Below, in pieces: positions 1-64,000 of a stretch of DNA of 64,000 nt. How positions within the stretch are numbered: position 1 is the stretch's first letter; the number at the start of each line of letters is the position of its first letter. This DNA comes from Asticcacaulis sp. SL142 (GTDB lineage: Bacteria; Pseudomonadota; Alphaproteobacteria; Caulobacterales; Caulobacteraceae). Made by a program: the position numbers and the translations under genes. Where the stretch lies: NCBI RefSeq assembly GCF_026625745.1, contig NZ_CP113061.1, forward strand, positions 2,753,501 through 2,817,500, in the 5' to 3' direction. The notes beneath the pieces were generated by a model. It ran no database searches. It was not told the origin of the DNA and saw nothing but the letters and a program-made list of their open reading frames with translations.

Positions 1-2077
1 TGATGACATTCTCCAGCGGTTCAACGGCAATATTGGCGCTGGGCAGGGTGTCCTTATAGCTGCGCTGAACTTCAGTGGTGCGGGCGGTTGTGCCTACACC
101 GCTGAGGCCTATGGCCTTTAACTCAGTCTCTACTTCCCGTACACCGACATTACCTCGTACCGGAATATTGCCAAATTCAGTGTCGAAGTCGAGTTGAACA
201 TAATACGCCGTGTCATCTTCGTGCGCTTCACGGGTATTGGCGCGTGAGTTGGAGTTGGTGTTGTTGACCGTAAAGTTGCCGTAGCTGTTGACGCAATTGC
301 AGTTGAAATTGAACGTCGAACGGATCAGGTCCAGATTAGGGATCAGGAAGTTGACCCCGGCCTGGCTTGCGGATTGGGAGAACTTACCAAGATCGGCATT
401 AATGGCGGCGATCAGACCGGCGGATGTTGTCGCGGAAGCATTTTCATCGCGGCTGTTAGCGTTGGTGGTGACCCGACCGAACTCCGTTGAGAAAAAGTCA
501 AAAGTCTTTTTCGATGCGCCAAACTTAAGGGCGAGAATGTCATTGATTTCCCACTTCAGATCAACCCTGGCCGTGGCAAACTCGTTTTCGATCTTTTGGG
601 GACGCAGTCGGATTAGAGACTGGTCGCCCAAAGTATTGCTGCCGGAATAGGTCCAATAGCAGGCCTGATTAGTGTTACAATTTGTAGTGCTGGTACCGTA
701 GTTGAATACGGGGTTGCGGCTGTCGGTGTAGTCGTAGGAATAGCCGTCAACATCATAGGATTCAAAGGTGAAGGTGGTCTGTTCAGGGTTGTCGGTCAGG
801 GACTGAGACTTACCGATCAGGAAGGTCGCCTTCAAGCGCTCATTTATGGTCTGTTCCCATGTCAGGTTCAATTGTTTGAAGGTGGTTGAGAGCTCGTCAT
901 AACGCTGCTCGGCGCGGACATCGACATTATCAAAGGTACCAGCAATCAAGGTACCCTCATCATCAATGGTGTAATCGCGCACGACCGTACGCGGCAGACC
1001 TTGTCCCGTGCGACTGAACGAGATCGCTTCGATTTCATATTCCTGACGATCCGCACCAAACTTTGCGTACATGCCGTCAACCGTAATCAGGGTGTCGGGG
1101 TTGGGGCGCATCTGGAAGGCACCGGTGACACCGAGGCGCTTTTGGTCGATGCTAAAGCGGTTGTAACGTGGAATACGCGGATAGAGCGCGTTGGAAATTT
1201 CGAGCGCGGTCGGGTTGGTAATGGTGCCGGTCGCGGGAATGGCGGTTACGGTTGTCGCCGTCCCAAGTTGATAACCGGCAAAGCGTCCGGATGTCGACGG
1301 GCTGAACGCATTAGCCCAGCGGGTGGTGTTGGGACCTTCCTCCTGAACCGTGCGCTCAGAATAGGCAACCGACAACAAAGCGCCCAGCTTACCATCCGCC
1401 CAGCGGTTGGAAATCAGGAATGTGCCACGCGGCGCGGTGTCTTCGGACAGGTCATTATATCCGATCTGACCGCCTACGGCCATGGTGAAGCCTTTGTAGT
1501 CAAAGGGGCGGGCGGTTTGTAGGTCAACCGTGGCTCCCAGTGAGCCTTCTTCAACGTCGGCCGTCATGGACTTACGCACGGTCAGACTGTTGAACAGTTC
1601 CGAGGCGAAGACGTTGAAGTCAAAGCCGCGGCCGCGGTTTGCCCCACCGGACGCATCCTTACCGCCAGCCGTTGCCTGGGCTTCGAGGCCGTTGACCCTC
1701 ACGCGGGTAAAGTCCGGGCCTAACCCGCGAACAACGATGGAGCGACCTTCGCCGCCGTCACGGTCAATAGCAATGCCTGGCACCCGCTGCAGGGATTCAG
1801 CCAGATTGTTATCCGGGAAATCGGCGATGTCGTCGGCCTTAATCACATCGACAATCGCGTTTTCTTTTTTCTTGGCGTTGATAGAGGTTTGCAGTGAGCC
1901 GCGAAAGCCGGTGACGACGACGGTTTCGACATCCTCTTCGGCTGGCGGTGCCGGGTCTTGCGCAAAGGCAGTGGTACTGACTGCCGCCGCCATCAGGACA
2001 GCAAGCGAAGCACCAAAGCGCATCCCGGACCGATAAGTATTAGACGCACCTGTAGCGTGCTTGATTTTGGCAGGCAT
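1..2077 (-). CDS. TonB-dependent receptor, 3' end beyond window
   Basis: This is an outer-membrane TonB-dependent receptor, most likely importing pectic oligosaccharides into the periplasm. The frame is open from an ATG at 2077 to the left window edge, giving 692 visible residues without a stop. The N-terminus has a signal peptide ending near AVSTTAFAQ, then a TonB-box-like stretch (VETVVVTGFRGSL) and a plug domain with NLAESLQRVPGIAIDRDGGE and a conserved VVRGLGPDF segment. The layout matches the large carbohydrate-type receptors common in Caulobacterales and Xanthomonads. A GGGGAG ribosome-binding site lies 7 bases before the ATG. Two LacI-type operators sit 108-152 bases upstream, the same motif found at the pectin transporter operon, which supports a pectin role. 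The substrate itself is inferred from context. The C-terminal barrel is not visible. Confidence 0.9.
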   Translation of the reverse strand, partial: MPAKIKHATGASNTYRSGMRFGASLAVLMAAAVSTTAFAQDPAPPAEEDVETVVVTGFRGSLQTSINAKKKENAIVDVIKADDIADFPDNNLAESLQRVPGIAIDRDGGEGRSIVVRGLGPDFTRVRVNGLEAQATAGGKDASGGANRGRGFDFNVFASELFNSLTVRKSMTADVEEGSLGATVDLQTARPFDYKGFTMAVGGQIGYNDLSEDTAPRGTFLISNRWADGKLGALLSVAYSERTVQEEGPNTTRWANAFSPSTSGRFAGYQLGTATTVTAIPATGTITNPTALEISNALYPRIPRYNRFSIDQKRLGVTGAFQMRPNPDTLITVDGMYAKFGADRQEYEIEAISFSRTGQGLPRTVVRDYTIDDEGTLIAGTFDNVDVRAEQRYDELSTTFKQLNLTWEQTINERLKATFLIGKSQSLTDNPEQTTFTFESYDVDGYSYDYTDSRNPVFNYGTSTTNCNTNQACYWTYSGSNTLGDQSLIRLRPQKIENEFATARVDLKWEINDILALKFGASKKTFDFFSTEFGRVTTNANSRDENASATTSAGLIAAINADLGKFSQSASQAGVNFLIPNLDLIRSTFNFNCNCVNSYGNFTVNNTNSNSRANTREAHEDDTAYYVQLDFDTEFGNIPVRGNVGVREVETELKAIGLSGVGTTARTTEVQRSYKDTLPSANIAVEPLENVI

Positions 2078-2184
2078 AGATCAACTCCCCGTTTTTGCCA
2101 TTGATCACACCCCTCACGATGAGGTGGCTGATCAGTCATTGTTTTAAGAACTCCAGAGTAGAGCGCTCGTTTTGGCTAAAAATT

Positions 2185-2198
2185 TGACACCGGTGTCA
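2185..2198. promoter_or_regulatory. Perfect LacI-type operator upstream of TonB receptor
   Basis: TGACACCGGTGTCA is a perfect 14-bp palindrome with the central CG typical of LacI-family operators. It lies 108 bases upstream of the receptor start, in the 300-base gap 2078-2377 that otherwise holds only a second operator copy. It is the best match in the window to the repeated pectin-locus motif. Binding by the LacI protein at 14405-15511 is inferred. Confidence 0.75.
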
Positions 2199-2215
2199 TG
2201 GCGTGTATTTGGTTA

Positions 2216-2229
2216 TGACACCGGTAGCA
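2216..2229. promoter_or_regulatory. Second LacI-type operator upstream of TonB receptor
   Basis: TGACACCGGTAGCA matches the consensus at 12 of 14 positions. Its centre is 31 bp from the centre of the perfect copy, close to three helical turns, so two repressor dimers could bind the same DNA face. Confidence 0.6.
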
Positions 2230-2377
2230 TATGGTACACATAGATGCTTAAATAAAACAAGTATCGAAATGACGTTATTGTCAAAAGTGATAAATCTGCC
2301 ATATTATCGGATGGCAGACGCTACGAAACCGGCAATTTAAGCCGCTTTTGCTGTCAAATTCATCTTATTGGCGTATG

Positions 2378-3223
2378 TCAGGCCAGTTCAGCGCCGTCTG
2401 ATTCCAGGCGATAGGTTTGCAATTTTAACTCGGTGGGCGATAGATTTGGGCTATCGAAGCGAACCGTGGCGGCCTGACCGATCAGGATATCATGAATACC
2501 TGTGGTCGCCCCCGATGAGATCAACTGGCCTTTGCGCAGCGGTTTTTGACGGCGTGCCAGATGACCGGCCAGCCAGCCGATGGCCTTGAGCGGGCCACCG
2601 GGCATGGTGAACAGGCCGCCCTGGCCCACCACATGGCCGTCGATTTCCGTGATGGCGCGGAAGGCCTTGACGGCGTTTTCATCCAGATCGTCGATCGTGG
2701 ATGTCTCATCAAAGGCCATCAGTTGCGGCCCCAAAATCAGCCCGAAATTATTGCCGAAATCCGAGGCCACGACGGTGGGGCCGAGCTTATTTATGGTTGG
2801 CAATGGCGATCCCGCCATCTCGATGCCGGCGAACATGGCGTCGATCAGATCAAGCGCTTCGGCCTCAGTGTAAGCGGTTTTCGCGACCGGGGCGTCCTTG
2901 CCGATACGGAAGACATATTCAGCCTCAACGGCGGCAAAGCCATGCTCAAACACCGGCACATGAACAGGTTCGCCGTGATAGACCTTAAGCATCGGCTGAA
3001 AAATCGGCCCGGCCAGACGTTCGGTGCCATGTTCGGCCTGACGCTCCGGCGCCAGTCGCCCGATTTTCCAGCCGATGACCGGCTTATCCCACAGGGCGAT
3101 GGCCTGATCCTGAATGAAGTAGGACTCATCCAAAACCGACGGGATCGTGCCCGGATAATCCGTCAAGGCTGCCGCCGAACGACGGGCGGTGACGAAGTTT
3201 TTGGCAATATCTTTTAACGGCAT
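2378..3223 (-). CDS. MhpD/FAH-type 2-keto-4-pentenoate hydratase-like protein
   Basis: This 281-residue protein belongs to the 2-keto-4-pentenoate hydratase/2-oxohepta-diene hydratase group of the fumarylacetoacetase fold. Visible family features are GWKIG near residue 50, an acidic metal-site segment (VEAEYVFRIG near residue 100), GIEMAGS, and the C-terminal SSGATTGIHDI where family members usually have a turn of the type SGxxTG. Members hydrate or decarboxylate unsaturated 2-keto acids. It is the last gene of the ABC transporter/GH28/GH105 operon, and its start overlaps the GH105 stop by one base. A role on an unsaturated keto-uronate intermediate is an inference. No known step of the classical pectin pathway requires it. 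The family call is firm, the substrate unknown. Confidence 0.8.
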   Translation of the reverse strand: MPLKDIAKNFVTARRSAAALTDYPGTIPSVLDESYFIQDQAIALWDKPVIGWKIGRLAPERQAEHGTERLAGPIFQPMLKVYHGEPVHVPVFEHGFAAVEAEYVFRIGKDAPVAKTAYTEAEALDLIDAMFAGIEMAGSPLPTINKLGPTVVASDFGNNFGLILGPQLMAFDETSTIDDLDENAVKAFRAITEIDGHVVGQGGLFTMPGGPLKAIGWLAGHLARRQKPLRKGQLISSGATTGIHDILIGQAATVRFDSPNLSPTELKLQTYRLESDGAELA

Positions 3224-4398
3224 CAGGCTTTTCCTTCATTCAGGCCTTCACTCAGGCTCCACATCAACGCCCCGACCCCTTTGGGGTCATTGGGGGTGAT
3301 TTTTTCAGACATATAATACGCAAACGTGCCGTCGCGATAGGGTACATTGCCAAGGCCCGCGACCCCGCAAATGCCGTTCAGCGCCGTGGGCGTCAGGAAC
3401 CGGTCAATAGCGGCCTGAAGACTGTCGCGGCCGGCCTTACGCTCCGCCTCCCCCGCAATCCCAAGGCGGGCCGCCTTCATCAGGCCGTATGAAATCATGA
3501 GCGAGGCCGAGGCTTCTTCGTAATTGCCGTCGCGGTCGCCCTGATCGACCACCTGATACCACAAGCCATTATCAGAGCGGAATTTCAACAGCGCATTTAA
3601 GGTATCGCGCGTGATGCGGGCCAGTTCGGCCCTGCCAGCCTCATCCAGACCTGTGGAATGTTCATAGGATTCGACCAGAGCCCCGATCCACCAGCCCATA
3701 GCGCGGCCCCAGACATTGGGCGACAGGCCGGTGTCCGGGTTCGACCAGCGCTCCTGACGGCTTTCGTCCCAGCCGTGGAAATAAAGGCCATTGTCCTTTT
3801 TCAGCAGGCGATCAACAGTGGAAAACTGCTGCACGCTGTCGGCAAACAGGGCGTCATTGCCGGTGATACGGGCATAGGCAACCTGAAACGGCTGAGCCAT
3901 GAACATGCCGTCGAGCCAGACCTGATGCGGGTAAATCTGCTTGTGCCAGTAATTGCCGGATTTCGTGCGCGGATGGTCTTTTAGCTGCGCGAACTGGATA
4001 TCCATCGCCTTACGGAAACGATCCTCACCGGTGATCTCATAAAGCGGAAACAGGATCTTACCGCCATTAATATGGTCGATATTATATTCTGTGGGCAGGA
4101 AGGTCGGCATGGAACCATCGGGCAGGACGCGGGTTTCCATTTCTTTCAGGATATAGTCCAGAAAGGCTTCATCCTTGGTGGTTTGATAAAGGTCAAGCGC
4201 GCCTTTCCAGACGATGCCGTCTTCGTAGTTCCAGTACGGACGGTACGGTTCCCAGCTTTTGAAATAGTTTCCGATAAATACCGGCACCTGCGCGCCAAAC
4301 TTCGACAGGGTGCGGATAGTCGCGTTGCTCACCGTAAACGTCCGGCGCATGGGCGCATCAATGACATCGACGGGGATATTGTGGGATAGGTTCATCAT
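3223..4398 (-). CDS. GH105 unsaturated rhamnogalacturonyl hydrolase
   Basis: A 391-residue glycoside hydrolase of family 105 (YteR/YesR type), which removes the unsaturated 4,5-uronyl residue left by pectate or rhamnogalacturonan lyases through enol-ether hydration. The (alpha/alpha)6-barrel landmarks are visible: HQVWLDGMFMAQP carries the catalytic Asp, WSNPDTGLSPNVWGRAMGWW is the signature region, and EASASLMISYGL lies near residue 290. There is no signal peptide, so it acts in the cytoplasm on imported oligomers. The start overlaps the GH28 stop in an ATGA arrangement, which indicates translational coupling. Its product is expected to feed KduI and/or the DhuI-like isomerase encoded elsewhere in the locus. 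Confidence 0.9.
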   Translation of the reverse strand: MMNLSHNIPVDVIDAPMRRTFTVSNATIRTLSKFGAQVPVFIGNYFKSWEPYRPYWNYEDGIVWKGALDLYQTTKDEAFLDYILKEMETRVLPDGSMPTFLPTEYNIDHINGGKILFPLYEITGEDRFRKAMDIQFAQLKDHPRTKSGNYWHKQIYPHQVWLDGMFMAQPFQVAYARITGNDALFADSVQQFSTVDRLLKKDNGLYFHGWDESRQERWSNPDTGLSPNVWGRAMGWWIGALVESYEHSTGLDEAGRAELARITRDTLNALLKFRSDNGLWYQVVDQGDRDGNYEEASASLMISYGLMKAARLGIAGEAERKAGRDSLQAAIDRFLTPTALNGICGVAGLGNVPYRDGTFAYYMSEKITPNDPKGVGALMWSLSEGLNEGKA

Positions 4399-5954
4399 AA
4401 GACATTTTCCAATTCGATTTCCGACCCAAGATATCCCTTAAGGTCGAGGTGCTCCAGGCGGACATTACGGGCATTACAGATGTAAAGTCCCTTGCGGGCG
4501 ACGGCGGGGATAGAGGCGGCCATGTCGGGAAAACCGGCGTCGGCGGTCTCTGAAAAGCTAACCCTGAAATCATCGATACGGATGCCGTCGATCGGTTGTT
4601 CCGGCAGGCCGAGCAGATAGGCGGCGGCATGGCGCGTCTGGTCACAATATATCCGTGTCAGGGTGATATTGCCGATAGAGGGCGTGCGCTCATCAACCGG
4701 AAACGGATTTCGGTTACCGACATAGTCGGTCTTGCCGTCCGGATCGCACCAGTAAAAGCTGTTGATCACAAAGGCTGTGCCGACATTTTTCATGCGGATA
4801 TTATCAAAACGGATGTGGCTTGCCACCGCATCCTTACCGCGCCCGCGCCGGGTCTTGATACGCAGGCCGCGATCCGTGCCGGTAAACAGGCAATCGCGCA
4901 CGGTGACATCATAAATGCCGGAAGCCATCTCAGATCCGACCACGACGGCGCCATGACCATCCTGCATCCAGCAGTTGGAAATCATCACCCGCCGCGTCGG
5001 TCGCAAAACTTTGCGGGCCATACTGATCTTGCCCGATTTGAGGGCGATGCAATCATCGCCGACCGTAAAATGCACACCACAGATTTTAACATCGGTGCAG
5101 CTTTCCGGGTTGAGACCATCGGTATTGGGGCTGTCGGACGGAGCCTTGATCTTAAGGTTGGTGAAGGTCAGCCAACGGCTGTTCAGCGGGTGGATCGTCC
5201 ATGACGGGCTGTTGGCGACCGTGAGGCCCTCAAGGGTGATTTTCTCACTGTCGATGATCGAGATCAGCCGCGGTCGCCAGGCAGCGTGATCGCCGTCGCC
5301 AAAGGGTGCCTTGGGCCGCGACCACCAAGTGTCGAACCCGGCACGGCCATCGATTTCGCCTTCGCCGTAGATCATGACATTGCGGGCCGCAATGATGTTA
5401 ATCAGGCCCGCGTGGCAATTCAGCGCCTCACCTTCCCATGAGCCCAGCCAGGCCTTTTCGTTGCCGTCATCATCATAAAGCGTGCCGGGCAGGATGGGCC
5501 AGTTCGCGATATCGCGCCGGCCCAGAAGGCGCGCGTCTTTGGCGATCTCAAACGCCATGTCGCTTTTGAGAAATAGCGGCCCGCTGACATAATCACCGCC
5601 CGTCAGACGCACCCGGCCATCGCACGGGCAGGCGGAAATCGCGGCTTGCAAGGCGGCGGTATCATCGGTGATGCCATCGCCTCTGGCCCCGAAGGTGCTG
5701 GGATCAAGCACGGCCTTGCACCGGACGGTTCGGGCGACCAGCTCTTCGTCGTCCAAGGTCACCGTATAGAGCGTATCGGGCTTTAAGCCGGTCAGGGTAA
5801 AGACATTCAGATCGGTGGTGAGTGCGGGTGCGCCGTCGACCCAAACTTTGCGCGCCGTGTCCGTCCGGTAGATGCTGCCGTCGCTGATTTCAAAGGTAAG
5901 TGCCGTCGGCAGATCGGCGATCAGGTTCAGGCGTGGCGAGTCTGGGTTCGGCAT
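4395..5954 (-). CDS. GH28 polygalacturonase, no signal peptide
   Basis: A 519-residue family 28 glycoside hydrolase that hydrolyses alpha-1,4-galacturonosyl links. All four family signatures are present: NTDG, GDDCIALKSG, GHGAVVVGSE and RIKTRRGRG, including the catalytic Asp residues and the His. An N-terminal fibronectin-III-like domain (residues about 10-90) precedes the right-handed beta-helix, as in exo-polygalacturonases. I chose the ATG at 5954 because it follows the binding-protein stop by 4 bases and begins a plausible N-terminus. A longer frame to 6011 would overlap the upstream gene. With this start there is no signal peptide, implying cytoplasmic exo-cleavage of imported oligogalacturonides. 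Confidence 0.88.
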   Translation of the reverse strand: MPNPDSPRLNLIADLPTALTFEISDGSIYRTDTARKVWVDGAPALTTDLNVFTLTGLKPDTLYTVTLDDEELVARTVRCKAVLDPSTFGARGDGITDDTAALQAAISACPCDGRVRLTGGDYVSGPLFLKSDMAFEIAKDARLLGRRDIANWPILPGTLYDDDGNEKAWLGSWEGEALNCHAGLINIIAARNVMIYGEGEIDGRAGFDTWWSRPKAPFGDGDHAAWRPRLISIIDSEKITLEGLTVANSPSWTIHPLNSRWLTFTNLKIKAPSDSPNTDGLNPESCTDVKICGVHFTVGDDCIALKSGKISMARKVLRPTRRVMISNCWMQDGHGAVVVGSEMASGIYDVTVRDCLFTGTDRGLRIKTRRGRGKDAVASHIRFDNIRMKNVGTAFVINSFYWCDPDGKTDYVGNRNPFPVDERTPSIGNITLTRIYCDQTRHAAAYLLGLPEQPIDGIRIDDFRVSFSETADAGFPDMAASIPAVARKGLYICNARNVRLEHLDLKGYLGSEIELENVL

Positions 5955-5958
5955 GACC

Positions 5959-7299
5959 TTAGCGGATGATCCGGTGCAGGATGGCGTTGATGTCATCATA
6001 AAGCGCATCACCGGCCTGCTTTAAGGTGATCTTGCCGTAGCCAAAGGCTTCTAAGATATCCTGAAAACCGTCGCGGACGCGCGGGTGCTCGAAGTAGGGG
6101 CTTTCCAGCACATTGATGGGCAGGCGGGCCAGCATGTCTTCGCTATCCTGCTGGAGTTTGCCAATCAGGCCGTCGTCGCGCAGGATTTTTTGCGCGGTCT
6201 TGGAGACCGGTACGCCGCGCTTGGTCTCCATCGCCCGCACCCCGTCAGGGTCATTGAGCAGGAAGTTGATCAGCATGGCCGATTCGCGCGGATGCGGGGA
6301 TTTGGCATTAACCGCAAACATCATCGATGGCCGGTACAGCAATCCGGCGTCGGTCGCCCCCGGCCGTATCGGATAGGGGGCCAGCACGACTTCCTGCGGT
6401 CGCCCGTCAATACTGGCTAAGGTGTCGGTATATTTCTCAATGGCGCTGTTCCATTGATAAGTGCCAGCAAACTCACCATTGATCCACGGCCGCATTTCCT
6501 GCTGTGGTAGATAGCCGTAAGACGCCCGCACCTGCGCGCTGGGCCAGACATGATCGCGGATCATTTTGGCATAAAACCCGGCATATTCGTGCATGTCGGC
6601 GCGGGTGCAGTTGAGCGACTTGGTCTCAGAATTTACCAGCGCCTTACCGGTCTTTTGCACGATATATGACCGCGCCAGCGTGATGAAATCCTGAAACAGG
6701 CCGTCAAGCGGATAATAGGCGTCACCCAGCTTGGCCTTGAACTGCGGCCCGCGCGAGAAGAGCGATTCCCATGTGTCAGGCAGGCTTAGGCCCGCCTTAT
6801 CATAGGTGGTTTTGTTGAGGTACATCAGCCGTGCCGCATTGGAAATGGCCAACGCATTAAGCTTACCCGCCGTTGTACCCATCGACAGGGTGCGGGCATC
6901 AAACTGGCTGAAATCGATCTCATTCTTATACTGATTAAGGTCGGTAAAGCCTTCGCCATCACGCGAAAACAGGGTCTGCCAGTACCAGTTGATTTGCATA
7001 ACATCCGGCGCGGTTTCGCCGGCGATCTGGGTTGTCAGGCGCTCCAGATGGCCGGTGAAGCCGGTATATTCGCCGCGCACGCGAATATGAGGGTGGCGTT
7101 TTTCAAACAGTTGCAGGGCATTGAGCGTGGCTTTGTGGGCGGATGTGCCGCCCCACCAGCTCATGCGCAGGGTGATAGCCCCCCCGTTTGACGATGAGGT
7201 TTGGGTCTTTGAGCAGGCGGTCAGGCCGGTGAATGCGGCCGCCCCCAGCAGAAGGTTGCGGCGATGCAGACGGGCAGCGATTAGGGTCAAATCTGACAT
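5959..7299 (-). CDS. ABC sugar transporter lipoprotein binding protein
   Basis: A 446-residue extracellular solute-binding protein of the family 1/CUT1 type. It has an N-terminal lipobox (LTAC, with Cys29 as the lipidation site) preceded by a twin-arginine-like RRNLLLG stretch, so export may be by Tat or Sec. WWGGTSAHKATL and the later GVPVSKTAQ segment are typical of sugar-binding proteins. It is placed between the permease genes and the GH28 gene in one operon, with 3-4 base spacings. It probably captures galacturonides or rhamnogalacturonides in the periplasm. Confidence 0.9.
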   Translation of the reverse strand: MSDLTLIAARLHRRNLLLGAAAFTGLTACSKTQTSSSNGGAITLRMSWWGGTSAHKATLNALQLFEKRHPHIRVRGEYTGFTGHLERLTTQIAGETAPDVMQINWYWQTLFSRDGEGFTDLNQYKNEIDFSQFDARTLSMGTTAGKLNALAISNAARLMYLNKTTYDKAGLSLPDTWESLFSRGPQFKAKLGDAYYPLDGLFQDFITLARSYIVQKTGKALVNSETKSLNCTRADMHEYAGFYAKMIRDHVWPSAQVRASYGYLPQQEMRPWINGEFAGTYQWNSAIEKYTDTLASIDGRPQEVVLAPYPIRPGATDAGLLYRPSMMFAVNAKSPHPRESAMLINFLLNDPDGVRAMETKRGVPVSKTAQKILRDDGLIGKLQQDSEDMLARLPINVLESPYFEHPRVRDGFQDILEAFGYGKITLKQAGDALYDDINAILHRIIR

Positions 7300-7302
7300 A
7301 GT

Positions 7303-8178
7303 CTACCCCTTCACCGCGCCGGAGGTGATGCCTTCGACAAAGTATCTTTGGGCCACAAAAAACAGGATCAGGGACGGTGCCAAAGCGATGGTCGACATGG
7401 CTAGAATCTCATTCCATGAGGTCGCTTCGGTCACGTCGATCGACATTTTGAGCGCCAGCGCCACCGGATATTTCTCAACCGAAGACAGATAGATCAGGGG
7501 CTGCAGGAAGTCGTTCATTGACCACATGAACTGGAACAGGGCGACCGAAATAATGGCAGGCAGTATGACGGGGGCCACCACCAGAGTCAGTACTTGAAAG
7601 GAATTGCAGCCATCCATGACCGCGGCCTCTTCCATTTCCATGGGCAGTGAGCGCATGAACTGAATGATCATGAACACGAAGAAGCCTTCGACCGCAAAGG
7701 CTTGCGGGGCGATAAGCGGCAGATAGGTGTCGAGCCAGCCAAATTCGCGGAACATCAGATATTGCGGGATCAGCAAAACGGATTTCGGCAACAGAACCGT
7801 CGCCATCAGCAGTGCAAACAATAACTTACGGCCCGGAATGGCAAAACGGGCAAAGCCGTAGGCGACGATAACGGACGAAATAACCGTCACGATCACCTTG
7901 GGCACGACGATCTTCATGGTGTTGATCAGGTAGGTCGCAAAGGTATATTCGGTCGAGGTTTCCCAGCCTTTTTTGAAGCCATCGAGTGTCGGCTCTTTCG
8001 GGATGAAACCGATAGAGGAGAAGATTTCCTGATTGTTCTTAAACGATCCACCGATCATCCAGAACAGCGGATAGAGCATCATGAAGCCGATAATGATCAG
8101 TATGCCGTAGCGCAGGAAGGCATTGATGACCGGTAGGTGTTTACGCCATCCGGCGTCAGCGGGTGCGGACACGCTCAT
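7303..8178 (-). CDS. ABC sugar transporter permease, MalG type
   Basis: A 291-residue inner-membrane permease of the CUT1 MalG/UgpE type with six predicted hydrophobic helices. The EAA loop that contacts the ATPase is present as EEAAVMDGCNSFQVLTLVV. I start it at the ATG at 8178, which overlaps the stop of the preceding permease gene (ATGA). A longer frame reaching 8274 lies within that gene and has no permease homology in its extra residues. Confidence 0.92.
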   Translation of the reverse strand: MSVSAPADAGWRKHLPVINAFLRYGILIIIGFMMLYPLFWMIGGSFKNNQEIFSSIGFIPKEPTLDGFKKGWETSTEYTFATYLINTMKIVVPKVIVTVISSVIVAYGFARFAIPGRKLLFALLMATVLLPKSVLLIPQYLMFREFGWLDTYLPLIAPQAFAVEGFFVFMIIQFMRSLPMEMEEAAVMDGCNSFQVLTLVVAPVILPAIISVALFQFMWSMNDFLQPLIYLSSVEKYPVALALKMSIDVTEATSWNEILAMSTIALAPSLILFFVAQRYFVEGITSGAVKG

Positions 8179-9068
8179 TTCTGGTCTCCCCGATCTTGAG
8201 CATAAAAGACCCAGTGTTTCTGGGACCAGAAAGCGATGGCGGTAAAGACGGCGATGATGACAAACAGCACCCACGACAGGGCCGAGGAATAGCCGAGGTT
8301 GAAGTATTTGAACCCTTCCTCATAGATCATCAGCGGCAGCAGGTAGCTGGATTTGAGCGGGCCGCCGCCGGTGATGATATAGGGGCCGTTAAATTCCTGA
8401 AAGGCCTGCACGATCTGCATGATAAAGTTGAAGAACAGCACCGGCGTCAGCAGCGGTAAGGTGATCATCCAGAACTGGCGCATCCGTGACGCGCCGTCCA
8501 AATCAGCGGCTTCATAGAGGTCTTCGGGGATAGCCTTGAGGCCCGCCAGAAACACCACCATGGCCGAGCCGAACTGCCACAGGCGCAGCAGGATGATTGA
8601 AAACATGGCAGTATTGGGCTCGCCCAACCAGTTGACGCCGGTAATGCCGATCATCTCTAACGCTTGATTGATCAGGCCGTCACCGGCGAACACAAAGCGC
8701 CAGACGATGGCGATGGCGACCGAGCCACCAAGGATTGACGGCAGGTAATAGGCGGTACGGAAAAACCCAATGGCACGCAGTTTGAAATTCAGAACGACGG
8801 CAATAAACAGCGCAAAGGCCAGCTTTAGCGGCACGGTGAGGAACACATAGAAAAACGTGACACCGAGCGATTTCTGGAACGTCGCGTCGCGACCCATTTC
8901 GGTATAGTTCTGCAGGCCGGTGAAATTGGCGCTGCCCAACTGATCCTGCAATTGGGCATCAGTCAGGCTGAGCACGAATGAGGCTATGAACGGAAAGGCC
9001 GTAAACAGCAAAAAGCCGATGACGAACGGAGCTACATAGAGCGAGCCAATTTTTTTGTCATTGAACAT
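8175..9068 (-). CDS. ABC sugar transporter permease, MalF type
   Basis: A 297-residue inner-membrane permease of the MalF/UgpA type, partner of the MalG-type protein encoded next. It shows several hydrophobic segments (for example FVIGFLLFTAFPFIASFVLS near the N-terminus) and an EAA-type loop, EAADLDGASRMRQFWMITL. It starts 8 bases after the ATPase gene stop, within one operon. Confidence 0.92.
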   Translation of the reverse strand: MFNDKKIGSLYVAPFVIGFLLFTAFPFIASFVLSLTDAQLQDQLGSANFTGLQNYTEMGRDATFQKSLGVTFFYVFLTVPLKLAFALFIAVVLNFKLRAIGFFRTAYYLPSILGGSVAIAIVWRFVFAGDGLINQALEMIGITGVNWLGEPNTAMFSIILLRLWQFGSAMVVFLAGLKAIPEDLYEAADLDGASRMRQFWMITLPLLTPVLFFNFIMQIVQAFQEFNGPYIITGGGPLKSSYLLPLMIYEEGFKYFNLGYSSALSWVLFVIIAVFTAIAFWSQKHWVFYAQDRGDQK

Positions 9069-9076
9069 GGCGGCCT

Positions 9077-10201
9077 CTACACCTGAGTCGGATCAAAGTC
9101 GGGCGCGTGGCCGAGCGCCATACCGTCCGCGTCAAACAGATGGGCGCGTTTAAGCTCGATGGTCAGGGCAACTTCCTGATGATTATGAACCGGGGCTTCG
9201 CCGTCCAGCTTGATGATGATCGGCTCGCATTCGAATTCTTTAAGCGCGACATAGGCAAAGGTTTCCCCGCCGAGGCGCTCAATCAGGGTGACGTAGCCGG
9301 TCAGGTGGGCCTCTGCGCCGGGCACGGCGAAGCTTAAGGATTCCGGACGCAAGCCCAACTGGATTTTATCAGACGCGGGTTTAGATACATCCTTGCGTGG
9401 GATGATCAGCGATCCTTGCGCCGTCTGGATGCGCACGCTGTCGGCGGTCGATCCGGCAAAGGTCGCGGGCAGGATGTTCATGCGCGGCGAGCCGATAAAG
9501 CCGGCCACAAACAGATTGGCCGGATGGCGATAAAGGGTCATGGGTGAGCCAACCTGCTCAACTAACCCTGCGCGCAGCACCACGATCTTGTCGGCCAGAG
9601 TCATGGCTTCAACCTGATCGTGGGTCACATAGACCGAGGTCGCGCCCAGCTTGCGGTGCAGGCGGGCGATTTCAACGCGCATCTGACCGCGCAAAGACGC
9701 ATCGAGATTGGACAAGGGTTCATCGAACAGGAAAACATCCGGCTCGCGCACAATGGCACGCCCGATGGCGACGCGCTGACGCTGACCACCTGACAGGGCT
9801 TTGGGGCGGCGTTGCAGCAGATGATCCAGTTGCAAAATCTCGGCAACCTCATGCACCTTGGCGCGGATCTCAGCCTTGGGGCGGCCCTGAATCTTAAGCG
9901 CAAAGGCGATGTTGTCTTCGACCGTCATGTGCGGATAAAGGGCGTAGGATTGAAACACCATCGCCACGCCGCGCTTGGACGGGTGGGCGTAGGTCACGTC
10001 CTTATCGGCAATGACAATCTCACCGGATGTCGGGGTCTCAAGGCCTGCAATCAGGCGCAGCAAGGTGGACTTGCCACAGCCGGACGGGCCGACAAACACG
10101 ACCAGTTCGCCCTTTTTGACATCAAGGCTCACACCCTTGATGACATCGGTGCCGTTAAACGATTTGGTGACGGCGCTAAGCCTGACGCTGCTTGAAGTCA
10201 C
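9077..10201 (-). CDS. ABC sugar transporter ATP-binding protein
   Basis: A 374-residue ATPase of the MalK/UgpC/MsmX type. Walker A is GPSGCGKST, the ABC signature is LSGGQRQRVAIGRAI, Walker B is VFLFDEPLSNLDA, and the switch His is in YVTHDQVEAMTLADK. A C-terminal TOBE/regulatory domain follows from about residue 240. Translation begins at a GTG (10201), since an ATG two bases upstream runs straight into TGA. It is the first gene of the seven-gene operon, and a LacI-type operator lies 51 bases upstream. Confidence 0.93.
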   Translation of the reverse strand: MTSSSVRLSAVTKSFNGTDVIKGVSLDVKKGELVVFVGPSGCGKSTLLRLIAGLETPTSGEIVIADKDVTYAHPSKRGVAMVFQSYALYPHMTVEDNIAFALKIQGRPKAEIRAKVHEVAEILQLDHLLQRRPKALSGGQRQRVAIGRAIVREPDVFLFDEPLSNLDASLRGQMRVEIARLHRKLGATSVYVTHDQVEAMTLADKIVVLRAGLVEQVGSPMTLYRHPANLFVAGFIGSPRMNILPATFAGSTADSVRIQTAQGSLIIPRKDVSKPASDKIQLGLRPESLSFAVPGAEAHLTGYVTLIERLGGETFAYVALKEFECEPIIIKLDGEAPVHNHQEVALTIELKRAHLFDADGMALGHAPDFDPTQV

Positions 10202-10251
10202 ATTTCCCCGCTGTGTATTTTGTTATTTTTGCTATTAGGAACCTTAGTATA

Positions 10252-10265
10252 GGAAACCGGTGTCA
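10252..10265. promoter_or_regulatory. LacI-type operator in divergent promoter region
   Basis: GGAAACCGGTGTCA matches TGACACCGGTGTCA at 12 of 14 positions. It lies in the 189-base region between the divergent ABC operon and the RpiB-like gene, 51 bases from the transporter start and 126 bases from the isomerase start. It could control both. Confidence 0.6.
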
Positions 10266-10390
10266 TTTTCAACGCTGATTATATATAAAGCTGAAAATTG
10301 GGCCCATGCGGGCTTGCTGTAACGGCCCTCGACGGCTATTGAAGCGACTACGCGCATATTCACGCACAAATACGCAGAAAGACATTTCTC

Positions 10391-11029
10391 ATGAAAATTG
10401 CTCTGATCAACGAGAACAGCCAGGCCGCCAAGAACGGCATCATTTTCGACGCGCTCAAGACGGTTGCCGAACCGCTCGGCCACACGGTGTTTAACTATGG
10501 TATGTACGGCGCCGACGACAAGGCCTCGCTGACCTACGTAATGAACGGCCTGCTGGCCGGTATCCTGCTGAATTCAAAGGCTGTTGATTTCGTCGTCACC
10601 GGCTGCGGCACCGGCATGGGCGCCATGCTGGCCTGTAACTCGATGCCCGGCGTTTTCTGTGGTCTGGTGATCGACCCGACCGACGCCTTCCTGTTTGGCC
10701 AAATCAATGACGGCAACGCGATTTCGATGCCCTACGCCAAGGGCTTTGGCTGGGCCGCTGAACTGAACCTGCAGGACGTGTATCGTAAGCTGTTCGACGG
10801 TGAGCGCGGTCTGGGCTATCCCAAGGAGCGCGCTGAGATCATGGCCAAGAACCGTGGCATCCTGAAAGACCTGAAGGCCGCGTCGTGCAGGGACATGCTG
10901 ACCGTCCTCAAGACCACTGATCAGGACCTTCTGAAGGCCGCCGTGGCCGGTGAGAAGTTCTCGGAATACTTCTTTGCCAACGCGCAGGACGAAGAGATCA
11001 AAGCCTACATCAAGGGCCTTGTCGGTTAA
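10391..11029 (+). CDS. RpiB/LacAB-family isomerase, DhuI-like
   Basis: A 212-residue protein of the ribose-5-phosphate isomerase B/LacA/LacB family. The family hallmark loop is TGCGTGMGAMLACN, and the N-terminus (MKIALINENSQAAKN) is the usual first strand. It is longer than RpiB (about 150 residues) and similar in length to streptococcal DhuI, which isomerises 4-deoxy-L-threo-5-hexosulose uronate from unsaturated uronates. Context beside kduD, kduI, GH105 and the transporter supports a DhuI-like role, but the exact reaction is an inference. It stands alone on the plus strand and ends just before a strong terminator. Confidence 0.8.
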   Translation: MKIALINENSQAAKNGIIFDALKTVAEPLGHTVFNYGMYGADDKASLTYVMNGLLAGILLNSKAVDFVVTGCGTGMGAMLACNSMPGVFCGLVIDPTDAFLFGQINDGNAISMPYAKGFGWAAELNLQDVYRKLFDGERGLGYPKERAEIMAKNRGILKDLKAASCRDMLTVLKTTDQDLLKAAVAGEKFSEYFFANAQDEEIKAYIKGLVG

Positions 11030-11054
11030 GCGATTATCGAACTTGCGGACACAA

Positions 11055-11086
11055 AAAACCCCTTCCGTGGAAACGGAAGGGGTTTT
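11055..11086. terminator. Bidirectional intrinsic terminator
   Basis: A perfect 14-bp stem (AAAACCCCTTCCGT paired with its complement) closes a GGAA loop and is followed by CTTTTTT. An A-run on the left gives a T-run on the other strand. It sits between the convergent isomerase and kduD genes and can stop both. Confidence 0.9.
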
Positions 11087-11111
11087 CTTTTTTACTAACA
11101 GTCAGGGCGGA

Positions 11112-11867
11112 TTAGCGAGCTAACCAGCCGCCATCGACCGGGATAACCGCACCGTTGACATAGTCAGAGGCGCGTGACGCCAGGAACACCGCCGTGCCGC
11201 CAAGGTCGGCCGGATCACCCCAGCGGGCCGCCGGAATACGGTCGAGGATCGACTTGTTGCGGGCTTCATCGGCGCGGATCTGGGCAGTGTTGTCGGTCGA
11301 CATATAGCCCGGCGCGATGGCGTTGATGTTGACGCCCTTGGCTGCCCATTCGTTGGCCAGCAGGCGGGTGATGCCAGCGATGCCGGACTTTGACGCCGTA
11401 TAGGACGGGACGCGGATGCCGCCCTGAAACGACAGCATCGAGGCGATGTTGATGATTTTGCCATAGCCTTGTGCGATAAAGTGCTTACCCGCCGCCTGCG
11501 ACATGAAAAAGGCCGACTTGATGTTGACGTTCATGACGTCGTCCCAGTCTTTTTCCGAGAATTCAACAGCATCGGCGCGGCGGATCAGACCGGCATTGTT
11601 GACGAGGATATCGAGGCCGCCGAGGCCGTCGAGGGTTTCCTTGACGATGCGGTCAACCGGCTCAATCGTGATCAGATTGGCGTCGATATTGATGAACTTG
11701 CGGCCCAGGGCCTTGATCTTTTCAGCCGTGTCATCGGCAGGCACGATACCGGCGGCGGCGATATCGGCACCGGCTTCGGCCAGCGCAATGGCGATGCCTT
11801 GACCAAGGCCCGTATTGGCGCCGGTGACAAGGGCGACCTTGCCGGTCAGATCAAATGGTTGTGTCAT
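11112..11867 (-). CDS. kduD: 2-dehydro-3-deoxy-D-gluconate 5-dehydrogenase
   Basis: A 251-residue short-chain dehydrogenase. It carries the cofactor motif TGANTGLGQG, NNAGLIRRADA, and the catalytic SYTASK with Tyr and Lys four apart. KduD converts 2,5-diketo-3-deoxygluconate to 2-keto-3-deoxygluconate in the pectin/unsaturated uronate route. I chose the ATG at 11867 (MTQPFDLTGKVALVTG) because AAGGA lies about 7 bases upstream and the N-terminus aligns with the family. The ATG at 11885 has its ribosome-binding sequence too close. It follows kduI on the same strand. Confidence 0.9.
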   Translation of the reverse strand: MTQPFDLTGKVALVTGANTGLGQGIAIALAEAGADIAAAGIVPADDTAEKIKALGRKFINIDANLITIEPVDRIVKETLDGLGGLDILVNNAGLIRRADAVEFSEKDWDDVMNVNIKSAFFMSQAAGKHFIAQGYGKIINIASMLSFQGGIRVPSYTASKSGIAGITRLLANEWAAKGVNINAIAPGYMSTDNTAQIRADEARNKSILDRIPAARWGDPADLGGTAVFLASRASDYVNGAVIPVDGGWLAR

Positions 11868-11918
11868 GATTTTTTCCTTTTTCATCTCCTCCCCTGCACA
11901 GCGGGGAGGTATAAGCTC

Positions 11919-12779
11919 TTATTTCAACTGACAGATATCGAGCACGTTCATGTCGGTATAGTCGAGGTTTTCCCCGCCCATCGCCCAGATGAAGGTATAG
12001 TTCGACGTACCCGCACCCATGTGGATCGACCACGGCGGCGAGACCACTGCTTCGTCATTCTGCATGATGATGTGGCGGCAATTGTCCGGCTCACCCATGA
12101 AGTGGAAGACGCGGTCGTTGTCACCAAGGTTATAGTAGAAATAAACCTCAGAGCGGCGGTCGTGCAGGTGCGGCGGCATGGTGTTCCATACCGAACCGGG
12201 CGAAAGCTCGGTCAGGCCGAGCAGAAGCTGGCAGGACTTGGCGGTGGTCGGCACGATGTACTGATAGATGACGCGCTGGTTCGATTGTTCCAGCGAGCCA
12301 CGCTCCAGCGGGACCGCCTTATCGATCGAAATCTTGACGGTCTCATAGCGCTGATGAGCCGGGGTCGAGGTCAGGTAATATTTGGCGGGGTTTAACGCAT
12401 CGTTCGATTTGAACAGAACCTCAGCTGTGCCCATCGGCGCATAAAGACCGTCCTTTTGGCCCAGAGCATAGTCAACACCATCAATGGTCACGACGCCTGA
12501 GCCTGAGCCGACATTGATGATGCCAAGTTCGCGCCGCTCCAGAAACGGATGACCGGCCGCAGACGCGGGCTCCGTCTGATCCGGCAGCTTGACGACGCCG
12601 TTTACAGGCGCGGCACCGCCGATGACGAAGCGCTCAAAGTGCGTGTAGTTGAGAACGATCTCATCGGCTTTGAACAGGCCGCCCATGTGGTACTTATCGC
12701 GCAGATCCTGATTGCCAACATTGACCATCATATCCGGATGGGTCGCATAGTAGGTTTTGTGATAAATTTTATCGCACAT
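11919..12779 (-). CDS. kduI: 5-dehydro-4-deoxy-D-glucuronate isomerase
   Basis: A 286-residue KduI-family cupin. The zinc site is visible as [16 protein letters not shown] (His-x-His and a Glu) plus a downstream His in PPWSIHMG. The N-terminus YYATHPDM is typical of KduI. The enzyme turns the open-chain form of the unsaturated uronate into 2,5-diketo-3-deoxygluconate, which KduD then reduces. I start at the ATG at 12779. A longer frame to 12917 overlaps uxaC and adds non-homologous residues. The gene sits between uxaC and kduD on the same strand. Confidence 0.93.
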
Positions 12780-12852
12780 GGAAAACCTCGTGAAGAGATG
12801 AACGCTCCGATCAATCAAATCGGAGCATCTTAGGTCACGTTTGATCCACCCT

Positions 12853-14265
12853 TTAAAGCTTATAGGCCGCTTTGGGAAGATTATATGTGAGGTCCTTGAT
12901 GGTTTGCGCCGCCTCATCCAGGTCCAAACGATGCTCGGCCACTAGTCGCGCCAGGAAGTTGGCGTCGATGCGGCGGGCGACATCGTGACGAGCCGGGATG
13001 GACAGGAAAGCGCGGGTGTCGTCATTAAAGCCGACGGTGTTGTAGAAACCGGCAGTCTCCGTCACCTGCTCCCGGAAGCGGGTCATGCCTTCGGGTGAGT
13101 CGTGGAACCACCATGAGGGGCCGAGTTTCAGGATCGGATAGTGACCGGCGAGTGGCGCCAGCTCGCGCGCATAGCTGGTTTCATCGAGCGTAAACAGAAT
13201 TACCGTCAGGTCTCTTTCATTGCCGAACGCATCCAGCAAAGGTTTCAGATCGTTGACATAGTTAGTCGGCAGCGGAATGTCGCAGCCCTTATCGCGGCCA
13301 TAGGTCTCAAATACCTTGAAGTTATGGTTGCGGAAGGCACCGGGATGGATCTGCATGGTCAGGCCGTCATCCAGCGACATACGCGCCATTTCGGTCAGCA
13401 TCTGAGCCCGGAACAGTTCGGCGTCATCAGGTGAGAATCCACCACGAATAATGCGGTTAAACAGGGCCTCAGCGTCCACAGGTGACAGATTGGCGGTCCT
13501 GGCGGTTGGGTGGCCGTGGTCGGTCGAGGTGGCACCCATCGTCATGAAAAAGTCGCGGCGATTGCGGTGGGCGCGCAGATAGCCTTTCCAGCTATAGACA
13601 TCCTCACCGGACAGTTCGCCGAAGATTTTCATCTTGGCTTTGAAGTCTTCGTGTTCGGCATCGATAACCGGATCAGGGCGGTAGGCGGTGACCACGCGGC
13701 CTTGCCAGCCGGAGTCCTTGATTTTCTGGTGGTGCTCTAAGCTATCGGTCGGCGATTCCGTCGTCGCCAGCAGTTCGATATTGAAGCGTTCAAACAGGGC
13801 GCGCGGACGATAGGCGTCGGACGCCAGTAGTTCACCGATGCGGTCTAAATAGAAATCCGCCGTCTCTTCGCTCAGCTTGACCTCAAAACCCATGATCTGG
13901 TCAAACACATAGCCCATCCACATCGACGTGGGCGTGCCGCGGAACAGGTGCTGGTTCTTGGCAAAGATTTTCCAGGCTGTGCGCGCATCAGCTGGGCTGG
14001 GGCCCGCCTTGGAGCCGACGCCGACATCGTCCATGCTGATACCCTGCGAATAGAGCATGCGGTAGATGTAATGGTCAGGTGCCAGAAATAGCTGAGTGGC
14101 ATTGCCGAAGGACTCGTTATCCGCGAACCACTGCGGATCGGTATGGCCATGCGGGCTGAGGATTGGAAAATCCTTGACCAGGGCATAAAGCTCACGGGCA
14201 ATGGCGCGCTGGCTAGGGTCGCTGGAAAAGAGGCGATCCTCATTCAGTTTCAATGGTTCGGGCAT
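12853..14265 (-). CDS. uxaC: Uronate isomerase (glucuronate/galacturonate isomerase)
   Basis: A 470-residue UxaC-family amidohydrolase-fold enzyme. The N-terminal metal motif [11 protein letters not shown] and the later [12 protein letters not shown] segment are characteristic. It isomerises D-galacturonate to D-tagaturonate (and D-glucuronate to D-fructuronate) in the cytoplasm. It is the first gene of a minus-strand run uxaC-kduI-kduD, with a LacI-type operator 77-90 bases upstream of its start. Confidence 0.95.
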
Positions 14266-14341
14266 CTTATGGGTACCAATAATTATGAAGCGCCGGAGCC
14301 TTTTACGTGGCCGGTCACATCAGCTACTCCCTGACGCTATA

Positions 14342-14355
14342 GGTAACCGGTGTCA
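14342..14355. promoter_or_regulatory. LacI-type operator upstream of uxaC
   Basis: GGTAACCGGTGTCA matches the consensus at 11 of 14 positions. With the following T it is the exact inverse of the 15-mer at 15679-15693, so two identical half-degenerate operators in opposite orientation flank the lacI gene. Confidence 0.6.
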
Positions 14356-14404
14356 TCGCATTTGTCCAGCGACTATTTGCGAAGCCGTCTCAGCTTTGTG
14401 CGTC

Positions 14405-15511
14405 TTACGGCTTGAAGCCTTTGGGGGCGGGGCCGGTGGAATCGCGCACGACCAGAGCGGCATCGAACACTGTGGTGTGTTTTCGGCTATTGTCCTGATC
14501 AATCAGGGTTTCAGCCGCGGCCCTGCCCATATCGCGGATTGGCAGGCGCACGGTCGTCAGCGCCGGGTAGATGCGCGACGCCAGCGGGCTGTCGTCAAAG
14601 CCGATGATGCTAAGATCGCCGGGCACTGACAATCCCATTTGCAGAGCAACCTTATAGGCGCCAATGGCCATCTCGTCGTTCGACGCAAAGATGGCGGTCG
14701 GCCGATCGGGATGGCTAAGGATTTTTTGGCCGGCCTCAAAACCGGATTCGAATGAATAGGCGCCTTCGGCGGTGATCGCAGGGTCGATGTCAAGGCCGTG
14801 GGCCTTAAGGCCTTCGGCAAAGCCTTGTCGGCGCTCCTTGGCGGAGGCGTAACCGTGCGGGCCTTCGATAAAGGCGATGCGCCGGTGGCCAAGTTCAACC
14901 AGATGATCGGCGGCCTGCTGGCAGCCCATCCGGTCGCGCGACACGACCTGAGAGGTCTTGATTGGGGGGGAATTATCGTCACCATGTCGGGCGGTGATGC
15001 GCACGAACGGCACCGCCAGTTCTTCTAACACCTGGATCAGTTGCCGGTTTTCGGCAATCGGCGGCAGCAGGATCACACCCGACAGGCGTTGCAATTCCAC
15101 AAAGTCACGGATTTCCTCAAGGAAGCTGTCAGAGGTTTTATCGCACGGGTGGACCACCAGTTCGATGCCGGAACCGCGCACCTTATCGAGGATGCCCATC
15201 TGCATGTTGACGATGTACTGGGCGTTGGGGTTGTCATAGATCAGCCCCAGCAGGAACGACCGGCGAAAGGCCAGACCGCGCGCCTGCGGGTCGGGCCGGA
15301 AGCCAATGCGGGCGATGATGGCATTGACGGCTTCGCGGGTTTCTTCCCGCACCGACGGAGAATTGTTGATAATCCGGGAGACGGTCTTTTTGGATACCCG
15401 TGCCAAGGCGGCGACATCATTGATGGTCGCTTTTTTGCGCCGCTTCAGGAACTCTTCGACAGGGTCTGCGGCGGAGGCCTTAGCGGGTTGAGTCTGGGGG
15501 GGTATGGTCAT
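14405..15511 (-). CDS. LacI-family transcriptional regulator of the pectin locus
   Basis: A 368-residue LacI/GalR-type regulator. The helix-turn-helix is at about residues 28-50 (INDVAALARVSKKTVSRIIN), followed by the hinge region and a periplasmic-binding-protein-like sugar-sensing domain containing GYASAKERRQGFAEGL, IFASNDEMAIGAYK and IIGFDDSPLAS. A roughly 25-residue N-terminal extension precedes the DNA-binding domain. Operators of matching symmetry flank the gene and occur at the receptor, the transporter operon, uxaC and uxaA, which makes it the probable local regulator. The inducer is unknown; a uronate catabolite is likely. It is divergent from uxaA. Confidence 0.9.
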   Translation of the reverse strand: MTIPPQTQPAKASAADPVEEFLKRRKKATINDVAALARVSKKTVSRIINNSPSVREETREAVNAIIARIGFRPDPQARGLAFRRSFLLGLIYDNPNAQYIVNMQMGILDKVRGSGIELVVHPCDKTSDSFLEEIRDFVELQRLSGVILLPPIAENRQLIQVLEELAVPFVRITARHGDDNSPPIKTSQVVSRDRMGCQQAADHLVELGHRRIAFIEGPHGYASAKERRQGFAEGLKAHGLDIDPAITAEGAYSFESGFEAGQKILSHPDRPTAIFASNDEMAIGAYKVALQMGLSVPGDLSIIGFDDSPLASRIYPALTTVRLPIRDMGRAAAETLIDQDNSRKHTTVFDAALVVRDSTGPAPKGFKP

Positions 15512-15679
15512 GGGCTCCCGGTCGTTTCGTTTAAGTTATGTGTAAAGTGCGTCGATGGCGATGACAAGATGCGCGAAAGCCGTGGGAGGGGCGGCCGGGC
15601 AGGCATCGGAATGTATGTGGTTTCAGCGGACTGCGTTCGGGTGTAAGATGGGCTTGCTATCGGGTCATAAAAAGATTAA

Positions 15680-15693
15680 TGACACCGGTTACC
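15680..15693. promoter_or_regulatory. LacI-type operator upstream of uxaA
   Basis: TGACACCGGTTACC matches 11 of 14 consensus positions and lies 85 bases before the uxaA start and 169 bases from the lacI start. It may regulate both divergent genes, giving autoregulation of lacI. The rest of the 266-base gap shows no gene. Confidence 0.6.
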
Positions 15694-15777
15694 ATAACGC
15701 GAAACTATGCGACTGTCCAAATTAAAAATCAGCTATTACCGGCCCTGCGGGAGAGAGGGCCTTAAGGTTTAAAAATT

Positions 15778-17319
15778 ATGCCAGACGACATTAAAACCGG
15801 ATGCGGCCAACTGGGTGAGGGCGACCATGCTCTGATCCGATATGTGCGCGTTCATGACAGTGACCATGCGGTGATTGCGGTCGAAGAACTGCCGGCCGGC
15901 ACGGTGATCGACATCGACGGACAGCCGCCGCTTGTGCTTGAGACCGATATCCCCAAGGGTCATAAACTGGCGCTCTATGACATTCCGGCGGGTCAGGATG
16001 TGCTCAAATTCGGGTTTGTCATCGGCCATGCCAGTGTCGACATAAAACGCGGCGAGCATATCCATAGCCATAATCTGGTGACGTCCTTAAGCGGGGTTGA
16101 GGATTATGACTATCAGCCCAAACCTGCTCCCAAACCCGGTGATGCGCCGGACGCCCATACCTTCATGGGCTATCGCCGTGCGGATGGCCGCGTCGGTATT
16201 CGCAATGAAATCTGGATATTGTGTACGGTCGGTTGTGTGGCGCGTACCTCAGAGCGTCTGGCCAAGATCGCCGGTGAACGGTTCCAAGGGCGGGTGGACG
16301 GGGTCTTTGCCCTGACCCATCCGCTGGGCTGTTCGCAATTGGGCGACGACCTTGACCATACCCGTAAACTGCTGGCGGCATTGGCGTCTCACCCCAATGC
16401 GGGCGGGGTGCTGATCGTGGGCTTAGGCTGCGAGAATAATCAACTCAGCGCCCTGATCAAGGAAGTGTCGCGTGAACCCGATCGCCTCAGATATTTCGCC
16501 GCCCAGATGGTCGAGGATGAGCATGAGGCGGGCCTAGAGGCGCTGGAAGAACTGGTGGCCGTAGTCGAAAAAGACCGACGCGAAGAATGCCATGTTTCCG
16601 ATCTGGTCATCGGGGTCAAATGCGGTGGCTCGGACGGGTTTTCGGGTCTTACCGCCAATCCGCTGGTGGGCAGGATTGCTGACCGCGTGGCGCTGGCGGG
16701 CGGTAAGTCGATCATGACCGAAATCCCGGAGATTTTCGGGGCCGAGCGCATCCTGATGGCGCGCGCGAAAGACGAAGCTGTGTTCAAAGGCGTCGTCAAT
16801 GTGGTCAATGATTTCAAGCAGTATTTCCTCGACCATAAGCAGCCGGTCTTTGAAAACCCATCGCCGGGAAATAAGGCCGGTGGTATTACCACCTTAGAGG
16901 AAAAGTCGCTGGGGGCGGTGCAAAAAGGCGGCCTGAGCCAGCTTAATGAGGTTTTGCGCTATGGTGAGCGGGCGACCGTTCCCGGCCTGTCCCTGCTGGA
17001 AGCGCCCGGCAATGATGCGGTGTCTTCAACGGCGCTTACGGCGGCAGGGGCCGTAATTGTCTTGTTCACTACAGGCCGCGGCACGCCGCTTGGCTTTCCG
17101 GCGCCGACGCTTAAGATTGCGTCCAATACGGCTTTGGCGAATAAAAAGCCGCACTGGATTGATTTTAATGCTGGTCAGGCCTTAGAAGGAAAGACACTTG
17201 ACCAAACGGCGGATGATTTGATGAATCTGATCCTGAAAACCGCGTCGGGTCAGCCGAGTTGCAACGAAAAGAATGAGGAACGCGAGATCGCGATCTGGAA
17301 GAACGGGGTGACGCTTTAA
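15778..17319 (+). CDS. uxaA: Altronate dehydratase
   Basis: A 513-residue UxaA-family enzyme converting D-altronate to 2-keto-3-deoxygluconate. An N-terminal SAF domain (residues about 10-90, ending in GEHIHSHN) is joined to the large C-terminal catalytic region. That region contains FMGYRRADGRVGIRNEIWI, THPLGCSQLGDD and VIGVKCGGSDGFSG, with conserved Cys residues for the metal centre. Full length for the fused type. It leads the uxaA-reductase-esterase run. Confidence 0.95.
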   Translation: MPDDIKTGCGQLGEGDHALIRYVRVHDSDHAVIAVEELPAGTVIDIDGQPPLVLETDIPKGHKLALYDIPAGQDVLKFGFVIGHASVDIKRGEHIHSHNLVTSLSGVEDYDYQPKPAPKPGDAPDAHTFMGYRRADGRVGIRNEIWILCTVGCVARTSERLAKIAGERFQGRVDGVFALTHPLGCSQLGDDLDHTRKLLAALASHPNAGGVLIVGLGCENNQLSALIKEVSREPDRLRYFAAQMVEDEHEAGLEALEELVAVVEKDRREECHVSDLVIGVKCGGSDGFSGLTANPLVGRIADRVALAGGKSIMTEIPEIFGAERILMARAKDEAVFKGVVNVVNDFKQYFLDHKQPVFENPSPGNKAGGITTLEEKSLGAVQKGGLSQLNEVLRYGERATVPGLSLLEAPGNDAVSSTALTAAGAVIVLFTTGRGTPLGFPAPTLKIASNTALANKKPHWIDFNAGQALEGKTLDQTADDLMNLILKTASGQPSCNEKNEEREIAIWKNGVTL

Positions 17320-17322
17320 CCT

Positions 17323-17349
17323 CATGGGGGAAACGGACTTTCCCCCATG
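17323..17349. other. Intergenic hairpin between uxaA and reductase
   Basis: CATGGGGGAAA and its exact complement form an 11-bp stem around a 5-base loop, starting 3 bases after the uxaA stop. No T-run follows. It is more likely to stabilise or process the mRNA, or partly attenuate transcription, than to act as a full terminator. Confidence 0.6.
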
Positions 17350-17390
17350 CGCCCCCTTGAAAACCACAATAATGATTTAGGAAATGCCTG

Positions 17391-18830
17391 ATGTCCCGAC
17401 TGTCGCTTGCTAACCTTGATGCCCTGAAACCTGAGGTGATTAAACCGGCCTATGATCCGTCAGGGCTTTCGATCGGGGTTGTGCATTTTGGGCCGGGGGC
17501 GTTTCACCGCGCCCATCAGGCAGCCTATCTGGATGCGATTGCGGCCTTCGATCCGCGCTGGGGCATTTGCGGGGTGTCGCTACATTCAACCGGGGTGCGC
17601 GATGCGCTCAACCCCCAAGACGGGCTCTATACGCTGGCCATTCTGGATGAGGAAATCAAATACCAGATCATTGGGTCGATGCGCGAGGTTCTGGTCGGCC
17701 CCGAAGATATTGAGGCGGTACTTGAACGCCTGACCCGCGACAGTGTCGGCGTTGTCTCATCGACCGTGACTGAAAAAGGCTATTGCCTGACGCCGGACGG
17801 CGCGCTCGATTTCGCCCATGCCGATATCGTCCATGATGTCGCTAACCCGCAGACGCCGAAATCGTTTGTCGGCTATGTCGTCGAAGGTTTGCGCCGCCGC
17901 CATGCCACGGGCAAGGCGCCGTTCGTGTTGATCCCGTGTGATAACCTACCGAAAAATGGTCACCGCCTGAAAGCGGCTGTGGTGGCGCTGGCGGCCAAAC
18001 AGGATCAGGCTTTAGCCGACTGGACCCAAGCCCATCTGCAATGTCCCTGCACCATGGTCGATTCGATCACACCGGCGACCGATGATGCCTTGCGCGCTCG
18101 CGTTGAGGCCGCGACCGGCGTGACCGATACCTGGCCGATCCAGCGCGAAGCCTTTACCCAGTGGGTGATCGAAGACCACGTCCATGACGGTGGCCCGGAC
18201 TGGGTGCGCGCTGGTGTGACCCTGACCGACAATGTGCCGGCCTATGAGCGCGCCAAGCTGCGTCTGCTCAACGGGCCGCATTCGACCCTGGCCTATGTGG
18301 GGCTGCATAAGGGCTATGAGAGCGTGTCCGAAGCCATGACGGACGCCAATTTGTCAGCCTTTGTCCGTGATCTGATGATCCAAGATGTGGTGCCATTGCT
18401 GGAGGCACCAAAAGGACTGGATTTGGTCGCCTATAGTGAGGCGATCCTCAAGCGCTTCCGCAATCCGGCCATCCGCCATCTGCTGTCGCAGATTGCCTGG
18501 GACGGTTCGCAAAAACTGCCGATCCGGCTTCTGGGGTCGCTGTCTGAGGCGTTGGCACGGGGTGCGGATATCAGCCGCTTTGGTGTGCCGCTGGCGGCGT
18601 GGATCCGGTTTGTGCGCCACAAGGCGGTCAGCGGTGAGGCCATTACCGATCCTCTGGCGGCTGAACTCATTGCCTTGGGCAACACGCTCAACGATGAGGT
18701 ATCGGATGTTCAGGCGGTGCTGGCTTTACACGCTGTGTTCCCCGAAGCTTTGGCGAGTGATCCTGAGGTGATTGAATCCCTTGAAGCCGCCTATGCTGCT
18801 GCGCTTGCGGCTGAAAAGGTCACGGCCTAA
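17391..18830 (+). CDS. Mannitol dehydrogenase family uronate reductase
   Basis: A 479-residue NAD-dependent polyol dehydrogenase of the long-chain mannitol dehydrogenase family (UxuB/MtlD type). The N-terminal Rossmann segment is VHFGPGAFHRAHQAAYLD, and the catalytic region includes IPCDNLPKNGH and KLRLLNGPHSTLAYVG, where the Lys and Asn/His residues are active-site positions. It lies directly after uxaA. Context predicts reduction of tagaturonate to altronate, although the sequence is of the fructuronate-reductase type. A typical UxaB is not visible in the window. Confidence 0.85.
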   Translation: MSRLSLANLDALKPEVIKPAYDPSGLSIGVVHFGPGAFHRAHQAAYLDAIAAFDPRWGICGVSLHSTGVRDALNPQDGLYTLAILDEEIKYQIIGSMREVLVGPEDIEAVLERLTRDSVGVVSSTVTEKGYCLTPDGALDFAHADIVHDVANPQTPKSFVGYVVEGLRRRHATGKAPFVLIPCDNLPKNGHRLKAAVVALAAKQDQALADWTQAHLQCPCTMVDSITPATDDALRARVEAATGVTDTWPIQREAFTQWVIEDHVHDGGPDWVRAGVTLTDNVPAYERAKLRLLNGPHSTLAYVGLHKGYESVSEAMTDANLSAFVRDLMIQDVVPLLEAPKGLDLVAYSEAILKRFRNPAIRHLLSQIAWDGSQKLPIRLLGSLSEALARGADISRFGVPLAAWIRFVRHKAVSGEAITDPLAAELIALGNTLNDEVSDVQAVLALHAVFPEALASDPEVIESLEAAYAAALAAEKVTA

Positions 18831-18892
18831 GCCTTGTCAATTCGGTGCGGTATGGGTTAGGTCGGGTCAACACAAATAAAGAGAACCATCCC

Positions 18893-19705
18893 ATGCCAAA
18901 CCCTGCCTTTATCGTGCCGAATGACCCTGTGCCCGCTGATGTGATTACCTTGTCGGAAGGCCCTGCCAATGTGCTGTCAGGGCAGTGGCCGGATCGGCAG
19001 ATTGAAGCGGTGACGCGGCTGGAGTTGCATGGCTACTATACCAAGAACGCACGGGCGCGAGCGCTGGTCTATGCCGGGGGTGGTTATCACCGCCTGATGC
19101 ACGACAAAGAAGGTGTTGAGGTCGCTTTGTGGCTCAACAGTCTTGGGATTGATGCCTATGTCATGGCCCACCGCCTGCCCGGCCAAGGTAATCACGACAA
19201 GGATATGGCCCTCAAAGACGGCCTGACCTGCCTCGACTATCTGGCCCAGTTCAAGGACTTACCGTTGCTGCATGTTGGCTTGTCGTCGGGCGGGCATCTG
19301 GCCGGGGTTATGGCCTGTCAGGATCATGCGCTGAAAGCCGCTGGTGCGCTGATCGCCTATGCGCCGATCAATGCCAATCATAAGGACTATAAGTTTCCGG
19401 TGGGAAAACCGGATTATCCGCCGGTCGAAAAGCAGGATTTCTATAACGACTGGCCGATCGGGGTTGCGGCTGAACCGCACGGCGTGCCGGACTGTCCGGT
19501 GTTTCTGGCCTACGGCCTTTATGATGAGATCGTGCCGGTTGATCATGCGCTCAATATGATCAAGGCCGGTCAGAACTTAAAACGCGATGTCGAAGCCCAT
19601 ATTTTCGATCAGGCCCCGCACGGCTTTGCGTTGCGTGAAACCACCGGCACCCATGCCAACTGGCCTGAATTGGCCGCGCGGTGGATTGATCGTGTTTTGG
19701 CCTAG
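18893..19705 (+). CDS. Alpha/beta hydrolase, esterase-like
   Basis: A 270-residue alpha/beta hydrolase of the acetyl-esterase/xylanase-type (Aes/BD-FAE-like) group. The nucleophile elbow is GLSSGG, the oxyanion region is YAGGGYH, the acid is in LYDEIVP, and the catalytic His is in APHGFALR. No signal peptide is present, so it is cytoplasmic and could remove acetyl groups from imported pectic fragments. I use the ATG at 18893 with AAAGAGA upstream, rather than a GTG at 18845. Its stop overlaps the convergent carboxylesterase stop in a shared CTAG. Confidence 0.8.
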   Translation: MPNPAFIVPNDPVPADVITLSEGPANVLSGQWPDRQIEAVTRLELHGYYTKNARARALVYAGGGYHRLMHDKEGVEVALWLNSLGIDAYVMAHRLPGQGNHDKDMALKDGLTCLDYLAQFKDLPLLHVGLSSGGHLAGVMACQDHALKAAGALIAYAPINANHKDYKFPVGKPDYPPVEKQDFYNDWPIGVAAEPHGVPDCPVFLAYGLYDEIVPVDHALNMIKAGQNLKRDVEAHIFDQAPHGFALRETTGTHANWPELAARWIDRVLA

Positions 19706-21291
19706 GTTCCCTGCTGGATAAACGGCACTTTTTCGAACAGCTTACGTTCTTCGCCCCGAGGATCAAGGGCAAGTTCCGGCTTGAGATGCATTAACATGGT
19801 CTCACGGTTGGCCAAGCTATAGGGCTTCCATTCGGGCAAGGCGGGGGTTTGCGGCGATCCGGTGCGGGCAAAAGCAATAAAGGCATCGCTGAACAGATCG
19901 GCCATAGCTTGCGCTTCCGGCGCATTGGTGGTGATGGCGTCATTGACGGCAGTGTTCCTAAACACCAGCGGGATTTCGATGGTGTGTGGCGCGCCCAGCC
20001 TGCCGCCGTCCTTGGGCGTTGGCCAGTTTTCCTGATAGACGAAGGTTTTGGCGCCCGATTTGGCGCGTTCTTCGGCCTCGATAATCGCCCCGCGCCATGA
20101 CCGGCCCGCGGTGGTGGCCGCAAAAAACACATCGGACGGCGACATATCCGGATACAGTTTGCGGTAAGTTTCGATCACCAGATAGGGGTCGATATCGACC
20201 CGGTATTCGGGCGGCAGCTTGGCGGGCAGGTCGTCCCAGGTCAGTTCAAAATTTTTCGGATTACCGCCCAGAAAAGCGCGGGTTTCATCCTTTGTATTGC
20301 CGATAATCATCGGGATATGATGCGATTGTGCGGGCGCATCGGGATAGAACGGATGACGAAACAGGACTGTCTCATCCAGCACCGGCCCCATATAGACGCT
20401 ACCTTTGCCAATCACAGGGTCAGTGGTTTTGAGGGCATCGACCAAGGCCTGCATGGGCAAGGTCTGCACGGCGGCTAATCCGTCCGAATCGGGTTGGAGG
20501 CCAAGGGTTTTAAGAAACGCTTCGGCGCGCAAACTGGCGTTGCCGGGGCCAGAGGCGGTGACCTGCTGACCGCTCATGGTCGCGCACTTGTGGAACAGAC
20601 CCCTGGCCGCAGGCGTGGCCATCATGGTGGCGATCTTGGCGCCGCCGCCGGACTGGCCAAAGACCATGACATTATCCGGATCGCCGCCAAAGCCTGAGAT
20701 ATTATCGCGCACCCATTCCAGCGCCAGATGCAGATCCATCTGCCCGCAATTGCCGGAAAAGCCTAGTGGGCCATGAGTGCCGCCGCTCACCAACCTCTCA
20801 AATCGCGCAAGGTATAGATACCCAAACACATTGAGGCGGTGATTGACCGTGACCACCACAACATCGCCGTGGGCCGCAAGGTTAGTGCCGTCATAAAGCG
20901 GATCGGACCCGGACCCGCCATTATAGGCCCCGCCGTGAACATAGAACATGACCGGACGTTTCTTGCGCGGGTGGGCATCCGGTGTCCAGATATTCAAGAA
21001 CAGGCAGTCCTCGCTGATGCCGATATCGGCCTTACCGCTTTGAGGGGACGACAGGCCATAACGATTAGCCTTGTAGACGGCTTTCGATGCTGGAGGAGGG
21101 ACGGGCGGCTGAAAGCGGGGGGCGGTGGCGTAGCGTATGCCTAAGAACGTGCTGATCCCGCCTTTGGCAAAGCCTTCGATCGGGCCGGAACGTGTTATGG
21201 CGCACGGGTTGCGCGGTTTGGCTGATACCGGTGTCACAAGGGCGGCGGCAGAGACGGCTGTAAGGCCCGTGAGGACATGGCGGCGGTACAT
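19702..21291 (-). CDS. Type B carboxylesterase, exported
   Basis: A 529-residue carboxylesterase family B protein (cholinesterase-like). The Ser nucleophile is in GQSGGGAK, the catalytic His lies in GAPHTIEIPLVF, and GGAYNGGSG forms the oxyanion hole. The N-terminus from the ATG at 21291 has a twin-arginine-like signal (YRRHVLTG) and cleavage near VSAKP, so it is probably periplasmic. A longer frame to 21441 overlaps the neighbouring gene and lacks the signal. It may act on pectin esters. A near-perfect operator motif (21223-21236) lies inside its first 70 bases. Confidence 0.82.
   Translation of the reverse strand: MYRRHVLTGLTAVSAAALVTPVSAKPRNPCAITRSGPIEGFAKGGISTFLGIRYATAPRFQPPVPPPASKAVYKANRYGLSSPQSGKADIGISEDCLFLNIWTPDAHPRKKRPVMFYVHGGAYNGGSGSDPLYDGTNLAAHGDVVVVTVNHRLNVFGYLYLARFERLVSGGTHGPLGFSGNCGQMDLHLALEWVRDNISGFGGDPDNVMVFGQSGGGAKIATMMATPAARGLFHKCATMSGQQVTASGPGNASLRAEAFLKTLGLQPDSDGLAAVQTLPMQALVDALKTTDPVIGKGSVYMGPVLDETVLFRHPFYPDAPAQSHHIPMIIGNTKDETRAFLGGNPKNFELTWDDLPAKLPPEYRVDIDPYLVIETYRKLYPDMSPSDVFFAATTAGRSWRGAIIEAEERAKSGAKTFVYQENWPTPKDGGRLGAPHTIEIPLVFRNTAVNDAITTNAPEAQAMADLFSDAFIAFARTGSPQTPALPEWKPYSLANRETMLMHLKPELALDPRGEERKLFEKVPFIQQGT
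21223..21236. promoter_or_regulatory. Operator-like motif inside the carboxylesterase start
   Basis: TGATACCGGTGTCA matches 13 of 14 consensus positions and lies 55-68 bases inside the coding region, within the signal-peptide codons. It could be a downstream roadblock operator for the LacI regulator, or a chance match. Confidence 0.4.
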
Positions 21292-21346
21292 GGATAATCC
21301 CTGTAGGTTTTTGCCTACAGTGCCGCTTGGCGCTTCATATGTAAAG

Positions 21347-22166
21347 TCAGCCGAACTGATAGCCGCTGATGGCGGCATTGATATGGGGCAGGGTCTGGCT
21401 GTAGGTGGCCGTGCCCTTATCATCACCAGCGGCCCCGGCAACCACCATCAGCGGGATCAGATGCTCTTCGCGCGGGTGGGCATCGCGGGCGGCGGGGGCT
21501 TGTGTCCAACGGGTGAGGTTTTGGATGCGTTGTAAAGGGGCCGCTTCCGTTGCGGTGGTTTTTAGCCAGTCATCAAAGTCATACGAAAAATTGTGCGCCT
21601 GTCCGGCAAGATTGACACCTCGTCCCATCAGGGCCTTCATATTATGAAAACTCATGCCGGAACCGATGATCAGCACGCCCTCGTCCCGCAAAGGGGCCAA
21701 AGCCTGCCCCAGCCGGATATGCTCGGCAGGGTCCAAGCCTTTTTTAAGCGACAGTTGCGCTACCGGAATATCGGCATCGGGATAGATCAGCTTGAGCGGA
21801 ATAAAGACGCCGTGATCATAGCCGCGCGACGCATCGTGATTGAGCGCAATACCGGCCTGCGCCGTTAACTGCCCGATGCGGGCCATCAGTTTCGCGTCAT
21901 TATGGGTGGGGTAGGTGATCTGATAGGTGTGGGGCGGAAAGCCGTAATAATCGAACAGCAAATCCGGCTGTTGCGCCGTTTGCAGCGTAAATTCAGCCTC
22001 TTCCCAATGGGCGGAAATCACCAGAATAGCCTTGGGGGTCTGGCCGACCTGACGGGCAATATCACGTAAATATTCACCCATGCCAGTCCAGACGTCAGAC
22101 GGATTCCAGTCGATGAAAAAGCATGGCCCGCCGCCGTGAGGAATAGAGGGTGGGCATTCGGGTCAT
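21347..22166 (-). pseudogene. ygiD: DODA/YgiD-type extradiol dioxygenase, 5' frameshift
   Basis: The intact-frame part (22081 to 21347, 244 residues) is a class III extradiol ring-opening dioxygenase of the YgiD/4,5-DOPA type, with ILVISAHWEE, NHDASRGYDHGVFIPLKL and GSGMSFHN. The family N-terminus is encoded just upstream but in two frames. An ATG with an AGGAGG site (22171-22176 region) gives MTRMPTL, and then the other frame continues as IPHGGGPCFFIDWNPSDVWT into the main frame. The break falls near 22140-22147, consistent with one inserted or two deleted bases. A product starting at 22081 would lack the HGGGP metal-ligand His. It may be a pseudogene or a sequencing error. Confidence 0.75.
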
Positions 22167-22187
22167 GTCTGGCCTCCTGATACAATA

Positions 22188-22217
22188 ATGCCCCGCCCGA
22201 TTGAGCGGACAGGGCAT
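22188..22217 (-). terminator. Probable terminator after yceI
   Basis: ATGCCC and GGGCAT arms with further GC pairing form a hairpin between the yceI stop and ygiD. On the minus strand it is followed by ATTATTG, a weak T-rich tail. Confidence 0.4.
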
Positions 22218-22239
22218 ATTTAGCGATTTAAATGTAAGC

Positions 22240-22824
22240 CTACTTAAGGTTGGCTTCGGCTGTGATCGTCAGGGTGATTTCATCGGAGACGGCCGGCACA
22301 TAGGCGCCGATGCCAAAATCAGAGCGTTTGATGTCGCCGGTCGCCGAGAAACCCGCGGTCTTTTTCTTCATCATGTTTTCGCCGATCTTGTTCAGCTTGA
22401 CATCCAGAGTGACCGGCTTGGTGACGCCGTGAATGGTCAGATCGCCGGTGACCTTGGCGGTATCAGCGCCGGTGACGGCAACCTTGGTTGATTTGAAGGT
22501 TGCGGTCGGGAACTTGGCGGCGTCAAAAAAGTCTGGCTTTTTCAGGTGCTCATCCAGCTTGGCGACGCCGGTGTTCAGGCCGTCAATGGCAAAGGTGACT
22601 TCGACTGAGCTGTTGGCAGGGGCGGCTTCATCGAGCACCAGGGTGCCGACGGCGTTCATGAACTTGCCCGTGGGCTTGGAGAAGCCAAAGTGGGTCCAGC
22701 TAAACAGGACTTCGGTATGGGTAGGCTCAATCGCGTAGGTTTCAGGGGCCGCTAAGGCCGGGGAGAAGCTGGCGCCCAGAAGGGCCGCAGCCACCAGGGC
22801 GGATTTGAGGAAGGATTTGGTCAT
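22240..22824 (-). CDS. YceI-family periplasmic protein
   Basis: A 194-residue lipocalin-like YceI protein, exported by a signal peptide (MTKSFLKSALVAAALLGASF, cleaved after PALA). Family features are YAIEPTHTEVLFSWTHFGFS, the TFKSTKV strand and TGDLTIHGVTKPVTLDV. YceI proteins bind polyisoprenoids or other amphipathic ligands in the periplasm; the role here is unknown. I use the ATG at 22824. The longer frame to 22899 begins before the signal peptide. Confidence 0.92.
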   Translation of the reverse strand: MTKSFLKSALVAAALLGASFSPALAAPETYAIEPTHTEVLFSWTHFGFSKPTGKFMNAVGTLVLDEAAPANSSVEVTFAIDGLNTGVAKLDEHLKKPDFFDAAKFPTATFKSTKVAVTGADTAKVTGDLTIHGVTKPVTLDVKLNKIGENMMKKKTAGFSATGDIKRSDFGIGAYVPAVSDEITLTITAEANLK

Positions 22825-23123
22825 GATGTGATCTCTGATTGGGGTGTGAGGTACGCAAACTTGAAACGTAACTATAATGGTTACGAATTGACAATTCAAG
22901 ACAGATGGAAAGTTTTAGGCTTAAAAATTTCAGGCACGATTTTATAACATGACACAGTTATAGCCTGATTACGCAGGCTGTGCACCGGCATATACTGTAG
23001 CCTTTGGGTGACACCCATATTTCAAAGTGACCACATTGTGGGCCTGACATAATTTGTAAACATAGTGTCACTAGCCCTGTGTAGGTCAAGGTAAGTTTTG
23101 GGTTAACAAAGGTGGGTGCGGTT

Positions 23124-25634
23124 ATGGCGACGGTTACAGGTAGATTGATGAAATCGGCAAGCTTTAGCGTAAGCCTCATGGCACTAATGGCAGGTGCCGC
23201 CCATGCGCAAACACCTGTCGCCCAAACACCTCTGAATGAGCCGATCACCGAAGTCATCGTGACCGTGCAAAAACGTGAGCAGACCCTGCTCAGCGTCCCT
23301 GCGGCGGTGACGGCGTTCAACTCATCCTTTATGAACGATGTCGGCATAACTGATTTTCAGGAACTGGCGCAGTTCGTGCCGGGTTTTGAGGTTCAGGATC
23401 AGTCGCCCAACAATCCGGGCTTTATCATGCGTGGCATAACGTCTGACTCCGGCACCGCCACCGGCGAAGCGCGCGTGTCCGTGTTTCAGGACGGCCTGAG
23501 CATTTCGCGGTCGCGCGGCGCCTATATTGAACTGTTCGATCTGAACCGTGTTGAAATCGCTAAGGGGCCGCAATCGACCCTGTTTGGGCGCGGCGCGCTG
23601 ATCGGGGCGGTCAATGTCATTCAGAACAAGGCTGATCCGACGGATTTCGATGCATCAGCGCAGGTCGGTTTTGGCAATTATGATTACCGCCTGACTGAAC
23701 TTATGATGAACCTGCCGGTTACGGATAAACTGGCGGTGCGTCTGGCGACCCGCTTCAAATCGCGCGACGGTTATACTGAAAATCTGCTGGGCGGCGAGGA
23801 CTTCAACAGCCTCGATACCCGTGCCGCGCGGGCGGTCATCAGCTATTCGCCGACCGATCGGTTGAATTTTGATGTCATCGTCAACTATCAGGAAGATACA
23901 CCGGCGGGTACGGGCTTTAAATCCGGCACCTTCACGCCGACAAATCCGCAAACCGGGGCCGTCATCGGCGACCTTAGCCCTTACAGCGGGGCGGCCCTGT
24001 CGGCGGCGGGTGGCTTTAAGGGCGGACGCGATCTGGGCTTAGAGCGCTATGTGTGGGGCACGACGGTGCTGGGGCGCTATGAGATCAGCGACACCTTAAG
24101 CCTGTCATCCTTAAGCGCCTATCGCCGCTTTACGGCTTCGGAAGTGTTCGATGCCGATGGCATGTCCCTGCCGCTAACCGTGTTCGGCGAAGATGCTTAC
24201 GGTAAGGTCTGGACCCAGGAACTGCGCCTCAACTATGATGGCAATGATAAGCTGTCGTGGTTTGCCGGTGTCAGCTATTTCGACGAGGAGGCCCGCACGG
24301 CGGTGCCGCTTCAGATCGATGAGCGCGTCGCTTCGGTATTTCTGACCAATCAGTTGCCGCGCCCGACAGTGCCGTCCTATCCGTTCATTCAGGCCGCCCT
24401 GCAATCGACCCCGTCACTGGCGGCGCTTTACCCGCTGCTCGATCCGGCCCACCGCGAAACCTCGACCAGCTTTGGTGAGACGCGCTCCTTTGATGTCTTT
24501 GGGGATATTACCTATCGCCTGACGCCGAAGTTCGAGATCAGCGGCGGTGTGCGCTACACCAAGGACGACAAGACATCGGGTTACTCGGCCAGCGTTGTCG
24601 GCAATTCCGGTCTGGCCTCGGCCAGCTTTGCTCAGTCGACCGTGACCAGCTATGTTACTCAATATGTGCAGGCGACCGGTATGATGCCGTCATCGGCACA
24701 GCAGACGGCGGTATTCAATCAGGCGCTGATGGGGGCGCTTAGCCTGCCGCTGGGGATATTCAAGCAGCCGACCGCCGGTAACGGCAACCGCATTGACCGC
24801 GATTTTGAAGATGACGGTTTCACCTATCGTCTGGTCGGGCGCTATCTGTTCAGCGATACGCTCAATGCCTACGCGTCGATCTCGCGCGGACGCCAGCCCA
24901 AGACCTTAAGCGGCGATTCCGGCAGCACCCCGCTGAGTGCCGCGGTCTTTACCGAAGCCGATTCTGAGACGGTCGACAGCCTTGAGGCTGGGGTTAAGGC
25001 CCGTCTGTTTGATGGTCGCATGAGCTGGGATTCGGCGGTCTATTATTATCATTACGACAACTTCCAGACGTCGGTCGCCACCAATACTGGCAATGTCATC
25101 ACGGTCAGCGCCGGTGAAGCCAAGGCCTATGGTCTGGAAACGCAAACCTATTACCGTGCCACACCGGGCGTCGATCTGTTCGCCACCTACGCCTATAACC
25201 ATGCCCGCTTCGGAAATGGCCTCTATGACGGCAATCATTTCCGTCTGAGCCCTGATCATACGGTGTCATTGGGCGCACGCCTGAAAAAGGAGTTTGGGCT
25301 GGGGACACTGTCGTTCACCCCAAGCTATGTCTGGCAGTCGGAAGTCTATTTTGACGATAACAATGACCTGCCGCAGTTCCAGCCAGCGGTGGCGGGGCTT
25401 CGCCCGGTTGCCGACACCAAACAGGATGAAACACAGGACGCCTATGGCCTGCTTAATCTGCGTCTCGGCTTCAAGCCTGCGCGCGGGCCGTGGGAAGTTG
25501 AGCTGTTTGGCACCAATGTCACCGACGAAGACTATATCAAGGACGCGGGCAATGTCGGCGATACTCTGGGGATCGCCACCTTCATTCAGGGCGAGCCCAG
25601 CATGTATGGCGTGACCTTGAAACTAAAGTATTAA
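23124..25634 (+). CDS. TonB-dependent receptor
   Basis: An 836-residue outer-membrane TonB-dependent receptor. A signal peptide (cleaved after AGAAHAQ) is followed by a TonB-box region (ITEVIVTVQKREQTL), a plug domain with GFIMRGITSD and VEIAKGPQSTLFGRGA, and a beta-barrel ending in the aromatic-terminated GVTLKLKY. The ATG at 23124 has AAGGTGG upstream; a GTG at 23112 is possible. The receptor differs from the pectin-type receptor at the left edge and is not near operator motifs, so its substrate (siderophore, vitamin or sugar) cannot be assigned. Confidence 0.92.
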   Translation: MATVTGRLMKSASFSVSLMALMAGAAHAQTPVAQTPLNEPITEVIVTVQKREQTLLSVPAAVTAFNSSFMNDVGITDFQELAQFVPGFEVQDQSPNNPGFIMRGITSDSGTATGEARVSVFQDGLSISRSRGAYIELFDLNRVEIAKGPQSTLFGRGALIGAVNVIQNKADPTDFDASAQVGFGNYDYRLTELMMNLPVTDKLAVRLATRFKSRDGYTENLLGGEDFNSLDTRAARAVISYSPTDRLNFDVIVNYQEDTPAGTGFKSGTFTPTNPQTGAVIGDLSPYSGAALSAAGGFKGGRDLGLERYVWGTTVLGRYEISDTLSLSSLSAYRRFTASEVFDADGMSLPLTVFGEDAYGKVWTQELRLNYDGNDKLSWFAGVSYFDEEARTAVPLQIDERVASVFLTNQLPRPTVPSYPFIQAALQSTPSLAALYPLLDPAHRETSTSFGETRSFDVFGDITYRLTPKFEISGGVRYTKDDKTSGYSASVVGNSGLASASFAQSTVTSYVTQYVQATGMMPSSAQQTAVFNQALMGALSLPLGIFKQPTAGNGNRIDRDFEDDGFTYRLVGRYLFSDTLNAYASISRGRQPKTLSGDSGSTPLSAAVFTEADSETVDSLEAGVKARLFDGRMSWDSAVYYYHYDNFQTSVATNTGNVITVSAGEAKAYGLETQTYYRATPGVDLFATYAYNHARFGNGLYDGNHFRLSPDHTVSLGARLKKEFGLGTLSFTPSYVWQSEVYFDDNNDLPQFQPAVAGLRPVADTKQDETQDAYGLLNLRLGFKPARGPWEVELFGTNVTDEDYIKDAGNVGDTLGIATFIQGEPSMYGVTLKLKY

Positions 25635-25636
25635 CC

Positions 25637-26416
25637 TCAAAACAGTGCCGGGCCGCCCGTACCTTGCGGGCGGCAGGTGCCAGTTTCGGACAGGGTTTCG
25701 GTAGATCCGAGGCCAAAGCGCTTATCCTCGGCCCAGTGCTTCTGGCCGTAGAATGCGCCCGTCGTGCGATTAAGCGATACCTTAAGATAGCCGCCCTTTT
25801 TCTGGGTCTGATCGATCAGTTCGTAATAGGCCGGGCTGACGGCGGCATTGCATCGAAAGCTGAAACAGAGCGTATCACGGATGATCGAGGTGTGGTCAGG
25901 GTCGATGGACATGACCTTGAAATCCGCCGCCGTATCCGGAAAGGTCTCAGACGGGATCAGGCTGAGGTAAAACGTGCCGCGTGTGGTGTGGTCTTTGCCC
26001 GTCGTCGTCACCGTATCGCATTTCAGTGTAATTTCGCGCGCGCTTACCTTAGTCGCCGGGGGTGTTTTCAGGTTGACGATCACAGTGGGGGGCGCGGGCG
26101 GTGGTGGCGGTTCAGGGATGGCCATATCCATCACGGATGGGGCGCCAATGGCCGCGACCGGTTGCGATGAGGTGATCGGCTTAAGCGGCGCCGCCTGAAC
26201 GGCGGCCATGGGCGCGGGTTTCAAGCTGGTGTAAGGCACCGGGGCTGCGGGCAAGGTCGGCGCGGCTTCAGCCTTTTTCTTGACGATCGGTTTTTTGGCG
26301 ACCCGCTTGACCACAGGTTTTGGGGTATCAGCCGCCGCGGCATCCCATTCTTCGGCCAGAACGAGGGACGGAACGGTCAGGTACAGGATAATTGTGGCAA
26401 CGGCGGCACGCATCAT
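25637..26416 (-). CDS. Exported proline-rich protein of unknown function
   Basis: A 259-residue protein I do not recognise. It starts with a signal peptide (cleaved after VLAEE), then a Lys/Ala/Pro-rich low-complexity linker (residues about 30-115, including EPPPPPAPP) and a C-terminal domain with four Cys residues (LKCDTV, TLCFSFRCN, TGTCRPQ). The start overlaps the ptsH stop (ATGA), so it is co-transcribed with the PTS genes. The C-terminal domain is likely periplasmic and disulfide-bonded. Confidence 0.75.
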   Translation of the reverse strand: MMRAAVATIILYLTVPSLVLAEEWDAAAADTPKPVVKRVAKKPIVKKKAEAAPTLPAAPVPYTSLKPAPMAAVQAAPLKPITSSQPVAAIGAPSVMDMAIPEPPPPPAPPTVIVNLKTPPATKVSAREITLKCDTVTTTGKDHTTRGTFYLSLIPSETFPDTAADFKVMSIDPDHTSIIRDTLCFSFRCNAAVSPAYYELIDQTQKKGGYLKVSLNRTTGAFYGQKHWAEDKRFGLGSTETLSETGTCRPQGTGGPALF

Positions 26417-26688
26417 ACCTCTTCTCCGAAACGATCAGAGACCAGATCGACCAGCGCCTGAACGGCATCGGCGGCCTGCGGGCCTTCGGCTTCGATGCCG
26501 ATATGGCTGCCCTTACCGGCGCCCAGCATCAGAAGGCCCATGATCGACTGGGCATCGACGCGGTGGTCGTCGCGCAGGACATAGATCTGGGCGTTGAAGG
26601 TGGCGGCCAGCTTGACGAACTTGGCTGATGCGCGCGCGTGCAGCCCTTTTTCGTTGCAGATTTCGACTTCGGCGTGTGCGACGCTCAT
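26413..26688 (-). CDS. ptsH: HPr phosphocarrier protein
   Basis: A 91-residue HPr of the nitrogen-type phosphotransferase branch. The phospho-accepting His is in NEKGLHARAS (residue 17 from this start), and the HprK-target Ser lies in DAQSIMGLLML. I take the ATG at 26688 by family length; upstream ATGs at 26733 or 26757 would add a non-homologous tail. It is encoded after the EIIA gene and HPr kinase, the standard alphaproteobacterial arrangement, and serves regulation rather than sugar uptake. Confidence 0.88.
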   Translation of the reverse strand: MSVAHAEVEICNEKGLHARASAKFVKLAATFNAQIYVLRDDHRVDAQSIMGLLMLGAGKGSHIGIEAEGPQAADAVQALVDLVSDRFGEEV

Positions 26689-26801
26689 GACTGTGGGCAA
26701 CCCTGCGAACTTGCTTGGAATGGACGCTACCATGCGCAAAGCCTGCGTCCTCATCAAGCCTGATAAAAAGACGTTTGGGTTAATATTCAGGTAAGATTAA
26801 T

Positions 26802-27206
26802 TCAGCTTTCGCCCGACAGGACGTAAGACGCCACGGTAATATATTTGCGGCCGGCTTCCTGGGCATGGAGCACGCAGGTCGATAATGGCTCATTCTTACG
26901 CAAAGAGGCCAGCTTGATCAGCATGGGCAGGTTGATGCCGGCAATGACCTCGGCCTTGGTTTGCTCCATGACGGAGATAGCCAGATTGGACGGGGTGCCG
27001 CCGAACATGTCGGTCAGCAGGATCACGCCATCACCCAGATCGTTGGCAAAGGTCGCCTCTAAAATATCCTGACGTCTGCGGGCCATATCGTCTTCAGGAC
27101 CGATACAGATTGCCGTTACGGCACTTTGCGGACCCACAACATGTTCCATGGCGGAAATGAACTCTTCCGCCAGCCTGCCGTGGGTTACGATCACAAGCCC
27201 GATCAT
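26802..27206 (-). CDS. PTS EIIA component, mannose family
   Basis: A 134-residue EIIA(Man)-type protein (PtsM/ManX-like). The phosphorylated His is in MIGLVIVTHGRLAEEF (residue 9), and LLTDMFGGTPSNLA is a family hallmark. No membrane components are nearby, so it is part of a regulatory phosphorelay. I start at the ATG at 27206; residues from the longer frame to 27311 are not homologous. Confidence 0.9.
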   Translation of the reverse strand: MIGLVIVTHGRLAEEFISAMEHVVGPQSAVTAICIGPEDDMARRRQDILEATFANDLGDGVILLTDMFGGTPSNLAISVMEQTKAEVIAGINLPMLIKLASLRKNEPLSTCVLHAQEAGRKYITVASYVLSGES

Positions 27207-27345
27207 AAAGACAACTTCCTCAAACCGATCCGTAAAATCCGGAACCGCTGTCATAGCCCTGATAGTCTTTGGGCCAAGACCGCTGATCTTAGCGGATTGT
27301 ATGCACTGCAAAAAGTCCTTTTACCTGTTTAGGCGTAAATTAGTC

Positions 27346-27798
27346 CTAATCCAAGCGAATTGAGGGTGCGCGGACGGTTTGTGTCAGGGATATAAGCAGT
27401 TTGGCCACACTTGACGCTTCCCTTGGGTTAAGTCTCAGGACCGGGATTTTCAGGCCAAGTATGTCGCTAAACTCCGGTTCGGGCAGGCGTTCGACAGCGG
27501 AATTTTGGCAGTGCACCGTAAGGCTGATGCGGCTGAAATGGCGGGTTCGCAAGGTAGTGATGCCGACGCCGCGCACTTCGATCCGGCCTTTGATGGTGTC
27601 AGGCGCCCCGGCATAGAGGTGGTCGCCAGATCGCCATAACACCGAATAATCGTCGCTGATCAGGGCGCACCCTTTAGATAAGGCGCGCAGGGCCAGATCG
27701 CTTTTCCCCACCCCGGACGGCCCGCTAATCAGCACGCCCTGCCAGGTGTCGCCGATCAGGCAACTGATGGAGGTGGCGTGAACAATAAGCTTACTCAT
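27346..27798 (-). CDS. hprK: HPr kinase/phosphorylase, short alphaproteobacterial form
   Basis: A 150-residue HprK made only of the C-terminal kinase domain, as in other alphaproteobacteria. Walker A is GPSGVGKSD (residues about 26-34), and the family segment IEVRGVGI, including the catalytic loop, follows. It phosphorylates HPr on Ser and links carbon and phosphate status to the ChvG/ChvI system. Its start overlaps the chvG stop (ATGA). The gap to the EIIA gene (27207-27345) contains no gene. Confidence 0.9.
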   Translation of the reverse strand: MSKLIVHATSISCLIGDTWQGVLISGPSGVGKSDLALRALSKGCALISDDYSVLWRSGDHLYAGAPDTIKGRIEVRGVGITTLRTRHFSRISLTVHCQNSAVERLPEPEFSDILGLKIPVLRLNPREASSVAKLLISLTQTVRAPSIRLD

Positions 27799-29351
27799 AA
27801 CGGGCCGTAGGTATTGGGCAGGGCCACCGTAAAGCGCGCGCCCGTGATATTACCGGCTTCGTCCTTGCGATTTTCGGCCCAGATGCGGCCATGGTGGGCG
27901 GCAATGATCTGACGTGAAATCGACAGCCCAAGGCCTGAATTGCGCCCAAACAGCGTGCCCTTGGGACGGGAGGTGTAAAAACGCTCGAAAATGGTTTCCA
28001 GATTGTCTTCGGGGATGCCGGGGCCTTCGTCATCTATGGTGATATGCAACGGCAAAGACGGATCCTGATGCGAATGGCCAAGGTGGATATGGACGGTGCT
28101 GCCGGGGGGGCTGAAGGAGCGGGCATTGTCGATCAGGTTGCGAAATACCTGCCCCAGCGGGCCTTCCCGCCCGATAACCCGCGACGATAACGACGTCAGG
28201 GCGCGGGTGAAAACCACCCTAACCGACGTGTCATCGTCGGGCGTATAGAGCGAGACGATATCTTCCATCAGGGCACCGATCTCAACCGGCTTGGGTGCAT
28301 CACGCGACAGCTCGGCATCAAGACGGGAGGCATTGGAAATGTCGGTGATAAGCCGGTCAAGGCGATGTACATCCTGATTGATGACGTTCATCAACCGTTC
28401 TTTGGCGCTGTCATCCTTGACCAGATTAAGGGTTTCCAGTGCCGACCGTATCGAGGTCAGGGGGTTTTTGATCTCATGGGACACGTCGGCGGCAAAGCGG
28501 TCAATCGCGTCCATGCGCTTGGACAGAGTATCGGTCATCGATTCCAGCGAGCGGGCCAGGGTGCCGATTTCGTCCTTACGCGTTTCAAGATCAGGCAGGG
28601 AAATAGCGCGAATCTGCTCCATGCGCACGCTGTCGGCGGCGGCGGACAGGCGCTGGATCGGACGGCTGACCAGCCAGTTGACCAGAAGCGCCGAAAACAA
28701 ACTGACCCCGACCGCCACCAGTATGAATGGTAGCATGGCCATGCGCTGGGCCGCCACGATGGCGTCAACATCGCCCGCCTCAAGGGTCAGCACCCCCAGC
28801 ACCATCTTAACGCGCCGGATCGGGATCGACACCGACACGACCTTTTTGCCGCTTTCGTTGAGGCGTACCGAGGTGACCTGCGTGCCGCCGAGGGCCAGCT
28901 TGACCTCATCGCTCAGTGCGGCCTGTGCTTTTTCAAGACTGTCGGTCTGAGCAGAGCGGTCAGGTGCGGCTTCACCACGGTCACGGGCCGGGGGCAAGGG
29001 CCGGACATCGACGCTCTCAGACACGACATAGCTGTCCGACAGGAGTTCGCCCTCGGCATTGAACAGGCGGGCGCGCTGTCCCTTGGGGATAAAACGGCTC
29101 AGGGCCAAATGAGCGCTGGAGGCCTCAAGATAGGGCTGGGGATCACCAACCGTCGCCACGACGGCGATGATTTCGGCCATAGTGTCGGCCTGCGCCGTCA
29201 GGGACTCTTTACGGTTTTCGACCAGCCCCTGCCGGAATTCGTTGAGCGCCAAAGCACCCACCACCAGCACCAGCAGCCCAAGCAAATTCAGCCCCAGAAC
29301 CAGCCGGCTGAGGCGTGAATTGCCAAAGGTGAATTTGAACCGGTTTGGCAT
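27795..29351 (-). CDS. chvG: Sensor histidine kinase ChvG/ExoS
   Basis: A 518-residue membrane histidine kinase. One transmembrane helix lies near residues 15-37 (LGLNLLGLLVLVVGALALN), followed by a periplasmic sensor domain and a second helix near 225-245, HAMP, the H-box VSHEIKNPLTS, the N-box RNLIDNARSF, and G-boxes DEGPGIPE and GLGLSISRQI. The start is the ATG at 29351; the longer frame to 29519 is inside chvI. ChvG responds to acid and envelope stress in related bacteria and signals to ChvI, encoded 19 bases upstream. Confidence 0.93.
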   Translation of the reverse strand: MPNRFKFTFGNSRLSRLVLGLNLLGLLVLVVGALALNEFRQGLVENRKESLTAQADTMAEIIAVVATVGDPQPYLEASSAHLALSRFIPKGQRARLFNAEGELLSDSYVVSESVDVRPLPPARDRGEAAPDRSAQTDSLEKAQAALSDEVKLALGGTQVTSVRLNESGKKVVSVSIPIRRVKMVLGVLTLEAGDVDAIVAAQRMAMLPFILVAVGVSLFSALLVNWLVSRPIQRLSAAADSVRMEQIRAISLPDLETRKDEIGTLARSLESMTDTLSKRMDAIDRFAADVSHEIKNPLTSIRSALETLNLVKDDSAKERLMNVINQDVHRLDRLITDISNASRLDAELSRDAPKPVEIGALMEDIVSLYTPDDDTSVRVVFTRALTSLSSRVIGREGPLGQVFRNLIDNARSFSPPGSTVHIHLGHSHQDPSLPLHITIDDEGPGIPEDNLETIFERFYTSRPKGTLFGRNSGLGLSISRQIIAAHHGRIWAENRKDEAGNITGARFTVALPNTYGPL

Positions 29352-29370
29352 CAAAGCCCCAGCCAAAGGG

Positions 29371-30081
29371 TTAAGCTTCTTTGTAGCGATAGCCCACGCC
29401 GTACAGGGTTTCGATCGAATCAAACTCATCATCGACCTGCCGGAATTTCTTGCGCATCCGCTTGACGTGGCTGTCGATGGTGCGGTCATCGACATATACC
29501 TGATCGTCATAGGCGGCATCCATCAGGTTGTCGCGGCTTTTGACAAAGCCCGGACGCTGAGCCAGAGCGTGCAGCAGCAGGAATTCGGTCACCGTCAGGC
29601 GCACCGGCTTGCCTTCCCAGGTACATTCGTGGCGGGCGGCGTCCATAACCAGCTTGCCGCGTTTCAGCGACTTGGCATTGAGCGCTTCGGTGACTTCCGG
29701 GGCTTCGCCCTGCTCGACAATGCCTGCACGACGCAGGACGGCCTTGACCCGCTCCAGCAGGAGACGTTGGGAGAAGGGCTTATGCATATAGTCGTCGGCA
29801 CCGAGGTTAAAGCCCAGCAGCTCATCAATCTCATCGTCCTTGGAGGTCAGGATGATGACCGGCAGGTTGGAGGTCGCGCGCAGGCGGCGCAGGACTTCCA
29901 TGCCGTCCATGCGCGGCATTTTCACGTCCAGAATCGCCAGATCAGGCGGGTCTTTTTCAAGTGCTGCCAGACCCGATGCGCCGTCATAATAGGCAGTGAT
30001 CGTGTGGCCACCGCTTTCCAGTGCCAAAGATACGGACGTTACGATATTCTCGTCATCATCCACCAAAGTGATCTTCGCCAT
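29371..30081 (-). CDS. chvI: Response regulator ChvI
   Basis: A 236-residue OmpR/PhoB-type regulator. The receiver domain has the acidic pocket (LVDDDEN), phospho-acceptor Asp in [11 protein letters not shown], Thr in ILTSKDD and Lys in HKPFSQR. The C-terminal winged helix includes [14 protein letters not shown] and [12 protein letters not shown], ending at the conserved GVGYRYKE. I start at the ATG at 30081, which begins the receiver domain. It leads the chvI-chvG-hprK cluster. The 225-base gap upstream (30082-30306) holds the divergent promoters and no visible gene. Confidence 0.94.
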
Positions 30082-30306
30082 GTCAGGTCTGTCTCCGCAA
30101 ATTATCTTAGTCGTCAATATGTGGCTGATAAGACTTTAATTCTAGTCTTTAAGTTGACCGCTTAAAGGTCTTAATCGGGCTATAAGTGGGCTTCAACCTT
30201 AATTTAACGTCATTTGTGTAAGGATTGTTATGAGTTAGAGCGCTTTTAATAGAGTGCGGCAACCAACAGCCCGTCAGAATGACGTGGTCACATTAAGGTC
30301 AGAAAT

Positions 30307-32022
30307 ATGTCCGGCGGTATCCATTACGAAGTGTTCGCGCGTAAAACGCCAGCCTCCGGCTGGGCGCTTCAGGGGGCGGTTGAAAACCGCGAGGCGGCGA
30401 TCGCCATGGCCGAAGACATGCTGGCGCAAAACCGCGCCGCCGCGGTCATGGTGACCAAAGAAGTCTTTTCTGAAAGTAGCGGCGAATTCAAAAGCTTCAC
30501 CGTGCTCAACAAGGGCGCGCCTGAACAAAAGAAAAAGGACCGCCCGACTCAGCCCGCCGAGAATATTTGCGGCAGTCCGCAGGAGCTATATACGGCCCAG
30601 GGCCGCGAAAAGGTGGCGCGTCTGCTTGAGGACTGGTTGCGGCGCTATAAGGTGACGGCTTTTGAAATGATGCACCGGCCTGATCTGGTGGAACGGTTTG
30701 AAGCCTCTAATAATGACGTGCAGCATGCCGCCCAAAAGCTGGCCGTCCCCGAAGCGCAGGAGACCGGCGCGTCGATCCATGAAATCATGCGACGCTGGAC
30801 GGCTTTGATCGATAAGGCGTGCACCCGCGTCATCAGTGATGGCCGCAAGAACCTGTTTCCCGATCTGACGCTGGACGGTCTGACCGCTCAGATCGATAAG
30901 ATCAACAGCCACCCTGAAAAGGCCTATGTGCTGGGTGGCGGTGTAGCGAAGTTAATGAAGGCGGCGACGACGCCTGCGGGCAAGCTGGAGGTTCTGCTGC
31001 CCTTTGTGCACCGGCTGGCTGAAAGTCGTGAAGGCTGGGGCTGGGCGGTTCAGGTGTTTGAAGCGCCGATCATGGAAATCTTTGCGGGCAAGACCGCACT
31101 GACCGACATTGTGGGGCAGGAGCTTGATCTGGGGTCGGGGCTTGCCATTCTGACGCGGCTGGTGGCCGGGCCGGAAGCGAAGATGGTCGCGAAAATTGAC
31201 CCGGTGGTGTCGCGTACCCTGCCGGAACTGACCGGGGTTCTGGCCGATATCCTCAAACTGATCGAAGCCGGTCATTTCAAGGCGCTTTCGGCCAGTATTT
31301 CCAAGCGCCTGCTGGTCGAACTGAAGAGCGTGCGTCGGCTGCGCCCGTCAAGCCCGGTGCTGGAGATTGAAACCCTGCGGGCGCTGGCGCTGGTCATGAC
31401 TGCGGCGGGCAAGGAGCAGACCCAGCGTGAGGATATTGCCGAAGCCTTTGCCGAGCGCTCCAAGACGCTGGTGTCCAGTGATTTCGTCGAAAGCCTGACC
31501 AAGGATACGGTCTCGGCTTTTGGTGAGATTGAGCGCCTGATCTGGTTGTGTGAAAATGTCGTCGGCTCCGCCAATAAGCGTCAGGCGGTGCGTTGGGTCA
31601 GCGGGTGTTTGACCGGCCACAGGTTTGAACGCGAAATCCGGGATGCGTCCAAATCGGCACCGACGCGGTTAAGCTTTCTGGCCGGACTGCAAAAGCGCCT
31701 GATCCGGGCAGAGCTGCCGGAAAAGGAAGCGCAGGAACTGCGGGATAAGCTGGGGGCGCTGGGGGCGTCGATTGCGTCCGAAGTCAATCTGATGATGCAC
31801 CTCACGCGGGTCGGCGGATCATCGATGCAGAAACTGACCCTGTTGCTGGGCTTTGCGGCCGGGCAATCGGCACCGCTTGGGCCGGTCAGTGACATGGCTA
31901 AGGCCGAGGTGATGAAGCTGCTGAAAAGCCCGGAAGCCCGCACGAACCTGATGAGTGATCCGGCCGCATTCATGCAGCTAAGGCCCCTGATGCAAGCCGC
32001 CGGTATTGGTGCGGCGGCGTAA
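30307..32022 (+). CDS. Conserved hypothetical protein, cytoplasmic, helical
   Basis: A 571-residue soluble protein I cannot assign to a characterised family. The first about 65 residues (HYEVFARKTPASGWALQGA onward) form a small alpha/beta module. After a Lys/Pro linker the remaining about 480 residues are predicted mostly alpha-helical and repetitive in character. No signal peptide or transmembrane segment is seen. It is divergent from chvI and ends before a strong terminator. Its composition and codon use match the core genes around it. Confidence 0.75.
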   Translation: MSGGIHYEVFARKTPASGWALQGAVENREAAIAMAEDMLAQNRAAAVMVTKEVFSESSGEFKSFTVLNKGAPEQKKKDRPTQPAENICGSPQELYTAQGREKVARLLEDWLRRYKVTAFEMMHRPDLVERFEASNNDVQHAAQKLAVPEAQETGASIHEIMRRWTALIDKACTRVISDGRKNLFPDLTLDGLTAQIDKINSHPEKAYVLGGGVAKLMKAATTPAGKLEVLLPFVHRLAESREGWGWAVQVFEAPIMEIFAGKTALTDIVGQELDLGSGLAILTRLVAGPEAKMVAKIDPVVSRTLPELTGVLADILKLIEAGHFKALSASISKRLLVELKSVRRLRPSSPVLEIETLRALALVMTAAGKEQTQREDIAEAFAERSKTLVSSDFVESLTKDTVSAFGEIERLIWLCENVVGSANKRQAVRWVSGCLTGHRFEREIRDASKSAPTRLSFLAGLQKRLIRAELPEKEAQELRDKLGALGASIASEVNLMMHLTRVGGSSMQKLTLLLGFAAGQSAPLGPVSDMAKAEVMKLLKSPEARTNLMSDPAAFMQLRPLMQAAGIGAAA

Positions 32023-32045
32023 GCTTCTCCCCATAAAGACAATAA

Positions 32046-32084
32046 AAAAGCCCGCCAAAAACTATCAAGTTTTGGCGGGCTTTT
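32046..32084. terminator. Bidirectional intrinsic terminator
   Basis: AAAAGCCCGCCAAAA pairs with TTTTGGCGGGCTTTT around a short loop, giving a 15-bp stem with T-runs on both strands. It separates the convergent 571-residue protein gene and the chemotaxis receptor gene. Confidence 0.9.
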
Positions 32085-32104
32085 CGTAAGCTATGTACTG
32101 GCTT

Positions 32105-33784
32105 TTAAGCGGCCCGCACTCTGGCGAGGAACGCGCTGACCTGATGGCGAAGCTGTTCGGCTTGCTCGGCCAGTTCCGATGAGGCGCTCAAGACCTGAGA
32201 CGCACCGGCGCCGGTTTCTTCGGCCATGCGGGCCACGCCGGTGATGTTGACGGTCACTTCGGTGGTGCCCATCGAGGCCTGATTGACGGCCTGAACGATC
32301 TCACTGGTCGCCGCACCCTGTTGCCCAACCGCCGCCGAAATGGTGGTGGAGGAGTCATTGACTTCGCGGATAGTGGCCGAAATATTTTCGATCGCCGTCA
32401 CCGCCTGCTTAGTGGTGCCCTGAATGGCCGCGATCTGCTGATTGATCTCTTCGGTGGCCTTGGCGGTTTGCTGCGCCAGTTGTTTGACTTCCGAGGCCAC
32501 AACGGCAAAGCCGCGACCCGCTTCGCCGGCACGGGCCGACTCGATAGTGGCATTGAGCGCCAGCAGGTTAGTCTGCTGAGCGATGGCGGAAATGATATCG
32601 ACGATACCCGTGATGCGGCCTGCGGCTTCCGACAACTCGTAGACGATGGCCATGGTCGTGTCGGCTTCGGTTACTGCTTCACGCGCTTTAACCAGTGAAT
32701 GATCGACCTGACGGCTGATTTCGGCGACGCTGGCACCCAGTTCTTCGGCCGAGCCGGCAACAGACGTGACGTTGGTGCCGGCTTCTTCGGCAGCGGCGGA
32801 CACTGAGGTCGCCTGAGCCGCAGATTCCTGTGCCGATGAGGTCAGTTGCTGGGCTGTGGCCTGCATTTCGGTGGCGGCGGCGGAGACCATCTCAACGATG
32901 CCACCGACGGCACCTTCGAATTGATCAGCCAGCTCAATCATGGCTTGCTTACGCTGATATTCGGAGTCTTCGCGGGCCTTGACGGCTTCGGCCTCTAATG
33001 CACGGGTGCGGATCATGCCGTCCTTAAAGACTTCGACGGCGGCGGCCATGTTGCCGATTTCGTTGGGTTCGCCGAGGTTGGGTATCTTAACTTCGGTGTT
33101 GCCGCCTGAAAGAGTGCGCATGGTGTCGGCCATCTTGCCGATCGGCGCGGAAATGGTGCGGATCATCACAAAGCCGATGGCGACTGACGCAGCGGCGGTG
33201 ATGCCCAGAGCGATCAGGATCAGGGTCGAGGCTTGCTTACCGAGGGCCATACTTGCCTGGGCGACAGCGCCGCCCTCTTTGGTTTGAAAGGCGCGGTTAT
33301 CCCGGACGGCTTTACGCAACAGTTGCGACTGATCCTGCATGTCATTCATATAGAAATTCATGGCCGTGGGGTCTTCGCTATCGACCATTTGAAGGAATTT
33401 GTCTGAGTTCGTGAAGTAGGTATCAAGCTGCTTCCTGATCTCGGCGGCCATTTGGGCTTCTTCACCCTCAGCGATCATGGGCTTGTAGGCATTCCAATCT
33501 TTTTCCAGCAACTCGCGCGACGCTATGGCCTTGGTGCGGGCTTCCTGAAATTCCGAACCGCTCGTATACAGCAACTGGCTTTGGCGCAGACGCATCTGCT
33601 CAAAATCCTGGGACATGTCGCCAAGGACATTGGCGCTTGGCAGCCAGTTCGATCCCAACTCATCTAGGGACGTATTGACGACGCCCAGGCGGTTGATCGA
33701 AAATATACCCAAGGCCGCAGTGCTTAAAAGGACGATGGCGAAGGCGGCGATAACACGCGCGCGAATGGTAAGACGGCTAAGCAT
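32105..33784 (-). CDS. Methyl-accepting chemotaxis protein
   Basis: A 559-residue transmembrane chemoreceptor. Transmembrane helix 1 is near residues 8-28, a four-helix-bundle ligand domain spans about 30-185, helix 2 about 187-208, then HAMP, and a cytoplasmic signalling domain. The CheA/CheW-binding hairpin tip is [20 protein letters not shown], followed by [15 protein letters not shown]. The ligand is unknown. There is no C-terminal CheR-tethering pentapeptide. Confidence 0.95.
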
Positions 33785-33929
33785 GGGAATTCAAACCTTC
33801 ATCACAAAACAAATACACTGACCGGAAGGTGATATGCCACAGGCGTGGCTCAGCCTCCCACCGCTCCCGACGGTATGGTTAACTGAGTATGATAAATAAA
33901 GTCTGAACAGGGTTTACAAACGCTACGCA

Positions 33930-34337
33930 TCAGTTTTGGCGGAAATTGAGTTCCAGCAGGACGTTATTAGGGTCAGCGACAAATATCTGACGCAGATTAA
34001 TCGGTTTGACTTCGTTGGTGGCGTGGGTGAGGCCGCGCGAGGTTAGTCGCTCAACCATGTCGTCATAGCCTTCGCACTCAAAGGCGACATGGTGGATGGC
34101 GCCGGTTGGATCGCCGGGCACGACCTCGCGCGGGATGGTGTTGTCGGTGCCAAACAGGTTGAGGTGGATGATGGCGCGGTCTCCACTGTCATACAGCCAT
34201 TGCCGCAGGGACGGATCACGCTCAGGGGCGACCCGTGCCTCCAGCCCCAGCAGGTCATGATAAAACGCAATCGTGCCCGCCATATCGCGGGTCTGGATAT
34301 TGATGTGGTCAAGGCGTTTGACGGTGATGGCTGACAT
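33930..34337 (-). CDS. VOC-family (glyoxalase/dioxygenase superfamily) protein
   Basis: A 135-residue vicinal oxygen chelate protein of two beta-alpha-beta-beta-beta modules. Putative metal ligands are His in LDHINIQT, His in IHHVAFEC and Glu in VLLELNF near the C-terminus. The substrate is unknown; bleomycin-resistance, glyoxalase and fosfomycin-type enzymes share the fold. It is isolated, with its own short upstream region. Confidence 0.85.
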   Translation of the reverse strand: MSAITVKRLDHINIQTRDMAGTIAFYHDLLGLEARVAPERDPSLRQWLYDSGDRAIIHLNLFGTDNTIPREVVPGDPTGAIHHVAFECEGYDDMVERLTSRGLTHATNEVKPINLRQIFVADPNNVLLELNFRQN

Positions 34338-34454
34338 ATATGTTACAGTAGTTGCTCTAAGGTCACAGGGGTGTTAGGTTCGTTTGGAAAGGATTAATAC
34401 GATGATTCTGCCTGATTATCCCGCACGGACACCGGTGCATTAACGGGAGTAAAA

Positions 34455-34604
34455 ATGAAGAAGCCGCCCGGCCAGGCGGCCTCTTCTGGGGTGACAACTT
34501 TCACCGCTAAACGGCTAGTTTGTGACCGCACCACTAATCTAGCAATGTTTAGCAAGTTTTCAACCTCTTATCCGATTGGAGAAGCGGAATGGAAAGGCGC
34601 GTAA
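34455..34604 (+). CDS. Possible 49-residue small ORF
   Basis: An ATG preceded by GGGAG at 5-base spacing opens a 49-residue frame (MKKPPGQAASSGVTTF...). The first codons overlap a GCCGCC/GGCGGC hairpin, so the region may be a leader or RNA rather than a protein gene. It overlaps the next small ORF by 16 bases. I recognise no family. Confidence 0.3.
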   Translation: MKKPPGQAASSGVTTFTAKRLVCDRTTNLAMFSKFSTSYPIGEAEWKGA

Positions 34605-34681
34605 ATGTGCGTTCTTATTACCGCAGCCGGTATGGAAGAATCGAGTGTGTAATTAAGCACACTCGGCGCTGGCCGCGGTAG
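34589..34681 (+). CDS. Possible 30-residue basic small protein
   Basis: ATG with GGAG 7 bases upstream opens a 30-residue, Arg/Tyr-rich frame (ERRVNVRSYYRSRYGRIE...). Small basic proteins with repeated V-x-x-Y-x-R-S patterns are common in alphaproteobacteria, but I cannot confirm homology. The same bases also form a strong nested hairpin (34619-34680), so an RNA function is equally possible. Most of the 487-base gap (34338-34824) is accounted for by these two ORFs and the following terminator. Confidence 0.35.
   Translation: MERRVNVRSYYRSRYGRIECVIKHTRRWPR
34619..34680. other. Nested stem-loop, candidate structured RNA
   Basis: Outer arms TACCGCAGCC and GGCCGCGGTA pair over 10 positions with one mismatch. 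An inner perfect 8-bp stem (CGAGTGTG with CACACTCG) closes an 8-base loop. It lies 60 bases before the shared terminator. Confidence 0.4.
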
Positions 34682-34743
34682 GGTTTCAAGCAATTCGTTT
34701 AGTCTTAATGGCAATGTGCGTTAAGATTTTGTAGTAACAAAAG

Positions 34744-34770
34744 GGCCGCAAGGGTATGTCCATTGCGGCC
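34744..34770. terminator. Intrinsic terminator downstream of polA
   Basis: GGCCGCAA and TTGCGGCC form an 8-bp stem with an 11-base loop, flanked by AAAAG on the left and TTTTC on the right. It can terminate polA from the right and any small transcript from the left. Confidence 0.75.
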
Positions 34771-34824
34771 TTTTCTTCCGGCCCAAAGTACACTGAGCGG
34801 TAGCGAAGGACTTTGGGGCGAGGC

Positions 34825-37650
34825 CTAGTGCGCCTCATCCCAGTTCAGCGCGGCCTTTGCCTCCACGACCAGCGGCACGCTGATTTCAGCCGCAGGCAAC
34901 GGCGCTTTTTCCATCACTGAGACAATCAACGGCATGACGGCCTCGACCTCATCATCGGGGGCTTCAAAGATCAGTTCGTCGTGGACTTGCAGCAGCATTT
35001 TGGTCTTAAAGCCTGCCGCCGTCAGCGCCCCCGGCATCCTGATCATGGCGCGGCGGATGATATCGGCGGCGGTGCCCTGAATGGGGGCATTGATGGCGGC
35101 GCGTTCAGCAAACTGCCGCTGACCGCCCGCCTTGGCATGGATGTCGGGGATGTGGATTTTCCGGCCCATGATGGTCGTCACATAGGCATGGTCTTTCACG
35201 AACGCCTTGGTGGCGTCCATATAGGCCTTGATGCCGGGGAAGCGCTCGAAATAGGTCTTGATATAGCGTCCCGCTTCATCGTTCGGGATCGCCAACTGGT
35301 TGGCCAGACCAAAGGCCGAAATGCCATAGATAATGCCGAAGTTGATAGCCTTGGCCCGCCGGCGGATTTCAGACGTCATCTCGCTGAGCGGCACGCCGAA
35401 CATTTCAGACGCGGTCAGTGAGTGAATGTCGATACCGTCCGAAAAGGCTTTTTTAAGCTGGCCGATATCGCCAATATGCGCCAGCAGACGAAGCTCAATC
35501 TGCGAATAGTCGGCGCTGATCAGACGATGGCCCGGCCTGGCGATAAAGGCGGTTCTGATCTTGCGGCCTTCACCGGTGCGGATCGGGATGTTTTGCAGGT
35601 TGGGCTCATTGGACGACAGACGCCCGGTGGTGGTCGAGGCCAGATGGAACGAGGTGTGAACCCGGTCGGTTTTCGGATCGGCGACCTGATGCAAGGTGTC
35701 GGTATAGGTGCCTTTGAGTTTGGCCAACTGGCGGTAGTCCATCAGGATTTTAGCCAGAGGAATACCCTGTTCGGCCAGATCTTCCAGCACCTTAACATCG
35801 GTCGCCCAGGTACCCGACGCCGTGCGCTTGCCACCCGGCAGTTTCAGTTCATCAAAGAAAATCTCGCCCAGTTGTTTGGGGGAGTTGAGGTTGAACGGTC
35901 GCCCGACGACCTCTTGCGCTTTTTGTTCCAGCGCGCCCATGCGCACGCCGAAGTCCTGCGACAAACCGCGCAAAACCTGCGGGTCGATGCGTATGCCGGT
36001 CAGTTCCATGTCGGACAGAACCGTTGGCATCTTGCGTTCCAGCGTTTCATAGACCGTCAGCAGACCATTTTCCTGCAGGCGCGGTTTCAGCAACCGCCAT
36101 AGACGCAAAGTCACATCGGCGTCTTCGGCGGCATATTTGGTAGCCTCAACCAGGCCGACATATTTAAAGCTCTTGGCCGCCTTTCCGGTGCCGGCCACCT
36201 GCTTAAAGGTAATCGGGGTATGGCCCAAATGCAGTTCCGACAGGGTATCCATGCCGTGGCTGTGCAGCCCGCCTTCCAGCACATAGGAGATCAGCATGGT
36301 GTCGTCATAGGGCGCCACATCGATGCCGTGGCGCTTAAGCACGCTCAGGTCATATTTAATGTTCTGGCCGATTTTCAGTACCGACGGGTCTTCCAGCAGT
36401 GGTTTCAGAACCGCAATCGCCTCGGCCATCGGGATTTGCTGCAAGGCGTCGCCAAAGGCCAGCCCGTCGTCACTTTCATGCGCCAGCGGAATATAGCAGG
36501 CATCATTGGCGCCAAGGCTTAAGGACACACCGACAAGCCCCGAATGGGTGGCCGACAGATCATCAGTTTCGGTATCGACAGCGACATAGCCAAGCTTTTG
36601 CGCCCGTGCCACATAGGTTTTGAGGATGTCGATATCCTGCACGCAGACGTAAGATTCATGATTAAACGGCTCAATGACGCTGGTGACGGGCTTTTCACCG
36701 ATATTGCCGTAAAGCGGGCGTGAAATTGGTGCGGACGGTGTTTTAGCGGCATCCAGACGCGCCTCTTCCAGCGCTGTGATCGCCCCACCCATGCGCCGCG
36801 CCAGAGAAGAAAACTCCATCCGCGTCAGGAACGGGATCAGATCGTCGGCGTTGGGGTCTTTGAGGGCAAAGCTGTCGATATCGAACGGCGGCGGCACATC
36901 GTCACGAAGTTTGACCAGTTCACGCGACAGCAAAATCTGATCGCGGAAATCGGTCAGGGCCTCCCGGCGCTTGGGCTGCTTGATCTCATGGGCGCGGGCC
37001 AGCAGGGCATCGAGACTGCCGTATTCGGCCAGCAACTGCGCAGCGGTCTTGACGCCAATGCCCGGCGCCCCTGGCACATTGTCGGCTGTGTCGCCAATCA
37101 GGGCCTGCGCATCGACCACCAGTTCCGGCGGCACGCCAAATTTCTCATAGACCTGCTCGCGGCCAATAGTGACCGCCTTGACCGGCTCCATCATGGTCAC
37201 GCGGTCATTGACCAACTGCATCAGGTCCTTATCCGATGAGACGATGGTGACGTCAAAGTCCTGCTCGACCGCCATGCGGGCATAGGTGGCAATCAGATCG
37301 TCAGCCTCAAATCCAGCCAGTTCGACACTGGGCACCCCAAAGGCAATCGTCGCCTCACGTATCAGCGGAAACTGCGGGATCAGGTCTTCGGGTGCGGGCG
37401 GGCGATGGGCTTTGTAGGCCTCATAAAGATCATTGCGGAAGGTCTTTGAGCCGGCATCGAAAATGACCGCCAGATGCGACGGCCCGCCATCACCGCGGTT
37501 TTCCTTGATCAGCTTATAAAGCATGTTGCAAAAGCCGGAGACGGCCCCGACCGGCAGCCCGTCGGATTTACGCGTCAGCGGCGGCAGGCCGTGATAGGCG
37601 CGGAAAATGTAGCCGGAGCCATCCACCAGAACCAGACATTTCCTGCTCAT
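34825..37650 (-). CDS. polA: DNA polymerase I
   Basis: A 941-residue complete Pol I. The N-terminal 5'-3' exonuclease (residues 1 to about 290) has VIFDAGSKTFRNDLY and SSDKDLMQLV. A 3'-5' exonuclease domain retains acidic metal ligands (VAVDTETDDLSA, IGQNIKYDLSVLK). The polymerase domain has motif A SADYSQIELRLLAHI, the O-helix RRRAKAINFGIIYG and motif C LQVHDELIFE. It repairs DNA and matures Okazaki fragments. Standard core gene, monocistronic here. Confidence 0.98.
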   Translation of the reverse strand: MSRKCLVLVDGSGYIFRAYHGLPPLTRKSDGLPVGAVSGFCNMLYKLIKENRGDGGPSHLAVIFDAGSKTFRNDLYEAYKAHRPPAPEDLIPQFPLIREATIAFGVPSVELAGFEADDLIATYARMAVEQDFDVTIVSSDKDLMQLVNDRVTMMEPVKAVTIGREQVYEKFGVPPELVVDAQALIGDTADNVPGAPGIGVKTAAQLLAEYGSLDALLARAHEIKQPKRREALTDFRDQILLSRELVKLRDDVPPPFDIDSFALKDPNADDLIPFLTRMEFSSLARRMGGAITALEEARLDAAKTPSAPISRPLYGNIGEKPVTSVIEPFNHESYVCVQDIDILKTYVARAQKLGYVAVDTETDDLSATHSGLVGVSLSLGANDACYIPLAHESDDGLAFGDALQQIPMAEAIAVLKPLLEDPSVLKIGQNIKYDLSVLKRHGIDVAPYDDTMLISYVLEGGLHSHGMDTLSELHLGHTPITFKQVAGTGKAAKSFKYVGLVEATKYAAEDADVTLRLWRLLKPRLQENGLLTVYETLERKMPTVLSDMELTGIRIDPQVLRGLSQDFGVRMGALEQKAQEVVGRPFNLNSPKQLGEIFFDELKLPGGKRTASGTWATDVKVLEDLAEQGIPLAKILMDYRQLAKLKGTYTDTLHQVADPKTDRVHTSFHLASTTTGRLSSNEPNLQNIPIRTGEGRKIRTAFIARPGHRLISADYSQIELRLLAHIGDIGQLKKAFSDGIDIHSLTASEMFGVPLSEMTSEIRRRAKAINFGIIYGISAFGLANQLAIPNDEAGRYIKTYFERFPGIKAYMDATKAFVKDHAYVTTIMGRKIHIPDIHAKAGGQRQFAERAAINAPIQGTAADIIRRAMIRMPGALTAAGFKTKMLLQVHDELIFEAPDDEVEAVMPLIVSVMEKAPLPAAEISVPLVVEAKAALNWDEAH

Positions 37651-37729
37651 CTATCCTGCCCTCGATACGAAATATAGTCGGCTATACCTAAACCTATATA
37701 ATGTCAGATCAAGTCAGGATTAGCGCGCG

Positions 37730-38197
37730 CTACCAACTTCCTGTGTTCGGCATGGAGGCCCACGGTTCAGCCGGGGCTTTGGGCGGGCCCTTTTGCAGCA
37801 GTTCTATGCTGATGTTATCGGGTGAGCGCACAAAGGCCATATTACCATCGCGCGGCGGGCGGTTGATGATCACGCCCATATCCATCAGGTGCTGGCAGGT
37901 CGCATAGATATCATCGACCTCATAGGCCAAATGGCCGAAATTACGCCCGCCGGTGTAATCCTCAGCCTGACCGTTTTCATCCGGCCAGTTGTAGGTCAGT
38001 TCGACATGAGGCGCGGCGCGTTCCCCGCCATTAACCTCAGCGGTGGCGGAGTCTGCCGGTGCCGCCAGAAAAACCAGCGTGAAGCGGCCTTGCGTGCTTT
38101 CATGGCGACGGACTTCGTAAAGCCCAAGGCCCTTGCCGTAAAACGCCAGCGACGCGTCAAGATCTTTGACGCGCACCATGGTGTGCAGGTATCTCAT
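37730..38197 (-). CDS. gloA: Lactoylglutathione lyase-type VOC protein
   Basis: A 155-residue glyoxalase I-like protein: [20 protein letters not shown] is the classic N-terminus with the first metal-ligand His, VELTYNW supplies Glu, and [11 protein letters not shown] plus ISIELLQKG supply further ligands. It detoxifies methylglyoxal as its glutathione hemithioacetal. The zf-CHCC gene lies 5 bases upstream on the same strand, forming a small operon. Confidence 0.9.
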
Positions 38198-38202
38198 CGG
38201 GG

Positions 38203-38412
38203 TCAGTGATTTTCAGGGCGGGGCGACGGATCGGCATATTCATGCGCATGATCCTTATGAACGAATTTGCGGTCGCAATAGCCGCACTCGACTTCGCCGT
38301 CCTGGCCCAGTTCCAGGTAGACCATCGGATGGCCCAGCGCGCCGCCACCGCCATTACATCCGACCTTGTGGCTATCCACATAGATGACTTCGGGGGGCTG
38401 GGTCGTGCTCAT
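38203..38412 (-). CDS. zf-CHCC zinc-finger protein
   Basis: A 69-residue protein with the zf-CHCC pattern: Cys in [13 protein letters not shown], His in GHPMVYLEL, then CGYCDRKF. It is related to the mitochondrial complex I subunit NDUFS6 and is usual next to gloA in alphaproteobacteria. Zinc binding is predicted from the conserved residues. Confidence 0.9.
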
Positions 38413-38531
38413 GTCTTAAAATACCTTGAGGCGGGTGGGGGCTTTGATGAATGCCATTAAAGCAATTGCCTCACCTTCGTCAATTTGGCGTTTGTATGTG
38501 GGGCGCGGAAATCGTGTGGGTGAGCCAAATT

Positions 38532-40199
38532 TTAAGTTGAGCGGGGCGCGGGTTTAGCATAGGTTCCGCCCGCGCAGGCCCAAAAGGGCTGCCCTGATCG
38601 TGCGCACCCGTAGCTCAGCTGGATAGAGTGTTGCCCTCCGAAGGCAAAGGTCACAGGTTCGAATCCTGTCGGGTGCGCCATTTCCATTTGAGGGCTTAAA
38701 AAACCCTCTAAAGCTTTGAACGGTAAGGATAAATCCGTCGTTCGAAAGCCTTCCTTTAGCTTGTATGCAAGCTTGCCCGAAAATACCAGTCTTGGGACTA
38801 TTCTCTTCTCCTCTAACCGAGGGGAAGCCCATAGTTTCCAAGGGCTTACGATGAACTCAAGCGCCGTTCGAAAAATTTCGTCAGAGTGTCGAATGGGCTT
38901 GCCGCATTTTGCCAACTTCTCGTTCAGCAAAAGCTTCTCTTTCTCGTGGTCAGTGACGTGCTTTTCCAAAGCCGCAATGACGGTTTTGTTTTCAGAATCG
39001 ATAATCCGCTCCAACGTCTGGCTTATCTTCTTATCAATCTGAACGATTTGCGCCGCCAGTGCCTTGCGCTGCTCATCCTTGGTCGCCGTCAAACGCTCCC
39101 AATGGGTGCGGAACATCTTGGCTGCGATTTCAGCCAGATTGTTTGAAGGGTGGATAGTTTTGAGAAGGGTCTCAAATTCAGCCTCCATCTTTTCCTTGCG
39201 GATGGACTTGCCGTAGCTTGGGCAGGTCTTTTGCCCACGACAGATATAATAGGGGAACTTCGAGTGAGACCCCTTTGTCCAATTCGCCGTGTATGGATGC
39301 CCGCAGTCGGCGCAAGACACGAAACCTCTGAGCGGGAAATCGGCTGACACGTCCATGCGGTTTGGTGTCCGCGAAGAGCAGTTTAACTTTTTCTGAATTT
39401 TGCAGTAGGTCTCATAGCTAATCATCGCCTTATGACGGGCGGGACGCAGGCTCACATCTAACTTCGTTGACTCAAGATAGCCGCAGTACAATGGCTGCGT
39501 CAGAATTTGAAAAGCCCGTTCGTTGGTGACGTTCCCTTTTTTGTCCTTTGGGAACTGAGGCTGCGCTTGAAGATAGCGCTGCACTTCGCACCGTGAATTT
39601 AGAACGCCATTGGCAAAGCCTTCTAAGGCTTCTTGAACAATACTGAAAAGAGGTTCGTCAGGCACTAAGACACGCCCGCCACCATCGCCATTGGTATATT
39701 TATACCCAACAGCCTTTGCTAGTGGCCAGAAGCCTTGAATAGCTCTAGCCCGCATACGATTGCGCGTTGTCTCACCATTCTTCTGAGTATGGTGCTGGGC
39801 TACCGAAGCGAGCAAATTCTCGATAAGCTTGCTATCCGAGTCTTCGCCGAACTCGATAGAGGGGCTTTCTAATATCCCACCAGCAGCCGCAATATCGGTA
39901 CGCAATTTCAAGTGCGCAGAAAGTCCGCGTGCCAAACGGGAAATGTCATCAACAATGACGACATGCTTTTCTTTATTTTTGAATGACTTGATATATTTGA
40001 GCATGGCGTTCATTTGGGGGCGCGATGCAACCGAGCCAGTCATGCTGTCATGAAAAGTCTTGACTACATCATATCCCTTATAGCGGGCATACTCACGGCA
40101 GCGAGTCTCTTGCGAGTTCAGTCCGTCACCCTTGGTAGATTGGCGTGTGCTGGACACGCGGCAATATATGACCGCTTTAAATGTTTCTTTCTGGCTCAT
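38532..40199 (-). CDS. Large serine recombinase (integrase)
   Basis: A 555-residue large serine recombinase, the likely integrase/excisionase of the element. The resolvase domain starts with [10 protein letters not shown] (catalytic Ser near residue 16) and includes DDISRLAR. A recombinase domain follows near residues 160-270, then a zinc ribbon (CADCGHPY ... [11 protein letters not shown]), a coiled coil near 370-450 and the usual C-terminal [18 protein letters not shown]. Residues 507-555 ([12 protein letters not shown]...) are antisense tRNA-Arg and host sequence, so the C-terminus is created by integration. In the circle the frame would continue into 60393-60175. The start overlaps a small upstream gene. 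Confidence 0.92.
38604..38680 (+). tRNA. tRNA-Arg (anticodon CCG)
   Basis: A 77-base cloverleaf with CCA encoded. The acceptor stem GCACCCG pairs with CGGGTGC, the D-arm is GCTCAGCTGGATAGAGT, the anticodon stem TTGCC/GGCAA carries loop CTCCGAA (anticodon CCG, reading CGG), and the T-arm has GGTTCGAATCC. Its 3' end is the integration site of the element to the right. All bases of the tRNA remain intact after insertion. Confidence 0.97.
38672..38681. repeat. Left attachment repeat (attL core)
   Basis: GGTGCGCCAT formed by the last nine bases of tRNA-Arg and the next T. The same 10-mer lies at 60384-60393 in direct orientation. Confidence 0.6.
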
Positions 40200-40470
40200 G
40201 CTCAGTTCTCGTTTTTCTTTCGTACCTTTTTGTTTTCTTTGACGTTATCTCAAGTGAACGCACAGGTTCAAGAGTCTCGTGGCAAATATCTTCGTGAGGA
40301 TATTTTTTCTCGAACGCTTCGATTGCTAATTGAGTTGGATGAACATCAAACGCCAATTCAACAAACTGCCGCATAATGTCATCGACAATAGTGAGCAGTT
40401 CGGTCTTTTCACTTTCGCTCATATCATAGCCGTCTAGTAACGGCATGTATAACGACACGTCCAAGGTCAT
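40177..40470 (-). CDS. Small protein upstream of the recombinase
   Basis: A 97-residue acidic/helical protein without a recognised family. The ATG at 40470 has a strong AGGGGG site 8 bases upstream; a longer frame to 40602 lacks one. Its 3' end overlaps the recombinase start by 23 bases, so the two are translationally linked. It may be an accessory or directionality factor; this is a guess from position only. Confidence 0.65.
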
Positions 40471-40783
40471 TGTATTTACCCCCTGAAAAGTGGCGGTCAA
40501 CGCGCCCGCGCCGTCAAGAGCGGCGGGGGTGTTGACCTTACAGGTTACGGGCAAATTTATGCCGTCATGCTTGTCCTCGTGCGGGGGCAAGTTCGATAAC
40601 AATCCTCAGTTTTTATTGGTTTTTTGTTTGAACGGTGGCGGTCAAAGCCATTTTTCAATGGCGGGACAGGCTCTTCCGTTCCAAAACAAAGGGAGCTTCC
40701 GCAAAAACAGAAGCTCCTTATATAAGGATAACATAATTATAATTTAAAATGCAAATTTATCAGTATGTTGTCTGAATTTGATA

Positions 40784-41299
40784 CTATCTTGCGAAGTGCT
40801 GCGCAATGCACGGATACGCGATTTTGAACGCCGCCGCCAAAAGTTGAAACCGTAGCAGCATCCGTGTTTGCCCGCGTTGCTTCAGGTCACGACCGCGCCA
40901 GTCACTTATGTATCGAAAAGAGCCGTGGTCATCTTTGATAGAGCCAAAGGCTTTGTCTATCCCGTCATCCTCGATTTCGAGTGGAACAAGCCGCCCGCCA
41001 TTTTTCGGGTCGGGGTAGAGGATTTGTCCGCCCACTGCATCAAAATCATTAAATGCATCTGCAATCCAAGTCGGGACGCCCCGCCGCCCGCTATCAAGGG
41101 CAATAAGCGACGTTTGAAGTCGCTTCTGATACGGCAGCGCCAAAATAATTTTACCGTCTTCGAGAATGACGGTCGGCATCGGGAAGTTGTCGTTCGCCGC
41201 CTCAGCAACCATTTCTTCCTTGAGGCGCGTCAGTGGCGAGCATTTGCAAAAGCGATGCTCGCAGTGAAATTTCAGGCACAGTCCGACAGTCTCGCGCAT
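40784..41299 (-). CDS. Hypothetical protein of the element
   Basis: A 171-residue protein I do not recognise. The ATG at 41299 is supported by GGAG 7 bases upstream. The N-terminus is Cys-rich (CLKFHCEHRFCKCS, four Cys and two His in a short stretch), which could bind a metal. The remainder is mixed alpha/beta with no obvious motif. It is in the minus-strand run between the coupling protein and the recombinase. Confidence 0.6.
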   Translation of the reverse strand: MRETVGLCLKFHCEHRFCKCSPLTRLKEEMVAEAANDNFPMPTVILEDGKIILALPYQKRLQTSLIALDSGRRGVPTWIADAFNDFDAVGGQILYPDPKNGGRLVPLEIEDDGIDKAFGSIKDDHGSFRYISDWRGRDLKQRGQTRMLLRFQLLAAAFKIAYPCIAQHFAR

Positions 41300-41439
41300 G
41301 GCAAGTCTCCAAAAAATCCCTTTCGGGAAGCACTGATTAAAATGGAAAGAGCGACGTATCCGCAGGACTTTTTGCCCGCTTGATACGTCAATATAACAGG
41401 GTTAATTCAATGTAAACCGTAAATGCAGCAAATACTTTT

Positions 41440-42516
41440 TTATCGTTCTAATTTTCGATACAGCATGGCAATCTGTGCCTTTATTGCATCACGGTCATCG
41501 CCAGTCTCAGCAATTAGCTCGGTCTTTTTGCTCTTTGGCGGGGGGAGAAAATCCGTAGGGGCAATTTTGGCGTCAGGGTTTTTTACGTTGTGTCGCGTGC
41601 TGAAATTGAAAATCCCGTCTATGTATGACGGGTCGAGCTTTCGCAGGTCATCCTGAAACAGAACACCTGCATCGGCGTATTTCCGCCAATGCAGGTCGTA
41701 AAATTCTATGGCGGTGTGCTTACGCCCCAATACAGGGTCTTTCTCGCGCTCAGAATACAAAACAGGCGCTTTTTCAGGCAGCGTTAGACCTAGCGGATTT
41801 TGCGGGGCTTTCGGTGCGCTAGAAGCGTTGAATTCGCTCGCTTTAATTCCAGCTACACCTTCGGGAGATTCTGAGTTGTCTAATAATTGAGAAATTCCAA
41901 GTATAGAGAATATATCATCAGCCATATCAGATGGTGATGATGATTTCTTAAAGCTTGTACTCAAATAACTAATTAGCCTATCTCTTGCGTCCACAAGATA
42001 TATTTTAAACTTATTGACGATTAAAGGCAATAAATACTTAGAGAATAAACCGTCGGTAACAGCGTTTATGTCATTTAAAATCTTATACTTATTGTATTTA
42101 TCGGCTTTGAATTCGCTTAGAAAGCCGACACTTCCCGCGCCACTTAAGCCATTTTTCAGCAAAAGGCGGCTATATTTTCCGCCGACATTCAACTCATACA
42201 TCTTGATTTGTTGAATTTGATTTTCAACAATCTTTATTCTATTCAGGATTTCGAAATCGTCATTCTTAATTTTTGAATTATTGTATTTATATATTATCGA
42301 TTCTAATTCTATTACCCTTTTATAATTGAAGGCTGATATTAAATCCTGAAATTTCTCGGCATCTTTGGTTAATTCAGGCGTTGCTGTGCTTTTGTTTGAG
42401 TTTGAATCTTGAAATACATTGTCGTCTAAAATGCTGCTCACCAACTCTTTGGCATCGAAGTCAGCGGGAGAGTTTTCTTTCCCTTTTGTCTTATAGAATA
42501 GCGGTTTCTCACTCAT
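41440..42516 (-). CDS. AT-rich hypothetical protein
   Basis: A 358-residue unknown protein. The N-terminal two-thirds are Lys/Asn/Ile-rich and AT-rich in base composition, with likely coiled-coil segments (VIELESIIYKYNNSKIKNDD, KIVENQIQQIK). The C-terminal third is Pro-rich and closer to the element's average. The mixed composition suggests a recently acquired or fused gene. No catalytic motif is visible. Confidence 0.6.
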   Translation of the reverse strand: MSEKPLFYKTKGKENSPADFDAKELVSSILDDNVFQDSNSNKSTATPELTKDAEKFQDLISAFNYKRVIELESIIYKYNNSKIKNDDFEILNRIKIVENQIQQIKMYELNVGGKYSRLLLKNGLSGAGSVGFLSEFKADKYNKYKILNDINAVTDGLFSKYLLPLIVNKFKIYLVDARDRLISYLSTSFKKSSSPSDMADDIFSILGISQLLDNSESPEGVAGIKASEFNASSAPKAPQNPLGLTLPEKAPVLYSEREKDPVLGRKHTAIEFYDLHWRKYADAGVLFQDDLRKLDPSYIDGIFNFSTRHNVKNPDAKIAPTDFLPPPKSKKTELIAETGDDRDAIKAQIAMLYRKLER

Positions 42517-42661
42517 TTTTTTTGTGCCAGTGTTTAAATTAGAGCTTCCATTTCAACGAGATAACGACGTCAAGGATGGCATAGTAATCAAAGATATAGC
42601 ATAAAATGTGGGAAGCGGTGTGCTCCCCACCAAAGTTATATACTTTTTTGAGGGCAATTTT

Positions 42662-42985
42662 CTAAAACGGAATCTCATCATCGGGTTCAAATGGCGAACG
42701 TCGCCCGTGCTCCTCATAATCAGAGTTCACGTCACTCCCGTATGTCGGCTTTGATATTGTCTGCATTGCCATCCATAGCCCTTCATTCAGCATGTCCATC
42801 AATCCGATTATGATGAGGTTTTCAGGATGATTCAGCGGATTGCAATGTTCACCCCAACCACTCAAAAGAGACACGCCTTCGGGTGTGAAGTGTAGGGTGA
42901 ACTTGCCGTAACGGTATTCCTCGACAATGTACCATTCCGCTTCATGGACGCGCAGCGGCGTTGCTGGTGTAGTCGTGATGTTCAT
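42662..42985 (-). CDS. Hypothetical 107-residue protein
   Basis: A 107-residue protein with no recognised family. It contains aromatic-rich segments (EAEWYIVEEYRYGKFTLHF) and an acidic C-terminus ending FEPDDEIPF, a type of acidic tail seen in single-strand DNA-binding proteins; the rest does not resemble SSB. It lies downstream of the coupling-protein gene on the same strand. Confidence 0.6.
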   Translation of the reverse strand: MNITTTPATPLRVHEAEWYIVEEYRYGKFTLHFTPEGVSLLSGWGEHCNPLNHPENLIIIGLMDMLNEGLWMAMQTISKPTYGSDVNSDYEEHGRRSPFEPDDEIPF

Positions 42986-43053
42986 TGCATTGCCCTTTCA
43001 AGATTTGAAAAAGCCATCTCACCTTATTTAGACCTTCGACTTGGGGGGAAGTC

Positions 43054-44577
43054 TTACCCGCCGCGATGAAGTTTTCGCGTATCTTTCAACGCGGAATCAA
43101 GCGGACGAATTTTATAAAACGGCGTGGTGTCCGCAATCACCAAATGCGCCAGACCAGACACTTTGAGGATTTGCTTTTCCCCAAGCGCGAGAATTTGTTC
43201 CGCTTGCAAAACAGGGCGCTTGGTTTCGCTCATGCTGGCAGATGCGACCTCTAATTTGCCTCCTGAGTGATTATTCCCATGCGAGAAAATCGTCATATTG
43301 CCAGACAGCAATGTCAGGTCGCGGATGATTTCAGGCTGCGCGACATGCTTGTATGTCACGACGGCGCTTTGCTCGATAAACTCGCGTACCTCGCTTTCAC
43401 TATATTTTCCGTCGAATGAATATTTGCTCTGCGCGAACATCCAAGGCTGTACGCCGCACCCGCGATAAAGCCGTAGCGCCTTGAGCAGCGCAGGGATAGG
43501 CGGCAATTGCGGCATTTCATCTAAAAGTAGAGTGGTGGTGATTTTGCCTGTTTCATTGGCGATGGTCTCGATAATGTAATTCAGGCACAGGCTGATGAAC
43601 GGCGCAGACACGTCGATTTTGTCGCTTGGCAGGATGAACCACACTGTATGCGGCTCATGTTTCAAGCGACGAAAATCAAAATCCGTTTGCCGTGATGCAC
43701 GGTCTAACGTCTTGCCTTTTTCAAAGCTGGACAGCGCCGTCTGACAAGAACTGATATAGGCGTAAAATTGTTTGGGTACGGTTTCAAATTCAGCCTTGAG
43801 GGCGGCGGCACGCCGCGCCAATCCTTCAATGCCGCACGTCTCTAACATGGTCAGATTGAGCGCCATCTCAGCTTCGGAACAATTTGCCTTCATCCATAGA
43901 CCGCCGAGATTGCAATTCTCGACGTCAAAATGGGCAAGCCCTTCCATCCAAACAGAGAGCAAGCGCCGACCGCCATCATCCGCCCATGCGCCATCTCTCG
44001 ATTTGTAATTGCGCGGGATGAGGATGAGCGAGATTAACTCAGGCTCATTCTGAATTTCTCCGCCCGACTGGATAATGCGCGGCAGAATATCGAGCATGTT
44101 AATGCCGATGCTGGTCGTGCCGCGCACATGGTATGGGTCAATGACGATGCTTGGGATTCGAAGGGTCTTTTCGCGGTGCTCATGCGTCGCGTAATAATTT
44201 TCGCCATTCTTGGGGTCGAAGATAACGATGCTTCTATCGTCAACCAAACCGAGCGTGGGCAGAATATAGTCACGCCCTTTCCCACCGCCCGTCTTTAAAA
44301 ACGTCACAAGGGGGCTATCGCCGTTATAGCGGATGAGTTCATTTCCGAAGCCGCCGATAATGAGACCTTTATCGCCGAGCAAGCCCGCCTTCAAAAGGTC
44401 ATCTCGGTTAGCGAGCCGTCCATCGCCCAAGCGACCAGACGGCACGGCGTCTTCCATGTATTGAGCAAGGTCATCGGCACGCCGTTGCGCCGCGTCCGAT
44501 TGAAACATGCCTGATAAATTTTGATGCAGGGCAAACGTGCCCTGCATCATCGACAAAAAATTGCCGCCACGCCTCAT
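43054..44577 (-). CDS. Type IV coupling protein (TraG/VirD4-like ATPase)
   Basis: A 507-residue coupling-protein ATPase. Walker A is KTGGGKGRDYILP (residues about 92-104), Walker B is TLLLDEMPQLP (near 340), and the motor domain continues with PWMFAQSKYSFDGKY and VTYKHVAQ. Coupling proteins bring the relaxase-DNA complex to a secretion channel. This one has no N-terminal transmembrane helices, unlike canonical VirD4 and TraD. The gene start overlaps the stop of the upstream membrane-protein gene (ATGA), suggesting a split design. Confidence 0.85.
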   Translation of the reverse strand: MRRGGNFLSMMQGTFALHQNLSGMFQSDAAQRRADDLAQYMEDAVPSGRLGDGRLANRDDLLKAGLLGDKGLIIGGFGNELIRYNGDSPLVTFLKTGGGKGRDYILPTLGLVDDRSIVIFDPKNGENYYATHEHREKTLRIPSIVIDPYHVRGTTSIGINMLDILPRIIQSGGEIQNEPELISLILIPRNYKSRDGAWADDGGRRLLSVWMEGLAHFDVENCNLGGLWMKANCSEAEMALNLTMLETCGIEGLARRAAALKAEFETVPKQFYAYISSCQTALSSFEKGKTLDRASRQTDFDFRRLKHEPHTVWFILPSDKIDVSAPFISLCLNYIIETIANETGKITTTLLLDEMPQLPPIPALLKALRLYRGCGVQPWMFAQSKYSFDGKYSESEVREFIEQSAVVTYKHVAQPEIIRDLTLLSGNMTIFSHGNNHSGGKLEVASASMSETKRPVLQAEQILALGEKQILKVSGLAHLVIADTTPFYKIRPLDSALKDTRKLHRGG

Positions 44578-45338
44578 TTGGCATTCCGTTTTTCATGCGT
44601 CCAAAATTCTGGTGGCGCGGGATATGGGATAGGCTCAATATCCATCAAATAAGCTTGAACCTCATAAGGCGGCGGCAAGGAGTCATCCCAGCCTTCAACC
44701 TTCAGCGTCGTGCCGCTCATTGCCGTTTTGGTCAGCTCATCCAAAACGTAATTGCCGAGGTCTTCCGAATACCGCATGGCGGCATCACCCGAACCAGCGG
44801 CAAGATAATTTTTGCCGTAGCCCCAGAACCGCGACAGGTTGGCGACGGCAATATCAGGCGCGAGCAATTGTTGCTTCGTTTGCAGTCTCACCGTTATATA
44901 CTGCTGCTGTATGCGCGTGGTGGCTTCGGCATAGACGCGGGCACGAAGGTAGGCAGCGTCGTAGAATTGCGTCGTCGCCATCAACCGCGTTTTGTATTGC
45001 TCTGCGTTTTGTTGAGAGACCAACTCGACCTTTTTGACATAGGTATCGAGTTCGGCTTTCTGCTGAGCAATTGCCGCCTCGACAGCCGCTTCAACACGGG
45101 ATTGATTTGCGCCTGAAAATGTGGACGGCTTAAACTGGTCAGGCGCGTACATTTCCAAACCCCACATCACGCCCGCACCCAACAACATGCAGCCCATAGC
45201 CAGCATTGAGGGTGATAAGCCTAAGCCTTTATGCGCGGGATATGGCGCGTTACGACGTTTGCGCCGTGGTGCGGGCACATATTCAATAGCGTCGAATTGA
45301 TGCCCGTTATCGTCATTGTTTTGGTAATGGTGTTCCAT
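44574..45338 (-). CDS. Single-pass membrane protein, coupling-protein partner
   Basis: A 254-residue protein with a basic cytoplasmic N-terminus (PRRKRRNAPYP), one transmembrane helix near residues 43-62 (SMLAMGCMLLGAGVMWGLEM) and an extended helical/coiled-coil periplasmic part (QSRVEAAVEAAIAQQKAELD). I recognise no family. Translational coupling with the anchorless ATPase suggests it supplies the membrane anchor or a channel contact. This is inference. Confidence 0.7.
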   Translation of the reverse strand: MEHHYQNNDDNGHQFDAIEYVPAPRRKRRNAPYPAHKGLGLSPSMLAMGCMLLGAGVMWGLEMYAPDQFKPSTFSGANQSRVEAAVEAAIAQQKAELDTYVKKVELVSQQNAEQYKTRLMATTQFYDAAYLRARVYAEATTRIQQQYITVRLQTKQQLLAPDIAVANLSRFWGYGKNYLAAGSGDAAMRYSEDLGNYVLDELTKTAMSGTTLKVEGWDDSLPPPYEVQAYLMDIEPIPYPAPPEFWTHEKRNAK

Positions 45339-46060
45339 TCTGATAGCCTCCTGAGTTTGAAAAATTCAGTGGCACTCAAAACATTTCTGCAAAAATGGAG
45401 TGGGGGAAAGATGTGGCAAGCAAGCAAAATCAGCCGAACAAATCTGCATCGACGTGAACCAAGAATCTGCCTAAACAAAATCTATCTCGCGTGTGGTGAA
45501 GGCATAGAGAAGCCGTCATCCAAACAGCGCATCACTTTCAAAACCCTCCAAAAGACTAAAATCTGGCTCTCGCAAGTTGTGTGCTTGACTACAATTCGCT
45601 GGGCTTCTTTTCGCAAACACAACTTGCCCAAGGAGACGCTGCGCTCTCCTGTGGGGAACCTCTCGCACTGGCGCTCCCATCTTTCCCATTCCCTCCCAGC
45701 CTCATCATCGCATACGCGGATATGACAGCTTAGGGTCACGGGTCGATGCTCGCACCAGAAAATCGTATCGCCGATTAACCACTCGTCAGGCGGAGATTTC
45801 ATTCTCCCCCGACACCCCCATGAGCGGAAGACTTCGTTCTCCCTGCACCCGTGACCAAGGGGCATTTCATAGCCCCTTTGGATACCCTCGACAAACCGTG
45901 CGCCGTTTTGATGCCGTCATGACTTTCGCGTCCTGAACCACGACAATGATGAGCGTTTCGCCGCTCCCCTTGACCCCACCGAGTTAAGGCGTGCCGCCCC
46001 AACAACCCTGCCTCTTTCAGAGAGACCACTGGAAGCCGTCAGAGCGTAGCCCTGAAATCC
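45339..46060. other. 722-base gene-poor region with inverted repeats
   Basis: No convincing gene is visible; frames here are Cys/Trp-rich and lack ribosome-binding sites. It contains an 11-bp perfect inverted repeat (GCAAGTTGTGT at 45572-45582 with ACACAACTTGC at 45617-45627) and a 10-bp one (GGTCACGGGT at 45734-45743 with ACCCGTGACC at 45847-45856). It could hold a transfer or replication origin, or a regulatory RNA. Confidence 0.5.
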
Positions 46061-49000
46061 CTATTGGTCAGCCGTTCTGATTTTATCGTATACCTGTTTC
46101 ACCAAATGCCCTGCCGCCATGTTGCGGAATGTCGGGTCATTCATGACCTTTGCGAAAATCTCTTCATTGCCTTCCATCCTTTCGATGAAAAGCCCTTCGA
46201 GCATTTTTTCAAATACGAGGTTGAAGTTTTCCAAGCTGTTGACCTTTGCCGCATCTTGAAGCCGCTCATTCAACATCGCGGCTTCTGCGACTTGGTCGAA
46301 GAACAGTTCGTCTGCCTTAGTGAAGTCAGTTCCGAACCGTTCATTCAATCGGTCAACCAGAAGCGAGAGCTGAACCATTTCATCTTTCGCTTCCGCAGTC
46401 CCAACGTCAGTCGGTCCTTTGAGCGGGTCAGCTTCGCCTTCATTCAGGTCAATTGACCCTTCGCTGATTTTTTGTAGGCGGTAATATTGCAAGGCCACAT
46501 CGTCATCGAGCTGATAGGTTGCGCCCTCAGACCGCCTTGGCAATTTCGCAATCAAAAATCTCAAATAGGTATAAAGTTTTTCGAGGCTTGAATCCTGATA
46601 CGGAATGATTTGCGACAAGAACATATACAGGTTGCGGAAGCTGATGAGCTGTCCTTTGAAAAGTTCTTTGTCGGCATCTCCCAAAAGCTTGAATGCTTCA
46701 ACCGCGCCATCCAAGATGGCGTTCAACTGTCTGTGGTCAGTGACGCTAGGCTCCTTTCGGTTTTTGAACCAAACCTCACAGAATGCGTCGACCTCTTCAT
46801 CGGAAAAGACCTTCCATTCTTCAATCTTGTGCTGGAGCTGGTAAAGCTGTTGCGGGTCGGACATGTCACCCATAGGGGTGACTTCGTAATAGGGCTTAAA
46901 TGCCGCGTAGATATCGGCAAAGTTATTCTTGAAGTCTAAGACAAACGTGTCGTCTTTACCCGCTGTGGTTCGGTTAAGCCGTGACAGAGTTTGCACGGCT
47001 TGAATGCCCGACAATTTCTTATCGACATACATCGAATGAAGAAGAGGCTGGTCAAATCCCGTCTGATATTTTTCCGCCACCAGAAGCAGCTTATATTCGT
47101 CTCGCCCGAAAGTCTCAGGCAATGCCGTTTCTTTGACGCCATTGTTCATACCGACTTCGGTGAATTGGCTACCTGCCACGGCAGGGTCATTTACCGTGCC
47201 TGAAAACGCCACAAGCGTTTTGATGTCCGTATAGCCTTTTTCTTTGATGTAGCTATCAAACGTCAGCTTATAGCGGACAGCGTGAAGGCGCGATTCCGTC
47301 ACGACCATAGCCTTGGCGCGACCGCCAATTTTGTGGCGCGTGAAGTTCCTAAAATGCTCGGTAATCAGTTCGACCTTTTGCGCGACATTATAGGGATGCA
47401 AGCTCATAAACTTTGTCATCTCGCGCACGGCTTTTTTCTTCGGCACTTCGGGGTCGTCTTCTGCCGATTTTATCAAGCCATAGAAGGTCTTGAAGGTCGT
47501 GTAGTTCGCTAGCACATCTTTGATGAAACCTTCTTCGATAGCTTGGCGCATACTGTAATGGTGGAAAGGGGCGTGCCCGTCTTCGCTTGGCTCATTGAAG
47601 ACCGCCAGCGTTTTAAATTTAGGGGTCGCCGTAAACGCAAAGAAGCTGATGTTTGGCTGGCGCGGACGTTTTAGCATTTCCCGTAGTAGGGCTTCACGCG
47701 CTTCAGGTGATAGATTTTCCTCTTCCAAGTCATCCATCATCTGTTCGGCGATAACCGACGCAATGCCGTCCTTATTCAAAACCTTACGCAATTCCATTGC
47801 GGTTTCGCCGCTCTGCGAGCTATGGGCTTCATCGACGATGACCGCGAAGCGCTTGTTTGCCGTGTTGATTTTTATGCCTTCACCTTTTTTGTCTAAGGTG
47901 TCTAAGGCTTGGGCAATGAAGGGGAATTTCTGAACCGTTGAAATGATAATTGGCACGCCCGTTGCCAATGCCTTGGCAAGCTGTTGCGTATTCTCATCAA
48001 TCTTTTCGACCACGCCTTGCTTGTGCTCGAACTGATAGATGGTGTCTTGTAACTGCTGGTCTAGGACGCGGCGGTCAGTGATAACGATGACCGTATCAAA
48101 AATCTTATTATCCGCATCGTCATGAAGACTTGATAGGCGGTGTGTAAGCCACGCGATAGAATTTGATTTCCCCGAACCTGCCGAATGCTGGATAAGGTAA
48201 TTATGCCCAGACCCCTTGGCTTTGGTGTTGGCAATCAGTTTGCGCACAACGTCTAACTGGTGATAGCGCGGGAAAATCATCGTCTCTTTGGTGACGGTCT
48301 TAATGCCCTTGTCTGTCGGGATCTTCTTGACCTCGACCTGCAAATGCAAAAACCGTTTGAAAATATCCATCAGGCTATCGCGGGATAAAACCTCTTCCCA
48401 CAAATAGGCTGTGCGATAGTTGCCAACGACAGGCGGATTGCCAGCGCTGTGATTATTGCCCCGATTGAACGGCAAGAAATAGGTGTTTTTGCCGTCCAGT
48501 TTTGTCGTCATGTACGCCGTGTCAGGGTCAACGGCGAAATGAACAAGGGCGCGTTCTTTGAATCTGAAAATCGGCTCACGCGGGTCGCGGTCGTATTGAT
48601 ATTGCCTTTTGGCATGTTCAACCGTTTGACCCGTCATCGGATTCTTCAGTTCCAACGTGACAATGGGTAGACCATTTATCGCCAGAACCATATCAAGCGA
48701 TAGGCTAGGGTCTTTGGGGCTGAAATGCACTTGGCGCGTGATGGTCAGGCGGTTTTTGCCGTAATCGTCCCATGCGCCTTTGTTCATCCCGCTATTGGGT
48801 GCGAAGTACGCCAGCTTGAACGTCTTGCCGAAAAACTTGAACCCATGCCGCAGGACATGCAACGCCCCCTTGGCAGACAGTTCCTTGCACAGCGCGTCAA
48901 TGAGCGAGCCTTGCGCCTTGGCGCCATAGAAGGCTTTGACCGCTTCATAATTTTTGGCTTGAGTTGACTCGATAAACGCTATGACATCGGCGGGGAAAAG

Positions 49001-49108
49001 GGCGGCTTCGGCATCATACCCTTTCGCATCGCCCTTGGCGTATCCGCCCGCATTCAACAGGTGGTGTTCAATTGCATCTTCAAATCTGGCTTCGGTATGT
49101 TTGTTCAT
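46061..49108 (-). CDS. hsdR: Type I restriction enzyme R subunit
   Basis: A 1015-residue HsdR. The N-terminal endonuclease domain (residues about 10-220) has the nuclease motif with Asp in LDMVLAINGLP and TLELKNP (Glu-x-Lys). The SF2 translocase follows, with Walker A SAGSGKSNS (near 310), Walker B DEAHSSQSG, SFFAFTATPKF and the helicase C-domain EKYQTGFDQP and QTLSRLNRT. It cleaves unmodified DNA at distant sites after translocation. Full length for the family. It is last in the hsdM-hsdS-nuclease-like-hsdR operon. Confidence 0.97.
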   Translation of the reverse strand: MNKHTEARFEDAIEHHLLNAGGYAKGDAKGYDAEAALFPADVIAFIESTQAKNYEAVKAFYGAKAQGSLIDALCKELSAKGALHVLRHGFKFFGKTFKLAYFAPNSGMNKGAWDDYGKNRLTITRQVHFSPKDPSLSLDMVLAINGLPIVTLELKNPMTGQTVEHAKRQYQYDRDPREPIFRFKERALVHFAVDPDTAYMTTKLDGKNTYFLPFNRGNNHSAGNPPVVGNYRTAYLWEEVLSRDSLMDIFKRFLHLQVEVKKIPTDKGIKTVTKETMIFPRYHQLDVVRKLIANTKAKGSGHNYLIQHSAGSGKSNSIAWLTHRLSSLHDDADNKIFDTVIVITDRRVLDQQLQDTIYQFEHKQGVVEKIDENTQQLAKALATGVPIIISTVQKFPFIAQALDTLDKKGEGIKINTANKRFAVIVDEAHSSQSGETAMELRKVLNKDGIASVIAEQMMDDLEEENLSPEAREALLREMLKRPRQPNISFFAFTATPKFKTLAVFNEPSEDGHAPFHHYSMRQAIEEGFIKDVLANYTTFKTFYGLIKSAEDDPEVPKKKAVREMTKFMSLHPYNVAQKVELITEHFRNFTRHKIGGRAKAMVVTESRLHAVRYKLTFDSYIKEKGYTDIKTLVAFSGTVNDPAVAGSQFTEVGMNNGVKETALPETFGRDEYKLLLVAEKYQTGFDQPLLHSMYVDKKLSGIQAVQTLSRLNRTTAGKDDTFVLDFKNNFADIYAAFKPYYEVTPMGDMSDPQQLYQLQHKIEEWKVFSDEEVDAFCEVWFKNRKEPSVTDHRQLNAILDGAVEAFKLLGDADKELFKGQLISFRNLYMFLSQIIPYQDSSLEKLYTYLRFLIAKLPRRSEGATYQLDDDVALQYYRLQKISEGSIDLNEGEADPLKGPTDVGTAEAKDEMVQLSLLVDRLNERFGTDFTKADELFFDQVAEAAMLNERLQDAAKVNSLENFNLVFEKMLEGLFIERMEGNEEIFAKVMNDPTFRNMAAGHLVKQVYDKIRTADQ

Positions 49109-49119
49109 GCGCTTCCCCC

Positions 49120-49731
49120 CTAATTAATTGTATTTACTGTGGCATTTTCTAAGCTTGATAAGTTTACACCGTCTACGTCATCAAAAAGATAGTGTCGTAT
49201 GGATGGATACCGAGCGAGATACCGCCCCGATATATCTAAATCAGGGGCGGGGTTTTCGCACGCCGTAAACACGAACTTAGATAATTGGATGGCGTGCGTT
49301 TCGCCGAGGTATGATGAAATCAATTTGTTCAACGTACAAACCCACGCTTCAGCCGCTTTGAGTTGTAGCATAATATTATCAAGTGGAATGCGTGTTCTTG
49401 CTTCCTTGAATTCAATACAATAGGCTTTGACTTGATTGTTTATGCTTTGAAAAATTATGAAATCACACCGCTTTGACCAAGGATGGCGCTCGTCTAAAAG
49501 AAAATTATATAGTGGGTTAGAGTCTGCATCCAATTTGACCGCTAAAATATCGCCATCAAACTGAAGAACTATTTTTCTTCGTCCAGTTCTATCTTCTAGT
49601 GCCTCAGACAAAGAAATTTGATTGGGCTGCAAACTTCTTGCTTCGGCAGCCAGACAGGTTTTGCCATACTTCTCTAGTTTGAGGTGGTTTCTTAATAGGT
49701 GGATGTAACCGTCTGCATTTATCGGCATCAC
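49120..49731 (-). CDS. PD-(D/E)XK-like protein within the type I RM operon
   Basis: A 203-residue protein inserted between hsdS and hsdR, overlapping hsdS by 4 bases (ATGA) and ending 11 bases before hsdR. A PD-(D/E)XK-type core is suggested by RCDFIIFQS (Asp near residue 88) and, after a short loop, YCIEFKEA (Glu-x-Lys near 107-109), followed by a helix with QLKAAEAWV. I know no standard type I component like this. Possible roles are an auxiliary nuclease, a regulator of restriction or an independent defence gene. Confidence 0.65.
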   Translation of the reverse strand: MMPINADGYIHLLRNHLKLEKYGKTCLAAEARSLQPNQISLSEALEDRTGRRKIVLQFDGDILAVKLDADSNPLYNFLLDERHPWSKRCDFIIFQSINNQVKAYCIEFKEARTRIPLDNIMLQLKAAEAWVCTLNKLISSYLGETHAIQLSKFVFTACENPAPDLDISGRYLARYPSIRHYLFDDVDGVNLSSLENATVNTIN

Positions 49732-51065
49732 ACCACCTTTATTTTGCCAGTTACGGCATTGGTTATTAAAGATGCGCGGTATTCTTTTAGTGATGAAATA
49801 GCAGCGCCTACTAACATTTCAGCATCTGAAGTTGTTTTAAGCTCAGTTCTCAAATAGGATACAATTTTTCCTTGTTCATCGATAGGTGGCATTCCTATTC
49901 TCATTTTCATGAGGTCGCCCTGAGTAATATTCTGCATACTGCCACTTGTGCCTGTAGCGATGGAAGCGATAATTGCGCGAAATAGTTTGCTATTAAGAAA
50001 ATAGTATAAAAATGGAGCACTTGCAGTTGCATTGCGCCAGAAAATTGTTTGCCATAAGCGGTCTGGAAGAAATAAATCAGTGTAATTTTCATCCACAAGC
50101 CCAACGGCTCCGACAAGTTCTGGAGTATTCATACGGCTTATAATAAGTTCTCCCATGCGAACAGGACAAGTTAGCCTTTCCTTCTCAGATTCATCGTATA
50201 CTGTTTTGTTTTCATAGGCATTGAAGACGCCACTAAAAACAGCACTTGTCTTTAATACGCCCTGTTGACCATCCTCTTTTGAAACGTCCATGGCATTTAC
50301 GCTAACGCCACTTTCAAGCTTCATGACCGCAGTAGATATTGGCTTCACCTCCCAATGCGCGGGGATTTGACCGAGCCAGTCAATGCCAGACTCTTTCATT
50401 TGGGCGCCGGGGTTTAGCCCCTTGGTGACAGCATGGGTGATGAGGGCTGTGCGCTTTTCCGCCAAGGCTTTCAGCAAGTCCTCTTTCTTGGCAATCAGCG
50501 CGTCAATCTCAGTCGTCTTTTCATCCAAAAATGCAGCAATAGCTTTTTGTTCGGTTTGGGGTGGTGCAGTAATTGGTAATCCAACCAAATCAGTTGGGTT
50601 TATAGCTGGGTAGCTTACCCCATTTGAATAGGCGACAACTTCGCCGAGGAAGCCTTCGCTTTGCAGGCAGTAACCTAGAAAATCAGGATTTAAATTGTCA
50701 CGAGGGCGGATGACAGCAAAACCCGTTGACACAATTAGATTTTCAATTGGGTCTCTTATGGGGGCTATTGCTTTAAGATAAGTTCGAACAGTCGAAATAA
50801 TGGTGTCGCCGTCCTTGACTATTCGACGCGCTCTTGAAGGTGATTTTTCAAAAATTAGCTCTTCAACATGTTTTATGCCGCTTATCAAATCTACGCTGGA
50901 AATATCAACATAGTTAATAACCATGTCTGGTTCAGTCGTATCGCCTAACGTTTCGTCATTGAATGACGCCAAATATTTTAGACGTTTGACACCCCACCCC
51001 TCAGGAATATCCCCAAGCCAAGGCACGCCGCTATCTTTGTATCGGTCATAGGCGGGGTATTTCAT
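49728..51065 (-). CDS. hsdS: Type I restriction S (specificity) subunit
   Basis: A 445-residue HsdS with two target-recognition domains. Each begins with the hallmark WLGDIPEGWGVKRLK (residues about 17-31) and WLGQIPAHWEVKPI (about 230-243), and each is followed by a conserved helix, QKAIAAFLDEKTTEIDALI after the first. The two domains read two half-sites of the recognition sequence. It overlaps the hsdM stop by 4 bases. Confidence 0.95.
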   Translation of the reverse strand: MKYPAYDRYKDSGVPWLGDIPEGWGVKRLKYLASFNDETLGDTTEPDMVINYVDISSVDLISGIKHVEELIFEKSPSRARRIVKDGDTIISTVRTYLKAIAPIRDPIENLIVSTGFAVIRPRDNLNPDFLGYCLQSEGFLGEVVAYSNGVSYPAINPTDLVGLPITAPPQTEQKAIAAFLDEKTTEIDALIAKKEDLLKALAEKRTALITHAVTKGLNPGAQMKESGIDWLGQIPAHWEVKPISTAVMKLESGVSVNAMDVSKEDGQQGVLKTSAVFSGVFNAYENKTVYDESEKERLTCPVRMGELIISRMNTPELVGAVGLVDENYTDLFLPDRLWQTIFWRNATASAPFLYYFLNSKLFRAIIASIATGTSGSMQNITQGDLMKMRIGMPPIDEQGKIVSYLRTELKTTSDAEMLVGAAISSLKEYRASLITNAVTGKIKVV

Positions 51066-53233
51066 GCCGTAACCTTTGCCAACAGGGTAATGATTTCGGA
51101 CTCAAGCGACTTTATATCGCCTGCTATAACGTCCAACGGGCGCGGCGCTTGATAGACATAGAAATGGCGGTTGAGTGGGATTTCATACCCGACCTTCGTT
51201 TTGGTATGGTCTAACCACGCGTCCTTCACGTGCGGTAAAACTTCACGCTTCAAATAGTCTTCACAATGGTCTTTGACCAATGTTAGCAACTTTGTGTTGT
51301 CCGCCTTACTGTCATACCCAATCGGCAGGGGTAGCGCGATATTGTCGGGTAGTGGCACTAATTCCGTGTCGCGCAATTCGCTATCGGATTCAGGTCTGCC
51401 TTTGGCATCCTTGCATACATCGGCGGTGTCATCGCGTTCAGACAGCGCGTTCAAAATCGCTTTTCTCAATGGAGGTTCGAGTTTATCCGCGCCCGCTTTT
51501 TTGAAGGCAGCATTGAGCGCATTTTCAAACTGGTCTCGGTTTTTATAAAGCTTTGCGGCATCAAGTGTGTTCAGAAGGGCTAAAATTTCTGCCTGTCTGC
51601 GTTCACCTTCGGCTTGTTCTGCCTTTATCGCTTTTTCGTCTTTGCGTTTTTGGCTGGTCGCCAAATTTTTGAACGCAGTCTCAGTGTGTAAGCGCTCAAT
51701 GCGTTCAGGTGACGCTTGGAAATTAAGCTGAAGTGGGCGTTCGACTGTGATTTTCAGATAACCAAAATCTTGGTTTCTGAAAACCTTTGAAGCAATCGCT
51801 TCTTTAGGCTCATTATTGCTCTGGAATTTGGATACTGCATCATCACCGAATTCAGCATAAAGGCGGGTGATTTCATTGATATGGTCGTCGGATAATTCAT
51901 TGCGTTTATTGCCAAGGCTTTTGCGCATTTTTTGAAAATGTTTTGTGGCATCAATTAGTTGAACCTTGCCTTTGCGCTCAGGGCGTTTGCGGTTTGATAC
52001 CAGCCAGATATAGGTGAAAATGCCTGTGTTATAAAACATCTGGTCAGGCAGGGCGACTACGGCATCAAGCCAGTCATTTTCAATTATCCATCGGCGGATA
52101 TTGCTTTCGCCAGACCCAGCATCGCCCGTGAAGAGGGGCGAGCCGTTAAAGACGATGGCTATTTTAGAGCCTTCGCCGCCGCGTTCGGGGGCAGCGTGCA
52201 TTTTGGAAATCATGTGCATCAAAAACAGCAATGACCCGTCATTGATACGCGGCAGACCTGCGCCGAAACGACCATTTTCACCAAGCGTCGTGTGCTCTTT
52301 TTCAACAACGGATTGCTGTGTTTTCCATTCCACGCCAAAGGGCGGATTTGCTAACATGTAGTGAAATTTTTTCTCGGCGTGCCCATCGCCTGATTTGCCG
52401 TCGCCCAGCGTGTCGCCGAAAATGATGTTATCGACAGGCTCATCCTTAATCAGCAAATCCGCGCAACAAATGGCATAGGATTCTTCGTTATATTCCTGCC
52501 CGTAAAGGTGAAGTTCAGCCTTCTTATTGTGGTCTTTGATATATTCTTCCGAGACGGACAGCATGCCGCCTGTGCCGCAGGTCGGGTCATAAATCGTGCG
52601 GGCGATACCTGCTTTGTAAACATCCTCATCAAACGTATAAACGAGGTGCGCCATGAGGCGGATGATTTCGCGCGGGGTAAAGTGGTCTCCCGCTTCTTCA
52701 TTTGCCTGTTCATTGAACTTGCGCACAAGCTGTTCAAACACATAACCCATCGCCATGTTATCGACCGTATCAGGGTGAAGGTCGATGTCAGCGAATTCTT
52801 TGATAATCAGATAGAGGCGATTGGCGTTGTCGAGCTTTTCGATTTCTTGTTCAAATTTGAACTTGTCGAAAATCTCTTTTGCCTTCGGCGAAAAGCTATT
52901 GATGTAGGTAATAAGGTTGCGAGCGATGTTATCGGGGTCGCCCAGCAGTTTTTGGAAATCATATTTGCTGGTGTTATAAAGCGCTTGTTCTCGTTTAGGG
53001 TCAGTCTTCTTACTCAAAATTGTAGCAATTGCATCGTCGCTATGCCCCTGCGCCTTCAGCTTCTCAAATTGCTCAAGAACCTTATCCTTGGTTGGTGCAA
53101 GCACCGAGTCCATTCGGCGCAATACGGTCATCGGCAACATGACCCGCCGATATTGCGGCGGGCGATACGGACCTCGTAGCTTGTTTGCAATATTCCAAAT
53201 AAATCCAACGAGGTCTTCGTGTTTGTTCGCCAC
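51062..53233 (-). CDS. hsdM: Type I restriction M (adenine methylase) subunit
   Basis: A 723-residue HsdM. It has the N-terminal HsdM helical domain (residues 1 to about 170), the SAM-binding motif DPTCGTGGML, the catalytic NPPFG of N6-adenine methylases, and a long C-terminal extension with coiled coils. It protects the host sites recognised by HsdS. It is the first gene of the operon, divergent from ardA across a 363-base region. Confidence 0.96.
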   Translation of the reverse strand: MANKHEDLVGFIWNIANKLRGPYRPPQYRRVMLPMTVLRRMDSVLAPTKDKVLEQFEKLKAQGHSDDAIATILSKKTDPKREQALYNTSKYDFQKLLGDPDNIARNLITYINSFSPKAKEIFDKFKFEQEIEKLDNANRLYLIIKEFADIDLHPDTVDNMAMGYVFEQLVRKFNEQANEEAGDHFTPREIIRLMAHLVYTFDEDVYKAGIARTIYDPTCGTGGMLSVSEEYIKDHNKKAELHLYGQEYNEESYAICCADLLIKDEPVDNIIFGDTLGDGKSGDGHAEKKFHYMLANPPFGVEWKTQQSVVEKEHTTLGENGRFGAGLPRINDGSLLFLMHMISKMHAAPERGGEGSKIAIVFNGSPLFTGDAGSGESNIRRWIIENDWLDAVVALPDQMFYNTGIFTYIWLVSNRKRPERKGKVQLIDATKHFQKMRKSLGNKRNELSDDHINEITRLYAEFGDDAVSKFQSNNEPKEAIASKVFRNQDFGYLKITVERPLQLNFQASPERIERLHTETAFKNLATSQKRKDEKAIKAEQAEGERRQAEILALLNTLDAAKLYKNRDQFENALNAAFKKAGADKLEPPLRKAILNALSERDDTADVCKDAKGRPESDSELRDTELVPLPDNIALPLPIGYDSKADNTKLLTLVKDHCEDYLKREVLPHVKDAWLDHTKTKVGYEIPLNRHFYVYQAPRPLDVIAGDIKSLESEIITLLAKVTA

Positions 53234-53596
53234 TGTAAATGTCCTGAATCATTAAAATTTCTAGGTTTGAACTTAGCCAGATTGGGGAACAAGGCAAAGG
53301 GGTTTTTATACTGCAATCCCTCATACGGCGAGTTATCCGCTGTTTAGGTTTAGGATTGAATTACATATTCATGAAAGGGAGGTCTTCGGGGCTTTGCCCC
53401 CAGCGCCCACAAGGGTCTTCGATGAACGGCTAAGACCGTATCCCCATTCTTCCTACGCCCGAAGATAGGCGGGCTGCGTGCAGAACGGGTGATACCCCTC
53501 GGTCTTATGCCGCCCTGTGTGGTTGCTACCCCCACGTTCGCCACGAGGCAAGGTTTCAGAACGAAACCCTAGCCCATAAAGAAGTGGACAGAGCAA
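53234..53596. other. Divergent hsdM/ardA promoter region
   Basis: Gene-free, GC-rich stretch. It contains a GGGGC-TTT-GCCCC hairpin (53388-53400) and a loose inverted repeat of TAAGACC with GGTCTTA. It must hold both divergent promoters and could be a target for coordinated control of restriction and anti-restriction. Confidence 0.45.
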
Positions 53597-54103
53597 ATGA
53601 CCCAACTACATGCACAACCCTATGACCTATCAGCCTATGGATTTTATTTTGAATCCGAAGCCGAATTTAACGATAAAGCCAGCAAGGCACGCAACGACTA
53701 CGGGCAACCCGTTGAAGAATTTGAAATTCAATTCATCGAAGGCGACGGCATCGACTGCGAACTATTTGAAGCCCTCAGCGTGAACCAATGCAATCTTGCA
53801 GGATATTTTCAGGCGGTGGATGAATGGGACGAAGACGACAAGGTGCGCGTGATTTTGCACCTGCGCGAAGGGATGCAATTTGACCTTGAAGCCCATGACC
53901 CCAAGTGTGATTTTTTGATGGATTTTTACGAAGACATGACCATGCGCGAACTCGCAGAAGAGTTTGTGAATGATGGCGTGTTTGGCGAAATCCCCAAAAG
54001 CCTTGAATATTATTTAGATTATGACGCTATCGCCCGCGACCTTTGCGCCGATTATTCAGAAGCGAGCGTGAACGGAAAAAACTATATCTATCGCTGCGAT
54101 TAA
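53597..54103 (+). CDS. ardA: ArdA antirestriction protein
   Basis: A 168-residue acidic DNA mimic of the ArdA family. The hallmark C-terminal segment is ELAEEFVNDGVFGEIP followed by YYLDYDAIARDL, and the chain is unusually rich in Asp and Glu. ArdA binds type I restriction complexes (HsdMS with or without HsdR) in place of DNA and protects incoming DNA during transfer. It is encoded divergently from the type I operon on the same element. Confidence 0.92.
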   Translation: MTQLHAQPYDLSAYGFYFESEAEFNDKASKARNDYGQPVEEFEIQFIEGDGIDCELFEALSVNQCNLAGYFQAVDEWDEDDKVRVILHLREGMQFDLEAHDPKCDFLMDFYEDMTMRELAEEFVNDGVFGEIPKSLEYYLDYDAIARDLCADYSEASVNGKNYIYRCD

Positions 54104-54234
54104 CACCGCAAGGAAAGCCAGCCGCGACGCTGGATTTCCAATATGACCTGCTCTTGGGGGTAAACCCCCGCCGCATCTTCGCTTACTCGAACCCGCCCGC
54201 CCGCATCCCCCGTTTGTAGTCGCGCCTATGGCGC

Positions 54235-54249
54235 GGGGCAACTTGCCCC
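54235..54249. repeat. GC-rich hairpin after ardA
   Basis: GGGGCAA-C-TTGCCCC is a 7-bp inverted repeat with a one-base centre. A similar GGGGG-TAAA-CCCCC hairpin lies at 54156-54169. Both are in the 207-base gap after ardA and may terminate or insulate transcription. Confidence 0.4.
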
Positions 54250-54310
54250 CAACAACCAAAAATAGGGTTGTTACACGAAGCCTCCATCATTTTTTCTCAG
54301 GAGGCTAAAC

Positions 54311-54829
54311 ATGACCCGCAAATCCCAAATCTCTATCGCTGCCATCTTCGCCGCGTTGTCTTTGTCGGCATTCGCCGCCGATGCAAAGCCGAAGCGCACA
54401 GCCCCAGCACTTCCCGCCGTCAAGGTTATGGCGTGTGAGGGCACGGCATCGACCGTCGTGAACAACGCCATGATTGGCACGAGCCGCAGCGAAAGCAATA
54501 TCGGCTTTGGTGTTCGCATGAACCCCGCCGCATCTGAACTTGCCATCATGGGCGTGCAGGGGAGCAAGAACATCAAGGCAGGTCGCCACCTTATGCAGCG
54601 TGACGGCAGCAACTATGTTGTCAATATCCCTTGGACGGACAGCAATAACGTGCCGCAAACCCTGACGATGCTCTTTGACCGTCAAGGTAATTTTAGCGGC
54701 GTCACAGAAGAGTCGGTGATGAAGAACCCGTCCGCCGATTTGCTATGTCCGTTTTTGGGCGGCTATTGCGAAGCCCTGCAATACAGCATGAAGCATGAGT
54801 ATGCGGGCGTCTGTTGGGAAACAAAATAG
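54311..54829 (+). CDS. Exported hypothetical protein
   Basis: A 172-residue unknown protein with a signal peptide (cleaved after LSAFAADA) and three Cys residues plus CWETK at the C-terminus. The ATG has an ideal AGGAGG site 6 bases upstream, which supports strong translation. It is probably periplasmic or secreted. I recognise no family. Confidence 0.75.
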   Translation: MTRKSQISIAAIFAALSLSAFAADAKPKRTAPALPAVKVMACEGTASTVVNNAMIGTSRSESNIGFGVRMNPAASELAIMGVQGSKNIKAGRHLMQRDGSNYVVNIPWTDSNNVPQTLTMLFDRQGNFSGVTEESVMKNPSADLLCPFLGGYCEALQYSMKHEYAGVCWETK

Positions 54830-54897
54830 GCTTTTATTGCCTGTAGGGGCGCAAGCGGGCGGCATGGGGAAACCCATGCCGCTCTTTTGTTGTGAGC

Positions 54898-55314
54898 CTA
54901 ACCGACGATTTCAGCGTCAGTGAAAAATTGCGCGATTTCAATCGCTGCATTTTCATCGGAGTCGGAGCCGTGAACCGAGTTCTCGCCAATTGAAAGTGCG
55001 AACAGTTTGCGGATTGTGCCGACGGGCGCTTGCTCAGGATTGGTATCACCCATAATGGCGCGGTAGCTTTTTACGGCGTCCGTGCCTTCCAAAACCTGCA
55101 CTACGACGGGCGCAGCGGTCATCTGGGCAATCAGTTCATTGAAAAATGAACGCTCCTTATGCGCACCGTAAAATTGTTCAGCCTGTGCCTTCGATAATAT
55201 CACCCGCTTCTGGGCGACAATGCGCAAACCCGTAGCTTCAATAACGGCGTTGACCGCGCCCGTCAGATTACGGCGCGTTGCGTCTGGCTTGATTATCGAG
55301 AAGGTGCGCGTCAT
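54898..55314 (-). CDS. ndk: Nucleoside diphosphate kinase
   Basis: A 138-residue Ndk that transfers phosphate between nucleoside tri- and diphosphates through a phospho-His. The active site is ENSVHGSDS (His near residue 115) and the N-terminus is [16 protein letters not shown]. It is complete but diverged in the middle ([20 protein letters not shown]). Ndk is normally a core gene; here it sits inside a mobile element. The ATG at 55314 is chosen for family fit. Confidence 0.93.
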
Positions 55315-55413
55315 TTGGTATCCTTTTAAGTCTTTCATTTGCGCGGCTTATACAGAATCCGAGCTTGATAGGCAAACGTGAAGGTCGCGAGCACCGCCAA
55401 CAATCAGCAAACC

Positions 55414-55440
55414 AACTCAGCCTTCTTTGACTGAGTTTTT
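55414..55440 (+). terminator. Possible terminator
   Basis: AACTCAG and CTGAGTT form a 7-bp stem with a 10-base loop followed by TTTTATTT. It points rightward, although the flanking genes lie on the minus strand, so its user is unclear. Confidence 0.4.
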
Positions 55441-55461
55441 ATTTGCGACTTTGTCGTTTGA

Positions 55462-55632
55462 TTACAGGCGTAAACCACGGCGGGCGATTTCATCGCGGAT
55501 GAGACGAAGCGCGAAAGATACTTGTGCGAAGGCACGGCGTGCGCTTGGTTTGGCTTGAACGGCTTGATTGAACAGACTTTTCAATTGTGCATCTGATTTT
55601 TTCGCTAAATCGTCGCGTGTGATGTGAAACAT
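55462..55632 (-). CDS. Small conserved-looking protein
   Basis: A 56-residue protein (MFHITRDDLAKKSDAQL...) with AAGGAG 7 bases before the ATG at 55632. It is basic and helical. No family is recognised. The longer frame to 55758 lacks a site. The upstream 315-base gap (55633-55947) is AT-rich toward its right end and shows no other gene. Confidence 0.6.
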   Translation of the reverse strand: MFHITRDDLAKKSDAQLKSLFNQAVQAKPSARRAFAQVSFALRLIRDEIARRGLRL

Positions 55633-55947
55633 GGTCTTCTCCTTTTGGCTATGCCGCCCACCGTGGACAGCGTTGGAGAAGTGTTCAGACCCACCATAAA
55701 TCGGGCGCATCCCAGATGGATTGCCACGCAGTAGAAAAGGCTTTGAGGAAGTCCCCAAAGCCTTGCGCCATATAGATTTTGAATGTGTCTAGGTTCGTAA
55801 TTTAAGCGACCACACGGGCGGTATCGCCAAAAGTGGAAGTAGTGTTTTTCATTGCACCAAAATAAAGCCTTGTTTAATATTGCTCAATTCATGCGGGCGC
55901 ATTTAAGTTAAAATATTTACAGTGTAATATTGATCGGAACTTAAATT

Positions 55948-56676
55948 ATGAAATACGATATTAGGGTGAACGAATTTAAAAATAATGCTTTTTTAGAAGA
56001 AGGCTTATCTTCTTTTGTAAAAGCCAACAAATTTAACGGACCAAGTTTATACTTCCATAGTAAGGCGATAAACATTTGCAGAAGAAGTGCATTTAAGGGA
56101 GAATTGCGGGAAGATTTACTGGAAGCTATCTATGCGACATTGGTTTCTTGGGGGATGCATAGAATGGGCATGGGCGGTCCAAAAATGGTTTCATATGAAG
56201 AGTTCAAGGGTAGCGTAAATAGTGTTCTAGATAAATTGGAAAAGGCTAAAAATTATCGATACGATAGCATGGACGGGGACAAATGGAGTAATGTTGAGGC
56301 AATTTACAAAGCTGTGAAAATAATGGGAAACTTTGTGGGGCGTGATTTGGACGCCGAGCCGCAGCCCATAAAGACGATTATCGTTGCAAATTCAAAAGTG
56401 TTGTCACATCTTTTGCCAGATTTAATTGCGCCAATAGATAGGCAATATACAATCAATTTTTTACGAGGGAACAAAGTTATTTCTACTAAAGAAGCCTATC
56501 AATGGAGTGATTTTTTGTGCATCACCAAGGAATTTTATCATGAAGTAATAAATCTTGATAATGTTGCTGATTTTTATGATAAAAATAAATCAAAAAGCCC
56601 TTGGAATACGTCCATATTAAAATTTGTAGATAATGTTATTATTGGTAAAATGGTAATTAAAAGCCCTTCCGTGTAG
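55948..56676 (+). CDS. AT-rich hypothetical protein
   Basis: A 242-residue unknown protein with base composition far more AT-rich than the surroundings. It is rich in Lys, Asn and Ile, with no signal peptide or transmembrane helix. The strand is opposite to most element genes and the stop lies 7 bases from the convergent abiEii stop. Its composition, isolation and position in a defence set suggest a recently acquired defence or counter-defence gene; no catalytic motif is evident. Confidence 0.65.
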   Translation: MKYDIRVNEFKNNAFLEEGLSSFVKANKFNGPSLYFHSKAINICRRSAFKGELREDLLEAIYATLVSWGMHRMGMGGPKMVSYEEFKGSVNSVLDKLEKAKNYRYDSMDGDKWSNVEAIYKAVKIMGNFVGRDLDAEPQPIKTIIVANSKVLSHLLPDLIAPIDRQYTINFLRGNKVISTKEAYQWSDFLCITKEFYHEVINLDNVADFYDKNKSKSPWNTSILKFVDNVIIGKMVIKSPSV

Positions 56677-56683
56677 ATATACT

Positions 56684-57745
56684 TTACCCGTTTATCAGCT
56701 TTTCCAAATCCGCCATGCCACGCATCACCGCATCAAATTCAGGTGCAGCGCCCATGAACATATCAGACATAGCGGCATAGTCTTTTTTCAAGACGGGCAA
56801 TGCGTCATCCGTTGGCAAGATTTTCAAACTGCCGATTTTCGCCGTGTCGTAAGACGCTTTGGCATCCCGCCACAGCAGGGATTTGTTTCTCACGACGTTT
56901 TCTAGCAAGGTAGGGTCGCGGAGCGCAGACTCCGCAACGCCTTTTTGCGTCAGCATGTAGGTGTCGTAGTAATGGCGCGACATGCGGTCACGCAACTTTA
57001 CGCCATGATGAAGCGAATGAAGGATGGTGGCTTTTTCCCAGAAGGTACGTTCCGCCGCCAGCGTCGAAAACTGAATCTCAGATTCAGGTAATGCGTCAGG
57101 GAAGGATTGCGCCAGATAGGGCATGAGTGAGCGCAATTCATGCGGGTCAATTTCACCGCGTGCGCCGAACTCAAGTTTGATATGCGGCTTGATATAGCCG
57201 TATTCGCCTTCGCCGAATGCGCCACGTCCAAAAGCGCCGCGCCCAAATCCCATGCCGTAATTCAGCAATTTTGGATAATAGAACAGGATGGTTTGCGCGT
57301 CAGGGTCTTCGCCATCAAGCACGACTCGCCAGCCGTCATGCGTGCCCAGTGCGGCGGCAACCACGCCCGTAATGGCGGGCAATGCCACGTCGCGCACATA
57401 GGCTTGTGCAGCCAGCTTCAAAGCCTCTGCACGGCGACCAACTTCATTCTTTGAAATGCTCGCTTCCATCGGCGAAGCCGTATCGCGCACGCACGGCGCA
57501 TCACGCCCAATAGTCAGGTCAATATCTTCTGAGAACCGCTCGATAATGCCGTAAGCTTTGGATAGCGACGTGCCGCCCTTGAAAGTGAGGTACGGGGCAA
57601 GGTCGGCATGTTCAGTCAGACGCTTGAGCGTCCAACACACCCAAAAATCTTTCTCTATGATAATGGCGGACACGTCGCGCCGACTGGCAGCTTCATTGAT
57701 GAAGACCAGTCTTTCTTCAGCGGCTTTGCGTGCAAAATTATCCAT
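56684..57745 (-). CDS. abiEii: AbiEii nucleotidyltransferase toxin
   Basis: A 353-residue AbiEii-family nucleotidyltransferase, the toxin half of type IV-like AbiE abortive-infection systems. Motif I is TFKGGTSLSKAY and the catalytic acid pair lies in FSEDIDLTIG. Near residues 165-183 is an unusual tandem Gly/Phe repeat (GFGRGAFGRGAFGEGEYG). It overlaps the antitoxin gene by 8 bases, as in other AbiE pairs. Confidence 0.88.
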   Translation of the reverse strand: MDNFARKAAEERLVFINEAASRRDVSAIIIEKDFWVCWTLKRLTEHADLAPYLTFKGGTSLSKAYGIIERFSEDIDLTIGRDAPCVRDTASPMEASISKNEVGRRAEALKLAAQAYVRDVALPAITGVVAAALGTHDGWRVVLDGEDPDAQTILFYYPKLLNYGMGFGRGAFGRGAFGEGEYGYIKPHIKLEFGARGEIDPHELRSLMPYLAQSFPDALPESEIQFSTLAAERTFWEKATILHSLHHGVKLRDRMSRHYYDTYMLTQKGVAESALRDPTLLENVVRNKSLLWRDAKASYDTAKIGSLKILPTDDALPVLKKDYAAMSDMFMGAAPEFDAVMRGMADLEKLING

Positions 57746-58346
57746 GCGCGGCAGACTCGATTTTCAAAATTACGTCCGCCATCCAACTTGGAACAACAGC
57801 CCTAGACGTGTTCAGGGCTTTCAGGTCACGGCTATCTAAACGCTTGGCGCAGCGCTTAATCATATCCGCGTCGATATTGTCTTTGCCGAGATAGGATAAG
57901 GCTTGCAGCGTGTAATTCACCTGTGCAGGGGCATTGACCAATATGGGTACGCGGGCATGTTTGAAGGTCAGGGTGCGACCTGCAATCTTGCGCACTTTCG
58001 ATGCGCCATTGGTCAGGTAGCTTGGCTTTGCGGGCACTTGTGTCGAAAGTCCCAAATAGTTTGCCGCCATCGCGCCTGATGGAAAAACTTTATCGCCCGT
58101 TTTAGCAGAGACCGCATCGGCAATGCTGTCCGCGTCAGGCGATAGCGTCCCAAGCACCGCATGTTGCTTGGGGTAATCGTAAAGTCCTCTATCCAAACGC
58201 CGTATCATCCCCTTGCGGGCGAGGCGGGATAGGGTTTGGTCAATGGCAGCCCGCGACCCAAAATCCAGAAAGTCTTTAGGCGTAAAGACCCAGCCGCGCT
58301 GCTTGGCGCGGATTTTACGGGCGATTTTGTCGGTTATGGCGGTCAT
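57738..58346 (-). CDS. abiEi: AbiEi-type antitoxin/regulator (DUF6088-like)
   Basis: A 202-residue antitoxin partner. The N-terminal winged-helix domain (residues about 15-75, including SRAAIDQTLSRLARKGMIRR and LYDYP) binds the promoter and neutralises the toxin's expression. The C-terminal part has the family segment LTNGASKVRKIAGRTLTFKH. The upstream inverted repeat overlapping the promoter fits autoregulation. Confidence 0.88.
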   Translation of the reverse strand: MTAITDKIARKIRAKQRGWVFTPKDFLDFGSRAAIDQTLSRLARKGMIRRLDRGLYDYPKQHAVLGTLSPDADSIADAVSAKTGDKVFPSGAMAANYLGLSTQVPAKPSYLTNGASKVRKIAGRTLTFKHARVPILVNAPAQVNYTLQALSYLGKDNIDADMIKRCAKRLDSRDLKALNTSRAVVPSWMADVILKIESAAHG

Positions 58347-58361
58347 TTTCTACATCCTTAC

Positions 58362-58391
58362 TGTCAGATAATAGCATACTTTTATCTGACA
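58362..58391 (-). promoter_or_regulatory. abiE promoter with perfect inverted-repeat operator
   Basis: TGTCAGATAA and TTATCTGACA form a perfect 10-bp inverted repeat with a 10-base spacer, 16-45 bases upstream of abiEi. On the minus strand it overlaps a good promoter: TTGATT, a 17-base spacer and TATTAT. AbiEi proteins are known to bind inverted repeats and repress their own operon. Confidence 0.75.
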
Positions 58392-58440
58392 ATCAATTTT
58401 AATCATTTCTGCCTTAAATCTATGAAATTATATATAATTT

Positions 58441-59802
58441 CTAGCCTAAATCTAACCCTTTTTCCTTTGACCTAGTGCCCACGTCTCGACCACGGCTTGC
58501 CCCGCGTTCGGAGCCTCTTTCACGCCCAGAGCCGCGCTCTAAACTTTCGCGCATTTCGGGCAGTTCACCCGCTTGCATGAGGCGGTAATGCGCCGCGTCT
58601 TTGTAGAGCGCGAGAATCTGCTTTGCCTCACGTTCGCGGGTCAGGCGTATTTTATCCTGTAATTCGCGCCGCTCTTTCATTTGCGCGATGACCAAATCAT
58701 CGCGTTGCTTGCGGTCGCGTTGAAGGCAGAAATATGCCTCCACCTCATTCTGCTTTTTGATTTTGCCGTGTTCACCGCGCAATTTATCCCAAACGCCCTT
58801 GATGCCCGTGGAGAGGCGAGCAGCGCGTTCTTTCACCTCATTCTCATGGCGTGCCTTTTGACCTGCATCGAGCTTTTGACGCTCAAGCTGGTGCTGGATT
58901 TTCATGGCATGGCGTTGCTCATGCAAAGGCTTCATCTGGTTTGCCGCCAGACGCTTTGCCTCTTGGATATAGGCAGACAGGCGCGGCGCTATATTCGCCG
59001 CTATATGCGCTTTAGTTTCCGCGACAGTGTTTAAGGTCTCAGACGAACCCAGCTTTGCGGTTACGTCTTTGCCGCGTTTTTTGATAACGCGGGCAACAGA
59101 TAAAACTTCTCCACTATGTGTCACGACGACATGCAGACGATTATCGTTTTTATCGAGGCTTTTATCACCCTTGGCGAGGAACAGCCCGCGCTCCTCCAAA
59201 GCCTTCGAAAAGGCTTGCACGCCGTCAGATGCAGACCAACATTCCTGAATAATCGCCTTAAGGTCTTTGGCGCTTTCACCCGAACGCTTTGCTTGTTGCC
59301 ATTCGGCAAGGGTAAAATTGCGCGGGTCGCGCTCTTGAGAGTTCACAAACCCACGCGGCATTTGCCAGCCGTTTTCAAGGTAAAGCTGCTTTGAGATTTC
59401 GCGCAGCGTGTTTTTGAAGAAGGACAAATTCTTCGCCGTCATGGTGTCGGCATCAATGCGCGACCATACGCAATGCGCATGGCGACGACCTTCTTTTTCA
59501 TGGAACACGACCATACGCGGCTGGTCTTTTAATCCCAGCCGCTCTTCAATCATATTGAGCGCATGTTCAAACACCTCAACCCGAACAGACTCGGTTTGAG
59601 GCGGATTGAGCGACACAGAAAACAAGGGCTGCTGACACCTCGTGCCCTTCGTAATGATTTCAATCTCGCTCATCGCGCCGAGTATGTCTTGGGATATGAA
59701 TCCTTTGACCTCATGCAACTCGACATGCTCGTTGTCTTCGCCATTGAGGATATGTATCCCCAGCGCCCGCGTGCCTGAGCGTTGCGAAGCCTTCAAAATC
59801 AT
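58441..59802 (-). CDS. Relaxase/mobilization nuclease (MobA type)
   Basis: A 453-residue relaxase that nicks the transfer origin. The N-terminal domain has the histidine motif GRRHAHCVWSRID (near residue 107), with putative catalytic Tyr upstream. A long charged coiled-coil follows (QHQLERQKLDAGQKARHENE), and the C-terminus is Arg/Gly-rich. The gene starts in a 4-base overlap with the mobC stop. No secretion channel is encoded nearby, so transfer would need help. Confidence 0.85.
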   Translation of the reverse strand: MILKASQRSGTRALGIHILNGEDNEHVELHEVKGFISQDILGAMSEIEIITKGTRCQQPLFSVSLNPPQTESVRVEVFEHALNMIEERLGLKDQPRMVVFHEKEGRRHAHCVWSRIDADTMTAKNLSFFKNTLREISKQLYLENGWQMPRGFVNSQERDPRNFTLAEWQQAKRSGESAKDLKAIIQECWSASDGVQAFSKALEERGLFLAKGDKSLDKNDNRLHVVVTHSGEVLSVARVIKKRGKDVTAKLGSSETLNTVAETKAHIAANIAPRLSAYIQEAKRLAANQMKPLHEQRHAMKIQHQLERQKLDAGQKARHENEVKERAARLSTGIKGVWDKLRGEHGKIKKQNEVEAYFCLQRDRKQRDDLVIAQMKERRELQDKIRLTREREAKQILALYKDAAHYRLMQAGELPEMRESLERGSGRERGSERGASRGRDVGTRSKEKGLDLG

Positions 59803-60185
59803 GGCTCACACTTAAAGCCACAGGCTTTCTTAAAGTCAGTGAGCGTCCCATTTATATGGTCGCAAGTTTCCCTTAATGCCGCTTCTGTATCTGGCGTAAC
59901 CTCAAGCGCCCCCTGATTAGCCAGACGCGCCAACTGGTTTAGGTTTGAGGCGTAATGCGTTTGCCCAAGTCGCGCAAAAACCCGTGATAAAGCCGTTTCG
60001 TCTTTTATCGGGTTTCTGCGTCTCCCGACTGGTGGAGCAGCATTGTTGTCAATGTAGTATCGGACGCAAAAGCGTATGAAGTCGCTTTCAGACATGTCTC
60101 CACGGTAAAGCTCAACATTCTCATTTTCATCGCGCGGAAAGCGCACAGACTTTGGATAAATGATTTCAGATTTATCACGCGGCAC
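59799..60185 (-). CDS. MobC-like relaxosome protein
   Basis: A 128-residue relaxosome accessory protein. The N-terminal ribbon-helix-helix region (SVRFPRDENENVELY) binds DNA, and the conserved MobC segment LGQTHYASNLNQLARLANQG lies near residues 72-91. Translation begins with GTG at 60185, 11 bases inside the preceding frame. It would sit between the circular-form recombinase and the relaxase. Confidence 0.85.
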   Translation of the reverse strand: MPRDKSEIIYPKSVRFPRDENENVELYRGDMSESDFIRFCVRYYIDNNAAPPVGRRRNPIKDETALSRVFARLGQTHYASNLNQLARLANQGALEVTPDTEAALRETCDHINGTLTDFKKACGFKCEP

Positions 60186-60393
60186 GTGAATTCCCTTTTC
60201 TCAAATGACGGCGGGTCACTCTCTTTTGACCTGCCGACGTTTGATTTGCGGGGGGAACATCACCCTCTAAGGCATCGGAATCCGAAGCGTTTGAAGGCTC
60301 GCCTAATACCAGCGATGTGGATTTGAGAACGTAGTGCCATTCCTCTAAAACTGCGAATAAATCGTTTGATTGCACACCATCAAGGTGCGCCAT
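60175..60393 (-). CDS. Displaced 3' end of the recombinase gene (circular form)
   Basis: An open frame of 72 residues beginning exactly at the right repeat copy (MAHLDGVQSNDLF...VTRRHLRKGNSRAA). It is in the same codon phase relative to the 10-bp repeat as the recombinase at the left end, which there reads MAHPTGF. Joining the two ends gives a 578-residue recombinase whose stop overlaps mobC by 11 bases. The frame is open upstream to 60495, but those residues are host side and not gene-like. The assignment is inference. Confidence 0.6.
   Translation of the reverse strand: MAHLDGVQSNDLFAVLEEWHYVLKSTSLVLGEPSNASDSDALEGDVPPANQTSAGQKRVTRRHLRKGNSRAA
60384..60393. repeat. Right attachment repeat (attR core)
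   Basis: GGTGCGCCAT, identical and direct to the tRNA-Arg end. It is followed by AATCCTTAAGGATT, a 14-base palindrome that would be the original sequence flanking tRNA-Arg. Confidence 0.55.
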
Positions 60394-60573
60394 AATCCTT
60401 AAGGATTTGCGGCGATTTCGGAAACTAGTGATTATCGCCCACGGAAGCGCTACGGAAGCGGCACGATGGAAATCTAAGCTATCCAACGGTATCAATCTTT
60501 CTAAATTTAGCTCCTCAGAAGATAGAGGTAGTCGAAGTTAGCGTACATTAGTCGGCCTATGAGCCTGCTGGGC

Positions 60574-61509
60574 TTACTTATCTTGATGGTACGAAGAAAG
60601 ATGGGTCTGTCGCAGATCGTTGATGTGCGCCGCGTGGGCGGTCATGTACGCCATTGCGCTTTCCAGATGCTCACCCAGCATAAACACACCTGGCAACGGC
60701 CTATGCGGACGGCTTAACTTATCAGCTAGTTCCCATCCCGCTCGGCGCTTTACCAAGCCTCCTTCAAGGATGAACATCAAATCCCCAACGACCCGCGCCA
60801 TTTTGGCCGGATGAATGCCTGCGGATTTCATAAACTGCCGAAGCACTGGGTGATGATCAATGAAACTCCGGGCGACCTGTCCGCCAATCCGGGTGAACTG
60901 ATCCACGGCATAGGTTGGTATCCCGCCGACCATTTGAACTGGCGGCATTACGTCAGTGGTTTCGATGGCATCCGGCCCGGAGATAAATGGCTCCCAAACC
61001 AAGGGTAGAAGTAACGACATAGGATTACGGGTCAGCTTCCATCCGGCGTGTGCGGTAACAATCACATGACTGTCGTTGCTCATTAAGCCCAACGTACCGA
61101 AAATCGCATCCGGGAACCGGCAATGCTGTTCTTCTGCCAAGCCCCCACCCAGCGCCAAGGCCGCGACCGCTCGATGTTCAATAGGGTTGCCTACCTCTGC
61201 CAGTGCTTTTACCAAATCCCTACACTCGGCTTCAAGCATATCAACCCGCAGCAATTCATCGGTTGGGTTGTTTAGGGCAGTCATTAGCAGGTCACAGGCC
61301 GCTTGGCATTTCAGGTCTTCGGCAATCTGCTTCACAAGGAATGAAGCGACCCGCCATTCTCCGCCCATCTTAGTCCGCCATCTGCGGTTCCTACCAGCGG
61401 CGATGACGCGCGACACCGTATCAATTCCGGCCACCCCTAAGTCCTCAATAACTATGACGCCTAAGTGTCGCCAGATGGCGGCGGGGTCTTGATTGAGCAG
61501 TGATGCCAA
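60574..61509 (-). CDS. Hypothetical protein, possible 5' frameshift
   Basis: A 311-residue protein of unknown function. The visible start is a TTG (61509), but conserved-looking residues (DKGIALSALASLLNQDP) continue upstream in frame to a TAA, without an ATG. The upstream gene runs through the same bases in another frame. Either the start is non-canonical or a frameshift has split one longer gene. Notable segments are IWRHLGVIVIEDLGVAG and WRTKMGGEWRVASFLV, which recall a class of uncharacterised alphaproteobacterial proteins. Confidence 0.55.
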   Translation of the reverse strand: MASLLNQDPAAIWRHLGVIVIEDLGVAGIDTVSRVIAAGRNRRWRTKMGGEWRVASFLVKQIAEDLKCQAACDLLMTALNNPTDELLRVDMLEAECRDLVKALAEVGNPIEHRAVAALALGGGLAEEQHCRFPDAIFGTLGLMSNDSHVIVTAHAGWKLTRNPMSLLLPLVWEPFISGPDAIETTDVMPPVQMVGGIPTYAVDQFTRIGGQVARSFIDHHPVLRQFMKSAGIHPAKMARVVGDLMFILEGGLVKRRAGWELADKLSRPHRPLPGVFMLGEHLESAMAYMTAHAAHINDLRQTHLSSYHQDK

Positions 61510-62042
61510 GGCGGATAGTGCAATACCTTTATCGGTTTCATGAGTTGATCGGCCTTAGCACTGGCCCTATCGACCACGGCGCGGATTTCCGGGTCTTGAT
61601 ACATATCTGTGCCGGTAGTGTTCGCCCTGATCGTATCCAGCGCCCGCATAGGGATGCCTTCGTCAATCTCAGCATTTGCCTGCGCCAACATCTGAGTGCG
61701 GGACAGCCCCGTCTTAACAGGAGGTAAGAAGGCCATTTTGATCGCTTCGTCAGCCAGGGCTTGGCCGTCCTCAGCTATAAGGGCCGCTTTTGTGTCTGAG
61801 AACACCCGCGACAGTTCCGTTTGCGCCTCAATCTCTGCCAACGTAAAGTTGCTCGATAAAGCCGTTAGTGCCTTATCGGGCAGTCGATCAGCTAATGCCC
61901 TTCTGGCCTCAACCACAACATCAAGTGGTTTGGCTTTCCTCGTGATCGCCGCCCCCTCTGGCGTGGGGCGACTGTTTATTGCCACAAACCCCACGCTGCC
62001 CAGAACTAATAATACTGTGCCACCAATCGCAGCCCAGACCAT
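61461..62042 (-). CDS. Single-pass membrane protein, hypothetical
   Basis: A 193-residue protein with an N-terminal transmembrane helix (IGGTVLLVLGSVGFVAI) and a helical remainder. The last about 20 residues overlap the next gene and look unlike the rest, consistent with a frameshift near 61530. It overlaps the upstream small gene by 37 bases. Confidence 0.55.
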   Translation of the reverse strand: MVWAAIGGTVLLVLGSVGFVAINSRPTPEGAAITRKAKPLDVVVEARRALADRLPDKALTALSSNFTLAEIEAQTELSRVFSDTKAALIAEDGQALADEAIKMAFLPPVKTGLSRTQMLAQANAEIDEGIPMRALDTIRANTTGTDMYQDPEIRAVVDRASAKADQLMKPIKVLHYPPWHHCSIKTPPPSGDT

Positions 62043-62263
62043 AGGGCGTTATAGATTTCTTCCTGAAGACACTCTGGAACATTCACCACTACACACATCC
62101 TGTCTATGAAAGGAGTAGGGTAAGTTATCTGGCTATCTTTGGCGGGAGTTTCGGCCTTGTTAGAGGGGGTGGCATCTGGAGGCGTGAAATCGGACTCATT
62201 TGCGAGCTTGGTGTCAACCTTGGCCGGTTTTACCGCTGTATCGAAATTGAACTTGACGGGCAC
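62006..62263 (-). CDS. Hypothetical 85-residue protein
   Basis: A GTG-started 85-residue frame with AAGGGGG upstream. The N-terminus is Lys/Thr/Pro-rich, and the C-terminal part contains DRMCVVVNVPECLQEEIYN. I recognise no family. It lies 20 bases after the integrase-like fragment and overlaps the membrane-protein gene. Confidence 0.45.
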   Translation of the reverse strand: MPVKFNFDTAVKPAKVDTKLANESDFTPPDATPSNKAETPAKDSQITYPTPFIDRMCVVVNVPECLQEEIYNALWSGLRLVAQYY

Positions 62264-62283
62264 CTTAGTTGCCCCCTTTCAGG

Positions 62284-62451
62284 CTATCGATACCTTAGTG
62301 CGAGGGGCCTAGCTGTTTTAAGTGTGAACGATCCTAGTGATCGCCTCACTTCTGACAAGCCAAGCCGCTCACGAAGAGAATTAGGAACGCGGACGCGGAT
62401 GTAGTACATACCGTTTCGTCTTGATAGGTGGGAAGAATTGCTACCGGTCAT
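62284..62451 (-). CDS. DUF6538-like integrase N-terminal fragment
   Basis: A 55-residue frame (SSHLSRRNGMYYIRVRVPNS then RERLGLSEVRRSLGSF) that closely resembles the N-terminal arm-binding domain of phage-type tyrosine recombinases (DUF6538). It ends at a TAG where full integrases continue for some 350 residues, so it is a remnant or a stand-alone DNA-binding protein. It sits 170 bases from the 3' end of tRNA-Ser, the usual place for an integrase. Confidence 0.6.
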   Translation of the reverse strand: MTGSNSSHLSRRNGMYYIRVRVPNSLRERLGLSEVRRSLGSFTLKTARPLALRYR

Positions 62452-62511
62452 CCGGCCAAACCCGACTCAGGCGTTGAAAACGCCGACCTGATATTCCGAC
62501 TTGCTCCGAGG

Positions 62512-62546
62512 TGTGGAGCAGCGTTGTGGAGCACCATTGTGGACCA
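62512..62546. repeat. Three 13-bp-spaced direct repeats
   Basis: TGTGGAGCA (62512-62520), TGTGGAGCA (62525-62533) and TGTGGACCA (62538-62546) recur at an exact 13-base period, between the integrase-like fragment and tRNA-Ser. They resemble arm-type or iteron-like protein-binding sites. Confidence 0.5.
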
Positions 62547-62621
62547 GTAGCGCTTTGAGCCGGTTCCACATGGCTTAAGGTCTTGTAAGACCTTAATGAT
62601 ATCAGGGGGTGATAAAGGGAG

Positions 62622-62711
<90 letters not shown>

Positions 62712-63063
62712 GCAGAGGTCTGAGTAGGGGCTGTAAAGCCTGTGGTCGTCAGAGCGCGTGTCTCTAATGGCTCAGGAAAATTTGTGCAAGCTTTTTTGTG
62801 CGGTATTTTTAGCTATTAACGCAATTGTATGCGCATCCATCACGAATTGAAATTTTACATACTCTGGATATATTGGAATAAGCGTGTCTTTAAGGTGTCA
62901 GGTTCGCCTAATCGCACCTGAAACGGCTGAATGTGGGGCTAAATTCAATTTGACGGCTAGTCAAACTCCCCCCGTGAAGTTATTAAATGCGCTTGTAATG
63001 ATTAAAGCTTTCAGCCGAATGCGTCGGCTGTTTGTTGGAAAAAGCCAAGAGAGGGCTCTAATT
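62712..63063. other. Upstream region of ompA-like gene
   Basis: A 352-base AT-rich promoter region without a gene. It contains TTTGAC-N5-GTCAAA (62950-62966), a symmetric site suited to a regulator, and a 7-bp stem CAGCCGA/TCGGCTG (63012-63030) in the probable 5' leader. GAGAGGG lies 8 bases before the ATG. Confidence 0.5.
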
Positions 63064-64000
63064 ATGAAGTTAAAACTGCTGGCGAGTGCTGCACTCGCCT
63101 CTTTAGCGTTGGCGTCTGGCGCCGTCGCTGAAGAAATCAAGGGATGGTACGGCGCAGTCGACCTCGGCTACAACTGGAAAGACGAGTGGGGTGCACGTTC
63201 GCAAGGTGCTGCCCCTGACGGCGGTCCCTACATCTTCGACGTTGCAACGGATGACGACTGGGCGGGTTTTGCCCGTCTCGGTTACCGTTACAGCCCGAAC
63301 TGGCGTGTTGAACTCGAAGGTGGCTACCGTCCTGGTGACGTAACCGCGGCTCGTGGTTTCCCGCGCACACTTACGGCTCAATCGCTTTGCGCATCGACGC
63401 AAACCGCAACTACCTGCGGTTCGCCGAATGGCTCGATCGATCAAACGTCGGTCATGGCCAACCTGATCTATGACTTCCTGCCGGAATCCAGCTTCCACCC
63501 GTTCGTGGGTATCGGTGCGGGTCTGACCAAGGTTGACGTTGACATTCAAGGCAAGTTCTCGAATGCCAGCCAAACCCTGTCTATCTCTGGCGATGACACC
63601 GTTGCATCTTACCAGTTCCTGACCGGTTTCGTCTGGGCTCTGTCCGAAAAGCTGGACCTGGACCTTACCTACCGTTACCACAAGCTGGATAAGGTCAGCA
63701 TCGCTTCGACTTCGACGTCGCCGCTGGCTACCTATCAGCCTGGTGACTTCTCGGGTCGTTTCGACAACCAAACGGTTTCGGTTGGTCTGCGTTGGGCCTT
63801 CGGTTCGCCGACCCCACCACCCCCACCGCCTCCTCCTCCTCCGCCCCCACCGCCTCCTCCGCCTCCTCCGGCGATGGTTGAACCAGTTGCACCACCAGCC
63901 CCGGTTTATGAAGCCCGCGAATTCATCGTGTACTTTGAATTCGACCAATCGGCTCTGACGGCAGACGCTCAGGCTGTGGTTCAGGCTGCGGCTGATTACG
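63064..64000 (+). CDS. OmpA-family outer membrane protein, 3' end beyond window
   Basis: At least 312 residues of an OmpA-type porin. A signal peptide (cleaved after SGAVA) precedes an eight-stranded beta-barrel (residues about 25-240, with GWYGAVDLGYNW and HPFVGIGAGLTKV), a linker of about 18 consecutive prolines (near residues 250-270), and the start of the peptidoglycan-binding OmpA domain, EFIVYFEFDQSALT. The protein ties the outer membrane to the cell wall. The gene runs off the right edge. Confidence 0.93.
   Translation, partial: MKLKLLASAALASLALASGAVAEEIKGWYGAVDLGYNWKDEWGARSQGAAPDGGPYIFDVATDDDWAGFARLGYRYSPNWRVELEGGYRPGDVTAARGFPRTLTAQSLCASTQTATTCGSPNGSIDQTSVMANLIYDFLPESSFHPFVGIGAGLTKVDVDIQGKFSNASQTLSISGDDTVASYQFLTGFVWALSEKLDLDLTYRYHKLDKVSIASTSTSPLATYQPGDFSGRFDNQTVSVGLRWAFGSPTPPPPPPPPPPPPPPPPPPPAMVEPVAPPAPVYEAREFIVYFEFDQSALTADAQAVVQAAADY

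Follow-up and report, generated by a model that had tools for sequence, protein, structure and literature searches.

The window analysed here, a stretch of 64,000 nucleotides from Asticcacaulis sp. SL142, contains a mobilizable element of 21,712 bp (38682-60393) adjoining the 3' end of a tRNA-Arg(CCG) gene. Most likely, it is an integrative and mobilizable element (IME) whose recombinase gene spans its own attP. Judged from the reading frames of its relatives, the tails encoded at the far ends of the elements, one joined gene in a phage contig and the overlap with mobC, integration removes a conserved C-terminus from the recombinase and cuts an operon. On the same grounds, the string recombinase-tail-mobC-relaxase is whole only in the predicted circle. 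The explanation taken as a whole, with an attP spanned by the gene, a swap of recombinase tails and an unlinking of the mobilization genes upon integration, is considered probable; the ends of the element, its empty site, the frame rule, the conserved tail, the order and overlap of the mobilization genes and one natural joined gene can be read directly from the sequences.

The Element and Its Empty Site

The two boundaries of the element are copies of GGTGCGCCAT, located at 38672-38681 on the tRNA side (attL) and at 60384-60393 at the far end (attR). The left copy corresponds to the 3' end of the tRNA-Arg(CCG) gene (38604-38680, plus strand, called by ARAGORN) followed by one T; a third copy lies at 52645, inside hsdM. 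In G020, a genome of the same genus, the site is empty: the same tRNA gene, intact, is directly followed by DNA matching the window to the right of 60384 (38 bp at 95% identity, BLAST). Direct comparison gives 78 identical bases out of 78 over the tRNA and the T, and 29 out of 36 to the right of the junction. Because G020 has this empty site, the ends of the element are those of an insertion and the far end is correctly placed; a chance repeat is ruled out as an explanation of the ends. In the window, the host sequence found next to the tRNA at the empty site is 60394-60421, which starts with the palindrome AATCCTTAAGGATT. The GC content of the element is 0.484, compared with 0.57 in its left flank. 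Further right, about 2.2 kb (60422-62617), up to a tRNA-Ser(CGA) gene, have no counterpart by BLAST at the equivalent locus of G020. This segment, which holds two minus-strand ORFs without assigned family (60574-61509 and 61461-62042), reflects either another insertion event or a loss from G020.

The element has its own site-specific recombinase, defined att ends and a relaxase, which are among the features of an IME. A type IV secretion coupling protein of the VirD4/TraG type is encoded at 43054-44577 (minus strand; Pfam, below the cutoff in NCBIfam), and no mating-pore protein was seen in the part of the element ORFs scanned with Pfam and NCBIfam. The cargo includes type I restriction-modification genes (R, an unassigned ORF, S and M; 46061-53233, minus strand) and an AbiEi/AbiEii-like toxin-antitoxin pair (56684-58346, minus strand), both identified with Pfam. 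The element also carries a gene for an ArdA-like protein and a second Ndk (nucleoside diphosphate kinase) gene (54898-55338, minus strand), which is 81% identical to another copy in this genome. Upstream of the recombinase gene, and overlapping its start by 23 bp, a gene for a 97-residue protein (40177-40470, minus strand) gives no Pfam or NCBIfam match. A terminator-like site is located above it, and a similar gene precedes the recombinase in 55 of the 115 loci pooled below. Its product is a candidate cofactor or recombination directionality factor.

A Recombinase Gene With Two Predicted Ends

In the integrated element, the recombinase is read from a single ORF of 555 codons (38532-40199, minus strand). 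The element itself encodes 506 of these (38682-40199), and the homology with relatives ends there. They specify a large serine recombinase with a catalytic domain (Pfam Resolvase, PF00239, E=1.5e-23) and a zinc ribbon (Zn_ribbon_recom, PF13408, E=1.4e-09); the Recombinase domain PF07508 has no Pfam match in the window protein and a value of 0.0024, below the cutoff, in its relative of the phage contig L190. The last 49 codons and the stop (38532-38681) are made up of the core and of the antisense strand of the tRNA gene. When the ends of the element are joined, the frame crosses the junction, predicted to code for ...QMEMAHLDGVQSN..., and continues from 60393 down to 60175 into a tail of 72 codons, giving a protein of 506 + 72 = 578 residues. 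The preliminary description of this DNA had read both end copies as ATG GCG CAC in the recombinase frame, on the minus strand, and had proposed that circularization exchanges 49 host-derived residues, encoded in an open frame through the antisense tRNA, for 72 element-derived ones; the ORF, the computed joined frame and the codon counts agree with it on every point.

Recombinases showing 35-51% identity to that of the window occur in other members of the order. Fourteen of the 16 strong relatives were taken in (G047:C4 and G057:C12 were left out). Beyond the recombinase, a tRNA gene was called in 13 of them and a partial one in G043, and the recombinase ORF enters it in 14/14. A scan of GTDB contigs gave at least 467 relatives of any strength, from which 80 named loci were kept. 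Those listed belong mostly to Alphaproteobacteria, with Gamma- and Betaproteobacteria and MAGs, the titles of which (Nitrospirales, Nitrospinia, Bacteroidetes, Polarisedimenticolaceae) may reflect mis-binning. Together with the window, the 14 strong relatives and 20 further order-level elements, they form a pool of 115 loci. A tRNA is called at the recombinase end in 94 of them, including 63 of the 80 named loci, and the other 21 are without a call. The tRNA types are Arg (60), Leu (9), Ser (7), Thr (7), Val (3), Ala (3), Met (2), Glu (2), and Lys (1).

In all of the 94 tRNA-called loci, which are related to one another and hence not independent, the frame in which the recombinase enters the tRNA is the same, and the 40 codons before it are free of stops. 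Five of the tRNA-called named loci (L097, L112, L115, L137, and L140) contain a stop at a more upstream position of the gene. At the core, the codon is NTG without exception (ATG in 83 loci, GTG in 6, and TTG in 5). Moreover, truncated or broken members of the family recur (L031 in G002, L037 in G051, and order-level loci with partial matches or stops), which suggests decay after integration.

Conservation of the Tail at the Far Attachment Copy

At the far core copy of the window, the tail peptide is MAHLDGVQSNDLFAVLEEW; its counterparts in relatives are MAHSGPEISNELFEVLADW (G060), MAHLGGESSNTLFDILAQW (G158), MAENLEDSSNELFETLEEW (G172), and LVPPDGVDLNTLFDELALI (G188). Far ends were compared in 23 elements, namely the 19 tRNA-called ones whose available upstream sequence exceeds 14 kb and 4 without a tRNA call. 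A tail ORF is present at the far core copy in 20 of the 23, and 17 share a motif near SNxLFxxLxxW. Within the tRNA-called set, the motif is strict in 15 cases, a variant was accepted by eye in 3 (G016, G236, and G056b) and no recognizable tail was seen in G125. Among the remaining 4, G084a (near-identical to G158) and G420 have a tail, and none was recognized in G043 and G271. The conserved segment probably forms an amphipathic helix and, in the window, conservation is confined to the first 25 or so codons.

This search looked at the predicted frame only, and two controls are independent of the frame. First, the motif was counted at core copies of at least 7 bases. It occurs at 17 of 461 in the predicted strand and frame and at 0 of 2305 in the other five frames, compared with 234 of 1,212,303 positions having fewer than 5 core bases. 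L066 and G110, being the same contig, were counted once here by leaving out L066, which is kept in the tRNA-type and frame counts. Second, 385 genomes of the class were scanned in six frames with a profile of the joined C-terminus that had been derived from the window and order-level tails. Its two halves match separately. Both were found on 13 contigs (12 besides that of the window). In 13/13 they share a strand, the tail half being the upstream one, at spacings of 1.7-39 kb, of which the two smallest (G578 and G749 C58) probably represent remnants; the class matches G529 and G550 are near-copies of G158. No match extends through both halves in the 385 genomes. The widest cover positions 1-54 (G749 C13) and 19-74, the latter at the window's own attR, where the pre-core positions fall on host DNA. 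Circular permutation by integration predicts such split halves, in this order and on one strand.

The codon pattern of the motif suggests that it is under purifying selection. For 72 pairs of tails selected on DNA identity, which share members and are in many cases saturated, the pooled pN/pS of codons 4-25 is 0.50 in the tail frame vs. 0.81 and 1.39 in the shifted frames, and the differences at codon positions 1, 2, and 3 number 530, 387, and 749. Values of 0.00-0.45 were obtained for 10 distinct pairs chosen by protein identity, a choice that biases them downward, and the recognition of tails by a motif in one frame also favors low pN/pS. Taken together with the far-end matches, the tail is, on present sequence data, a conserved C-terminus of the recombinase that integration would remove.

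A Naturally Joined Gene

A search for recombinases with a similar ending, as envisaged in the preliminary description, leads to the far-end tails described above and to one natural joined gene. The IMG/VR contig L190 (27 kb) carries an uninterrupted joined integrase of 533 residues ending in SVLRGFSDTNSVLVDISGESSNSFLDILRNWSDALNPYKSTLLAA, with no tRNA after it. The neighboring genes (replication initiation, neck, terminase, and portal) are those of a phage. When the C-termini of ten integrated elements are joined artificially, the L190 protein aligns with them through the junction and into the tail, at 27-41% identity. Its AlphaFold2 model (pLDDT 81, pTM 0.41) is that of a serine integrase with a helical tail, residues 490-533 being below pLDDT 50. 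In a Foldseek search, the model matches 9dxh with an E value of 3.6e-18, as well as 9iu2 and 9rah, and the top ranks are complexes of the SPbeta, Bxb1, and phiC31 integrases. As modeled, this relative would have the whole-length fold of solved serine integrases.

L190 is the only intact natural joined gene found, and none was found in an IME. Of 14 viral loci, only L190 is joined; L184 has no readable tail and the other 12 end in tRNA-like or other sequence. A scan of viral contigs with the L190 protein returned its own contig only, and the same scan with the window protein returned nothing. Against plasmids, the joined window protein gave 116 records, all below 60% identity; among the best 40 of these, the sole place with more than 80% coverage is 25% identical, and the matches in Tritonibacter and Devosia plasmids are partial. 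Against phages, the joined C-terminus gave nothing at E 0.01 and, when a tRNA-Met-targeting relative was used, no Paracoccus phage appeared among the best 60 of 411. Separately, L037 (G051) is a broken chromosomal recombinase remnant with one in-frame TGA, in which the joined tail follows without an intervening tRNA.

The Mobilization Genes

The tail ORF is followed by a MobC-like gene with a GTG start (59799-60185, minus strand), which has homologs at the same place in relatives and a Pfam MobC score below the cutoff, and then by a relaxase gene of the MobA/VirD2 type (58441-59802, minus strand; PF03432). The tail stop (60175-60177) overlaps the start of the MobC-like gene by 11 bases, and the latter overlaps the relaxase gene by 4 bp, exactly as first described. 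The order recombinase-attP-tail-mobC-relaxase put forward in the preliminary description is upheld by the comparative data; the role of the tail as a conserved part of the recombinase had been overlooked.

Among 20 far ends examined for mobilization genes, the tail stop overlaps a mobC homolog in 14. The overlap is 4 bp long in 12 of them, 11 bp in the window and 8 bp in G096 (where, as in G158, it was read by hand from an internal ATG). In G016, mobC lies 107 bp after the tail, and in the remaining 5 none is beside it; the relaxase ORF of G110 is a fragment of 153 codons. Twenty loci found independently, with the tail profile, give a similar picture: in 10, the tail stop and the next ORF overlap by 4 bp, and all of these have a relaxase further along. 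By BLAST, the ORF next to the tail resembles the window MobC in 8 of them, the exceptions being G620 and G801. mobC is found 103 bp after the tail in G545 and is not beside the tail in 9 of the 20; in G428 a relaxase match occurs about 3.5 kb further on, and G578 has no readable tail. The window thus differs from the usual 4-bp ATGA overlap by its 11 bp and its GTG start. Inside its tail ORF, near mobC, an inverted repeat of 10 bp around an 8-base loop (60209-60236) could belong to an oriT or be a terminator-like hairpin.

Do the mobilization genes depend on the recombinase frame for their expression? They may have their own promoter, or be reached by host read-through in the integrated state, in which case the switch would concern the recombinase tail only. 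Read-through into mobC is possible from the minus-strand ORF 60574-61509, upstream of attR. No sigma-70-like promoter was found in 59700-60700, and such a scan, limited to sigma-70, is weak evidence. However, the overlap between the tail stop and the next start, in 14/20 and 10/20 far ends, suggests coupling to the upstream frame, and independent expression is regarded as possible but rather unlikely. Because host read-through from 60574-61509 is possible, silence of the mobilization genes in the integrated state is a weaker part of the explanation than the recombinase tail. Their expression before excision may be low, and it is plausible that the transfer functions are confined to the excised form.

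Conversely, the tail ORF could be merely a leader of the mobilization operon, started at the NTG of the core, into which the recombinase runs without functional meaning. An invariable NTG is able to start translation, and the frequent 4-bp overlap with mobC would suit such a leader. Nevertheless, a recombinase that is in frame and free of stops in 94/94 loci would then be needless. Moreover, the tail is kept without an adjacent mobC in G373, G236, L120, and L140 and ends the integrase of the L190 phage. Such a pure leader appears improbable and is counted as rejected. The presence of the tail in L190 and in elements without mobilization genes indicates that the switch concerns the recombinase first, and the mobilization genes in addition.

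Two further readings compete with this explanation. In one, the integrated form is the functional one, its antisense T-arm peptide being kept in frame by selection. A GFEP-like segment is indeed found in 87 of the 94 integrated tails, but it follows from the conserved T-arm of the tRNA itself, 7 of the 94 are without it and the conserved far-end tail is left unexplained, which makes this reading very unlikely. In the other, named for the Dehalococcoides recombinase DsiB in the available part of PMC3146451, the recombinase simply has no stop before attP and its C-terminal variation is of no consequence; integrated tails do range from 4 residues (L100) to more than 100, with almost immediate stops inside the tRNA in G047d and L100, yet the far-end motif conserved in one frame only and the lower pN/pS in that frame leave trivial read-through with hardly any credit.

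Proposed Mechanism

With attP spanned by the recombinase gene, the circle would encode a full-length recombinase (506 + 72 residues) ending in the short conserved segment. The same gene would form the upstream part of an overlapping string recombinase-tail-mobC-relaxase, yielding a linked mobilization message. When the circle recombines into a tRNA gene, at its 3' end, the frame would be cut at the core. In the integrated copy, the tail of the recombinase would be swapped for an antisense-tRNA peptide, and mobC-relaxase would be left without the upstream promoter and without coupled translation. We infer that the tail matters for integration or for the direction of recombination, in keeping with its being conserved and being lost when the element integrates. 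By analogy, the tailless form could plausibly excise the element, because the altered integrase of the Myxococcus phage Mx8 stays active (PMC6070905, available part).

Comparison With Known Systems

The catalytic domain, zinc ribbon, and coiled coil of the window family are shared with the integrases of SPbeta (YokA), Bxb1, phiC31, A118, and TP901-1. Two family members show about 20-28% identity with phage integrases among the matches listed. To our knowledge, none of these characterized large serine integrases has been reported to have an attP-spanning gene or a tRNA target. Mx8 IntP and the integrase of Tn916, both compared below, are tyrosine recombinases.

For what follows, the sources are cited for the parts available. 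The closest precedent is DsiB, encoded by ssrA islands of Dehalococcoides, whose gene always overlaps attL without a stop before it and which its authors suggest may attain full function only in the circular form (PMC3146451, 2011). Unlike the window family, DsiB targets tmRNA (ssrA) and has a partner, DsiA; the section on DsiB shows no conserved far-end tail, joined gene or mobilization operon (PMC3146451). The int gene of phage Mx8 contains attP and acquires a different 3' end upon integration, with a change in the specificity of the integrase; in contrast to the window element, this concerns a single phage without a mobilization operon (PMC6070905). Mx8 and SSV are also the examples of attP-crossing integrases given in the Islander paper (PMC4383910, 2014). 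In Tn916, the conjugation genes are expressed only once the circle joins the promoters of one end to the genes of the opposite end (PMC9632896, citing Celli and Trieu-Cuot, 1998). There, transcriptional read-through acts alone, without a joined protein (PMC9632896), and for the window element a comparable dependence is suggested by gene order and overlap.

IMEs with serine recombinases combine an integrase, a relaxase and short direct repeats, as the window element does. Unlike it, however, the serine-type IMEs described insert within genes, and the tRNA-targeting rows are of the Tyr type (PMC5704250). The Paracoccus phage vB_PamS_Pami6, an alphaproteobacterial phage with a serine recombinase and a predicted tRNA-Met target, resembles the window family, and its attP-int arrangement is not described in the available part of PMC6536676. 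Nor do the available parts of PMC5882170, PMC11476347, and PMC12884075 describe the present arrangement. No description of a tRNA-targeting family with a conserved split tail and mobC coupling was found in the literature covered, which included few subscription papers. As far as this literature goes, integrases crossing attP, circle-dependent transfer genes and the suggestion made for DsiB were already known, and the tRNA-targeting family, the split tail and the mobC coupling are new.

Implications

Annotation of an integrated copy yields a protein with an antisense-tRNA peptide at its end. Integrases of this family that are mined from genomes would consequently be cloned with a wrong C-terminus. 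The natural tail-plus and tail-minus forms of one enzyme also offer a simple test of the control of direction in serine integrases. More tentatively, and with somewhat less than even confidence, it can be proposed that widespread tRNA-targeting large serine recombinases use gene topology as a directionality switch: the enzyme of the circle, with its C-terminal helix, would integrate, and the form with the antisense-tRNA peptide would hold or excise. The translationally coupled mobC-relaxase would be disconnected by the same cut. If this is true, the direction of recombination and the competence for transfer would change together.
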